Positions 1 through 64,000 of a DNA stretch of 64,000 bases are shown piece after piece. Each line of letters opens with the position of its first letter. The first letter of the stretch is position 1. Below the pieces are notes generated by a model. The model ran no database searches, was not told the origin of the DNA, and saw only the letters and a program-made list of their open reading frames with translations. Location: the NCBI RefSeq assembly GCF_905475395.1, contig NC_058340.1, positions 75,866,181 to 75,930,180 of the forward strand, read 5' to 3'. Made by a program: the position numbers and the translations under genes. Source of the stretch: Chrysoperla carnea (taxonomy: Eukaryota > Arthropoda > Insecta > Neuroptera > Chrysopidae).

Positions 1-1008
1 TTTAATATTTATATTTGTAAATAAATATTTTTATATTGACATTTATAAATACTGCTGCATACTTTTTAAATAAATGGATACTAGTATTATAGCTTATTGG
101 CTACTTTAACTTGGCTGCGAATAGACCATGAGTCCATAATGTTGCGAAATTTCTATGGTTTTTTTTATTTCCCTCTTGCCAATTGTTTGGCAATCCATAG
201 TCGCATGGTTAGAAATTTGCTTATACATTCTGTACGTCAAATATTTTACGCGTTAAATATGGTATTTAGGAGAGAAAATATTAAAGCAGAGACATAATCT
301 AAATAATTCAATTCATTTTAACTAGTTTCACCAAATTAATATCACAAGCTTTTTCAATTTATTGAGTACGACTTATGTTAAACCAACCAAAATACACGAA
401 AAGGGCAGCCTTTACTTTCGTGATTTGAAAAATTCAAAATTTGAAATCGAAAATGGATAAAATTTTATGCAGAGAGAAAAAGTTTCAACCACATATTCCA
501 TTTGAAAAATAAAAGTTAATTATATTTTATATCAAGCGTGAGCAAAATGCTCATAACACGAGTGCTGACGAGTTAAAACTTCAATTATGAACTCATGGTC
601 TTGCAAATGCATATAATTGAATTGATTTGCTTACAGCAATAAACATTTGATTTTAAATGAGTAATTTGCATCAAATGAATCAACTTCATTCATTTTTACA
701 GTATATTGATTTATTCTATTGATTAATATAATTAGTTAGTATATTATTGATTATTAGTAATAAGAGTATTAATATAAAGAGCGGGATTTTGTTTAAAAGA
801 CTTCTTACTCTCATATATTCATATTATTTATTAATTTATTTATTATTGATTGCAATTTTATAAATGGCAACATTCAATTTATATTGATTCGATTTAAAAG
901 CAAATTTATTTATTTATTTTGAAGGTTAGTTTTCTTATAAGATTATTCATTTCAATAAATTTATCAAATAATTTTACTAACTTGTAGTGACTTTAGTGCA
1001 AGGTTCTT
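1..1008. other. AT-rich spacer, no gene seen
   Basis: No reading frame here has coding character. The stretch is A+T-rich with scattered short A and T runs. One 66-codon open frame (97-297) shows no recognisable motif. Confidence 0.6.
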
Positions 1009-1356
1009 AAAAAACAAGTGTAAACAAACAATTGACTGAGTTAATTGTTGAAATACCATGCATAGACAGTGTTGATTACTCTGTCACATTACACATACAT
1101 ACATGTCACACATACACAACTGATATTCCCATATAAAACATACTGTACGTTTACGAAAAAATGTTTCACACAAAAGTTGTTTATGTTTTTTTATAAGAAA
1201 CATTTTTACATTTAAACTTCTGTTACATTTAAACTTTTGGACTAATTAGGTGATTTATGAACACCTGTACCAAAATTTTGTTGGTAGCATCAATATTTTT
1301 AAGCGTTGGGACTAAACTTAATATACTATGTATATTACATATATACATGGTATAAA
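1009..1356 (-). repeat. P-family repeat, partial copy
   Basis: Matches one half of the large palindrome at the right end of the window. It shares the word AATTGACTGAGTTAATTGTT (1030-1049), the AAAAGTTGTTTATGTTTTTTT stretch, the AAATTTTGTTGGTAGCATCAATATTTTTAAGCG region (about 1275-1305) and a terminal stretch of TATATTACATATATACATGG type (1330-1350). The P family recurs at 3778, 30290, 37240, 48192, 60660 and 62945. No coding capacity was seen, so it is most likely non-autonomous. Confidence 0.7.
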
Positions 1357-1849
1357 AACACATCATTACTAATGAAATTACTTGATCATATTATAATTCG
1401 ATGTAAGAATCAGATTAATTTCCCAATTTTCTGAATTATTTCTCCATTTCCCAGAACTTTGAGGTAGTAGCCCCAATGATATATGCATGAATGTGTCGTA
1501 AATGGTCACCCGTTTAAGGAAAATATTCTATAGGAGAGTTTAGAACAATTTATGGTAGATATATTTCTACGATATTAGGTCCAGTTGCTACGAAATTCAT
1601 GAAGAAAGTTTGTGGATCAGCCTTTAATTTTCCACGAACTCTCTTTCTGAATTTTTTTTTTTGAGCCAGGTACTGACCAGATATCATTTCTATAGTTAAT
1701 GTCTGCGAAAAACACATTTCAGAAAGTAAATTTTTAATATATTTTAACGTTCTTATCCATAAATAATACCATTTTCCAATCTTAAAATATCCTCTTCCAA
1801 CTTTAAAAAAAAAAAGAAATCAACTGATAAAACACCTTATATGGTTATT
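1357..1849. other. Spacer, nothing recognised
   Basis: AT-rich, with no supported gene. Confidence 0.5.
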
Positions 1850-1995
1850 ACAGGATTTGTTTTTGGTGGAAGCGCAAATAAGTGTATTTAGTAGATCTAT
1901 TTGTAACATAAAAAAAATGTTCACTGCGTTTCCACCATAACAAATAAAAATACGATCTGAACAAGATTTGAATGTTTTCCCATTTGCGTGGTAAA
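1850..1995. repeat. S-family short element, copy 1
   Basis: A block of about 146 bp that recurs nearly base for base at 14551-14698, with about four or five differences. It contains TTTGGTGGAAGCGCAAAT near the left end and GCGTTTCCACCATAACAAA in the middle. These form an imperfect inverted repeat around the GGTGGAAGCG / CGTTTCCACC core. It has no reading frame of note. The size and dyad suggest a MITE-like or otherwise non-autonomous element. Confidence 0.75.
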
Positions 1996-3777
1996 GTATT
2001 GACAATGAAAAAGCAAAGACAGTGTAACAGCTGGCAGCTTATAGGGTTTTAAAAAGAACAAATGGAGTTTTTTTTTTTGAAATCTGAGTTTTCTGACAGC
2101 AAGACTGCGACCACTCACGCCTTGAGGGATAAAATTCAGATATTTATCCCCACTATTTAGCTGCATTTGTGGAAAATGGTGAAGGAAAATTTCGCCATTA
2201 AGCTCTTAGATCTGCAAACTTTATGTATTAATAAAAAATTTAGAACTTTTAATTAAAAAACTGTATTTTCTATCAATATTACATCTTGCGTGAATTATGG
2301 AATACCTTTATTAAGAAATAATTTTTATGAATTAAAATTTATTTATTTATTTTAAGATTTAGAAGTTAAAAACCAAGGCCCTATCTATCTAACAGTGGCT
2401 GCTGCTTGCTATGTGTAATAAATAAACAGTACAACTGTATTAAAAAAAAAAAACGTTAAATTAAACATATATCTCTATACTTGTTAAATTTTACTGTAAA
2501 CATAATAAATATACACAACAAAAACTAAGAGACGCAATGGTAATGTAGATATTCAAACTTACCTACTACCAAACCAACACAAATAAATAATATTTAACAT
2601 GGTACCTGTAAAATCATATCCATATCCATGTACAACCATTGAATTGAATATGGAATTATATTATATTTGACAAATATATATAAATATAATAAAACAGACA
2701 TTTATACTATAAATATTTGTATGAAACATGTTGAAAAATTAATAGTATAATTATGTGATGATAATTTGTTTTTATTCACACAAAATTTCAAAATATATCG
2801 TTTTTTGAGATTTCTCTATAAGAGTAATGTATTTTAAATCGATTTTCAATCGAGTTTTTCTTAAAAGTTTGCATGGATACCTATATATTGACTTTTTAAC
2901 CACTTATTCTTTGATTAAAAGTCCATCTATAAACAAATTCTTAGCATTTTTTTTTTTCGCCCATTCGCCTTAGTAAAAGCAGTAGCCGCTCTCAGGTGCT
3001 AGCGATACTTTAGGGGTACAGAAATTTAAGTATCTTTCATACGACATAACGAATAGCTGAGAAACCTTCGAATTTATCATCCATTAATCATAGTACATAG
3101 GATATTTAGGATAATTTTACATATTGTAGATATGTATGTAATAAAAAGAGATAAGAATATATTATTCATTTAGTGTGAACTATTAAATATTCAACAATCC
3201 TTGTTATTGGCTTCATCAAATAAAATACATTACTTTATTTAATATTTGTTAAGTCACTACAATACAATCATAATATCACTACCTAGCACTTACTAAGTCA
3301 CTACTTGGACAAGGAGCTATCTAGCTGGTGAACCAAAACAAAGAGGGGTGAGGCTGCTTTAATAACAAATATTTATTATTTACATACCAAAAAAAGTAAT
3401 TTATATATTTATGTTTATTACTATCTCTTTTTAATAAAAATTTTATGAATATCCTTATCTTTATTTTTTAAAAAATGTTACTTAGAGGTCTTAAGTCAGT
3501 TCTAAGTGATATTTCTAATTCATGGATGAGTTAGGAAATGAAATATAAATTTTAAAAAAATTTTAATATTTACATTTGTTATAATCACTTTTTATTATGT
3601 ATATATATATATACCTTATTTAGGTAGTAAATCTCGGGGCACAGGTACTATTTTGTAGTTTTTACATGGAAGAAGAGTGAGGAAAAACTATGTTAGACAT
3701 ACCATAATTCTGAGCATGATAAGATGCTAGCTAACTAAGTTTATTGCATTGATAATTGGGAATCTTCATGCATTTTT
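1996..3777. other. Spacer, no gene supported
   Basis: AT-rich. A more GC-balanced patch at 2370-2452 runs into an A-run and could be an old retro-inserted 3' end, but no family was recognised. A patch at 2961-3030 is less AT-rich and has stops in all frames that I read. Confidence 0.5.
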
Positions 3778-4100
3778 ATATCCTGTATACTTATATGTAA
3801 AACATATCAAAGTATAATAATTTTAGTCTCAAGTTTGCAAAGCTTAAAAATATTGATGCTTCGAACAAAGTTTTGATAGAGATATTCTTAAAATCACCTA
3901 GTTAGTCTATTTCCGGTTGTACGTTCGCCGATACGATAACTAAAAGAAATATCAAAATGAAATATTTATAGCGTACTCAGAACGTAAAAAGGGAGTTTGA
4001 GATCGTAAGCCCTTAGAGATAGAACAATAGTTTATAAAAAAATTAACAACTTTTGTTTGAAACATTTTTCCGTACACTATCTATTTACCAAGGGGGCGCA
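3778..4100 (+). repeat. P-family repeat, diverged partial copy
   Basis: Opposite orientation to the copy at 1009. In order it shows a terminal ATACTTATATGTAAAACAT stretch, TTAAAAATATTGATGCTTCG, TTTCCGGTTGT, GATACGATAACTAAAAG, the GCGTACTCAGAACGTAAAAA block, and AACAACTTTTGTTTGAAAC. This is the block order of the terminal palindrome at 62945-63330, with many substitutions. Confidence 0.65.
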
Positions 4101-7100
4101 AATTAGAACAAAATTACGTTTATTAATTTAAAAAATTCCATTTGGTGTCTAAAATTACAGATTTATGGAAATAAATTTTTTCAAAACTATAGAAGATAGA
4201 TAGCTTCAACAAGTGGAGATAATACTTCGACTGGCACTGACATTCAACACTTTCTATACAGGGTATTTAAACAATTTACTTAGCCAATTGATTGTTTTTT
4301 TTTCCGCTCTAATAAGAGCTTTTTCATGCGTAGTAGCAAACAGCAGAGAAAAATTATTTTTCGAATAACTATAAAATCAAAATATAAACCATCATAGATT
4401 TGTTTGTATCTCTTTCTAGCAAAACAGAACTTAACATACGAGATATTATTACGCAAACATAGTATATGCCATCATGTAGAATGTTTGGTCTCTCTGTCTA
4501 ATTAGTAGCTTAAAATGCTTATATCACATCCGTATTTTTTGACTGATTTTAATTTCACTTTTTGTGAATTTTAGTTAAAAGGACATTTTGAAAACAAATA
4601 ATCATTTGCTCTTATATCAGTGATCCACTTAACTAAAAATTCTTGGCCATGTTAGAATCTCTTAGTGTTAAATGTTTATCTATTTAGTGTAAGCACTTTT
4701 TTTGAATGCCCTAAAAAAACACTTTTTATATTAAAAAAAGTGATATTTTGAAGTGTTACAGATACACTTGTGGATGTTATATCTTATAAAGGGAGTGATT
4801 TTTATTAATGTATCATCATGGTTATATCATACAATGATTGAATTGGAGTACCTTTTTAATAATGGTTTCAAAACCCATCCCAACATAATTCAAGCAGGTG
4901 ATGGTTGGTTAATATACATCTTATCTATCAATGATTACTCTATTTTTTTTTTTAACTATCTATCAAAAGTAATAAAAAATATAATAAAAATGGGGTCTTT
5001 TTAAATTAGTTCCATTTTTGTTATATTTTGGATTCAATAATTATCTTTTAAATGTATTGATGAAGAATTAGTTAAGGAAATAATAAGATCTGATTGGGAA
5101 TCCAATCGATTTTTAGTCAATTTTTTTACGAATACAAGATTTTCCGTTTTCTGTAAGATTTTCCATGCAAAAACAAATATCTTACTGTCTATATAGAATG
5201 TAATAAATTTTACGTAGATAAATTAAATTACAAGAAAATTTTATGTTGTCATAATAAATATCCTGATCAAACCAAATATAGGTAATGTACGCGTATATTG
5301 GGTTGACAACTAAATCAAAAGTATATCTTTTTTAAACTAATATTACAATTAATTCATACAGTAAAAAATTATAGATATAGTTTTAAAATTAAATTCCTTA
5401 AGGAATAAAAAAAAATATTTGACTTCTAAAATAAATACCTTAAATTTTTAGAAAAATATCGAGTAAATAAAAAAGTAACCGATACATTACTTTAGATACT
5501 ATACGAAAGGAATATAGTTTCTACCGAGTGCTCACGACATATCTCGTTTTTTTCTGAAGACACGAAAGTATATGAATCTAAAAGAAATCATTTTTGTCTT
5601 GTACCTTGTTTGGCTACATAGTTATGATAATCGATATATTCGGTATGATATCGAATGAAATGTACTGGATTTAAAATTTCTTATTTCTAAAATTGTTTAA
5701 AGTTTAATTTTAGGTAAATCAATAAATAGTAAACCAGTCAGATGGCAAATACATTTTTTTTTTATTTCAACATTTTTTAATGGTTTCCAATTATTTTAGT
5801 TAACTTACAACCAAATTATTAAATCAATATATCAGATATTTTTTTAGAATCAAATGATTAATTGCCACAAAATTGATCAATTTTCCATCTGGTTTTTTTA
5901 TTTTAAGTTTATTTCTATATTTTTTAAATATATAATTTTATTTAATTTTAAAATATTTATTATAAATATGATTATTTATAGTCGAGGTTCAACTGTAAAT
6001 AATAACAATAAATAATAATACAATAATAATAATTATAAAAATTTAATTATTTATGTAAAATGAGCAGTGAAAGTGTCATTAAATGGAATGATTTAAATCA
6101 CATATAAATAAATATAATAAATTATTTATTATTTATTGTTTTATCAGATTTATTTTTAAAAAAAATATACATTCCATAATTATTACAAATTTTAATAAAA
6201 TTAGTTTGATTTGCAAACAAATACTTGAGATCTGATCATTTTATACAAAAAGTCAAAAATCTTTTATTAGGAAAAAATAATTTATGCAAACTTTTTTTAA
6301 AATAAAATTAAAAAATCATAAAAGTAAAAAAGTAAATCGATAACTAAAAATTTAAACAATATGTATATCATATAATTATGGTGTAGGCGCCGAGAAATCC
6401 AATTTCTACTATAAATGGATATGTTTAATTCATTTAACTGCGCTTCCACCACAATAATCTTATTTCTGTGACAAAATTGAAATATTTACAGTCTAAGAGA
6501 TGATCGATAAAGTAACCCATCAGATAACCACCTGAGACATATTTTTTTATGCAATTTTATCTATTTATAAACACACTTAAGATAGCTTATCGAAAAGTAT
6601 TCTTGGCTAGATCTATCGAAAAGTATGCTTGGCTATTTCTAATTAAATTAATTTTCATCAAGTTTTTCCATAAACTGTTTTTTTCAGGCAAGCGCTTGTA
6701 TCGTTCCTTTTGTAATTAAATTATTTTTCTTCTGATAACAATTTCGATTGGTTAACAATCGTTGTAACTACCTATACTGACTTACCTGTTCATACGTTAT
6801 GAACAGATCTACAACGATCTGTTAACCTTTCGAAATTTGTATCAGAAGGCAGATAATTATGAAAATAATGAGTTGATGAGTCTGAAAAAAACCGCTCATG
6901 GAAAAAATTGATTAAAATTAATTTAATTAAAAATAACCATAAACAATCTTCGAGAGTCAAGCTAAACTTTTCTAGAAAAATCACAGCTTTCTCGCTTGTT
7001 GATGAATGATCTAAGAATATCTTCGGAATAAATTATTGACGTTTCAAATAAATCATATTACAATTACCGTAACTATAGTAACTAGAATACCTATGATACA

Positions 7101-7755
7101 AAAATTACTTGTTTTAAAAAAAAAAAATTTTAACATGTTTTTATGAAACGTATCCAAATTACATTTTAATGACTTAATTCTTTTTAAAAAATATATATAT
7201 AAATATAATTTTGTAGTCAGTGTTGTTGATTTTCCAAATTATTAACTTTTTAAATAATAAAAAAATACCTTTAAATAAAGTTAAAAATGTCTTCTTTTAC
7301 CAAGAATTAAGTAAAAAAGAGAATTGAATGAAGCAGCTAAAAGTTAGCTTTAAAAATATAAAATAATTTATTTAAAACAGGTTGTTTATTTTTAAAATAT
7401 TTATTTTGTGTATAAAATATTGACTTTACTAATTATGTCTAAGCTAAACTTAATAATATTTGTGTTAAATAATAATTAGGTGTTAAGTCAAATCAATATA
7501 ATAACTAACATTACTAAGTAACTAAAGCTACTTAGTGTGTAAAATTTACTTTACTTAAACTTCATATTAATTATTATTTTTGCCCTTTAACCATAATTTC
7601 ACTTTAACACGTCGTTTTTAAAACTAATTTTTAATTCTATTAAAATTATTTTTATCAATAAATATATATTTTAATTAGTTTTACAAATATGTTTATCGCC
7701 ATCGAATGATTTTAAAATATTTGAAACAATCAAACAAGTTAGACTATACACTATA
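4101..7755. other. AT-rich spacer, no gene supported
   Basis: Very AT-rich. Small open frames (4753-5004 plus, 6790-6984 minus) show no motif, no codon bias and no splice context. The word GCGCTTCCACCAC at 6441 is an isolated match to the core of the S element. Confidence 0.5.
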
Positions 7756-8242
7756 ATGAAACTAAACTTCCATGATTCTTTTTGGCTGCTTTTTTGGGAG
7801 AATGATAAGGATAAGTTTGATTATAAAGAACTTCGAAATTTTACCTTAAGAATGACAATTCTCGTGTTTTTCGACTATTTTTTGTCTGGTGCGATTTTAT
7901 ATGTGACTGACACTACATTTGAGATTGAGAATGCTTTTTTTGCTTCATATTATATATACTATTATGTTAACGGTTTTAGTTTTATGGTTGATTCTACATT
8001 TATCCCTCTGTAATCAAAATTATGCTCATAAAACTTTAAAATATATGATTTATTTAACAAAATGCAAATGTAACTGACATGCAAAATGGAGTCGTTTCAA
8101 GAGTGCTTATATACTTTGAATATCTTCCTCTAATCAGGATTTATGATTTTAAATTTGAGGCCAAATTACATTTAAAAAAAATATCGGAAAATGATAATAT
8201 AAAGTATCTTAGTATTTTAGAATCAAATTTATTAGAAAAATA
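7756..8242 (+). pseudogene. Possible insect chemoreceptor (gustatory-receptor-like) fragment
   Basis: An 85-codon frame (7756-8013) begins with ATG and a charged stretch. It then has two aromatic-rich hydrophobic segments that look membrane-spanning (around residues 32-50 and 62-80), ending FMVDSTFIPL. After a stop and about 120 bp, another frame (about 8130-8240) reads as a charged helix containing NDNIKYLSILESNLLEK. The order of two helices, then a polar loop with a motif of 'N-x-K-x-L-x-x-L' kind, resembles the middle of insect gustatory receptors. The frame is broken, so this is a fragment or an unspliced relic. This is inference by pattern only, with no diagnostic C-terminal motif seen. 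Confidence 0.3.
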
Positions 8243-9418
8243 AATAGTGACTGACACTACCGTCACTTTGGATTACAAAATAGTTGTATTTTGAGTTTTA
8301 TTTTAAAAGAAACTTTAATATTATAGGACACAAGAATAAATCAGCATTTTTCCCAATTTCTCTGCCATAAGATATAACATATTCTTGTGAATAATATATT
8401 TAATGGTGGAAGCGACGGGCAAATCGAATATAATAATGAAAAAACTGGGTATACAAAATATCAAAAATATACTGAGATTAAATTCATCTTTCAACTTTCT
8501 GGTTTATCTCTCGTCTTCCCGGAGTTTTCAAGTGTCAACTTTATCAATATATTTAAATATGAAGGGGCAGAAAACTTTGCTAAAATCTTTTAATGATCTA
8601 AATCCGCCTCTTAATATTAAATATTTTTTTTAGTTTTAGTACATCTAACATGTTTTTTGAAAGTATAATTTTAAATTTGCTATGTCATTCATAATAATGC
8701 CCAGCGACGGTAAATTTAATACTTAAATTCCACCTTACAAAAACAAAAACCAGACATTCAAAAACATAAAACCTTTTTGTAAGTGATAGAATTCATTTTT
8801 ACCAGCGATTTAGAGTATTATCTTGCTAAAAAATAAGGCTGTTGGCAAAGATAAAAATTTTAAGTTGCACATGATTAACTAATATTATATAACGGAACGG
8901 CGATTTTAGCAGGAAAAAATCAGCTATTTTGAATACTCAAAATAGAGACTGTTTTTTATACAGAAAGCGTAATTTCCTCCGAGCATAGCTATTTTTTGTC
9001 TGATTGTGCGACGAAAAGGAGTGGTCATGTGTTTTATCAGGCTATATAAATGTATGTTTGTTTCTTTGGGGCACGCGTGGGCCGATTTTTGATGATTCTT
9101 ACGTCAATCGATTTGTCTTAATCTTGCAAGTGTCAATGAAGGCATGGAAAAAAAAGTCCAGTAGATTTTAACAGTTAACGGGACACATTAAAATCCTTCC
9201 AATAATGGGAAATTTGACTGCTAAAGTAGTTATGTCACTACCGGACTTGTTCTATTCTTTTCAGTTCAAAGAAGTAGTCGGCTTTTTTCATTTTTTTTTT
9301 TTAACTTATCTTTTTAGACCCTTGCATTATGCAACACCTACGATCATATAAAATTTAGTAGTCCGCATAGAATTCTACCGTCCCCCTCTTTTTGGAGTAT
9401 TCAAAAGGCTAGACCATA
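8243..9418. other. Spacer upstream of the 9450 exon, probably its intron
   Basis: No further coding exon for the minus-strand gene was found here. Overlapping frames at 8387-8633 contain the S-family core word TGGTGGAAGCG (8404) and look like repeat. If the exon at 9450-9760 is real, this stretch is intronic. Confidence 0.4.
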
Positions 9419-9449
9419 TCAGTCATTCGAAAAAAATGCATAAACATAC

Positions 9450-9760
9450 CCATGAGCCGATGTAACATGATGGAACGCTGCCGCAGCCGCTGTACTTTGC
9501 ACTCGCGGATCCCACACATAACGTCCCTCATGTGTCCGTTGATCTACCGGTAATGGAGCATGATGGAACGCGGCAAATGCCGATGGTGGCGTGCCATTTG
9601 GCACGACGGGTGTACTCCCTGGTGTACCCGCGTGTGGCACCGCAGCATTTGGAAAATGTAACGATGGTAATGTACCCGTCGTTGCACCAGGATAATGCAG
9701 TTGTCCCAGGTGATGATGTGGATGATGTCGATCACTAAACACAATCTCTTTTTCTGGCAT
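9450..9760 (-). CDS. First coding exon of an unidentified His/Ala/Pro-rich protein
   Basis: ATG at 9760-9758 (minus strand, A at -3) opens about 104 codons rich in His, Pro, Ala and Thr, with local G+C far above the surroundings. The product starts MPEKEIVFSDRHHPHHHLGQ. It contains LPVDQRTHEGRYVWDP around residues 70-85, followed by an Ala run and a final AHG. A consensus donor (G|GTATGT, exon end at 9450) lies just before the frame turns into low-complexity sequence and a stop at 9419, so the coding exon most likely ends at 9450. Upstream sequence on this strand looks like an insect 5' UTR. Low-complexity His/Ala-rich N-termini are common in nuclear regulators, but I do not recognise this protein and found no further exon, so function is open. 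The gene would continue toward position 1. Confidence 0.6.
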
Positions 9761-9875
9761 TTTATTTTTCCCGTTTCTTCAAAAAGCACACTTTGTCACT
9801 TCATATTTTGCACACTCTTATTTTTTTGCACTTTACAATTTTTTCACACAAACTTTTTGCTCAATTTTTGAGCCA

Positions 9876-9912
9876 CCGTAATCTGTTTAACGAATAACTT
9901 CATATTTATATA
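9876..9912 (-). promoter_or_regulatory. Candidate TATA promoter of the 9450-9760 exon
   Basis: On the minus strand TATATAAAT lies at 9912-9904. About 28 bases downstream is AAACAGATT (A at 9884), an initiator-like site. That would give a 5' UTR of about 124 nt (9884-9761), A-rich with no ATG except one out-of-frame ATGAAG near 9800. Core promoter words are common by chance in AT-rich DNA, so this is tentative. Confidence 0.4.
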
Positions 9913-10630
9913 ATTATGGGATATTAACGACACACTCCTCTCTCTAAAGTTTAGTAAATCTGGAAAGAAAACTTCATCGCACTCTAAAAGAAATCAAAAT
10001 AATAAACTCTGGCCGTAATAGCGTTGTCAGAAGTGTCTCTCGTCTGATGAGTTGACACAAAAATTAATTTAGTTATTTGGTAAACACAATAATTATGTTC
10101 TAAAATTCTCACATGTGTAGACCATACGAATACGAATGGAATGGTAACCAACTAAAAAGTTGGTGGAAGTGGTGCTATGTGTATGCGTTCAACTAGTTGA
10201 CAGGCCTCAGTTTACAACTCAACTATAAGTTTGTGTGTTGTATAAAGTACGAGGATGTGAAGGGAGGTGAAGTGGGACATGTTACTCAGTACAATATTAT
10301 TATATTATTATACATTATACATACTGACTGAGCCCAGCCCTTATGTTAGACAAGGATCAAACTGTCTCGCTCACATAACTCATTCTTTTCATATACATAA
10401 GAAGATCTCTTACTTTTGTATTCAACATGCTTTAGAATACAGTGGCGTTACAAATATTTTCATTTCTTCGTTTTTCCTGGGTGACAAATTTTCATCATTT
10501 TTTTTGGAAATGTAATCTTATTTACCGTCAATCACTGTTTTCGTGCAGAATTTCTGTAATTAATCATAACAGTACCTGGATGACCGAGCTCCATGCAAAT
10601 ATCAATTTGAATGTCCCGGTAATGTACTTT
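9913..10630. other. Upstream region of the minus-strand exon
   Basis: Less AT-rich than its surroundings around 9990-10260. No coding exon was recognised. Enhancer or promoter-proximal function is possible but not shown by any specific motif. Confidence 0.35.
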
Positions 10631-10842
10631 ATTTCGTTAACTACCATATACACCAATAGATGTCAGGAAGAGTCTTATTTTGCAGTGTATGTTTCAGTTT
10701 GTCCCGAAAACACGGATAAAACGTGGTTTTTTAAAAATGAAACCTAGCTAGATCGACTTTTCGCCCCAAAAAATCCCTGCATACTCATTTTCATGAAAAT
10801 CGTTGGAGCCATTTCCGAGATCGTTGATCGTTGATCGAACTC
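10631..10842 (+). repeat. Q-family repeat, copy 1
   Basis: Shares with 34137-34330 the ordered words TTTCGTTAACTAC, CACCAATAGATGTCAGGAAG, GATAAAACG, AAAAATGAAACCTA, TTTTTCGCCCCA / TTTTCGCCCCA and CATGAAAATCGTTGGAGCC. It is 75-85% similar by eye. It ends in a short GATCGTTGATCGTTGATCG tandem. The open frame crossing it is incidental. Confidence 0.75.
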
Positions 10843-12659
10843 TAAAGAATTATTGAATATTTCAAGAGTTTCTATTTTCAACTTTTTAATAAAAATTTAC
10901 TCAAAAAATTAAAGAATGGGCCCTTGTATTATAGACATTTTGGGTACTAATATTAAAAATTCTTAAAGCCTGCTATCGTCAAGATATACACGCAACAAGA
11001 GATCAGGAAGAGAATCAAATCTGGTTTTTGCTAGGCGATTTAGAAGAAGAATTCATAGCAGTTTTATGAATGGATTTAAAATGGAGGTAAAAATAGACCG
11101 GAAAAAAATAGATCCGGAAAAAATAGACCCAGAACCTAGCCAACTCCTCTATAGTCGACAAACTCAACATTCTATTTTATCAGGTCTAATTTTTCCGATT
11201 ATCCTTATGAATTCCACAACACAGATTAGGTCGAATCTTGGAAGAATCTCTCAATTTATTACTTTAAAAAATATTACTCATTACAATTTTATAATGCTCG
11301 AGAAATTTATTCAGTAGTTCAAAGCTATCATATTTTAGCTTTAAAGGGCCAAATTACCTTCCAAAACAATCATGTTTCCTTTTCTACCAAAACTTTTTAA
11401 TTGAATTATTTATTTTAAGGGTTCATAATTTAAAATATAAAATCACTTAGCCATTTAAGAATTTGAAGAAGAAATAAATAAATTTGATAAAGATAATTAG
11501 TTTTTTTTTTTTTATGGAAGGTAAAGAAACGAATCTCCAAAGATTAAGTAATAATATAAAATTATAGATTGAGTACCTCAAAAAATAAACATATTACCTA
11601 CAATAATATAGTTAATAATAATAAAAGAATAAAACCGCCTATGTAAATTAAACTGGGATAACTTAATCTAGCGGAAACAATGTACGACAAAGAAACAATA
11701 TAATTATGGCTAGTTTTGTTTCTTTGGATGTTGATAAACACATTAAAAACATAAGGCAATCAATAATTCATCATCATACACCCATAATTTTATTTTAGTT
11801 TGAGTTTAGTTGGCTGACTGACTGTTAGTTATAGAAGAGAGGGCCAAGCATAGATACCTGTGGTACTCCTTACTTATAATACAACACAACAGTGAGACGG
11901 AAATCAATGGATATATTTGTGTACACGATCCATAGATGATGAAGAGAATGAACTTGTAAAAGAATTTCAAAAATCAAAATGTTAACGTAATGCGCATGCG
12001 TTACAACCGTGTACAGGACAACAACAAAAGCATTCAAAATACTTAAGCTAATACTTACTTTGGTTCTTTTTTTTTATTATTATTATAAGAAGAATGATAT
12101 TTATATTCATGTATACGTGTATGTTGGAAAGAGATGCCAAATGTTACTCAGCAGGAGTGTGGATTTGAAAACTACATCCAAATTCCTCTCTGTGTTTTGT
12201 ATAATGTTTATTTCATTCTATGTTACTTGGCATTTCTATTTAATTTTAATGTTATATTGACTTAAGTTACATCTCAATTAAGATTTTTTTAAACAATTTT
12301 CAAATTTATAAATTAGACGAGTTAAATTTTCCACTCCACTCATAAGTATAATTCTGATTATGAACTACGCGTTTTTATTTTCTTTTAAAGCATTCGCATG
12401 TTCCCGAGAACTTGTGTCAAAATTTAGGGATATTTATTGTTTCACATTCAATTTTTTAAGGTAAATTCGAGGACTGAAATAATTCCATAGTTGGTAAACC
12501 TTCGCTCTTAGATTAGAGAGACAATAAAAATTCCTTGCAGTTAGAGGTTGAAATTTGGAACTAATACAAACAAGAGGATCAAATAGAAATTCCTAAGTCT
12601 AATCGGATAGCGACAAAAGAATCAACTGCCTCGATATGACGCTTGATGAAGAAAAGTGA
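10843..12659. other. Spacer, no gene supported
   Basis: AT-rich. At 11085-11135 a unit of AAAATAGACCGGA type repeats three times imperfectly, which produces a low-complexity KIDRKKIDPEKIDPEP frame. No homology was recognised. Confidence 0.45.
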
Positions 12660-12945
12660 GGAAGAACTCCTTCTCAAATTCAGAATGATGTACGGAACAA
12701 GCTTTCATTGAACAACCAAGTCCTTAAATCAGTCTGGACTTATGGAGGACGGCTGTGGGGTTGCACAATTTAATTAAACCGGAAAATAATCCAAATATTT
12801 CAGTAAAATATGTTGTAAACGAACGTCCACATCAAAACTTCAAATCAAAACTATTAACGAAGCTTTCAAGCGGGAAGATATGCGTCATCTTCATCGGTAA
12901 AGATCTCATGTCAACGAGGAAGGTGTCCGACTCCTTGACATAAGT
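12660..12945 (+). pseudogene. Decayed jockey-like LINE RT C-terminal remnant
   Basis: A translated stretch (about 12700-12800) reads as LNNQVLKSVWTYGGRLWGC followed by a stop and then KIIQIFQ. This is the 'VWTYG-QLWG ... IQRFQ' block that follows the RT domain in jockey-clade non-LTR elements. In another frame (about 12855-12945) INEAFKREDMRHLHR and, beyond a stop, SHVNEEGVRLLD match the helical C-terminal region of the same elements. At least one stop and one frameshift separate the blocks, so the copy is long dead. Neither the RT active site nor the endonuclease was seen nearby. Confidence 0.6.
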
Positions 12946-14550
12946 GATATCCCTTCAAAAAGCCCAATTTTTCAAACAAACAAAAAATGAATTCATTTGG
13001 AAAACTTAGATATTATATAAAAGAATCCTGTAGAGGCGTTGGATTTTCCGCTTTCACTCATAAAATCTCTAAACGAGATGACTGTTCTAGAACTCGAACC
13101 TTGTGGCTAATCAATTAATTATAGCAAAGGAGCAAGGAGATTACTGAATCTTAAGAATTAAGTGTGCATAATAAAAGTTATTGCAGGAAACTGTGTCTGG
13201 ATCAGGTTGGGAAGAATGTGATGGCAAACGTGAGAAAATATCTCCTTTGTAGACGCCTTAAACTGAAACGGGACAAGGTTTTCTTGACAATCTGACGGAG
13301 ATGAAGGAAATAGCAACAGGAAAAATACTGGCCTTTCTTAAAACATGGAAATACTTCAAAGCAAAGTTTTGAGAGAAACTAGCTAACACCCTTGATTAAG
13401 CCCTTCAAACTAGCATGGTATCTTGTTTTGGACTCTTAATTTTAGACTGAAGTCATATTTATAATCAATCTTATATTGAAATATTAAAGTAACATTGAAT
13501 GAAAAATAAATAAAAAATATATGGTCGAATATAAAGGTCTCAAAAACGACTGACTATGGATGTGTGGATTGTGGATGGTTGTAGTATGGGTTGTTAGTTA
13601 GTGGTAGTAGTACCTTTACTTGATATTTAAACTTGTATAGTTATTATAGTTATATATATGTAGTTGTATTGTGGATTGAATTGGATTGGGCTGGCCTTGA
13701 ATGCATAAATGAAGTTATTAAGACATTAGAGTCCAGCCAAACAAGATTATAACTTATAAACATTATATTAAATAACATACACTACAGCTACACACATATA
13801 CAAACAAATATACTGTACTTTATAAGTATATAAATAAAGATACACTTATATACATATATAATGTTCTCTTTGTTTATTATATTATATTATTATGATTATA
13901 ATACAGTGAAATGATGATTATTTTAGCTATATTTTTACGTTCAAAGGGTAATTTTTGCGTATCTAGTTTCGTTAAGGTGATTGTTTCCCTACAGTATTGT
14001 AAAAAAGTTTTGGTTTATTGTACGTTACATACATATAAACCAAATACATGCTTTGTAGTCAAATAATGTGTTATTTTTAGCTTTAAAATACCATGCAACT
14101 ACAAAAATATATAATATATTGTGTGCAAGTGATGCTTATAAATTTGATAATATAGATATCGTTCTTCAATCATCAATACTCTAAATATAGTCGTCTAACT
14201 ATGTTCATCAAATGATGGAACTTCGATGAAATCGATTAAATTAAAATTTTGTTGTTAGATCATGAACAACCTTCTATTTTTATGGTATATATCATCGAAA
14301 ACCTTATATTTTTATGGTATTATTATAAACTACAAGATTAAAAATTTTAGATAGTTTTTTATCACACTCTCTAGATTTATTGATATAGGAATATCCAATT
14401 GAAAAGGATAACCTATATGATTAATTATTTTTTCAGCCAACTTTGAACGATAAAATAATAATAAAAAGCCCGATGACCTAGGAATTTTTGGTGATTTGTG
14501 AAAACTTTGTTAATCAAAAAATGTATTTATGAAATGTATTTATAAAGGAT
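12946..14550. other. Spacer, nothing recognised
   Basis: AT-rich, with microsatellite-like TA/CA-rich patches (13640-13870). No gene was supported. Confidence 0.5.
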
Positions 14551-14698
14551 ACAGGATTTGTTTTTGGTGGAAGCGCAAATAAGTGTATTTAGTATATCTA
14601 TTTGTAACATAAAATAAATGTTCACTGCGTTTCCACCATAACAAATAAAAAAAACGATCTGAACAAGATTTGAATGTTTTCCCATTTGCGTGGTAAAA
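14551..14698. repeat. S-family short element, copy 2
   Basis: Same orientation and nearly identical to the block at 1850-1995, with only a handful of substitutions. The match starts at ACAGGATTTG and ends at GCGTGGTAAA, which sets the element edges at about 146-148 bp. The high identity points to recent spread or gene conversion. Confidence 0.75.
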
Positions 14699-17600
14699 TG
14701 TTAATTTCCTTTCGTCTTTTATTTATAACTTCCTGAGATGATTATAACATTTTATCATTGGTAAATCTTCTCATTATTTTTTACTACACCAGTGATAACA
14801 TTAACACACGCATCAAGAATTATTATCAGCTAAATTGACAGTATTTTATGGTAGTACATTGATTTCTTGCGGGCTAATATCTGAACCCAAAAATATAATT
14901 TTTTTATTTAAACTGAGAATCCCATATTTGTCACAGGATTTCTCGATTAACGCATTGGTAGTAAAGATGAGTTTGTATATTCCTAAGAAAGTTTTGTACA
15001 CACCATTTGGGTTTGACCGCGAAATTACATGCCAGAAATCTTTATTGACTGGATTAACTTAGTTACTATAGATAAGGCCTTAACTAGCACCATAAGAATA
15101 CAGAATAATAAAAATATTGTCTTTGAGACTACAAGTGTAAGTGTGTATAGGTGTGGGAACATGTAAGTCACGGGCCATGCCGAGGTATTTGACAGTTATT
15201 TCATAATTTCTGAAAATTTGCACCTCACTTTCAAATCCCAGGCGTACTACATACTTGCCTCATTTCAATAATCCAATATCCAACCGTCTTAAAATTTTCT
15301 TTTTCGATACGTTTTCATTTCTTAACCAGAACGACGGACACCTTTTCTTTTTTGAATTTTGAACAAAATAATTTTTCAATTTTTATTCATTTTTCTTCGT
15401 TTTGAATGAATTAACCAGTTTTAAGCTTTTCAAGTAATTACATATTTTTCAGGCTTCCTGAAACAGAAGTACCCAGCTATGAAAATTATCGTATTTAATA
15501 TAAGAATATCCTTAGGCAAAACTTACCAATAGCCTTTCGAAATCCCAACCGTTTACAAGAAAATGTCAAAGACTATGACTGACCCTAGTCCTACTAGTGT
15601 ATATCTGTGTGTATATGTGTACGAGAGTGTTCTTTAATTTTAAAGAACATTAAAAACTATTGTTGTCACCAACAGAGATACAAAACATTGAAAGGAGGAA
15701 TAAATTATTCATTTTATGTTTCTTTTCAAGTCTTCACACACACTGACTGAGACACACAGTATCAATTTTATATCGATTATTATTGTTCTGTACTCGAAAA
15801 CTTAACTCCTACTCAAAATGATACTTTAAAGTTGTTGTTTTTTTTAAGAAAAAAGTCATTTCAACAACAAAAAATTCTTCTTTTAATGAATTCGTTGTTG
15901 AAAGAGTGGAATCTGTTGAAACACGCTTTCTTGCCAAAAACTTAAATTAAATTTTAAACCTTTTTAAAACTGTCAAAAACGCGGGCATCCAATTTGATGA
16001 CGCAATATCGATATCATTATACGAAATAACACAAATAAGTTTGACAGATATATTTATAGACATTTGATTATAATAAATATAAATATTTATTATCTATGGA
16101 TATATTATACCCAACTGTCTACACTGAACTAACTGATGGTCTATGGCTCATACCAATATGACATCACAGCAGAGCTTGTCCGCGTTTTAGGTCACGTGAT
16201 ATACAATTTAAAAATTACGATTTTTATTTTTAATGTTTTAAAAGAAAAATGTGCTTTTATGACTCGAAATCAGAATATTTAAGTATAATTTTACATAAAT
16301 TTTAACTTTTTTCAAATTTCATAATTTATTTTTGACTAACGATACTACCCTATTCATAGATCTCTTGTAAGTATTTAATTATCATTCGTCTAATTTTGAC
16401 GAGGAAATGGTTACCGAAAATCGCGCATATTTAAGGGTTGGAGAAAGCTTTCTATCTCTTATTAAGATGAATAGAGCGAAATGTGTTTAAACTTCGCAAT
16501 CTGGTTGATCATTCCTTCAAATTAGGCATTAGATTTACGATTTTTTTTCGTAAAAAAAAAACCTTTTGATAAAATAAAAATATAAAAAAAACGATCTGAA
16601 AACACAAAAAATAGATAATAAATTTCAAAGCATGTAATTTAAAAAAAATAAATAAATATTATTAAAAGTCGAATGAATATATTTTGAGTGTAGATTACAA
16701 CCTAATACAGTTACTATAGCAGGGCCTTGGTCACAGTTACACAGGACTATGGCATGGCATGGCCGGCTGTTATAGATATATCTGTATTCTGTTGGTTCTC
16801 TTCTGTTTGGACGGCATCGCATCGGTATCTTACTGAGAGAGTTTTCTAAAAAAATATCAAGCTATCAAGTGTATAGGTTGAGTACAGTTTGTGCTAAAAC
16901 AAAATGGCTAATTTTATGTCGAAAATGAAAGATGAAAATAACGCATTACTAATCTTTGCTTTGAAGATTATTTGTTATTTGAGAACTGCTTTTTTTTCTT
17001 CTTTAATCCCTATTTTAGATGGTTCTCCTTATCTCTACCCTCCATAGTTAAATATGTTTAAGTCTTGACGCCATTTATCAATTTTGTTTCGGTTCAGGAC
17101 TGACTGATTCACTGACGGATCGATCAACGCCCTGCTGAAACCGCTGGTTCTAGAATAATGAAATTTTGCACAAAATTTAAATAACGTAAGTGCATGCTAT
17201 AGAAGAAATTCATTCCCTAAGGGGTTGAAATGAGGGTTGAAAGTTTGTTTGAGGTGAAAGCTGATATATATGCTCATGGTTTTCGACAAAAGTTTACTGC
17301 TTCAGTTTTTTATGAAAATTCATTTGAATCAAATAGAGGATGCTAATTTGCATGAAATTCCGTCATTTTTTATTAAACCTGTTATGAAAATGAAACTCAG
17401 CGAAGCGAGTGGGTTACAAGTTTCAATTTGCGTAGCACAAAAACAAACGTAAGTAAACATGATTGAGAATAATCGGAGTACGCAGTGAATGTGTTTTTTT
17501 GGAGGGATTCAAACAATTAATATGACTGACATTCAGAGCTGAATTCCGACCCATTTTTCTGGCTAGGGACTGGCCAATTATTATTAACCAAAGTCTTTTT

Positions 17601-18875
17601 TTACCATAGCAGTAATTTTGGGTAGTACTACTTGATTTTTGTGCCAAATTGAATGTTGTAGACTCTGTAAATTTTAAAATAAAATTGTGTACAGGTATAA
17701 AAATAAGTTGCATCTTTTTTCATGATTCAGGTAAATCTATTGGTGTTGTATGAAGATGAGGTCCATCAGCTGACTGACTGACTTAATGAACAAAACAGCC
17801 AGTCAGATAGACAGACAGACCTTTCAGATAAAAACATTATAATAAAAGATACATTTTTCACAAGTTAAGATGTTATAATTCACTGGCAGTTAGTGTCACT
17901 TCTATACCATTAATTTAACAATCTAAGAATACACCACCTTAAGGTTTTGTAGAAGAAGAAGAAGAAGAAGGTGTTCAATTCACTGCTGCAGAGTGCTGTG
18001 CAGACTGCATGTGCTTGTATCTTTTAGATCCAGGATCAAATGTAGAATTTTTTTAAGGTTGTGTCACTTTGAAGTGCTATTTTTATAGTCTGGGAGTGCT
18101 ATTTTTATATTTCTTTAAAGGAGCAGAATAAATTTTAAAATATGTGGCAAGATTAATATAAAATTGATTTTCATGGAAGACAAATAAAAAGATAATTAAA
18201 TCAAAACTACAAAATAATTTTGGGGCGGCATTCCGAGGAACAAAATATTCGTTGTGACTTTTGATTAGCCCAGAAGCACTTTTTTCCTCATAATTTCTTA
18301 TCCCCAGAGTGGAACTTTGGATTGCTTTCTCCTGTAAAAGTATGCAATTTGAAGGGGGGTTAGAGAGCCTTTCGAGGGATGACAGTTCTCAATCATATGC
18401 AGAATTGTGATTCTGGCCAGATCTACAAGATATTTCAATGACAGATCGTTGGTAGCGACGAGATTCAAGTGTTACTAGTTAGCGGGTTATTATTTAAATA
18501 GATTCACAACAGCTATTCAAATTTTCTATCGTTCTAATGAATGTCAAATACTACGCATGGTGCTAGCCTTACTTGTTCCTTTTTTTGCCCTTATGATTTT
18601 TTTTTTGTGAAAGAAATTGTGGATGTGAATTAATTAAAAAAATTATACAAAATAGATTTTGTGCAAAGTCATTAATAATTAATTTATTTTGACAGGATAA
18701 ATTTTTAAATTTTTGGCTTTGATGTACAAATTTTTTGATTAAGGTTTACTCAAATTACTGTAGCAAAATAAATAATGAAGTTGTCCGTAATGATTCAATT
18801 CCTTTCTTAATTTTTCCATATTTATTGCAAAACTTTTTTTGCTGTTTTGTTATTTTGTTAAACAATGATCAAGAT
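14699..18875. other. Spacer, no gene supported
   Basis: AT-rich. A GAA microsatellite (about six units) lies at 17951-17970. Frames at 14835-15062, 16625-16822 and 17423-17713 show no motif, no composition shift and no splice context. No dispersed family of this report was recognised here. Confidence 0.45.
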
Positions 18876-19868
18876 CAGGGCCGGATTTAGATTTCTGCCG
18901 CCCTGGGGCACTGAAGAAAATGCCGCCCTATGACTGAAATTTTATTTTAATGGTTTTGATACCTTATTTTTTAAGAATTAGAATAACTAATTAATTGCAG
19001 AAAAAAGAACCGCTTCATAACGAGCTGATCATCTGGTTGCAGATAAAGATTTTAACGCAATTCTTTTTTCAGTATGAGACTGTAAGAATTCCCAGCGATG
19101 CGTCGATGCAGTAAAAAAGTTGTATAAAGTTTGTACTGTATGAAAGAATGACGCAGCATCTGGGGCGCATTCTACTGCGTGAACTCCAACTAAATTCATA
19201 GAATGAGCAGCACAAGGGGCATGTTCTGCAAGATCATTAATTTCATGAATTCTTGCCTGTAAGCCCGAATAAATCCCTGATACATTATTCGCGTTATCAT
19301 ATGACTGACTTCGACAATCTGCGAGATCAAGATAAAAAACTCAAGAACAGATAATACAGCAACTAGCAAATCTTCAGCTTTATGTCCAGAGTTCTCAATA
19401 AACATGAAAAAAAAACTATATCGCAGGAACCTAGTTACATTTGTATACTGACTGTAGGTGGCAGCATGTGTAGTTGACAGTTGATTTGACTCGAAAATAT
19501 AAAATTGTTCTTTTAAATTAAAAAGACACACATAATTTGAAAATATTTTTAATTCTTCAAAAAAACTATATTAATTTATCAATTCCAGAAAAAAAAAAAA
19601 TTTTATTTTTTCAAACCTTTATGGAAATAAATTAATTTTATTTTAATAGTTTTCACTTAAATTTAATATATTATAATATACAAAATTTTAATTTGATACA
19701 TAATGCATAAATTATATTTCTTGAAAGATAAAATGTTTATTTAAAAGAATTAGTTAATTATATTATATTGTATAGAAAATGTTTTCTCACTTTCCAAATT
19801 TTGCCGCCCTAGAAAATTTTCCGCCCTGGGCACTAGCCCCGACTGCCCCTGGTGTAAATCCAGCACTG
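18876..19868 (-). mobile_element. Decayed hAT DNA transposon, 993 bp
   Basis: The left end CAGGGCCGGATTTA and the right end TAAATCCAGCACTG form imperfect terminal inverted repeats. Sub-terminal words TGCCGCCCT and CCGCCCTGGG occur at both ends. The flank ATCAAGAT (18868-18875) is repeated as ATCAAGAT (19870-19877) one base after the right end. This 8-bp duplication fits the hAT target pattern nTnnnnAn. Inside, the minus strand keeps a recognisable piece of hAT transposase. The short length means most of the transposase gene is deleted. Confidence 0.85.
18985..19405 (-). pseudogene. hAT transposase remnant
   Basis: The minus strand from about 19400 encodes ENSGHKAEDLLVAVLSVLEFF. After a frame change at about 19335 it continues LDLADCRSQSYDNANNVSG, then the CAAHSMNLVG block, then FFTASTHRWEFL. 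This block order belongs to the RNase H-fold core of hAT transposases of the zinc-finger-MYM/TTF-type group, where the D of 'CRGQSYDNA' is catalytic. A TGA stands at about 19030 where these proteins have Trp (ATR-W-SAR); the frame then reads on as SARYEAV. The frameshift, the stop and the missing N- and C-termini make it inactive. Confidence 0.85.
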
Positions 19869-20085
19869 AATCAAGATACGCATTTTTATATGCTTAACAA
19901 TAAACAAGAAATATCTGTAAAGGATTATTATTATTGAATAATATCGATTTGCAGATATTGTATAAGATATGTTACATAGATATCACAGAGATATTCTATT
20001 TATGAGATAAAAACCACGTTGAAATATTAATGGTAGTCATTTTATTTCATAAACTATATACTTTATTCTTTTCATGAAAGATTAT

Positions 20086-21082
20086 ACCAGTCATCAAATG
20101 CACCCTATTTTTGTACTTTTAGGGTCAAAATTACCTTATATACTGAGTTTTATTGAAATAAGAGATTGGAGACAAAATTTCTCGATTTTTTGCAATTTTT
20201 TTAAAGGGTACCCCTTTGAAAAAATCGAGAAAAATGCAAAAAAAAAAAATTTGTTTTGGAATTTGATGAAACTCGGTTTATTGGGTAATTTTGACCCAAA
20301 AAGTATAAAAATCAGGTTAATTTAATCATTGGATTCCCAGTTTCTGAGATATCGCAATATTTGGATCGATTTTAGTCCGTATCTCAAAAAATATTGGACC
20401 AGTCATCAAATGCACCCGATTTTCGTACTTTTTGGGTCAAAATTACCTTATATACTGAGTTTTATTGAAATTGGAGGTAAAAAAATTTTTTCGATTTTTT
20501 GCAATTTTTTTAAGGAGTACCCCTTTGAAAAAATCGAGAAAAATGCAAAAAAAAAAAATTTGTTTTGGAATTTGATGAAACTCGGTTTATTGGGTAATTT
20601 TGACCCAAAAAGTATAAAAATCAGGTTAATTTAATCATTGGATTCCCAGTTTCTGAGATATCGCAATATTTGGATCGATTTTAGTCCGTATCTCAAAAAA
20701 TATTGGACCAGTCATCAAATGCACCCGATTTTCGTACTTTTTGGGTCAAAATTACCTTATATACTGAGTTTTATCGAAATTGGAGGTAAAAAAATTTTTT
20801 CGATTTTTTGCAATTTTTTTAAGGAGTACCCCTTTGAAAAAATCGAGAAAAATGCAAAAAAAAAATTTTGACCCAAAAAGTATAAAAATCCGGTTAATTT
20901 AATGATTGGATGCTGATTTTCTGAGATATCGCCAAATTTGGATCGATTTTAGTTCGTATCTCAAAAACTATTCAACCAGTCATCAAATGCACCCGATTTT
21001 TGTACTTTTTGGGTCAAAATTACCTTATATACTAAGTTTTATCGAAATTGGAGCTGACAAAATTTTTTTGATTTTTCGAGAA
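20086..21082 (+). repeat. Tandem array, about 309-bp unit, 3.3 copies
   Basis: ACCAGTCATCAAATGCACCC recurs at 20086, 20398, 20707 and 20975, giving spacings of 312, 309 and 268. Copies 2 and 3 are almost identical. The last full unit has lost about 40 bp after the A-run, and the final copy is partial. Each unit holds a long dyad: TTTTTGGGTCAAAATTACC (left, about 20430-20448) against GGTAATTTTGACCCAAAAA (right, about 20593-20611), extending outward to roughly 45-bp arms. The four 'proteins' readable through it are by-products of the repeat. Confidence 0.92.
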
Positions 21083-21799
21083 AATCGTAAAAATGACCAA
21101 TACCAAGACTCAACTCCACAAGACCAAGACAGATCTGCAAGACCAAATTATGACAAGACAAATACCAAAACTGAAACAAATAATGCAAGATTAATACCGA
21201 GATTCAATCGTCAAGATCTAGACCAATATGATCTTGGTCATGATACCGATCTCGTTCATTACTGGTAAAGTGTTCCAAAATTAATTTTATCACGAATTTT
21301 TTCTAAACGCTAAACAAAATTAGCTAGAGTTTTTATTAGCTAGGGATAAACATAACACATAGAACATTTAAGATAATAAACTATAAATTGTTTATTTAAG
21401 ATGATTAAAAAATAAAAGCTGTTTCAACTTCAAATTGATTTGCAGATCAATGGATGGATCAATGAATCGATTGGATCTGTTGTAAGACAAACAACATGTT
21501 TACACACACTGTTATATGTCACATTTTAAATGTAATCTTTACAATACTGTGGATTGTCAATCAAAACCAAGATTATTGCATTGCAAACACTATACGCTAG
21601 CTACATACAGTTCTGGTTGTCATGTAACAGATCTATCAGATCTATCAGATCTATCTTGTAAAACTTGTAACTAGCTAAACTAAGCTACAAAAGTATAAGT
21701 ACTAAGTAGAACTGTTTTTATTTACTTTTAATACACAATACAATAGCTTGATAGTTCATACTCTTATTTTGCTTATTAAAATTGCGTTAAGAATTATAC
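21083..21799. other. Spacer with short microsatellite
   Basis: The 21076-21268 frame is polar, Asn/Gln/Asp-rich and is an extension of the satellite, not a gene. ATCAGATCT-type units repeat about three times at 21625-21652. Nothing else was recognised. Confidence 0.5.
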
Positions 21800-22112
21800 A
21801 GTGTGTCCAACGACATGCAGGCAAATTTAGACATGTGGTTGAAAGTATTTGTACCTTATTTTCAACTTTGATGATAAATTTAATTATAACTTCATGAATG
21901 TAAACGAAAAATAAAAATAAATTTCTTCGATATCTGCCTTAGTTTTCGAAATATCGAAAGCTAAATAATTAAACATAATTTTCATTTTTCGATATTTTGA
22001 AAATTACTCCAGATATCTAAAAATTGTACTCTTACTTTAGGTCTAATATTGCAAAGTTATAAAATAATTCACCATCAAAATTGAAAAGATATCTATCTCT
22101 CTTATATCTTTA
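21800..22112 (+). repeat. M-family foldback element, copy 1
   Basis: Contains TTATTTTCAACTTTGATGAT, ATAACTTCATGAATGTA, ACGAAAAATAA, TTTTCGAAATATCGAAAGC and TTTTCGATATTTTGAAAATTA, then CACCATCAAAATTGAAAA at the far end, which is the inverted form of the first block. The whole element therefore folds on itself. Copies occur at 31600-31905 (same strand) and 41335-41590 (opposite strand). No coding capacity. Confidence 0.8.
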
Positions 22113-25100
22113 ATTATTCGCGCACAACGCACCAATTAATTTTGGAGAAATCTATGAAAACATCCATCCACCTATTCTTGACCTTTTTTTCCATAAATTG
22201 GTTTTAAATTTGACTTATATAATTAATATATCTGCGATTTTTCAAATACTTTCAGTTTTCTATTGAATTATTTCGAAGTCCCGACCAACTTTACGGGCTA
22301 ATTTCAGCTTGCATTAATAAATTTAATAGTGATGACAATAAGAAATAGTGACAACAGTATATATTAATTAAACTGCAACATTTATAATAAAAATGTTGGA
22401 TATAGTTAAATTATGTTGTTAAATCATTTTATTGATTGATCGAATGTAAAAGAGTTTAAAAGTTGTGTCCAATTTTGTAATTTAGGACCATAATAAAGAT
22501 TTAGAGTTTTTATTTTTTATTTTTTACATATATTTTGGATGAATAAACACAATACAAAAACATTACCCGAAAAAAAAAAGCCATGGAACCAAACGTATTT
22601 AGTTACAATATTTTTATTTTATGCAAATTACCAAGAAAAAAATATACATATACACACATCCATAAATAATTTATTCATCAAAACAGAACCCATTCAAAAC
22701 CAGATGTTATGGACATGACTTTTAGAGTCCAGATTAATAGCATAACGATATATGACCCAATAAAAAAAGATTTCAACTACGAACAAATTCCCAGTTTAGA
22801 CAATTATGATGAAAATAGCTTCATGTAATTATCTCACTTTCAATGACTCGGAGTTCAATGAGGACGATTATAAGAATTTTAGGCATCAAATGGGTAGTTT
22901 CTTTAAATTCTAAATTTACTCTCAATTCATATTTCGGCTACAAAGTAGTCATATCGAAATTCAGTTAAGATATGTGTTGTTACTCATCGTTAATTCAATA
23001 ACTGAATTTTATTTCGATTTTCGTGTAAGCTGACAATAACTTTCTACTAAATATCAAGTACCAGTAGTACCTATTATAATATTTACACAAAAATGATGTT
23101 GCTATATATTTATAATATTTTTAATTTATACAGGTTGTTCGATTTTTCGGCAAACCAATTTTTGAAGATATACAATAAAAAAATTCTATTTTCAAAACTT
23201 GCAGTGCCAATGGCGAACCGTTTGACTTTTTCTGTCGATCAATTTTCGAAAATAGAACGTTTATTTTCTGATTTATGTGTTTTACAGTAAACACTCTTTA
23301 TAAATAAATGAATAAATACCTGCATAATATTTGAAGTGGCTGCTTTAAGAGTAGTGAAAAGTAGTTAATTTTTAGCTGTTTAAACTAACAACAGAACTAC
23401 AACGTTCTTAGCTAATTTTCTTAGTTTAGAATTATATAGCTATTGCTTTTGTACCAAATATAAATAAAATATTTACAATAAAATTTCTTCAATTCATAAT
23501 ATGTTGTTTTTCGCAATTGCGGCGGCAATTTTAAACCGATTAGAATGAAATTTAATGTAAGATCAGAATGAGTAAAATAATAGGAAGTTAAAAGGGGAAC
23601 ACGCAATTTTGGACATTTAATTTAGAAAGGGGTATTTAGAAAATGAACGAAGTGTAGTACTATAACTAATAGTTTTATTAGTGTAGCAAATCTGTCAACG
23701 CTATAACGAATACTCTAATATATTGCTCATCTGTGCACACAGCTTTTTTGGCTCAAAGCATCCCTAATTTGTTTATTTACATAAAATTTCTAGTTTTGCA
23801 ACGTCTAAATAGTATGCATTCCTTTCCTTTTCATGTTAAACATCCACAACTTCGATTTATAGCAGCTAACAGAATACAAAATTTGTAGAAAATTACTTTA
23901 AGCAAAACAGTAACAATTTATCGGGTAAGTTAAATATGAACGTAAAGATATACGATTTTAGTGTTTTACTTCAGAATATATATTTTCATTCAATTTTCCA
24001 TAAGAATAAATTCGTTAAGCTTACGTAGCTCCTACATTATGCATTTTTAAAATTTAATAATATAATTTAAGATATTTAAATATTGTTGGCAAACCAACAG
24101 ATTGTAATTTGATATTACATTGGCTGTAGTTTTAATGTTAACCAACAAAATACACCACTTTTTGGGTCCTAAGGACCTGAGTATGTTGTTTTAATAAATA
24201 TATTAAATTGCAAAATCGGTTCTTTTTGTTGTTAAATTATTTATAATTGAACAAAGACATGCAACCGGCAATCATTTACACACACAGAAAAATACATAGA
24301 ACTTAAATTAAGTAATTATTATATATTTTTAGTTTTTTTTGACTTTTTTACTTAATAGGTATAGGATCCAAGTTTATTTATGTAACTCTGAAAAAGAAAT
24401 TAAATTAATGACAACCTCATCCCGAAGTTGGTCGTTTCATATTGAAATAAAGTGAAAATACCTTCAAAAAATTTCCTAATGATTGGAACACGTACAGCTA
24501 AATATTTGTAATTACAGTAGAATGGAATGGAATTTAAAATATGAATTCATTGATACAAAATCATTGAAGTTAAATAAACAAAATCATTACTTCTATAAAA
24601 TACATTGATTTTAGTTTCAAGTCATATACATTTATCGATGAAAAAATGTACTTAGTTGGAATATATAATAGTGTAAATAAAGAGAATCTTACTACGATCA
24701 CATACCTGCCATGTGTAGCCAATGTGTGGTTGTGCCAACTACATGAAGATTGTTACTAATTTACAGATAGTTTGAAATAGACTTATTGATCATTTTAATA
24801 AATATACATGACATTTTTTTATAGATATATCAACCATCGGTAGCCTAGAGTGGTTCAACCTGCTCATTCGGTTGTGTCAATCACATGAGTGTTTTGTTAT
24901 AACATTTATAAGTGGTAGAACCAATCAAAAAAAGATTGTTTAAAACTATGTTGCATTTCAAAACAACAATATTTAAAATTTGTTTGACAGTATATTACTT
25001 TCATACAAATACCTCATGCGCTTGTGTCAACTTCACCAATCAAACCCGTACGATAGTTGTATCACATTCGCGGCCCCATTCGCCATATATGCTCTCGCTG

Positions 25101-25852
25101 TGAGATTGAGACAACATCATATCGGTTGATATTAAGAATTTTAATAAACGAGTATTCGGATAATTTTTTCTGCTAGTTCACTTCAGGGTATTTAAAGGGG
25201 ACGTACAAAGTCCCGAAGGACAGTTTAGTATGTAATATAATAAACTTAAAATATAATGGTTTTAAACCAGCATGATACACAGTCAATACTTATTATATAT
25301 TTTATTGATTGTCAATCAATTTTATAATAATAATATTGTTTAAACATATCAATTATTTATTTATTTATGAAAAATAAATTCAATAATATTTATAAATATA
25401 CATATCATACGTTCTTTATTATATTTATAAATATTTAAGGGTTCAACATTACATACCAACTAACCAAGGTGTATTGTCTAAAATTCTTTTTTTTTTTGGT
25501 TCGATTTCAATTGTATTTTATTTAAACAACAAATGTGAATTAATGTGTGTGAAATTATTATTATATTTATTTATTTATAAATTTTTACTTATTATTATTT
25601 ATTAATCGATATGTTAAACCTTTAATTCTTTTGTTTTGTTTAATACAAAATAATCACAAGACACACCTCATTAACTTTTTGATTCAACCCTTATTAATTT
25701 TATTATTAGAATTAAAAAAGAAATTCGAAAATTTAAAAAGAGTTTCTTTTTTTAAATAATTAGGGTGCTCTCTATAATTTTAAATTACGTTGGTAGAAGT
25801 CAAAATTTTTACAAGAAAGTTCATGTACAGTTTTTAGATCCGTTGTAAACTC
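22113..25852. other. AT-rich spacer, no gene supported
   Basis: Small frames at 23093-23290, 23421-23606 and 24912-25103 lack motifs and compositional signal. A slightly less AT-rich patch at 24830-25110 has stops in all frames that I read. Confidence 0.45.
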
Positions 25853-25959
25853 GTCACAAAATGTTCACGTGCTTTACCATTCTAAGTGATATAGCTATTG
25901 TATAACATATTATATAGTAATATCACTTAAAATGGTAAAACACGTGAACATTTTGCGAC
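25853..25959. repeat. 107-bp palindromic element
   Basis: Left arm GTCACAAAATGTTCACGTG... (25853-25892) pairs with right arm ...CACGTGAACATTTTGCGAC (25920-25959) almost perfectly over about 40 bp, around a 27-bp AT loop. The arms contain CACGTG. The size fits a small MITE, or a solo inverted repeat left by a larger element. Confidence 0.8.
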
Positions 25960-26118
25960 ACAGAGTATACTATTGATGTATTAACAAACAAAGGGCTCCA
26001 CAATAACTTAATGCACGAAATTTAATTTATGTAAGTGGAAGTTTTTTTTACCTTTAATCTATTCGTTGGGTGCATAGTAGGTGGAGTGTTGGGAAAGCCG
26101 CTCTGTCATTCTACCTTT

Positions 26119-26400
26119 GGTATAAGGGTTAATATAAACGAATAACTACCACGAAAATTGAAAAATATGACCTAAAATTAGTGGGTTTCAAAAAAAAAAT
26201 CACTCAAATACAATAAAATTTGGTCAAAAGTCCAAAAAATTGATATTTTGAACTTTATGACGTCATAAAAATCCAAAACATTTGATTTTGTTCTACTACA
26301 CCGTGTAGTCTACACGCAAATTTTATCCAATTTGGATAAATCAAGTATGTAATTCCACCAATTTTGGGTCATACTTTTCAAATATTTGGTCAAATTTAGC
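26119..26400 (+). repeat. Dispersed repeat, copy left of the LINE fragment
   Basis: The ordered words TATAAGGGTTAATATAAACGAATAA, AAATTAGTGGGTTTC, ATGACGTCATAAAAATCCAAAA and TCATACTTTTCAAATATTTGG match 26849-27120 closely in the same orientation. TGACGTCA inside both copies is a perfect CRE-type palindrome. No coding capacity. Confidence 0.8.
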
Positions 26401-26548
26401 GTATCTTCAAAATTGGTAAACGTTAAAATATCTGTATATATAAAAATAAATTGCTGTGCGTTAGTCTCGCTAAAACTCAAAAACGGCTGGACCGATTTTC
26501 AAAATTTTTTTTTGTTTTGTTCGCTATTGTTCAGGGATGGTTTAGAAA
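26401..26548 (+). repeat. Fragment of a widespread arthropod repeat
   Basis: Contains ATTGCTGTGCGTTAGTCTCG, CTAAAACTCAAAAACGGCTGG, ACCGATTTTC and TTGTTCAGGGATGGTTTAGA. I know this word order as a repeat found in many insect genomes but cannot assign its class from this piece. It ends directly at the LINE fragment. Confidence 0.5.
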
Positions 26549-26797
26549 AAAAAACTAAACAGAGCTGATATTAGAGTCATCGTAGAGTTACTCACAGGGC
26601 ATGATAACCTGAACAAGTTCCAACATCAGATTGGAAAAGACTATCTCCCGCGTGTGACAGATGCGGAGAAAATTCATAAGAAACATCGATCCTTCTCGGT
26701 CACTTTCTCTGTTACTGCCCGGCGCTCATACAGCAACGAAGGAAATGATTTGGTTCGGCCATAGTCGAACCAGAAGAAATTAAGAAACTTTCTGTAT
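26549..26797 (+). pseudogene. 3' ORF2 fragment of an RNase H-bearing LINE
   Basis: The sequence from about 26551 (ACTAAACAGAGCTGATATTA) is nearly identical, base for base, to the reverse complement of 39876-40112 in the longer remnant. The encoded piece LNRADIRVIVELLTGHDNLN then FQHQIGK is the 'LTGH-LN' region that follows RNase H in R1/jockey-group LINEs. A one-base change of frame after IGK puts the cysteine-rich part out of frame. No poly(A) or target duplication was recognised, so the piece may have been carried by the surrounding repeats. Confidence 0.8.
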
Positions 26798-26848
26798 TCA
26801 GCTCGTCTTCAATAAATCTCAAAAATGCAGTATCGTGGATTCGGTATT

Positions 26849-27400
26849 TGTTATAAGGGCTAATATAAACGAATAATTACCATCAAAAATGAAAAATATG
26901 ACCCAAAATTAGTGGGTTTCAAAATAAAATTCACTCAAATACGATAAAATTTGGACAAAATATCTAAAAAAATTGATATATTGTACTTTATGACGTCATA
27001 AAAATCCAAAAATTTAGTTTTGGTCTACCACCCGCAAATTTTATTCAACTTGGATAAATCGAGTAGGTAATTCCACTAATTTTGGGTCATACTTTTCAAA
27101 TATTTGGTCAAATTTAGCGTATCTTCAATAAATTTGTAAATAAAGTTTATTCCAGTATGATAGAATTTCCCCAAAATATTAAAAAAATTAGTTTTTTGTA
27201 CTCTATGATATCATAAAAATCCAAAAAAATTGGATTTTTCTTTACCGCACGCGAATTTTATCCAATTTTGATCAAAAGTATTAAGTCCCACTAATTTTTG
27301 GTCATACCATTAAAATTTAATCTTCAATGCAGTGTCGTTTAATCCACATTTAGTATAATGTTATGGCAATATGATCTAAAATTAGTGGGTTTTAAATGAT
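26849..27400 (+). repeat. Dispersed repeat, copy right of the LINE fragment, plus a decayed third unit
   Basis: 26849-27120 repeats the block at 26119-26400. A more diverged unit follows at about 27130-27400, with ATGATATCATAAAAATCCAAAA and ATCTAAAATTAGTGGGTTTT. The tandem arrangement suggests that local duplication carried the LINE fragment between units. Confidence 0.7.
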
Positions 27401-28930
27401 TACAAGAAAATTATTATTTTAGTAACAAATCAAAAACGCAGATTTGTATCTATACATTGCTTTCGATGTCCGATCAAAATTTAAAGCCCAAGAAAATAAA
27501 ATCAAAGAACAAAGTTGGTAACTAATTGTTTCATTAAATTTTTGTACAAATGCATATTTGTACATGGTCACTCCAGGTGATTATCTAGGACCCATTTATT
27601 TTCAAACCATTATTACATCAGTTATTGTTTAATTTTTTTGAGTTACTAACAAATAAATCTTTTAACAAATAAGAGATATTTTTGACTTTTTCACAAATTA
27701 CATTTTTTATTTCTGCACAAATAATACAATAATTTTAAAAATTTCTCATTTCTTTTTTTTTCTTTTTGTTTGATGGTTAGTTCGACACACCATACCATTT
27801 GGACCCGGAGGGTAGATCCAATACAAAAGGTTACCTATTTAATAATAACATAGTGAGTGTAACCATTAGACTGATATATCATCTCTAGTGTGTGTTGGAT
27901 CTATTATTATTACCTATGGATCAAAGAGGAAGAGATCATTTAAAAATGAGCGATGATGACCCATCAGCTAAACAACACTAGATCTAAATTCTAAAGGTAT
28001 ATTCTTTTCACTTCTCCTTTTTGGTTTTGACATCTTTATTATAGGCGTGGTATTACACAGACATTGGTGTTGTTAGCTTGTTTAGAAAGGTGAGAGATAT
28101 GGTTTTTTGGTACATTTTTATTATTAGAATTTGTAATTTCGTAGCCATGATAACATCCGTAATAATTTAAATAAAATTGGGGATATTAAATCAATTAGAA
28201 ATACATATTTACTTTATTTTGAATAGAATAATTTTCTGGTTTTGAAATATCGTATCATCAATTTTGGATAAATTGGAGTTAATAATTACTTGTGTGACTT
28301 GTTAGGAAATTGCCGAAGAAAATGGATCTATTGATTTTGTACTGATGGTTGCTCTAAGAATGCTATAGAATCTATAAATGCTTAATTTATGTTCAAAATT
28401 TTTCAAAAACACACTTTACAAACATTTAAAATTCATCACTGAAACAATGAACCATTAAACCCAACCAAACCCAACAAGAATTTATGATTTTATAAATGTA
28501 TGTGTATTGTATATTATACCTACAGAGTGTTACAGGCATATTAATGCAATTTTAGAATAGAATAAAATAATCATAACAAATTTACCTATTATCTGCGCTT
28601 CCACCATTTACTACTAATAATTATGTATAATGAACTTTACTTAAGATGCGTTCGTTTTGGACGCCCCAATCAAACAAGGCTTTATTAATGAATTTTAAGG
28701 AAATAGGGTGCAAAAATAAATTTTCTCAATAGGATTTTAGTCCTAATATAAATATTTATTTTTTATTGGAAAACTCCGATAAAGCTTGACTGAGACAAAA
28801 GACTGAACAAACAATTATTAAATTATACCAGTTGTTAAGAGCCCATTGTTTTTTCGATACTCTATTCCGATACCTCCAAGGAAAGCTTTGGGGCTCAAAA
28901 TTATCCCAATTTTACTGGACAGTCATTTTT
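27401..28930. other. Spacer, no gene supported
   Basis: A 22-codon frame at 27917-27982 (MDQRGRDHLK..., stop TAG) lies in a less AT-rich patch but lacks a donor before the stop. GCGCTTCCACCA at 28592 is another isolated S-core word. Confidence 0.4.
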
Positions 28931-29578
28931 AACCGACTTCAAACAAAAACGGAGGAGGTTATCAATTCGACTGTATTTTTTTTTTAATGTTTGTTACCTC
29001 AGAACTTTTGACTGGGTGAACCGATTTTGATGATTCTTTATCTATTTGAAAGCTTTGCGTGTGGTCCCATTTCATTTTGGTCCAGTTCTGACAACGGCAT
29101 CCATGAGAAAACTATAAAAATCTTTAATTTGCATTAAGTATGCACGACAAGAAGAGGAATAACTCAATATCACGCCAACCGATTTCGATGATTCTTTTTT
29201 AGTGACAAATTAGTTAGTGTACTTCAGATTCACTAAAAATCACAAAATAAAAAAATCTTTTAACAAAAAGAAAACTGACTTCAAAAGAAAAACTTTTCCA
29301 AAACAAATTAATATGCACTAAAAATCAAAAAAATAATTTATAATATAATGTAGTTAAAATTATTGTTATTTTTGGAGTCGGTGTCAGCCAAGGAAATAAC
29401 TCTGACAGAACAGTTTGCTACATTAGCTTGGCTGACACCGACTCCAAAAATAACAATAATTTTAACTACATTATATTATAAATTATTTTTTTACTTTTTA
29501 GTGCATTTTAATTTGTTTTGGAATAGTTTTTCTTTTGAAGTCGGTTTTCTTTTTGTTAAAAGTTTTTTTTTTTTTCCA
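28931..29578. repeat. Foldback element, copy 1
   Basis: Starts AACCGACTTCAAAC and runs through GAGAACTTTTGACTGGGTGA-like sequence (29002-29022). It then enters a nearly perfect long inverted repeat. The left arm (about 29248-29392) ends GGAGTCGGTGTCAGCCAAG. The right arm (29427-29575) begins CTTGGCTGACACCGACTCC, with a 34-bp loop between. The frame at 29363-29620 is read through this inverted repeat and is not a gene. The same layout recurs at 36534-37170. The AACCGACTTCAAA / TTTGAAGTCGGTT termini are a familiar widespread insect repeat. Confidence 0.88.
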
Positions 29579-30219
29579 AAAATTATATTTTCAAGAGCGG
29601 TTGGAAAACGCTGTACATGAATAGGAACAATAAATTTATGTGACTGATAATTTAGAAACTACGTATTAATTCAGTATATTTAGAAATACTAATTTTCTTA
29701 TATTTAAAAATGGCTTGTTTTAAGTATATTTAATAATGGTTACTGATACATCTTGTATCAATAAGCATTGATTAATAAATATTGTATTGCTGGTTGCTAT
29801 GATTTAATTGAACATAACTCACATAATGTATGGATTAATATTTGAATATCAATCAATATTAAGACAGCTTTATTATACTTAAGTATGTTGTAGGTACTGA
29901 ATGCAAGAGCAACATCAATATTTATTATAAATTATGTTTAATAAAAAATACTATACATAAAATATCATAAAACATAAAAACTGATGATGACTATAAACAA
30001 CTATCATGATTTTACAACTTTGTTATATTATTACTTATTTTTACAGGGTGATGCAAAAAGGGAAATCATATTGATTTGCTATAAGAAAACGTAAGAATCT
30101 CTGAGGGCTGTATATCCATGGATAGGCCAGCTTGTATATTTTAAAATTTATCTTTTAATAAAAGCAAATCATGTGAATTTGATGAAATTTTCAAAATTAT
30201 TTTCTAGAATTTTTTTAAA
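29579..30219. other. AT-rich spacer
   Basis: No gene or recognised repeat. Confidence 0.5.
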
Positions 30220-30632
30220 CTACCTGCAAATTTTCAATTTCCTAACTTTTATAGTTTTGCCGAAATTGGACATCAAAGTTTCGTCCTAATTTATGACCTC
30301 CCGGGTAAACGGTGATGTTTATGAAAAAACGGTTTACATGATGGGACCTTCAGATCCAAGACCTTGACCTATGTTATTCATTTACGAACTCGACCTCATT
30401 TTTTACGTCCTGAGCTCGCTATGAAAATATCTACTTGATATTTCTTTTCGTTTTTGAGTAATCGTGTTCACAGTCGGACGGACGGATGGACAAACAACCG
30501 GAAATAAAGTAATAAGATGATTTTACGAACACGTATACCAAAATTTTGTTCGTAGTATCAATATTTTTAAGCGTTACAAACTTGGGACTAAACTTAGTAT
30601 ACCTTGATATATACTACAAATATATATGGCAT
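30220..30632 (-). repeat. P-family repeat, partial copy
   Basis: In order: GGTAAACGGTGATGTTTATG, GACCTATGTTATTCATTTACGAACTCGACC, TTTTTACGTCCTGAGC, TTTCTTTTCGTTTTTGAGT, GGACGGACGGATGGACAA, AAAATTTTGTTCGTAG and a terminal CTTGATATATACTAC stretch. It has the same orientation as the copy at 37240. Confidence 0.8.
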
Positions 30633-31581
30633 AAGAATTATATTTTAACTTGGCGCTTACAAAAATCATTAAAAATATTATTGTCAGTATTCATTTTTTC
30701 AAGTGATTCTTTTTGCACTTGATAACAAGCCAACGCCAGCCGCCTAGCAGCACCACTTAATCACCTAATTTTAGATGGTGTTTTGTTCTATAACTTAACG
30801 GCTATTTTATTTGTGTTAGGTAAAAAAAAGAAGGCTCAACTAACAACTTTTGAAGTATTGAATTTGTTTGTGTATACATAAATAAAGACCTAGAGACCCA
30901 TCCAAGCCCATTAATCTTGGATGAATATACACTGCAGGATATCCTTCTTCGTATCCTTCATCGTCCTCACAGCAGGTCTCAACTTTTTTTTTTTGTTATG
31001 TACGCAAATTTTTTCAGTTGTTTAGTGTTTTTGTTTCTTGACATTTTTTTTTTTTTAATTGAACACAAATGACAATCGTTTCACAGAACTGTCATTATAT
31101 TTATTATACAAGTTTTCTGTTGTTGTTGAAAATTTCTATTTTTAATATATACGTAATTTATAAATACCTTTTTTAAGGATTCCGTTTCTGTATAACATTT
31201 TCAGATGTATCGTTCCCCAAAAAAATGAGCGTATGAAAATATTTGAAACGTTTCAAATTTTTAGTATGGATTCTGTTAGAACTTAAGGATGTATGAGCAT
31301 GAAAACAATGTTTGATTTAAAGGCTCAAAATCTGTTTGTAGGTAGTCTTTTACTCAAAGAATATGTGGTTAAAATTTTAGCTTAGGGAACCGTGCAAATT
31401 TTTAAAAAAAAGTCATTAAAAATCGATATAAATTACATTGGCTCTTATGGAGGAATCTCAAAAAACGACATATTTTGGAAGTTTTTGATAATTTTCATTT
31501 GGAATGAATGAAAACAAATTTAAAAAAAACTTTTTAATTGAAAGTAAACATATTAGCAATGAATTAGAAAAGAAAAAACTA
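30633..31581. other. Spacer, no gene supported
   Basis: AT-rich with T-runs (30986, 31046). No coding signal. Confidence 0.5.
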
Positions 31582-31905
31582 AGTGTCACCGTCCATATAA
31601 GGGATGTAAGAGCAGGGTAGATTAAGGGTTGAAATTATTTTTATCTTATTTTCAACTTTGATGATGAATTTTGTTATAACTTCATGAATGTAGACGAAAA
31701 ATAAGAATAAAATTTTTCGATAAGTGTCTTGGTTTTCGAAATATCGAAAGCTAAATAATTAAACAAAATTTTCAATTTTCGATATTTTGAAAATTAAGCC
31801 AGATATCGAACAATTTTATTCTTACTTTTCGTCTTATATCGTCAAGTAATAATATAAATTTATCATCAAAATTGAAAATATCTATTTTTAAATTTGTGCC
31901 CCCAC
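31582..31905 (+). repeat. M-family foldback element, copy 2
   Basis: The best-preserved copy. It starts near AAGTGTCACCGTCCATATAA, then GGGATGTAAGAGCAGGGTAG, then the folded region with TTTTCGAAATATCGAAAGC and TTTTCGATATTTTGAAAATTA. It closes near ATGCTCATACATCCTTAAG, which faces the GGATGTAAGAGCA word at the other end as an imperfect inverted repeat. Confidence 0.8.
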
Positions 31906-34129
31906 TACCATGCTCATACATCCTTAAGAAAATTATATGGTAATTAAGTGTAAAATTTTTCGATATATACCATTGTTTTTTAAAATATTGATGCCTAAAG
32001 ATTTAGCGAAAATCACTTATAGAAAAAATAACACACAACTGCCATTCATTTTCATCACTTTTTCATTAATTTTCTTTATAGGAAAATATTTGTCATGTTT
32101 TTAAACGTAAACTTTAACAGCTGAAATCTAAAAATTTTCCACCGTAAGAGATATTAAAAATTTTTGTATAGAACCTTCAGTTTTTAGGTCAAACTCATTT
32201 TTGATCAAAATCTTTTAGGAATGGTCGATATCATGCCGATACTTGAACATAGTTATTACATATTTGTAGTTTTAATTTTATTATTGTAAAAATACTAATT
32301 ATTTTTATAACAATAACAACCGATAATTGACTTTTACAAACATATTTCGATATTTTAACAAAATATAATTATTGGAGAAATTGTAAAGATACCGAAAAAT
32401 GTAAATAAGCTGGAAGCAAATTGATAAAATATGGGTATAGAAAAAAAATAAATCTTGAAACTCTTTTCATGAATCTAATTATTTATCAGCGCGAAACATT
32501 GAAAAATTGTTGAATTCAAATAGGTAATAGAAAACATTTTAACAGTTACTTGCTACAATTTTAGCACGTCAGCATTCGCGTTATGAGCATTTTGCTCATA
32601 CTCGATTTAAAACATAAATAATTCTTAGTTTTCAAATGGTATATGTATAGTTGAACCTTCAGAAATTGGGAGAATTTCTCTCATCACTAGAGTAAAGGTG
32701 TCAGGAAAAAAATTAAACTTCAAAAATTTTCTGGCCTGTTCATGTAGGTACTTACGTTAAAATAGACAAATCATAAAAATAAATTTGTCTAGCCTTAAAT
32801 TATGTTAAGTAGTAACGGAAGTGCCTTTAAAAAATAATTTTGTACTTATAAATAATAATTCAATAATATATTATTAATGTCAGATTTAACATTTGTTTAT
32901 TTACAAGAATACTTTTTTTTACTTTTATGTAAATACCATTGAATTAGGAATAAAAAAGTGGAAGGAATTTACCGAACAGGCAAGGTAAGCACCTGCTTAG
33001 GGCGGCAAGAATTGAGCGAAGACTTTGAAGACACTCACGAAGATTCAAGAAGGTATTGATTGACCGAGGTGTCCCCACAGTCTAAAATGAATAAATGTGG
33101 ACAAAAACGCACATGCGTATACACAGACGTCGTTCTTCAAATTGTGTTAATGCTTTTTCCTGACCATGAAACGTAAACATATGTTAAAAATCCGATTTGG
33201 ATTTTTGGACCCCTTACAAAAACTTCCATATTGAAAGATAAAAATACTTTTTCCTCACATATTCTTATTTCTATGGTACATCCATACATAATTCTGGTTC
33301 TGCTATACCAACCATATGGGTAATTTGAATAATATTTGTGGTATGTTCAAGCTAAACCCAGAGAGTGTTCATTTACAAAACTGAACAATTAAATCATTGA
33401 AGCTAAAATAAAATTTTATATATTAAAAGATTAAAGTCCTATGTATTATTTATGGGCAGTACCATAATATATATAGTTCTATAGTATTCATAGTACCATA
33501 GTAGGTACCCATAATTCAGTTGATATTTCTATATAAAATAAAATAATATATCCTTTAATCGGCTTTTAAACCAAAATGCAGTTGACACGCAAGCAATCAT
33601 TATTATTTTAAATAAAAATGTACACAAATTTGTAAAAAAAAAAAAGTATATATAAAATAAAACTTAACACTTGAATAAACTCATTCAATATATTCTAAAT
33701 ATCAAAATATATAGAGTGGGCATTTAAAAGTATTTTCAAACTATTATTATATTGTCAACAACTTCACAAAATACACAACATTAGTAAAAGCAATCATTTT
33801 TTGAGAATTTATCCCCATGAAGTTTTTGAGAAAATCTGATAATTTTTAAAACGGTGATTTGGAAAAATTTAACATGCATTTTCATAAACATTTTGAAATA
33901 AAATGTACGATTTCAACTGTCTTTACTTAAAACTCTCTCAATAAAAGCACTGTCGTTCTGAAATTCGACACATACTTTAATCAATTTGGCTTGACTAATG
34001 TAGCACTGATTTTGATAAAAATTTGGGATAAAGCTTTGTTCACCCACTAGATCAAAAGTTATTTGGTGGCTAGTGGTGCTTTTGTCCAGGGGGTGATAAT
34101 CTTCTATGGGGTGGAAAAATATATGCTGA
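31906..34129. other. AT-rich spacer
   Basis: No gene supported. A patch at 32985-33060 (GCACCTGCTTAGGGCGGCAAG) resembles hAT sub-terminal words (compare 18898 and 19801) but lacks partners. Confidence 0.45.
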
Positions 34130-34136
34130 AAATAGC

Positions 34137-34920
34137 TTTATTTCGTTAACTACGATAAACACCAATAGATGTCAGGAAGAGTCATATCTTGCAGTTTGTT
34201 TCTGTTTTTCCTGAAAACAAGGATAAAACGAAATTTTCTAAAAATGAAACCTATCTAGATAGATTTTTCGCCCCAACACATCACTGCATACTCATTTTCA
34301 TGAAAATCGTTGGAGCCGTTTACGAGATTGATGATATATATCTTATATATTTAAACGAGCAATTCTTGTATATATATATATATATATCAACGATCTTGGA
34401 AATGGCTCCAACGATTTTCATGAAAATGAGTAAGTAGGGGTTTTTTGGGGCGATAAGTCGATCTAGCTAGGTTTCATTTATCAGAAATGTCTTTTTATCC
34501 GTCTTTTCATGAAAAATTCATCAGACATCTATTGGTGTATAACGTAGTTAATGAAATACAATGCAAATTATAACATAACAAAAAGGAGGCGTTTGAGTAG
34601 TCTAAAGTGAAAAAAATTCATCAGACATCTATTGGTGTATAACGTAGTTAATGAAATACAATGCAAATTATAACATAACAAAAAGGAGGCGTTTGAGTAG
34701 TCTAAAGTGAAAAAAATTCATCAGACATCTATTGGTGTATAACGTAGTTAATGAAATACAATGCAAATTATAACATAACAAAAAGGAGGCGTTTGAGTAG
34801 TCTAAAGTGAAAAATATGACTCTTGCTGACATCTATTGGCGAATAACCGAGCAAAGCTCGGTCATCCAGATATTATATATATATATATATATATACAAGA
34901 ATTGCTCGTTTTAATATACA
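34137..34920. repeat. Composite inverted Q-family element with TA-tract ends
   Basis: 34137-34330 is a Q copy in plus orientation and 34390-34560 carries its inverse (GGCTCCAACGATTTTCATGA, then GGGGCGATAAGTCGATC). TTAAACGAGCAATTCTTGTATATATA (34349-34374) is answered by TATATATACAAGAATTGCTCG (34884-34908). The two TA tracts thus lie in inverted orientation around a core that includes the 100-bp tandem. The frames at 34189-34437 and 34836-35042 are repeat-derived. Confidence 0.8.
34512..34814 (+). repeat. 100-bp tandem repeat, three identical copies
   Basis: TTCATCAGACATCTATTGG starts at 34517, 34617 and 34717. The whole 100-bp period matches without a difference that I can see over 303 bp. 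A shortened fourth start (TGACATCTATTGGCGAATAA, 34827) follows. Perfect identity in otherwise decayed DNA means very recent amplification or an assembly artefact. Confidence 0.95.
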
Positions 34921-36533
34921 AGATAAATATAACGCTTTTAAAAAAAGTTTTATTCTTATTGAAAGACCTTATATATTATTTGTTAAATATTTCCAACGAT
35001 TTATTTTTGATCCGTTTTTTAATAGTTACACCCTATAGTTAACTTTATAAAAGCTACAGTTCTGATTCTCAAAGGTGAACCGATAAAACTAAAAGCAAGG
35101 TTCTCACTAATCAGAGAGCATATAACGTAAGCAATGGATTGGTTTGGTTTAAAATCCAATAAATTACTTCAACCATATAATAAAAATATTGATATTATAC
35201 AGGATGAATTATTCAAGAATTTCACTTTTTTGACACAAAAACACACACGCACTTTTTATCTGTGTCAATGATGTTCTAAGTGATATCAACGAAAAGCTAA
35301 AAGATAGTGAATTTATATAATTCTTAATGAAAAATCCTATACAATTCATTTTTTCAATAAAGGTAAAATTTTTTTATCTCCGATCAGAATATAAATTTCA
35401 TGCGTGGACTCAAAAATGTAAACATCAGATCTCTTTACAATAGGTCTAAATTTTTTTTTTACTTCGCAGTAGGTCTAAGAGTTGGCAAATTTTGCAGTTT
35501 TTCACGTATTACACAGATATCGCAATTTTGATTTGCTTGCAAGATTTTACTGACGTATTTTTGAATAATTATAAATTTTTTTCTCTGTTAATATCGTTGA
35601 CGCAAGAACATCTTTAACTCTCACCTAAAAAACATACTTTTTTGAGAATTTTTGAGTAATATGGCCACACTGATTTTTTATTTGCTCTTAAATAAAATAG
35701 ATTCCTGTGTTACATCTGAGTTTCGTTGAGAGCTCAAACATTAACTCTGTCATAAAATAATGATTGATTTTATTGAATGATTTAGAAATCCGAAATCTAT
35801 AATAAATACCTACCCATTATTTATTAATAATGTGGTAACAAGGTCAATATGGTACACGAATAGTATTGTAGCCTACTAATCGGGTAAATATGTGAAAACT
35901 ATATCAAAAGGACAAATAAAACACATCGAACTGAGGCAGATAAAGATTAAAAATGTGTGTAATATCTTATATAGAATAGTTTTCAAAATATTATATTGTT
36001 ATCGGATCGGATCGGACGAATTGAGAACACAAAACATTAAAAACTTAACAGGCGGTCTATTTTTGTGATTGTGTTGTTAAAATTCATTACGCTTTTATTA
36101 GAGTTTGGTTTTTGCTTATGGTTCACTTCCCCCCATACTTGCATCCATCTTTATCCAAATCCTATTGTAGTACCAGATAAATACATTTTAAATATTTATT
36201 AATCCTTAATAAATAATGCGAACTAAATATAAATAAATACCTTTGAAATGATATATATATATATATATATTTGTACACGACTGTGTAGGGTTGGATTGTA
36301 CTGCTATAGCAGGGATTCAAGCAAATTATAGGGTTTACCACATTTATAATAAATAGAGTAGGCATTGGATAGAATTTCACACTCAAAAATCGAGGATCTC
36401 ATTCTGCTCATTCTGTCAATTGACCTACGTTCAAATAAATATTCCGAATATTGCCAGAAATCCTATTGGTCCAATTTTTGTATATGACTCCGACGAAACA
36501 GTCAAATGTCAATTTTTGAAGCAAAGCTATTTT
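34921..36533. other. Spacer with AT microsatellite
   Basis: An (AT)n tract at 36249-36270. Nothing else was recognised. Confidence 0.5.
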
Positions 36534-37170
36534 TAACCGACTTCAAACCAAAAAAAAGGAGGTTCTCAATTCGACTGTATTTTTTTTTTTATGTTTGTTA
36601 CCTGAGAACTTTTGACTGGGTGAACCGATTTTGATGATTCTTTATCTATTTGAAAGCTGGTGCTTTCCGTTTGGTCCCATTTCATTTTGGTACAGTTCTG
36701 ACAACAGCGTCCATGAGAAAACCATAAAAGTCTTAAATTTGCATTAAGTATGCACGACAAGAGGACGAATTACTCAATATCACTTCGATGATTCTTTTTT
36801 TAGTGACAAGTTAGTGAGTATACTTCAGATTCACTAAAAATCACAAAATAAAAAAAAAAACTTTTAACAAAAAGAAAACCGACTTCAAAAGGAAAACTTT
36901 TCCAAAATATATTAATATGCACTAAAAAGTAAAAAAATAACGATAATTTAATGTAGTTAAAATTATTGTTATTTTTGGAGTCGGTGTCAGCCAAGGAATC
37001 AACTCTGACAGCAGTTTTCTAAAATAGCTTGACTGACACCGACTCCAAAAATAACAATAATTTTAACTACATTATATTATCGTTATTTTTTTACTTTTAA
37101 GTGCTTATTAATTTGTTTTGGAAAAGTTTTTCTTTTGAAGTCGGTTTTTTTTTGTTAAAAGTTTTTTTAT
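36534..37170. repeat. Foldback element, copy 2
   Basis: Starts AACCGACTTCAAAC and has GAGAACTTTTGACTGGGTGA at 36604, as in copy 1. It then has inverted arms at about 36851-36995 and 37028-37168 around a 32-bp loop that itself resembles the loop of copy 1 (AACTCTGACAG). The shared interior shows one mobile family and not two chance palindromes. The two frames at 36566-36994 (minus) are repeat-derived. Confidence 0.88.
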
Positions 37171-37239
37171 TATAAATTAGAAAAGTTTAAAAAAACAACA
37201 CAATTATAGCGGCCTTTATTTGGTTTTCGAAAGTATTTT

Positions 37240-37635
37240 CTCGATTTTTTTTCGTTTTTTTCAAAAATGTTTAACAAGACTACTAGTTGAAGCTACTTGC
37301 AAATTTGCAAATCCCTTTCTGTTATAGTTTTGGAAAAAAATGACGTTAATGTATAAATGTTGATTATTTTTTTATAAGGAACATTTTTTATATTTAAACT
37401 TTTGTTCTATCTCTATTTTCTATGTTGCTCATTTACAAACTCGACCTTAGTTTTTACGTCCTAAGCACGGTATCGGGATCACAGACAGGCAGACAACCGG
37501 AAATGGACTAATTTGATGATTTTATGAACACCTATACCAAAATTTTGTTCGTGTTATCAATAATTTTTAGCGTTACAAACTTGGGACTAAACTTAATATA
37601 CCTTGATATATATTACATATATACAGGACATAAAA
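37240..37635 (-). repeat. P-family repeat, partial copy
   Basis: Carries CTCATTTACAAACTCGACC, TTTTTACGTCCTAAGCACG, CAGACAGGCAGACAACCGG, CCTATACCAAAATTTTGTTC and CCTTGATATATATTACATA in the order of the copy at 30220. Confidence 0.8.
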
Positions 37636-38321
37636 TAGGGGTAGATTTTTGCAAGTATCTCAAAAAGTAATAGAAATTTTAGAAATTCTAAATAAGAAGA
37701 GAAAATTTTCTAAAAAAAAGTACCATCTCCCGGAATTTTAAGCTACCATGTTATCGCATGGCAAAATGAAATAAAATCTTTTACGCATTCTCTACATGGT
37801 AAATTTTTATAGTGTCAGTGTGCGTTAAACCTTAACAACAAGCCAAGGCTTATTTATAAGATGTGTAGTAATCTTGTTGACATTAGGTATCAACTACTGT
37901 AATTATTATTTCTACACTGACTTCATATTTCATTCAATTATCAATCAAAATTATAATAATGTTACTTGCTGAACATTCATCATCTTGTTTGTAATGTTGT
38001 GTGTGTGGATCCAGTTGTTAGGTCTTTTATAGGTCTCTTGGATCTATTACAAGATCTATTCATCCATCTTTAATAAACATCATAATTTCTCATCTATTCT
38101 ATATTATTATAATTATTTGTTTAAAAATTTGTTTAACAATACCGATATTATGATACCATAATACCTACCATGACTAGAGAAGACCATGGTATATAAATAC
38201 CGACTATAATCATGTGGGATCCTTTAAAAAAAGTTGTAAGGTTGTACGAAATTTGAGCAATTAATTACCTATACCTTTATCTAAATCAAAGATTGGATAA
38301 TTTTAATAGATTATTTTAAAG
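37636..38321. other. Spacer
   Basis: No gene supported. Confidence 0.5.
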
Positions 38322-38560
38322 ATATTGATTGCAGAGTTTCTGAGATATCGCAGTATTTGGATCGATTTTAGTCCATATCTCAAAAACTATTCGACCAGTA
38401 ATCAAATGCACCCGATTTTTGGGCCAAAATTACCTTATATACTGAGTTTTATCAAAATTGGATATACAACGCAATCAAATTTTTGTTTTAGAATTTGATG
38501 AATCTCAGTGGGTAATTTTGATCCAAAAAGTATAAAAATGAGGTTAATTTATGATTGGAA
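38322..38560 (+). repeat. Single diverged monomer of the 309-bp satellite
   Basis: TTTCTGAGATATCGCAGTAT, GGATCGATTTTAGTCCATAT, CAAATGCACCCGATTTTTGG and GTGGGTAATTTTGATCCAAAA follow the order of the array at 20086-21082. The central A/T-run part is shortened. A still more diverged relative (TTAAGGAGACACTC, AAAAAATCGAGAAAA, TTTTGAGATATCGC) lies at about 43600-43750. Confidence 0.8.
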
Positions 38561-39708
38561 CTATTGGAAGTTACAATGTCAGCAATATATTGCAGATGTT
38601 CAAATGCTATTTGTCTTTCCCGCTACGATTTTCTGTGCGTTTATCAATAATCTTTATTAAACTACGATCCTATTCAGTATAAGTATAAACGCTATGTTTG
38701 TTGTCACACTGCTCGCCACTCTATATCATCCTTAACTTATTTTGTCGATTCTAGTTTGTTTTGTCTCCATCAATCTTCATTTCTTGAAAATATTGTCCAA
38801 TTTACGTACAACTGTTTTGAAACAAGATGAAGATGAAACAAAAAACACATCTTTATAAAAAAAAAAGTCACATAGTGAGCGCTTCGGATCACAAGATCTC
38901 TCTTAAAATTATAAACATTTGAGATATTCTTTTGTCTTGTTTCCTTTCATTTTTTTAACACTCAATGTCCTCGCTATCATGATTCATGAGCGGATGCTAA
39001 AGCAATTAATTTGGGAAGCCTTTACAATATAGAAATTATTATGATTTAGAATCAAATAATTTTGATCTTTGAATGCTATTTCATTTAGAAAAATTTTAAT
39101 TTCAAATAATTTTCAATATTTTGTAATTATATCAAGTAAATTATTTTTTTCGAGGAGAAGAAGATCCCTTTTCCAAGTAAGGTGTAGATGTACACATTTA
39201 TAGGAATTAAATTTTTCTTTCTTTAACTATTTTCTTTATATCAAACAATACGTATTTTAACTCTCAAATTCACTATTATGGTTACGCCTCTGGTAACGCG
39301 CGGCTCAGTCGCTTTTTTTTAATGTTATTCTTCGTATTAAAATCAAAACCTATAATTTTATATTTTAGGGGAATAGGGGAAATGAAGATCGTTTCTATTC
39401 TGAAGAAATAATTCGGTTAGCAAAAAAATGTTTGCGTATTTATAAAGAACAACTTTATAATTTAAAACTTTCATTTAATGTTTGTCAGTTATGAATCAAA
39501 GTGAGGTTTTAATTGAACCTGAAAACTTATATATCGAATTCGATGCCGGTATAAGATGAGTGCCTTTGAAAATAACATTTTTCGTTTGAAGCTTTTTTAA
39601 TTTATTTATTAAATTCTCGATTAAATATATTTATCGAGTTTCAAGCATATGTCAACTTAAGAAAGTTACCCTGTATATTTTAATGAATTTTCTGTCTAAT
39701 AAATTTCC
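38561..39708. other. Spacer
   Basis: AT-rich, with no gene supported. Confidence 0.5.
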
Positions 39709-40771
39709 TAATTCGAGGATGGGTATGGGTATGGAGGTTAGCGGGCCATGCTCGAGCATCGAGCCTCGAAGCAATAGTTCAGAGCACCTAGCCAAATAGG
39801 CCCTTGTACTCTATCCCCGCTACGCTTTTCAGTGGCTATTATAACCAACTGATGTACTGAAACCCAGGATTTGCCTAGCGCTGAGTTTCCTAATTTCTTC
39901 TGGTTCGACTATGGCCGGACCAAACCATTTCCTTCGCTGCTGTTTGAGCGCCGGGCAGTAACAGAGAAAGTGGATCGATGTTCCTTCTGAATTTTCTCCG
40001 CATCTGTCACACGCGGGAGATTGTCTTTTTCCAATCCGATGTTGGAACTTGTTCAGGTTATCATGCCCTGTGAGTAACTCTACGATGACTCTAATATCAG
40101 CTCTGTTTAGTTTCAAGATCTCCTCGGCTCTGTTACCGAGCGAGTTTCCTTACCCACAAAAGCCTGTTACCCAACAGGCTTTTGGCGATTCGCCCTCCCT
40201 CGTAGCTGGTCCATGCCTTTAATTATTGGTTTTTCAGATTATCTCCTAATCTGTTAAGACCTTCTTGGTATGGCATCCTCGCAAGCTTTTCTTGAGTGGG
40301 AGCCATGGTGGTTCCCAATTTGGCTAGCTTGTCTGCTCTCTCATTACTGTTCCAACCAGAGTGTCCGGGGATCCAGGTAATATTGACTTTATTGTACCTC
40401 GCCAGGTTGTTTAGACTGTTTCCAGTCTCCTTGACGAGTCGCGATGACACTGTACAGTTTGATAGCGCTTTGAGTGCTGCTTGACTGTCTGTGCAGATAC
40501 TAATCACATCATCCTTCAAATTGGCCAATTGGAGATGGTCAGCACATCTCATGATGGCTACCAGCTCTGCCTGGAATACAGTATTGTAACTGTCCAACTG
40601 GATGGATGTGTCATTAGCCCTCCTTGGGCCGCAAAACCCCGCGCCAACACCCTCTGCGGTTTTGGAGCCGTCTGTGAACCAAATTTGGCCATGTCTTGAT
40701 CCTCCGCTGACCTTCCAGTCCTCTCTCGTTGAGTCATATCTTGTAGAGTTGCTCCTCCATAATTCGAGGAT
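39709..40771 (-). mobile_element. 5'-truncated LINE with 12-bp target duplication
   Basis: TAATTCGAGGAT occurs at 39709-39720 and again at 40760-40771, flanking a 1039-bp insert with G+C well above the surroundings. The insert is the 3' part of a non-LTR element on the minus strand. Its 3' end, at the low-coordinate side, is a run of CCCATA-type units (CATACCCATACCC) and not poly(A). Only the end of ORF2 is present: RNase H plus the following cysteine-rich region. RT and endonuclease are lost by 5' truncation. The family probably belongs to the RNase H-bearing R1/I/jockey assemblage. Confidence 0.85.
39829..40759 (-). pseudogene. LINE ORF2 C-terminal remnant (RNase H, zinc-binding-like end)
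   Basis: From about 40690 the frame reads IWFTDGSK (first Asp), FQAELVAI (Glu), ICTDSQAAL (Asp) and ITWIPGHSGWNSNERADKLA (last Asp), a full set of RNase H catalytic residues. A TAA at about 40225 and a frameshift near 40135 interrupt it. The last part, LNRADIRVIVELLTGHDNLN then CDRCGENSEGTSIHFLCYCP, keeps the Cys/His cluster typical of these ORF2 C-termini. The ATG at 40777 lies in flanking DNA outside the insert. The breaks make it non-functional. Confidence 0.88.
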
Positions 40772-41334
40772 CATCAAAGCTAAAATATTTTACAAACTTT
40801 TTAAAATGCAGACTTACCAATAAAAATTCTTTAAAAAAATTTTCACAATATCCATGGTAAAGATTTTCTAATCAATTTGTCTAAACGATATGACCATATG
40901 GACCCCAATTTCCCCTTAAACGTATAATGTGCTTATTATATGTATAGTAAATTGTATTATATATCTCTATTATACCCAATTCTGTTTGAAGATAGCCTTA
41001 AGCCATTTTAAATTTGATAGAGTTATTATGTCTATAAAAATTCCACAGTCAGGTTTCTAATCAACTCGATACCTTATATTATTATTATGGCTATCATGGC
41101 TATGGTATTAGTTATGTAGTTTCGTTGCTACCATACTAAACCAAAAAGAAATGGCATTAATATTTATTTACGCATAATTTATCGATAATATTTAACCATA
41201 TACAAAATTTTTTTGATCAATACTGTACATGTCTTTGATTCTTCGAAAATTTTTTTTCTACTAATTGCATACAATGGGCCTTATAATTAGAGTCTCTGTA
41301 TTAATGTAACTTCGTTTCTACGGTATTTTTTTAA
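40772..41334. other. Spacer
   Basis: No gene supported. Confidence 0.5.
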
Positions 41335-41590
41335 ATTCTGATGGTGAATTATATTTTAACTTAACGATATAAGATGAAAAGTAAGAATAAAATATTTTGA
41401 TATCTAGCGTAATTTTCAAAATATTGAAAATTGAAAATTTTGTTTAATAATTCAGCTTTCGATATTTCGAAAGCCAAGGCAGATACATTACAACCCTAAA
41501 TTTAACATTTTTTTAACCCTAAATCTACCCTGCTCGCAATCCCTTATATGAATGGAGACACTTGGTTTTTCTTTTCTATGTCTTTGCTAA
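41335..41590 (-). repeat. M-family foldback element, copy 3
   Basis: Inverse orientation relative to 31582-31905. It shows GGTGAATTATATTTTAAC, GATGAAAAGTAAGAATAAAA, GCTTTCGATATTTCGAAAGC, AAATCTACCCTGCTC and CCTTATATGAATGGAGACACTT. Confidence 0.75.
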
Positions 41591-44500
41591 TAAGTTTACT
41601 TTCTATTAAAATGTCATTCGAACCAAAATTTTATTTCTATCATTAATATTTCTAAGTATTCCTTACTTAAAACTAAATTAGAAATACCCTCGTATAATAC
41701 ACAACACGAATATTTAGATTCTAGATAGATAAAATCTTTTTTAGGTTTAAAATTCCCAAGCATTATGACAAAAAGATTCTGAATCATGACGAAAACTTTC
41801 TGGAAAATTCCAACATTTTTTTTGTAAATAATTTATATATAAAGATATTTGGATTGATCTCTGGTGTGGTAAAGCCCACACAGAGTCGTGTAATCCGTAG
41901 GGGATATTAAAATTTGTATTTATTTTTTATTTAAGTATATTTGTTAAAAGAACGCCGATTATAATTGGACGGAGTTCACAGATGTCTACACATGAATTTA
42001 GATTACATCTTCCTACGAAAAATTATAGTTTTATGTCGCATTTCCTTCGAATGCTACCGATTTTCGAAAAAATATTCGTAAATAAAAAATGTTAGCTTTT
42101 TTTATGAGGATCAACTTTCTAATTTAAAGTTTAATTCTATTTCTTTCTTTTAAGGATCTAAATTGAGTAATAAAGCAACTCGGAGAAATCGTTCCGATCT
42201 AATGTAAGAACATGATATCTCCCATGATTACTCTACTTTTTTGATTGGTTAGCTACAAAACTAGCTATTAGCCGTAATAGATTAAATTGGTCAACCCTGT
42301 TTATAATACAATTTTCAAGCATTTCATTTGGAAGTTAATGTTCGTATTTGCAAATATTGGAAATTAACATTCGCAATCGACAATATACAAAGTAGAACAT
42401 TCGTCCCATCACGCTAGTTCGTACGATCAACGCTTAAACTATGAAATCTAGAAGTTAAAGCGATCTAAAATGAAAACAAACCATTTATGATAAACTAATG
42501 AGTTACAAATCTGCGGTTAAAAATTTCACACACAAAGAGTTAAAAAGTTGAATCATAAAATTATAAATAAATAAATAAATATTAAAATGCCACCTATAGA
42601 CTTGTGACTGGTTAATGATTACATACTTCTTGTTGTAACTAAGCACACAAAGTCAGACCTCAGATCCAATAGATCCAAATAGACCCTCTCCAACATCTAA
42701 CAGATAGTTAGTTTGTTAATCATCATCATATTATAATGTCTTAATTAATAGTTACAATAATTTTTTTTTATAATATAAAAATATATTTTGCATGAATAAT
42801 ACAAAGTTAAGAATTTACCGTCTAATTTTATAAGAGACCGTGAGCTAATAATGACACGTATTTTATATGGTTGATTTTATCTACCTTTTGAGGTTTGATT
42901 AGGGTAAGTCTTAAGTTTTGAAAGTAATAAAAATCGAATTTTTCGAATATTGTGTTTTTCCACAGTTGTTTTTTCCTGCCACATATGGTATAAAAAAGTT
43001 ATTAGCCACAGCATACGTGGAAAAAAATGACAGAAAGTTTAAAAATGTCGAAAAAGTTGAAAAATGAATTGAAATTGTAAAACACCAAAAAATTATTTTT
43101 CAACGCTCTCGCCACTTCTTTGTAAATAATTTTCTTTGAACATAAAGGACAGAATAAAATGTCATCGAAAAATTCGATTTCCATTAATTCGACACTCAAA
43201 CAACGAAGTTTCCTTACGGACAAATTAACCTTTATCAATCCTCCGATATTTTCCCTTCATTATGGGTTTACGGTCATTTATTACAAGATCACTTCAGATA
43301 TTCTCTGATCATTTTTTATTCTCAGAATTACTCCAAAAAAACACAAGCTGAGGAGGATATCACCTTTAAGAGCAAAACCAATAACTTTCTGTTTCAGTAA
43401 ACATTCATATTGAGAACAAGCTTTTATTGCATTCAAAAATAATCAATAACAAGTATTTTTGGTTACAAACCTACAAATTGGTTATTTTCGAGCTTTTAAA
43501 ATATCGATTGAAGACGCTCCGAGATATCATCCATTTGATACGGGTTTGAGTCAAAAGACTTTTATCCAAATCGAAGAAAAAAAAAAGTTTGTCCATTTTT
43601 GGAAATTTTCTTAAGGAGACACTCTTTCGAAAAAATCGAGAAAATTACATTTTTCTCCGGAATTTATAAAAAATTGGTATTTAGGGGTAATATTGACCGA
43701 AAAAATCGGCTCCATTTATCGATTAAGTGAATAGTTTTGAGATATCGCACTGAAACCTGTGCTAAAAGCTTTTATTTCGATGCGATAAAAACACAAAAAG
43801 TTTGGACTTGAACGAAAACTACATTTACTAGAAGGTTGCAATAGGCAACCGGACTAAATTTTTTTTAATCACTTCAGGCGAAGAATTTTCACTGGACTTG
43901 CAAAAAATTGAAGTAAAAACACCACGAAGGTTAGATAGGTAATAAAGAAATTCATAGAATTTTTTATTTTGATTTTTAGGATCAAAACAACATAACTTTC
44001 AATCAGAAAGTGAAAAAAACTACCTAAAACTACCTGCACAAATTGAAATGGCAATTTTTAACACAAAAAAAAAAATATTAACAAGTGTGAATTTAACAAT
44101 AATTATTAACCATAACTATAAAAGATAACTAGTTAAAGCTGTCACACAACTCAAAAATCATCTTTTGTCATCAATTTTCATAATGATTATCACTTCAAAA
44201 ACCCATAGGATTTGAAAACCAACTTCATTAAAATAACAATTATTATTCAAAATGATATATAATTTGAATCTGACGCGCTTTATTTTTAGTCTATAATAGA
44301 TAGCGCCACCATTTATAATTTTAAGTCTAAAATCCATAAAAAAGGACTAATTCCGGGATCCAACTTTGTACACGGAAGTATAAGAAGTATTGTCGCAAAA
44401 AACAATCCAGATAGTATTGATAACTAGGAGTTTCAAGCCCGTCAACTTGTGGTGGCAATTCGTACTAATGACAACAGAAAATGGACACGTTTATAGTAGT

Positions 44501-45650
44501 TCGGAATTTAGACTACCAGATGGCAATACTTGTACTTACCATTTTTAAAGGCCAATAAAAATATTCAAATTCAAATCAGATAAACCCCACCAACTGGCAA
44601 TAATAATTAGTACTACTTAAAACAGTAAATGGAGTCTCCGTTTCTAGTAATTCCAATTTAGACTACCAGGTTACTTATCATTTATCAATATATAGATAGT
44701 ATTCTAATACTAAGCCCGAAAAATGCGTCGGAACTGTTAGAATCCCTCCAAAAAACATTTCTTGCCTATTCCGATACAATTTTCATTCACATTTATTTCG
44801 AAATATAACGATTTAAATCTTAACGTCATTTATCAGTATTGTTTCAGTTTTACATCTTTTATCGATTCCATAAAGCACATCAAAATTCAAAAAAAAAATC
44901 GTTAAAACGTTATTTTTCGAAGTAAACTTGTTTCTGGATTATCGGAGCATATGTTATAAATATTTTTCTTTGGACGGATTCTAACAATTGATGCAAGTAT
45001 CGTCCAAATCAGAGTCTTGATTCAATTTTTCTGATTAAATACCCAGTCTAAAATCCAAATTTGAAGCAGATGTCAAATATAGTATTTATTTTGCAATGAA
45101 TTACAAAGATTTATATATATTTTGAAATAATAATTGCTAATATGAGAGTTGATTACAATAATCTTGAATCTGTTGCCGTTTGTTTGTACTTTTGTAGCAT
45201 GTTGGTTGCTTGGCCCCTTTGATTGCTAGAACTGCCCATTATGGATACGATTGGTTGTATTGTAAATATATGGACACGCCTGTAGTCTATGTAGCTTCAT
45301 TGAATGCACCGTGTAACGGTGTAGCGGTGTAGCCGTGTAGTGTGTACCAACACCGTACACCGTTCAATACACCTAGCTAAGCTAAACGAAGCAAGCTAGA
45401 GTTGGTAACTTATTAAGGTGCTATTACAATCATTCATTAAAATACCATTTTTACAAGCAAAGTTAATAGTCCGGGAGATCATACGGTCTTTTGGCGATGA
45501 TAAGCGTCAAGCTAAAAAACGTTCACAATATGGCCATAATTTGATGTCTTAGTTAGCTCGGATTCTTTGTAAAAATCAATAAAAAGGTTTACATCTCAGT
45601 TCAAACTTTATTTACATTAATCAATGTTTATAATTTTAAAAGTATAATGT
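41591..45650. other. Spacer, no gene supported
   Basis: AT-rich. A GTGTAGC-type short tandem (45306-45360) makes an imperfect palindrome with CACCGTACACCG. Frames at 43002-43238 and 43869-44054 have no motif. A diverged satellite monomer lies at 43600-43750. Confidence 0.45.
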
Positions 45651-46060
45651 TTAATTACTTTTTCTTTTGTAATTGAGATCTACAGCTTCTCTTCTTAACG
45701 CCCAACAACAGTCTACAGGCCTAGTAAAGCCCCACTTTCCTTGATAACGATGTTCCATACCCGCTTTATCCTGGTGGAAACGCTCACCATGCTCATCACT
45801 AAGGTTCTCTTTACATTGAGGTAAAAAATAATATGATTCCAGAATATTCAGGTTTAGGAACATTTTACAGCCAATAACGTGCAAGGCTTCACTTATATCT
45901 TTTGTTTCATAGTTTTCAGCTGTCGATTTTCCGTGAAAATTAGTAAAAATATGTACCATGGATTCTTTCTTCTTTATTCAATTTATTATTGAAAGTAATG
46001 TCGTATTTGAGGCTCTATAAAAATCCCTTCAAACACGTTCGTGGGTATGTGAGGTGTTTA
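45651..46060 (-). pseudogene. Fragment of a conserved arthropod domain (SDEHGERFHQD family)
   Basis: The minus-strand frame 45959-45651 contains TAENYETKDISEALHVIGCK, then LSDEHGERFHQDKAGMEHRYQGKW, then DCCWALRREAVDLNYKRKS and a stop. In the preceding 100 bp another frame reads IFIEPQIRHYF. I know this block order from a family of uncharacterised proteins that is multicopy in many arthropod genomes, which suggests mobile or expanded origin. The stops and the frame change between IEPQIR and the rest make this copy broken. No biochemical function is known to me. Gene A of the cathepsin array follows 0.7 kb away and is unrelated. Confidence 0.65.
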
Positions 46061-46751
46061 CACCCACTACATGTTACGATAAGCACATTATGAGTAGGTA
46101 TATCTCAAAAAATCGAGCTAAACCAACTGTGAAACGTCAATGGTACTTCTTGATATTACAACTCATTATCACTGTCCAAAAACCTTCTTGATCAGTGATT
46201 TAGTAAGTTAGCTTCGCTTCGACTAGATGCCCAATTTTATATCTACGAAATTTCTTGTAAATTCTATGTTCTCTTTTGTAGACAAGTATGAAGAATAGGC
46301 AATTGTGTAGGGGCCTTGTGGGCGCATAAAAAATTTTTGAAGATGTTTCACAGAAAGAAAATTTTATTGATAAATTTGGATTCTCCACGATAATAGATAT
46401 TAGTGCTTATTTTCGACGCATGCTGATATGAAATGCTTCATATTTACACGGCAGAACCATCTAGCATCGAGTAGTGCAAATAATAGCATATATGGTGGGC
46501 CATTTTGAGTAAAAAAACTTATAAATCGTAATTGAAATTAGGCCTGATTTTTTTGTGTTTTATACAAAACTTTATTTATAAAAAAAAAGCAAATATATTT
46601 TTTTTAAACAAAACAATTTAGATAAAAATAGGAATTATTCATTCTTACGTTTTTTTACATTTGGTAACAAAAAATAAATAAATTCATTTTATCACCAAAA
46701 TTAATTGTCATGATAAGTAAGATTATCAAATAATAAAAATTAATTTGAATC
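46061..46751. other. 3' flank of cathepsin gene A
   Basis: Frames at 46200-46388 and 46655-46861 (minus) have no supporting motif; the second overlaps the last exon of gene A in another frame. The plus-strand TTTATT at about 46569 (AATAAA on the gene strand) is far (about 180 bp) from the stop but is a possible polyadenylation signal. Confidence 0.4.
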
Positions 46752-48139
46752 CTATGCAGGGAGTCCAGCTGCAATTCCAGATTCAATACCACAATGATCA
46801 GATCCACGTAATATTTTAAAGTATCCATTATCACCCCAATCAGTGTTCCATGAGTTTGCAATTATCCAATATGGTGTACCATTCTCAACACCCCAGCCTA
46901 ACATTCTAATTGCATGGCCACCTAAAACTTTACCTTGGACGTGTTGGTAAACACCTGCAAAAACAAATTTAATTTATGAGTGATTTCTATAAATATCGAA
47001 CTTCGTTGACACTTTGTGTCCATAGCCCCCATTAAGTAATTTCTTCAGAAAGCTTAGAATTACAACATATCAAAAATTCAAACAATTTAGCCTTGGGAAT
47101 CCAGAATTCCCATAAGGTTTATGCGTTTCAATAAATATTTTACCTGATTTATAATGTAATAAATCTTCATAAACAGTTAAAGCAGCTTCCACAGGTCCAT
47201 TTTGCATAATTTCCATTTTAATTTTGTCTTGATCACTACTGATTGAGTACGCTCGTTGGCCAAAATGTAAATCCTTTCTGAATGGAACAGAATATTCTGA
47301 GTTTGTACATTCCTTTTTACATTTGGGAGTTTTACCCTCACCGCTACATGCAGGACGTGTACCATTTACATGGTGTTCGCATGGTGGAATTTCGTAAGGT
47401 TGACATCCCTAAAAAAAGTAATAAAATTAATTTCAAATAATTTTGAGTATCATTAGCTGTAAATTTTACAATAGTGTTTTGGCTAAAATGTTATATACGC
47501 AAAATTGAAGATAAATAATTATTACCTGGTTTGAACCATATGATCCGCCACTGACTAAGCCTTTGCTTACCCAATACCGCCAAGCATTACCTGGAAAACC
47601 ACCGTTGCATCCAAATCCACAAATTCGGCAACATGAAACTAATTCTTCTGCAGAAAATCTAAAATGTTTGGTACCATTGGAATGGATACAAAAACGATCC
47701 GAAATGGCTTCAACAGCTCCAAATGCCTGAAAAATACAATAATTGAAATAATAATCAAGCAAGACAAGCAAAATTTTAAATGGGTGATTTTTTTTATACT
47801 CACCCAACATGATCCACACGAGCCTTGGTCTCGAATTTCTCGAATTGTTGGACATTGTGGCCATTGTTGACGTGCATCAAAATTTTCTGGTAGTTCTTGA
47901 ACTGACATTAATAAATGATCCTCCTTTTCTGGTAAACGGTATTTATGTGAATCGGGATGTACTCCCATCAATCTCTTGATGTATTTCATTGAAACATCTG
48001 GGGCAAAATTTCTGCCAGCTGTCCATGTTGATGAATGTTTATTGATTTGATTGATGAATTTATCGGATAATGGATGAAAATCACTTAATCCTAAACATAG
48101 CGTTCCGCCAAATATTAACAATATGCATATTTTTAACAT
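46752..48139 (-). CDS. Cathepsin B-like cysteine protease, gene A
   Basis: Coding exons 48139-47804, 47726-47526, 47408-47144 and 46954-46752 join at GT-AG sites into 334 codons. Residues 1-16 are a signal peptide ([17 protein letters not shown]) and about 18-85 the propeptide. The mature enzyme starts near [19 protein letters not shown] places the catalytic Cys at 111, [11 protein letters not shown] the His at 281 and NSWNTDWG the Asn at 301. CEHHVNG carries the two occluding-loop histidines (191-192), the mark of cathepsin B that allows dipeptidyl-carboxypeptidase activity. Expected role is lysosomal or secreted gut proteolysis. Length equals the usual family length. Introns are 77, 117 and 189 bp. 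Exon 1 ends exactly after the Trp of the active-site motif. All frames are intact and the gene looks functional. It is the most divergent of the three copies. Confidence 0.95.
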
Positions 48140-48147
48140 AATGGAAT
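48140..48147 (-). other. 5' UTR end of gene A, with splice acceptor
   Basis: TTTTTCAG|ATTCCATT lies directly before the ATG. The same acceptor and 8-nt leader occur in genes B (52215-52208) and C (60616-60609). The initial part of each mRNA therefore comes from a separate upstream exon. Confidence 0.75.
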
Positions 48148-48191
48148 CTGAAAAACATTTTAATAAAAAACAACGTTTATTTCAGTTTTTA

Positions 48192-48245
48192 TACCATGTG
48201 TATATGAAATATACCAAGGTTTTCTAAGTTTAGTCGTTGCAGAAT
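48192..48245 (+). repeat. P-family terminal fragment in first intron of gene A
   Basis: ATACCATGTGTATATGAAAT, then CTAAGTTTAGTC, matches the end of the P element that sits at the same relative position in gene C (60660). Its presence in both genes at one site means it predates their duplication. Confidence 0.75.
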
Positions 48246-48643
48246 ATTCAAAACATCGAAAGACAATTTCTTTTTCAAAGAAATTTTTTGATGACTATTC
48301 AATCGTCTATATAGGCAATACACGTTGCACATATGTTTTACACAAAGTATGAACTGAATTTTTTTAAAGAAATATTTTATGAAAAGGTTTAATAGCTTAT
48401 TTAATTAATTTAAATTAAATTTTAAAGATAGATTACAAAAAGTTTAGGCAAAATTAAAAAATCTTTAAAATCACAGATTTAAAAAACCTATTATTTATAA
48501 TCAAAGACGTCATTTTTAAATGAAGTTAAATACTTTACAAAACAAAGGAATTAACAATAAAGAACAAACTTATTTAAACTTTTTCAAAATTAAATTCAAA
48601 ATATTTGATTAATAAATAATTTAACAGAGAAATAATGACTTAC

Positions 48644-48794
48644 ATGAATTTGATCTGTTGATTAACTTAAACTAAAAAAAACAAAACTAATTAAAGTTGA
48701 TTGTATTGTTTAATCAAAGTGCGTTGCATCAGTTTTAGAGACTACTCTCTACTCTCACAAACTGAACGATGAATAGTATATTTTATTATTGTGT
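48644..48794 (-). promoter_or_regulatory. Non-coding first exon and core promoter of gene A
   Basis: On the minus strand AATCAACAGATCAAATTCAT|GTAAGT ends a non-coding exon at 48644, with a perfect donor. The same words stand 1.3 kb upstream of gene C. Upstream, TTCAGTTTG (A at 48763) fits the arthropod initiator, and AATAAAATATACTATTC (from 48787) is a TATA-like stretch. The distance is shorter than usual (about 24), so the exact start is uncertain. The first intron would be 48643-48148. Confidence 0.6.
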
Positions 48795-48879
48795 TTTTTA
48801 GATAACAAAGATCCAGAAGTTCATTAAAATCTGAATCAGCTGATAAAAATATTCTTATAATTATTATTATTATTATTAC

Positions 48880-49565
48880 AGTATCGAGGTCATGACATCA
48901 CATGGCTATGTTATTGATTTCATCATGTGCGCCGTGTCTACATTTTTATTGGGTTATAAAGAACGTTTGCAACAATAAACTGTAGGCCATGTTTTAAATA
49001 ATGATATAAGAGAATTATTCAACGGTTAATTGTTTAAACATCTTTCCGTTTACAGGGTGTAGTCTTTAAACCGAAAAATGGGTCGGATTTAACGATTGTA
49101 TTTTTATTGTTAATCAAAATGGATCTTGATGCCATTTAAACTATGGATAAAACATACAAAATTAATAAATTATGTCAGCATTTTTAGATATTTTGTGGCA
49201 AGACAGCCTATTTAAAAGCCTAGAAATATATAAAATTTCTGGCTTTTTTTCAAATCCGATTTTAAAGTTGAGTTAAATAATCAACCCGCATAGTTTAGAC
49301 TTAAGAAAAAAATATTCAGTTCTTATAATTCGAAATAAGCATGCTGATAAAAATTGTCACAGTAGGTCGGAAATGTTTTTGGGGGTGCTCTAACAATTGA
49401 AATGAATGGCGTTCATATCAGTCCCAAAAAATACGAAAATCTTATATAATTTGACGATTTGGCGCGTATGTTGTTGAATACAAATAACTATTGTTTATGC
49501 TTTGTGTTTATAAACAATTCATAGATCTGATTTTGTATCTCACTTCCAAGACATTTTCTTACATC
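48880..49565 (-). promoter_or_regulatory. Upstream block conserved between genes A and C
   Basis: GGTCATGACATCAC, GGCTATGTTATTGATTT, GAACGTTTGCAA and, further on, ATTTGGCGCGTATG, GTTGAATACAAATA and TATCTCACTTCCAAG recur in the same order at 62146-62930 upstream of gene C. This block is duplicated DNA that may hold enhancers. It has no counterpart at gene B. Confidence 0.7.
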
Positions 49566-49935
49566 AAAATAATTTGGTTTATTTATTTGCTTGCTAAAAA
49601 AGATATCAGAAACAATGATAAAATTCTTAAAATTCTTATCGTGCAGTTACATTTTTGTGTAAAGGTGTAAACGAAAAGATTTGAAAAATAAAATAGAAAA
49701 CAACGGGATTGAAGTAAGAAAGAAAGAGATGAACAATCAAATATTATGATGAAAATATGTAGAAATTATTATTTTGTCATATTCTAGTAATCCAAATATT
49801 TTGTAATTTTTTTGTTAGCAATATGTGGATTAAAAAAAAATTATGTCTTCATAAAGATGATTGCGTTCGTAGAATTATAACCTATCAATTTACTGAAACC
49901 GAAAAATTCAATCTCATATAGCAATATTATAAGAA
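49566..49935. other. Junction between 5' block of A and 3' block of B
   Basis: AT-rich. Part (49630-49700) resembles the centre of the P palindrome at 63540-63620. No gene. Confidence 0.45.
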
Positions 49936-50801
49936 TGAAGTTCACTATGCTTATTACACATTTGTAATACAAGTTGCATAAGCGAGTTGTGTAATTTTTT
50001 TTTAATTTTAAGGTCGCTTTTAGCGTCTAGGTCATTAGCGACCGCAGAGATTGTGTGAATTTATTTAGTGTATATCCGTAAAATAAAATATTTTTTGGAA
50101 TAAAAAAAATATTTCAAAAATCAAAAACTCCGGCTGAGTTAAATATAAACTGAAAAGGAAAAACAAGTTCTGAAGTTCTGCAGTTTACATAGCGACAACA
50201 GTCGGGACCTATTCAAATCTACAGGGGCTCTAATATTCCCAATAATAGGTCCCGACTGTTAAAGTCGCTATTTTTTTTTTTTTTTACTTACCCGTTTTAG
50301 TCAGGATTTCAGCCTATGTATGTATGTTTTGTCCTTTGAGTCGCCCTAGAGATCAAATGCGTGAACGATTTGTCTATTTAATAGCTATTTACTGTTTTGT
50401 TGTTTTCCTTTTTTTTCCTGAAAGACGAGGTGATTTTAAAGGGTCTCGGATGAACCTTATGAAAAAGGCTAATTCATACTGCTGATGATTACATCGTAGT
50501 CGTTGGGGCAAATTTTAAATTTCGTATTTTGGCCGGAAATTAATTCAAGGATACCGGATAGAGTAGGATTGTAATTCATGTTTTAATTGTTAACAATAGA
50601 AATATTAACATGATATAATGTTAACCCTTCACCGATTGCGTGAAATTTCCGTAAAGAGTTGGTAATGTAGCAGCGATGTGCCACAATGTTAAGATTTTTA
50701 CACTGTTTTAATTTTTCTTAGGTTTTTTATATTTGGTATCAAAAAAATAACAACATTTACTTAATCATAAAAAATAAATATTAAATTATAAAATAATAAA
50801 A
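49936..50801. repeat. 3' flanking block of gene B, paralogous to 58181-59172
   Basis: TGAAGTTCACTATGC at 49935 begins a stretch that matches the DNA after the LINE poly(A) (58181) over most of its length, with a few insertions. It shows the unit of segmental duplication (gene plus 3' flank). It contains the hairpin at 50189-50271. A variant polyadenylation signal AGTAAA (50761-50756 on the gene strand) replaces the AATAAA seen at gene C. Confidence 0.85.
50189..50271. repeat. Hairpin H1 in 3' flank of gene B
   Basis: ATAGCGACAACAGTCGGGAC... (50189-50213) pairs with ...GTCCCGACTGTTAAAGTCGCTAT (50244-50271), an almost perfect stem of about 25 bp around a 30-nt loop. A T-run follows. The partner at 58446-58528 has the same stem with one changed pair. 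Confidence 0.85.
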
Positions 50802-52207
50802 TTATTTTAAGTCCTGTGCAGGGAGTCCAGCCGAAATTTCAGATTCGATACCACAATGATCAATTACACGTACTTTTTTAAAATATCCATTGTCACCCCA
50901 ATCAGCATTCCATGAGTTTGCAATTAACCAATATGGGATACCATTCTCAATACCCCAGCCTAACATTCTAACTGCATGGCCACCTAAAACCTTACCTTGG
51001 ACGTGTTGATAAACACCTACAAAAAACAAATTTAATTTATGAGTGACTTTTATAAATATTTTGATCGTAATGACTCCCTAACGAAATACAGGGCTGTCTT
51101 AAAAAATATTTTGACGTTATAGCACGTCAATAGCAACATAAAATGGCATTTTTTTACAATATTTTACCTGATTTATATTGTAAAAAATCTTCGTAAACAG
51201 TCAGGCAAGCTTCCACAGGTCCATTTTGCATAATTTCCATTTTAATTTTGTCTTGATCACTACTGATTGAATACGCTCGTTGACCAAAATGTAAATCCTT
51301 TCTGAATTCAGTCGCATATTCTTTGTTTGTACAATATAAATGACATTTTGGAGTTTTATCCAAGCCGTTACATGCGGGACGTGTACCGTTTATATGATGT
51401 TCGCATGGTTGAATTTCGTAAGGTTGACATCCCTAAAAAAAGTTATATAATTTATTTGAAATAATTTGCAGTATCATTAACTGTAAATTCTAAAATAAGG
51501 TTACGGCTTGGTGGGCCATTTTAAACTATGCATCCAAATATCTCTGTATATGCAAAATTGAAAATACATTATCTGGATTGATTATTATTACCTGATTTGA
51601 ACCATATGCTCCGCCACTGACCAAGCCTTTTCTTACCCAATATCGCCAAGCAAAACTTGGATAACCACCGTCGCATCCAAATCCACACATTTCGCAACAT
51701 GAAACTAATTCTTCTGCAGAAAATCTAAAATGATTGGTACCATTATAATGGATACAAAAACGATCCGAAATGGCTTCAACAGCTCCAAATGCCTGAAAAA
51801 TACAATGTTTAAAATAATAATCGCAGGACAAGCAAAATTTTAAAGGTGTGGTTTTTTTTCGTACTCACCCAACATGATCCACATGAGCCTTGGTCTCGAA
51901 TTTCATGAATTGTTGGACAATTTGGCCATTGTTGACGTGCATCAAAATTTTCTGGTAGTGCTTTAGCTGGCATAAATAAATGATCCTCCTTTTCTGGTAA
52001 ACGGTATTTATGTGAATCGGGATGTACTCCCATCAATCTTTTGATGTATTTCATTGATAAATCTGGTGCAAAATTTCTGCCAGCTGTCCATGTTGATACA
52101 TGTTTATTGATTTGATTGATAAATGTATCGGATAATGGATGAAAATCAAATCTAGATCCTAGACATAGCGTTCCGCCAAACATTAATAATAACCATAATT
52201 TTAACAT
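50802..52207 (-). CDS. Cathepsin B-like cysteine protease, gene B
   Basis: Coding exons 52207-51869, 51792-51592, 51432-51168 and 51016-50802 join at GT-AG sites into 339 codons. Signal peptide, propeptide, catalytic Cys112, His282 and Asn302, and the occluding-loop histidines 192-193 are all present. Introns are 76, 159 and 151 bp. It is closest to gene C: it shares the SRFD insertion after the signal peptide, the 159-bp second intron and a C-terminal extension after GLPA (QDLK here). Two changes stand out in the conserved C-terminal block: Lys316 where A and C have Ile, and Val319 where A and C have Gly. The leader acceptor (52215) is kept, but no first exon or promoter like those of A and C lies upstream. 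The frame is open, but expression is doubtful. Confidence 0.93.
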
Positions 52208-52245
52208 AATGGAATCTGAAAAATATTTTTAATAAAAATCAACGT

Positions 52246-52586
52246 TTATTTCGATTCTTGTTACAACTCTTATAGAGAGAAGACATAAATATTTAATTGT
52301 CTACAACAATAACAAGAATTATTATTTTTATCAAAAATAAAATAAATTGATAAATCCAATATTACTGCATAATTGTTAAAATTTTGTTTGTTTGTTTGTG
52401 ATATACCTTTTTTGTTTATAACTTAGGTGAGTCGGATACTTTATATATATATATATATATCTGTTTTTGTAATACTAAATTTGTTTTTACTATATTTTTT
52501 CTAAAAACTTATTGTGTCTTTTAGTACATTTAAATTAATTAAAATTTTTATTGAGTTTTTTTACAAATAAAATCAACTTTTAAGAG
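52246..52586. other. Unmatched DNA between gene B and LINE ORF1
   Basis: Homology of gene B to A and C ends near 52245. The next 340 bp contain an (AT)n tract (52441-52460) and match nothing else recognised in the window. It may be the 5' UTR of the LINE, residual host DNA, or filler at a deletion junction. Confidence 0.55.
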
Positions 52587-53960
52587 GTGGCTGAGGATGA
52601 TCCTCCGCCAGACCCTTCTCGGAGGGGTCTGGAAGACCCTCCTCCAAATCCCGATACTCCAGTAAATATTAATAATCCACCCGATCTACCCAATATCTCT
52701 ACGAAGGAAAAACCTGTCTACAAATATGCGATAAATTCACTAGGACCCTTCAAAGTATTTTTAGAGTCAAATGAAAAAAATCTAGGAAGATTGCATCCGT
52801 TGGCAATTGGGCGCATATTGTTTAATAATAATGTACCCAACATTGTCAAAATAGAAAACTTGGGACGCAATAGGATTTGTATCCAATTTAACTCCCGTAC
52901 TGCCGCTAACTCTTTCTTGGACAATCCTGTACTAAAAACTGAAAACCTTCGCGCCTATGTTCCTACCCACTGTGTCACTCGAGTGGGTGTTGTTAAAGAC
53001 ATCGATGAAAATATTGATGAACAAATTATTCTTGATAATATGAAAAACAACAAAAACATAAACATTCTAAAAGTTCATCGAATGTCAAGAAGAACAACAT
53101 CCCCCGATGGCACACCATCCTATAAACCTTCCTCAACCATTCAAGTAACCTTTGAAGGTAGAAATCTTCCCGATTATATTACCCTATTTTATTGTTCCCG
53201 TCCCGTAGAAATGTACACATTTCCCGTGACCCAATGTTACAATTGCTGTAGATTTGGGCACATTACAAAAAATTGTAAAAGCTCACCACGTTGTGCCAAA
53301 TGCTCCGAAGACCACCAATCATTGAATTGCACAAAAGATGACAGCTTACCAAAAATATGCATTAGTTGCAATGGTGACCACTCTGCTACCTATAAGAACT
53401 GTCCAGAGTATAAAAGGCAAGTTGCCATTAAAAAAATTATGGCCTCAGATGGCTTAACATATTTTGAAGCCAGTGGTAAAGTACCCAAAATCTTAAGCAA
53501 TGTAACCCTTCCTAATCCTATTAATGTGTCGTCTACCCCGCAACAATTTCCGTTACTGTCGTATAACTCTTCTCCAATCGCCACAACGACTAGACAAACA
53601 ATTCGACGAACGTACTCTAAGGCTACTACTTCACCAACTACCGCCCCTGTTCCCAAGAAACGAAAAGATTCCTCTCCCCTTACAAATCCTATTGCGGCCC
53701 AAATTGATAATCTGTTGATTAACCCCAACGGTAGGTCGAATTCTCCCATATTTTATAGCTTAACATCTACTTCTACTACCTTACCCTCCCCCAACGACCC
53801 ATTTTTTTCTACACTTATCTCAGTTTTGAACTCCTTTGAATTAGACCCAACTATCAAAGCAAACATTGTACAAGCTATTATAAATAAAATCACTAATGGA
53901 TCAGGTGTCCCAAGAACTCAAACTGCTTCAATGGAACATCCGAAGCCTCAATCAAAATAA
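52587..53960 (+). CDS. LINE ORF1, nucleic-acid-binding gag-like protein
   Basis: An open frame of 457 codons. An N-terminal Pro/Asp-rich tail precedes a globular region (about 45-210), probably RRM-like, containing RAYVPTHCVTRVGVV. Three zinc knuckles follow: CYNCCRFGHITKNC (217-230, CX2CX4HX4C), CAKCSEDHQSLNC (236-248) and CISCNGDHSATYKNC (258-272). A Ser/Thr/Pro-rich tail ends the protein. It would coat LINE RNA and act as a chaperone. The frame opens with GTG, directly after TAA GAG. No in-frame ATG occurs before residue 152, so either an ATG was lost by one change or the element is slightly 5'-truncated. It overlaps ORF2 by 65 bp in another frame, as is usual in the group. Confidence 0.9.
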   Translation: MAEDDPPPDPSRRGLEDPPPNPDTPVNINNPPDLPNISTKEKPVYKYAINSLGPFKVFLESNEKNLGRLHPLAIGRILFNNNVPNIVKIENLGRNRICIQFNSRTAANSFLDNPVLKTENLRAYVPTHCVTRVGVVKDIDENIDEQIILDNMKNNKNINILKVHRMSRRTTSPDGTPSYKPSSTIQVTFEGRNLPDYITLFYCSRPVEMYTFPVTQCYNCCRFGHITKNCKSSPRCAKCSEDHQSLNCTKDDSLPKICISCNGDHSATYKNCPEYKRQVAIKKIMASDGLTYFEASGKVPKILSNVTLPNPINVSSTPQQFPLLSYNSSPIATTTRQTIRRTYSKATTSPTTAPVPKKRKDSSPLTNPIAAQIDNLLINPNGRSNSPIFYSLTSTSTTLPSPNDPFFSTLISVLNSFELDPTIKANIVQAIINKITNGSGVPRTQTASMEHPKPQSK

Positions 53961-56900
53961 ATCCAACCTGGCTCTCATTTTATTTACCTATCCCATTGAT
54001 GTTGTATTGCTTAGTGAAACTTGGCTAAAACCAACCTCAACATCAAAAATTCGTGGATATCAAATTTTCCGGAATGATAGATATGATGGCTATGGTGGCA
54101 CTACGATTCTTGTAAGGAGGGGTGTTTCTGCCCAACTTATTCCGATTGAGTCGAATAACCCTTATTTCCAGGTAATCGCGGTGAGAGTTGCTGGCATATC
54201 TATAGTTTCCATCTATAATAATTCTTCTCAAAATATTTTATCTTCCGAAGAACTAAACCTAATGTTTCAGAATGTTCCCGAACCTGTAATAATTGCCGGT
54301 GACTTAAATTATCATCATCCTCTATGGGGTTGCACTGCGTCCGATAGAGGAGGTGATATTCTAATGGAATTCATGGATTCCAATAACTTGGTTTGCATGA
54401 ATGACGGATCACCGACAACTATTCCTTCACCTCAACAAAGATCATCTGCTATCGATATCTCTTTTTGTTCTCCTCACCTAAGCTTAATTTCGTTCTGGCA
54501 TACATTAAATGATAGCTATGGTAGCGATCATTTTCCCATTTTAATAACCTTAAATCATCAACATAATTTATTCCTCCCCAGACATACCCCCCGTAGACAG
54601 TTCGAGAGAGCAGATTGGCCTCTGTTTTCTCGTACTGTAGACGACTTTCTTCCACCCCCCACATCCGATAATAATCCCTTGGAATGGTATTCCAGTTTTC
54701 ATCAAAGTTTGGTCTCTGCTGGGGATATAGCCATTCCAAATACCAAATGTCCTAAAAAACCGTTTTCCCCAACACCTTGGTGGGATGACGAATGTAAATT
54801 GCAAATTCAAACCAGGAAGGAGGCCTTGAGGTCCCTCAAGGCCAATTTTACACAAGATAATTTTTGTAATTTTAGAAGAACCCAGGCACAAACCAGGCGT
54901 CTATTTAAGGAAAAAAAGCGGAATTCCTGGAAGATTTTTTGCGAAGGTCTTTCCAGAAGTACGCCTATTAAAGAGATCTGGAATAAGGTTAAGATGTATA
55001 GGGGGGCTATCAACCCATATCCTCCTTCTCCATCAAACCAAGGTTGGATCTTAAATTTCTTACAGAATCTGACTCCAGACTTTGCCCTTATACCTATTCA
55101 AACCCTGCCCGCCCAAAATGATCATCCTATGGATCGTCCGTTCGGAATATGTGAGCTAAGGGGTGTGTTGTCTGGTCTAGTGGATTCGTCTCCTGGCCCG
55201 GATAACATATCCTATAGTATGTTGAAAAACTTGTCGGACAGTACAATATCATTTTTTCTGCCAATATTAAATCAACTACTTAGTAGCTCATCTATCCCCG
55301 ACGAATGGAGACATACGATGATCATTCCAATCCTTAAACCCAATAAAGACCCTAATATACACCAATCTTACCGTCCCATTGCGCTAGCCTCGTGCGTATC
55401 AAAGGTTACGGAACACCAAGTAAAAAACAGGTTGGAATGGTGGTGTGAATACAATAACATAGTTCCACCATACTCACGAGGCTTCCGTAAAAATGCCTCT
55501 ACCCTAGATAACCTTTCTGTACTCTTGACCGATATCCAGATTTCTCTCTCCGAGAATGGATACCTGGTTTGCTGCTTGATTGACGTGAAAGGAGCCTTCG
55601 ATAATGTTGACATTAATATTCTCATTAACATTCTCACGTCTCTGTCGGCTCCCCCTGGACTAACTTCTTTCATCTACGAATTTTTAAAAATTCGTCATCT
55701 CACCGTCAACTACCAAAATCATTTATCCGGTCCTAGAACTGCATCAATGGGCTTACCCCAAGGTGCAGTCTTGAGTCCCCTTCTCTTCAATATCTATACC
55801 TCTGGCTTACAGAATGTAATTCAGCCTCCCTCTCAACTCCTGCAATACGCAGATGATCTTGTCCTATACTCGTCGTCCAAATCCTTACAAACGGCTATAG
55901 ATAATGTTTCAAACGCTCTAGCTTTACTGCATAGCCATTTAAGATCTATCAATCTGGAAATTTCTGCTACAAAAAGCTCAGCTCTTGTTTTCTCTAGGCA
56001 CAGATACAATATCGAATCAATTCCGTTTCTCAACACATCCATCCCTTGCCACCCATCCGCAAAATTCCTAGGAGTCTTTTTTGATGGAAAGTTGCAATGG
56101 AATTCCCATGTCGAATATATCGTAAGTAAGTGTACTCCTCGAATTAACATCCTCCGTGGCCTCACCAAAGTTTGGTGGGGAGCTGATCAAAGTACTTTAC
56201 TTATGATATACAGACAAATCATTCGAAGTTTCATCGATTATGGCTCATTCCTCCTATGCCCATTATCAAACCAACGATCTTCAAAGTTAGATAAAATCCA
56301 GTTTTAATCCTTGCGTATTGCCCTAGGACAAATGCGCTCCTGCCCTACTAACGCCCTATTGATTGAAGCAGCGGATCCTCCATTGATAGTCCGTCGTCTG
56401 TATTTGGCAAAAAAAATTTTCCTCAACCAATATTCCTCCTTATCCCACCCGCTAATTCCAAAACTTGCCCAACTCAACCAGCTTTGTACAAATTCGACCT
56501 ACTGGAGAAATAAAAATCTCCCTCTTCTCTTGGTGGCTTATCGTGTATTTGCAATAATCCCCATTTATCAATCTCTTTTATCTCCCTTCTTCACCTTTGA
56601 CTTTCCATCCCGATATACGGAAATCCCGGTATTTATTGATTGTGGACTTGACAGCGGACATGCAAATTATGGCTCGCCCTTCGTCAATTCCACTTTCAAT
56701 GATTACCTTTCCTCAATTCTCCCCAACTATACCTACATCTATACAGATGCTTCTAAGTTGAGTGTAGATTCACGTGTGGACGTTGCGTTTCATTGTGGTG
56801 CGCATTCTGCCACACTTAGTTTATCACAACATTTTTCAATTTTCTCTGCGGAATGCGTTGCCATCTTGGAGGCACTCTCATACGTGGACTCAAACAGTAT

Positions 56901-57591
56901 TAGGAAAACAGCTATAATATCCGACTCGCTGAGTTCTCTCTCGCTAATAAAACAAAATTGCATCTCCTCTAAAACTCCCTCCCTCATAGTACTAATCAAA
57001 AACACCGTACTGAAACTAATTCAAAAACGTTTCTACGTTGCTTTTGTGTGGTGTCCATCACACATTGGTATAGGTGGGAACGAATTTGTTGATATGTTGG
57101 CTAGGGACGCAGTTCATATTGGACCAGAAGATAATTCACCTCCACCCGCACAAGATCTGTGGGCTATCTGCAAAAGTTCTAGGCTGAGTGATTGGACCCA
57201 AATGTGGAATACATCGCCTAAAGGGCGTAAGCTACATGACATACAACCAACTCCATCACTTGAAACATGGTTCCACAAATGGGAAGTGGGCAGGAAAAAC
57301 ATAACAATGATTGGTCGCTTGAGAACAGGCCACAATTCGTTACCTGCCCATCTACATCGAATACATATTGTCCCAGACACCAGATGTAGATGTGGATATT
57401 ATTATTGTGACATAAATCACATAACGTTCGCCTGCCCACTCCTTAATCAGCATAGACCTATTCTTCTAAGTTCCCTAGCCCGTATGGGCGTTTTTGGTCC
57501 GTATTATATTCCCCATCTCCTATCTTTAAATAAGCTTGAAATCCTCTCTGCAATTTGCAACTTCCTTAACAAGTCCAAATTTCAAATATAA
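53896..57591 (+). pseudogene. LINE ORF2: endonuclease, reverse transcriptase, RNase H (one internal stop)
   Basis: Domains in order are as follows. APE-type endonuclease (about residues 8-220): LLQWNIRSLNQ, LLSETWLK, IAGDLNYHHPLWG, YGSDHFPI. Reverse transcriptase: SYRPIALASCVSK, CLIDVKGAFDNVD, GLPQGAVLSPLLFN, and YADD at about 650. RNase H (56740-57100): YTDASK, SAECVAI, ISDSLSSL and GNEFVDMLAR, giving all four acidic residues. A terminal Cys/His cluster, CRCGYYYCDINHITFACP, follows. A TAA at 56305-56307 interrupts between RT and RNase H, and the frame continues without shift to 57591. All catalytic motifs look intact. The product would nick target DNA and copy the element RNA. The stop separates RNase H from RT, so this copy is probably inactive though recently active. 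Confidence 0.93.
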
Positions 57592-58180
57592 ATATAACCC
57601 CTCCCCCTTCTTATCTATTTTTTGTTTTATATTTAAAAAAAAAAAAATAACAATAAAATAAAATTGTGTGTAGCCCCCTCTACTGTCAACCCTTCCGCGG
57701 CCCCCAACCTATGTTTTTTTCGTGATATTTCCTTTGTATACAGTCTCGACGGGTCCCGGCGACGAACTTCCTGTCTAATTCCATATGTGTCCTTGTGTTC
57801 GTAAAATAGAAAGTTTCATTTATTTGTATTTTTATTAATTTTTTTTTTTCTTCTCTGTCTTCTCCTACTCTTTTTTTTAACTGAATTTTTTATATTTTTT
57901 CTATATTTGTAATTTATATATTGAATTATTATGATTTTTTTTTTTTTTTTTTTGAGATTCATCTTTTTATTTTTGGATACTATAAATCAATTTATTTTTA
58001 TTTTTTAATTTCTAAATTACACTTTTTTTTTTCTCCTGAATGTTAAATTTGTGTTTTTCTGGTCTATTTATTATTTAATTATTTATTGTAATATAATTGT
58101 ATACTTTATTTGGATAATGGCTGTATAGCAAATTTGCTGAAGCCAATTTTAATAAAAAAAAAAAAAAAAAAAAAAAAAAA
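57592..58180 (+). other. LINE 3' UTR and poly(A)
   Basis: T-rich tract-filled sequence with several long T-runs. It ends GCTGAAGCCAATTTTAATA and then 27 A (58154-58180). The clean A-run supports recent target-primed insertion. Confidence 0.85.
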
Positions 58181-58445
58181 TGAAGTTCATTATGCTTATT
58201 ACACATTTGTAATACAAGTTGCATATGCGAGTTGAGTGAATTATTTTTTTTTTTTAAATTTAATTTAAGGTCGCTTTTAACGTCTAATTCATTAGCGACC
58301 GAAGGGATTGTGTGAGTTTATTTAGTGTATATCCGTATAATAAAATATTTTCTCGAATAAAACAAATATTTCAAAAATCAAAAACCCCGGCTGAGTTAAA
58401 TATAAACTGAAAAGGAAAAACAAGTTCTGAAGTTCTGCAGTTTAC

Positions 58446-58528
58446 ATAGCGACAACAGTCGGGACCCATTCAAATCAACACGGGCTCTAATATTCCTAAT
58501 AATGGGTCCCGACTGTTAAAGTCGCTAT
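58446..58528. repeat. Hairpin H2 in 3' flank of gene C
   Basis: Same stem as H1 at 50189-50271. Here position 58467 is C and its partner 58504 is G, where H1 has T and A. The pairing is preserved while the loop has several unpaired changes. Confidence 0.85.
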
Positions 58529-59113
58529 TTTTTTTTTTTACCCGTTTTAGCTAGGATTTTTAAACATCTATTCAACGATACCCCACTTACCATAATTTGT
58601 CGACTTTCATTTTCAGCCTATGTGTGTATGTATGTTTTGTCCTTTGAGTCGTCCTAGGGATCAAATGCGTGAACGATGTGTCTATTTAATAGCTTTTTAC
58701 TGTTTTGTTGTGTTTTCCTTTTTTTCCTGAAAGACGAGGTGATTTTAAAAGCTCTCGGATGAACCTTATGAAAAATACTAATTCATACTGATGATGATTA
58801 CATCGTAGTCGTTGGGGCAAATTTTAAATTTCGTATTATGTGTATCTACTATTTTACATTACGCAACTTGCGCTTCTTCCATATTTTTGGCCGGAAATTA
58901 ATTCAAGGATACCGGATAGAGCAGGATTGTAATTCATTTTTTAATTGTTAACAATAGAAATATTAACATGATTTGATGTTAACCCTTCACCGATTGCGTG
59001 AAATTTCCGTAAAGAGTTGGTAATGTAGCAGCGATGTGCCACAATGTTAAGATTTTTACACTATTTTAATTATTCCTAGGTTTTTTATATTTGGTATCAA
59101 AAAATAACTACAT

Positions 59114-59119
59114 TTATTT
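59114..59119 (-). terminator. Polyadenylation signal of gene C
   Basis: AATAAA on the minus strand, about 55 nt past the stop codon. The aligned site at gene B is AGTAAA. Confidence 0.6.
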
Positions 59120-59172
59120 AAACATAAAAAAATAAATATTATGATACTTAATTAGATTAAAAAATAATAAAA

Positions 59173-60608
59173 TTAGTTTAATTTTTGTGCAGGGAGTCCA
59201 GCCGAAATTTGAGATTCGATACCACAATGATCAATTCCACGTACTATTTTAAAATATCCATTGTCACCCCAATCAGCGTTCCATGAGTTTGCAATTAACC
59301 AATATGGTGTACCATTCTCAACACCCCAGCCTAACATTCTAACTGCATGGCCACCTAAAACTTTCCCTTGGACGTGTTGATAAACACCTGCAAAAAAACA
59401 AAAATATTTTATGAGTGATTTTCATAAATATTGTCAATTAATTATACGATGACTCCATTAAACTGGGAAATAGCGACAAATTACTGAGAGATGTTTAAAA
59501 ACGACTTTTAGTGTTGGAAAATTAAAGATGCCACCGCGTGTGACCATTCCTAAGGGAAATATTTTACCTGATTTATATTGTAAAAAATCTTCGTAAACAG
59601 TCAGGCAAGCTTCCACAGGTCCATTTTGCATAATTTCCATTTTAATTTTGTCTTGATCACTACTGATTGAGTACGCTCGTTGACCAAAATGTAAATCCTT
59701 TCTGAATTCAGTCTTATAATCTTTGTTTGTACAATCTAAATGACATTTTGGAGTTTTATCCAAGCCGTTACATGCGGGACGTGTACCGTTTATATGATGT
59801 TCGCATGGTTGAATTTCGTAAGGTTGACATCCCTAAAAAAAGTTATCTAATTTATTTGAAATAATTTGCAGTATCATTAACTGTAAATTCTAAAATAAGG
59901 TTACGGCTGGGTGGGCCATTTTAAACTATGCATCCAAATATCTCTGTATATGCAAAATTGAAGATAAATTATCTGGATTGATTATTATTACCTGATTTGA
60001 ACCATATGCTCCGCCACTGACCAAGCCTTTTTTTACCCAATACCGCCAAGCAAAACTTGGATAGCCACCGTTGCATCCAAATCCACACGTTTCGCAACAT
60101 GAAACTAATTCTTCTGCAGAAAATCTAAAATGATTGGTACCATTGTAATGGATACAAAAACGATCCGAAATGGCTTCAACAGCTCCAAATGCCTGAAAAA
60201 TACAATGATTGAAATAATAATCAAGCAAGACAAGCAAAATTTTAAATGGGTGATTTTTTTTCTACGCACCCAACATGATCCACATGAGCCTTGATCTCGA
60301 ATTTCTTGAATTGTTCGACAATTTGGCCATTGTTGACGTGCATCAAAATTTTCTGGTAGTGCTTTAGCTGGCATAAATAAATGATCCTCCTTTTCTGGTA
60401 AACGGTATTTATGTGAATCGGGATGTACTCCCATCAATCTCTTTATGTATTTCATTGATACATCTGGTGCAAAATTTCTGCCAGCTGTCCATGTTGATAC
60501 ATGTTTATTGATTTGATTGATAAATGTATCGGATAATGGATGAAAATCAAATCTAGATCCTAGACATAGCGTTCCGCCAAATATTAATAATACCCATAAT
60601 TTTAACAT
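59173..60608 (-). CDS. Cathepsin B-like cysteine protease, gene C
   Basis: Coding exons 60608-60270, 60192-59992, 59832-59568 and 59387-59173 join into 339 codons. Residues 1-17 are a signal peptide. The propeptide runs to about 83, and the mature enzyme begins near [14 protein letters not shown]. Catalytic residues are Cys112 (QGSCGSCW), His282 ([11 protein letters not shown]) and Asn302 (NSWNADWG). The oxyanion Gln is 106 and the occluding-loop histidines are 192-193. Introns are 77, 159 and 180 bp. The donor after exon 1 is GTGCGT, weaker than GTGAGT in A and B. The conserved C-terminal block [14 protein letters not shown] is normal and the protein ends GLPAQKLN. With its own promoter, first exon and AATAAA, it looks fully functional. 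Expected to be a lysosomal or gut-secreted protease. Confidence 0.95.
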
Positions 60609-60659
60609 AATGGAATCTGAAAAATATTTTTAATAAAAATCAACGTTTATTTCAGTTAA

Positions 60660-61150
60660 TATACCGTGTATATATAAAATATATCAAGGTATACTAAGTT
60701 TAGTTCCAAGAGTTTAGTACGAACAAAATTTTGGTATAGGTGTTCATAAAATCATCTAAGACCCAATTGACCTATGTTTCTCATTTACGGATTTCGCCTG
60801 ACTTTTTACGTCCTAAGCACACTATAAAAATCTTAGTTTGATATTTTTTTTCGTTTTTGAGTTATATAGACAACCGTCTGTCTGCCAACACGATAACTCA
60901 AAATTACAAAGACATCAAGCTGAAATTTTTACAGCGTGCTTAGGACGTAAAAAGTGAGGTCCAGTTCGTAAATGAGTAACATAGGTCTTGGGTCCGTAGG
61001 ACCCATTTTGTAAATTGTTAAAGAACAAAAGTTTAAATGTAAAAATGTTCCTTGAGAAACAAATAAATAATATTGTAGGTATCATTTAAGAAAGGATTTT
61101 TCGAAATTTATCCCCAAAAAGAGTTAAATAGGGATTGAAAGTTTGTATTA
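60660..61150 (+). repeat. P-family repeat inside first intron of gene C
   Basis: Begins with TATACCGTGTATATATAAAAT and CAAGGTATACTAAGTTTAG, then AACAAAATTTTGGTATAGGTG. An internal inverted segment has TTTTTACGTCCTAAGCACAC on one side and GTGCTTAGGACGTAAAAAGT on the other. The first intron of gene C spans about 61952-60617, so the insert adds some 450 bp to it. Confidence 0.85.
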
Positions 61151-61952
61151 AAATATATATACAAGTAACATAGGCTGTAATTTATTTTCAGCACAAGAGA
61201 AGGAACTAATCTGAGCGATTTCAAAGGTGAACTATAATTTCCAAGACTAGTCAATGGAAATATTCCAATTTCCGTCAGATTGAAAACTGGTTATAACGGT
61301 GACATATACATGTTTATTAATATTTTATGTATTTGTAAGTGATTACATTATTTTAAGTAGATATGTATACAGCGTGTTTATTAATAAGTTATTTTTGTAC
61401 CGTGTGTCAATTGAAATATATATTTTTTTACATCTTAAGTATGATTTGAATACATTTTGAACTTTTTTGGGTTATTCGATATATTTTCTTCAATTATAAA
61501 AATAGTTTTTTTGAATTACGATTAATATACCTACTCAACAATCGTTGAATGTGATATTTTGTTCTATTCAAAATTAAAACATGTTTATTATTTATTTGTA
61601 CCAATCCCCGATTTTATTAAAAGGGCTATTACATATTCAAATAATATTGCCTTTGGCCAACTTAGAAAAATTATTTTCAAATTTATGCTGTTAAGTGGTT
61701 CTGGGTGTTACTTATCGAGATTTCTTTTTTAAGGTAAATCGCTAATCTACTCTGTTCAGAAAATCATTTTCTAATCCTTCTGTAATATTTCAAGTAAATT
61801 ATTATTTTACTTTGGGAGCTTATATCCAAAATAAATAGAGCTGTGAAACTTTCACTTTAACAAAAATGAACAAACCTATTTTAATTTTTCCAAAATTAAA
61901 TTCAAAATATTTGATTAATATATAATTTAAAAGAGAATTATAAATGACTTAC
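61151..61952. other. Rest of the first intron of gene C
   Basis: AT-rich, with no recognised element. Confidence 0.5.
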
Positions 61953-62100
61953 ATGAATTTGATCTGTTGATTAACTTACAATTTAAAAAAAAAAGTTATA
62001 TTGATTGTATTTTTTATTCGAAGTGTGTTACATCAGTTGATGAAACTCTGAGTACTGACCAACTCAACAATAATGATTGTAATTAATAGCATATTTTATA
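61953..62100 (-). promoter_or_regulatory. Non-coding first exon and core promoter of gene C
   Basis: TTAATCAACAGATCAAATTC then AT|GTAAGT ends the exon at 61953. On the same strand TATAAAATAT lies at 62100-62091, with candidate start sites at GTTGAGTT (about 62067) and TCAGTA (A at 62056). The A and C promoters align closely except for an indel of about 8 bp between the TATA and start regions. Confidence 0.6.
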
Positions 62101-62145
62101 GTAAGTAAACAAAGAACCAAAAGCTCATTAAAATCATTATCAGGG

Positions 62146-62930
62146 TCATGACATCACCTGGTTATGTTATTGATTTTATCATGAGCCTCATTTCTATGCT
62201 TTTATTGGGTAATGAAGAACGTTTGCAAAAAATAAAGTTTCGGCCACGTTTTTAAAAAAAAGATATAAGAGATGTACGCAATTGTTTAAGCATCCTTCCC
62301 TGTATACGGTCTCAAGATTAAAAGCCATTTAGAGAATATAAAAAGGCATTTTAATGTTTTGCTTCAACGATTTAGTAAAAGGAAAAAATTAATGCATCTT
62401 CTAAAATTTCCACAGTTCTTTATTAGGAAGGAAAACTTTATAAAAAAAAGTCGACCTCTCAGGGGCGTACCTAACTTTCTTTTTTGGCGAGTAGTTGGGT
62501 CTCCCATTTTTGGGGAATAACAAAAATGTGCATATTTGTGCAAAAATTCGGAATCTTCTAACGGTTTACAAGATGGAATTAATAAACAACTGTGGAAAAT
62601 TTCAAAGATGCATTAATTTTTTCTTTTTTACCAAGATATTTTATTTAATTTTGTTGTACGAATTGGAATAAGGGTATTCAAAATATTATCTGAGATAGCT
62701 CCAATATCTTTAAAATTACTCGTCCAACAACCTTCTTTGAGGGCTAAATCTGCGATTGCTAGCAATTGATATGAATGGCGTATATCAGCCATCAATTATA
62801 AGATAAATCTGTGTCATTTGGCGCGTATGATGTTGAATACAAATATTGTTTACGCTTTTTCTAGTAAACAAGGTATTTATAGATTTGACATGTATATCTC
62901 ACTTCCAAGGTTACCTATAAATTTTCCTGA
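62146..62930 (-). promoter_or_regulatory. Upstream block conserved with gene A
   Basis: Counterpart of 48880-49565: GGTCATGACATCACC, GTTATGTTATTGATTTTATC, GAACGTTTGCAA, ATTTGGCGCGTATGATG, GTTGAATACAAATA and ATCTCACTTCCAAGG. TGACATCA-like and GGCGCG words are shared by both copies and could be binding sites. Confidence 0.65.
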
Positions 62931-62944
62931 CCTACACCAACAAT

Positions 62945-64000
62945 TTATTTTATGTACCGAGTATATATGAAATATATCAAGGTATACTAAGTTTAGTCCC
63001 AAGTTTGTAACACTTAAAAATATTGATGCTACGAGCAAAATTTTGGTATAGGTGTTCATAAAATTCATTTACGGTTGTCCGTTTGAATATCTACCCGTCT
63101 GTTTGTCTGTCTGACAACATGATAACTCAAAAACGACAAAGATATCAAGCTGGAATTTTTACAGCGTGCTTAGGACGTAAAAAGTGAGGCGGAGTTCGTA
63201 AATGAGCAACAAAGGTCAATTGGGTCCATCTTGTAAACCGTTATAGATAGAACAAAAGTTGAAAATGAAAAAAATGTTCCCTATAAAAAAATAAACAACT
63301 TTTGTTTCAAATATTTTCACTGTTTATCGGTGAGAGCACAAATTGTATGGGAATATCAGTCGCGTCTGTGTGTCATGTACGTATGCCTGGGTATCTAAGA
63401 GTGGCTATGTCTCTTTACTTTTATGACGTGAAAAAACAAACGATTGCGTAATCAAGACTGTCTATACATGGTATTTCAACAATTAATTCAGTCAATTATT
63501 TGTTTTCACGTGTTTTTCTTTTTTTAATTTGCATTAAAAAAAATCATAAATAATTATAAAATTGTTAAAATTCTTATCACGAGATTACGTAGAGGAAAAT
63601 AATTGCAAAATAAAGTAGAAAACAAACAATTGACTGAGTTAATTGTTGAAATACCATGCATAGACAGTGTTGATGGCGCAATCGTTTGGCTTTTTACGTA
63701 ACGTAAGTAAAGAATAATACATACTATAAAATTTGCGCCCTTTCGGGTAAACAGTGATGTTTACGAAAAATTGTTTTGAACAAAGTTGTTTATTTTTTTA
63801 TAAAAAAAATTTTTTACATTTAAACTTTTGTTCTATCTCTAACGGTTTACAAGTTAAGTCCTACGAACTCAAGACTCAATTGATCATTTACAAACACGAC
63901 CTCACTTTTTAGGTCCTGACCACACTATAAAAATTCCAACTTGATATCTTTTTTCGTTTTCGAGTTATCGTGTTGTCAGACAGGCGGATAGACAGACAAC
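62945..64000. repeat. P-family element, large palindrome cut by the window end
   Basis: The left half (62945-63510) runs from a TATATGAAATATATCAAGG end through TTAAAAATATTGATGCTACG, TGTCCGTTTG, GATAACTCAAAAACGAC, CGTGCTTAGGACGTAAAAAG, AAACAACTTTTGTTTCAAAT to TCAACAATTAATTCAGTCAATT. The right half (63622 onward) repeats this inverted, from AATTGACTGAGTTAATTGTT to the CAGACAGGCGGATAGACAG end of the window. The spacer is about 110 bp. The other P copies are single halves of this structure, so this one shows the full architecture. It carries no open frame. Confidence 0.85.

Follow-up and report, generated by a model that had tools for sequence, protein, structure and literature searches.

The tandem cathepsin B-like genes

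The window analysed here is the whole stretch of 64,000 nucleotides taken from the Chrysoperla carnea genome (contig NC_058340.1, positions 75,866,181 to 75,930,180), and all coordinates below refer to it. It carries a tandem trio of cathepsin B-like genes, A, B and C, all on the minus strand, which splice models resolve as full-length genes of four coding exons, their open products being 334, 339 and 339 residues long. The coding exons lie within 46752..48139 in gene A, 50802..52207 in gene B (51869-52207, 51592-51792, 51168-51432 and 50802-51016) and 59173..60608 in gene C. The gene B product matches the Pfam families Peptidase_C1 and Propeptide_C1 and aligns with the human procathepsin B structure 1pbh (E 4.4e-131, residues 18-337); by eye, the alignment contains the propeptide, the catalytic Cys/His/Asn regions and the HH of the occluding loop. 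By these resemblances gene B is a member of the cathepsin B (C1A) family, with a protease activity that is only predicted. The dS values are 0.06 for B-C, 0.155 for A-C and 0.174 for A-B, and on this measure B and C are sister copies. A protein search of the genome returned 18 exon-wise matches, 12 of them in genes A, B and C and the remaining six at 28-40% identity; by this search, there are only three close cathepsin B copies in the genome. Intron 4 differs between B (51017-51167) and C (59388-59567) at 58 of 151 aligned sites, against 2-9% in the adjoining introns and exons, and looks like a local replacement.

Genes A and C share an upstream region

Upstream of their coding exons, genes A and C are collinear in a self-comparison of the window: a P-like start is followed by a block with a splice donor and then by a farther block. 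The first common block occupies 48551-49058 in A and 61857-62310 in C, the farther one 49390-49550 and 62759-62909. The longest identical run between the two genes, 36 nt, contains the donor (48634..48669 in A and 61943..61978 in C, both minus strand), whereas identity beyond 48240 averages 62% (794/1275). From position and conservation, we infer that this run is the end of a non-coding exon 1 and that the two conserved blocks (48551..49550 in A, 61857..62909 in C, both minus strand) include the promoter. The sequence-only reading had already described a first-exon block and a farther upstream block kept in the same order in A and C, and the self-comparison and the 36-nt identity agree with it. 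It had also described a TATA-like region there; the conserved block stands, and this label, like that of promoter, is supported by position and conservation, a scan for a TATA word paired with an initiator having given no match in A and one loose match in C, where 0.40 are expected by chance.

The 381-bp block 61880-62260 of gene C was searched against the genome (559 Mb, 337 contigs), very common words being passed over; it matched gene C itself and gene A (70%), and no third copy was found. A move of the gene B promoter to another place in the genome was rejected on this count, with the block present at two places only. The repeat family that the earlier reading called P is found at 60656-64000, 1010-4104, 30328-30637 and 37355-37637, in inverted and direct copies, and part of it lies inside intron 1 of both A and C.

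The homology of gene B breaks at the first base of a LINE

In both the self-comparison and a three-way alignment, A/B and B/C homology stops at 52252, 45 bp 5' of the gene B ATG. The break reported earlier is thus real, and its position moves from about 52245, or 38 bp before the ATG, to 52252. What remains upstream of the gene B reading frame is a remnant at 52208..52252 (minus strand) of 8 nt of leader and 37 nt of intron 1, identical to gene C at 45 of 45 positions and retaining the splice acceptor TTTTTCAG. The splice model and the three-way alignment confirm that the frame is open and the acceptor kept. Beyond the break, the interval 52253-52580 resembles the upstream regions of A and C at chance level, its scores being reached by 33-73 of 100 shuffles; as a control, the A intron scores 128 against C, with a maximum of 44 in 100 shuffles. 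On homologous promoter sequence between 52245 and 52586, which the sequence-only reading had named as fatal to its claim, this comparison stays at shuffle level. The same interval is closer to significance in two other comparisons: 5 and 8 of 100 shuffles reach its scores against the LINE body, and 3 of 100 (one strand) its score against the gene B 3' flank. The best match to the 36-nt A/C block in 52201-58200 has 15 mismatches, compared with 14 for the best chance match in the window. With the block not found in 52253-58179 and no third copy in the genome search, the loss by gene B of its first exon and conserved upstream block, as proposed from the letters, is supported by the shuffle test, the block scan and the genome search.

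The stretch that follows the break had been read as about 340 bp without homology, with a LINE as the neighbour past it. It belongs to the LINE. When the genome was searched with the B junction, 32 dispersed matches appeared in addition to genes A, B and C, and 22 of the 32 stop at 52252-52253 (query 148-149). The query 52230-53100 finds 17 other places at 93% or more. Fifteen of them (L010-L024) extend to the 5' end, of which 13 begin at query 23-24, corresponding to 52252-52253. The two outliers begin at query 27 (L013) and 12 (L014); the matches of two further copies begin at query 254 (L027) and 235 (L028), their 5' pieces being separate matches from 24 and 58. The flanks of the other copies differ from one another, and their first bases are GATTCTTGTT or near it. 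Since most of the other copies start at 52252-52253, the interval 52253-52586 is the 5' UTR of the LINE (334 bp, plus strand), which begins at the first base of the family. Its reading as a relic promoter, spacer or filler was rejected: it stands at chance level against the A and C upstream regions, and the dispersed copies show a LINE.

The rest of the element follows on the plus strand. ORF1 (52587..53960) is open from a GTG and contains CCHC-like clusters by eye, with no Pfam match at E 0.001. ORF2 (53896..57591) encodes an APE-type endonuclease, a reverse transcriptase and an RNase H domain (PF14529/PF03372, PF00078 and PF00075) and carries one in-frame stop at 56305-56307 and no frameshift. 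The 3' UTR and poly(A) tail fill 57592..58180, the last A perhaps belonging to the flank. From these comparisons the LINE is full length, from 52253 to about 58180, and with its endonuclease, reverse transcriptase and RNase H we take the family to be I-group-like. Around the start of ORF1 (52572-52600) an in-frame TAA precedes GTG GCT by two codons, an early in-frame ATG is missing, and the same GTG is read in the diverged relatives L032 and L035; translation of ORF1 may begin at a codon other than AUG or in some other way.

Both ends of the LINE meet gene-related sequence directly. Its first base falls exactly at the homology break, and its poly(A) adjoins the gene C 3' flank (58181..59172, minus strand), whose homology to the gene B 3' flank starts where the poly(A) ends. 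The homologous B and C copies extend over 49931-52252 and 58176-60653, and the gene B 3' flank offers a paralogous unfilled site at 49931..49975 that matches the 3' junction. With its ends abutting the break on one side and the C 3'-flank homology on the other, the LINE occupies the position of the entire B-C spacer. At the 5' junction the LINE reads GA where A and C read AG; microhomology, a frequent but not constant trait of LINE insertion-mediated deletions, would here depend on the target sequence that was lost.

The LINE lacks a target-site duplication

The 17 other LINE copies (L010-L026) were followed to their 3' ends, and the tail was located in 12. All 12 have target-site duplications of 12-17 bp; in L016 and L017 a duplication is visible by eye, and L019, L025 and L026 fall outside both counts. 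The copy next to gene B has no target-site duplication and shows a 6-bp A-rich match only. This match is at chance level: among 156 mismatched flank pairs, 63 share 5-6 bp, nine share 7-9 bp and none shares 10 bp or more. An argument that 11 of the 12 duplications begin with AA, like the 3' flank here, was dropped, those As being indistinguishable from the tail.

In 7 of 15 copies, this one included, the heptamer CAAGTTG/CAACTTG is found no more than about 45 bp from the tail, against a rate of 0.11 per kb in the window, which suggests that the family has a preferred target repeat. The 3' junction of this LINE consequently looks like a usual site of the family. The seven copies are this LINE (58180-58225), L012, L014, L015, L021, L023 and L024, several of them with the heptamer within ATACAAGTTGC.

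A probable insertion with target deletion

We put at roughly 0.84 the probability that a single LINE insertion, accompanied by a target deletion of about 1.8 kb, removed exon 1 and the upstream block of gene B. A full-length I-group-like LINE would have been primed at a site in the gene C 3' flank, and the 5' end of its cDNA joined to a break in intron 1 of gene B, 37 bp upstream of exon 2. The spacer between the two points would have been lost, and with it exon 1 of gene B, its donor, the upstream block and the far edge of the gene C 3' flank. That host DNA is missing beside the 5' end of the LINE is judged from the paralogs A and C alone, and the same two genes indicate what the B-C spacer would have contained before the insertion. 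If it resembled the A-B spacer, which measures 1759 bp over the matching span (48184-49942), the lost span would be about 1.8 kb; the upstream sequence shared by gene C reaches 62909, 2256 bp from the break, and the two figures together give an estimate of about 1.8 kb or more. By the same reasoning the lost block would have been the gene B promoter.

The alternative that fares best is improbable. Two LINEs of the same family, one in intron 1 of gene B and one in the gene C 3' flank, could have recombined, deleting the promoter and leaving one LINE with unmatched flanks. Recombination of this kind would likewise leave no target-site duplication and keep the 5' end intact; the 3' UTR of this LINE is more diverged from the other copies than the rest, as a mosaic might be, and the target repeat carried by the gene C 3' flank raises the odds of nearby insertions. 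It requires, however, two insertions in the same orientation within about 2 kb. The 559 Mb contain at least 22 places that match this 3' end at 87% or more, this copy included (40 of 89 candidates scored), a density at which random placement predicts fewer than 0.01 such pairs. The divergence of the 3' UTR is moreover unremarkable, as 3' UTR exchange is seen in L010 and L012. These two copies (3' pieces L041 and L043) are 96-99% identical to this LINE in four 5' bins and 74-77% identical in the 3' UTR; by this comparison, exchange of the 3' UTR occurs within the family.

Far less credible is a gene B that was born truncated, its duplication having broken in intron 1, with the LINE either arriving later or making a target-site duplication of 2.3 kb. 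The intervals 49931-52252 and 58176-60653 do flank the LINE exactly as a giant direct repeat would, and the older age estimate from the 3' UTR (see below) weakens the argument from age. Nevertheless, the B and C copies are older than the 5' part of the LINE, a gene without constraint since its birth would have kept an open frame with P 0.004, the 12-17 bp duplications of all 12 scored copies speak against one of 2.3 kb, and it would take a coincidence for a later LINE to strike the old junction to the base. Giant duplication and truncated duplication alike were rejected as unlikely on LINE age, reading frame and duplication length. An assembly error that collapsed an existing gene B promoter, conceivable with LINE copies up to 97% identical that could mislead an assembler, is hardly credible, given a junction that is base-exact at the LINE end and no third promoter-block copy found in the 337 contigs.

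Timing of the insertion

The non-coding sites compared between B and C (3' flank, 3' UTR and introns 1-3) show 67 differences in 1127, about 3% per lineage; intron 4 (58/151) was excluded as not alignable. For the LINE, the terminal branch is 0.0107 over the 5' 2.3 kb, where 13 of 2281 sites are private (L019 left out). At the end of ORF2 the private sites number 1 of 397, in the 3' UTR 15 of 525 (L024 left out), and a tree of the last kilobase, built without L010 and L012 with their different 3' UTR, gives an older value of 0.027. As all parts of a LINE decay alike after insertion, the lowest parts bound its age and place the insertion after the B-C duplication. The excess in the 3' UTR is read as an older divergence of an unsampled subfamily; a mosaic of two LINEs would fit as well.

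Relation to known LINE-mediated deletions

In human genomes (PMC7058536), an L1-mediated deletion lies 5' of a single insertion with a poly(A) and without a target-site duplication; the deletions, from about 0.5 kb upwards in size, number 90, with 18,636 L1 events in all. The gene B locus has the same features: a poly(A) marks the 3' breakpoint, the LINE is intact to its first base on the 5' side, the DNA in between is missing and there is no target-site duplication. It differs from the human cases in its LINE, which is I-group-like and full-length, in another genome and present in one assembly, and in what was lost, namely exon 1 and the upstream region of a duplicate gene. Such deletions were virtually absent in 39 loci in a second study (PMC2837659), and a third (PMC7303202) concerns a HeT-A-like insert in a Drosophila transgene line. 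Tandem cathepsin B copies are known from other insects as clustered duplicated genes, for instance in aphids (cathepsin B is mentioned many times in PMC5304397); compared with these, the trio here has three close copies only, one of them without its upstream region. Among the literature matches listed for deletion and insect terms, no case was recognised in which a LINE deleted the promoter of a duplicated insect gene; the process is already known, and the insect case seems new to us.

The locus is a cleanly dissected case in which a duplicate would have lost its control region in one step with its protein intact, and paralogs A and C on both sides provide the comparison. The case suggests that the process best known from human L1, LINE insertion with target deletion, operates in this arthropod genome too, and at this locus one can test directly whether loss of the control region kills a gene or is followed by a new drive.

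State and expression of gene B

Since the split, gene B has acquired 9 replacement and 7 silent changes and gene C 6 and 4, with 2 unassigned. Rates were taken from the 3' flank, where 762 bp contain 47 substitutions and 7 gaps, and 80% of indels were assumed to break the frame. On this basis a gene B unconstrained since the duplication should carry about 5.6 frame-breaking changes (P 0.004), and one unconstrained since the insertion about 1.9 (P 0.15). None is seen, so gene B was probably kept by selection through most of its life, and the frame says nothing on its present state. A silent/replacement test on gene B alone is weak, P ranging from 0.04 to 0.19 with kappa and the treatment of unassigned sites, and these counts were discarded as a guide to present expression.

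We lean towards a gene B that is silent or nearly so, its normal transcription having been lost too recently for damage to the frame. It is less likely, though possible, that gene B is still transcribed, either antisense from the LINE 5' UTR, which starts 45 bp from the gene B ATG, or from the gene C promoter, with C exon 1 spliced over about 9.7 kb to the retained acceptor. The latter is a third route beside the two that the sequence-only reading had offered, silence or a new promoter. The acceptor and the frame are intact, and this copy and 14 of the 15 others compared have the antisense word TATATAAAG in their LINE 5' UTR, L013 being the exception. These TATA words are common by descent in a stretch of 18% GC and so amount to one observation, and a motif scan found no TATA-initiator pair in the new upstream stretch of gene B. 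Antisense promoters are described for UTRs of the Drosophila telomeric non-LTR elements HeT-A, TART and TAHRE (PMC5537684), and a LINE UTR placed head-to-head with a gene could likewise transcribe it; the family here is a different one and its promoter activity putative. That the LINE 5' UTR itself acts antisense as a new gene B promoter, through this TATA word and the retained acceptor, is doubtful; if true, a single insertion would have put the duplicate under new control rather than silencing it. The replacements N154D, I316K and G319V in gene B, at residues common to A, C and human procathepsin B, hint at a recent relaxation of constraint and to that extent speak against continued transcription.
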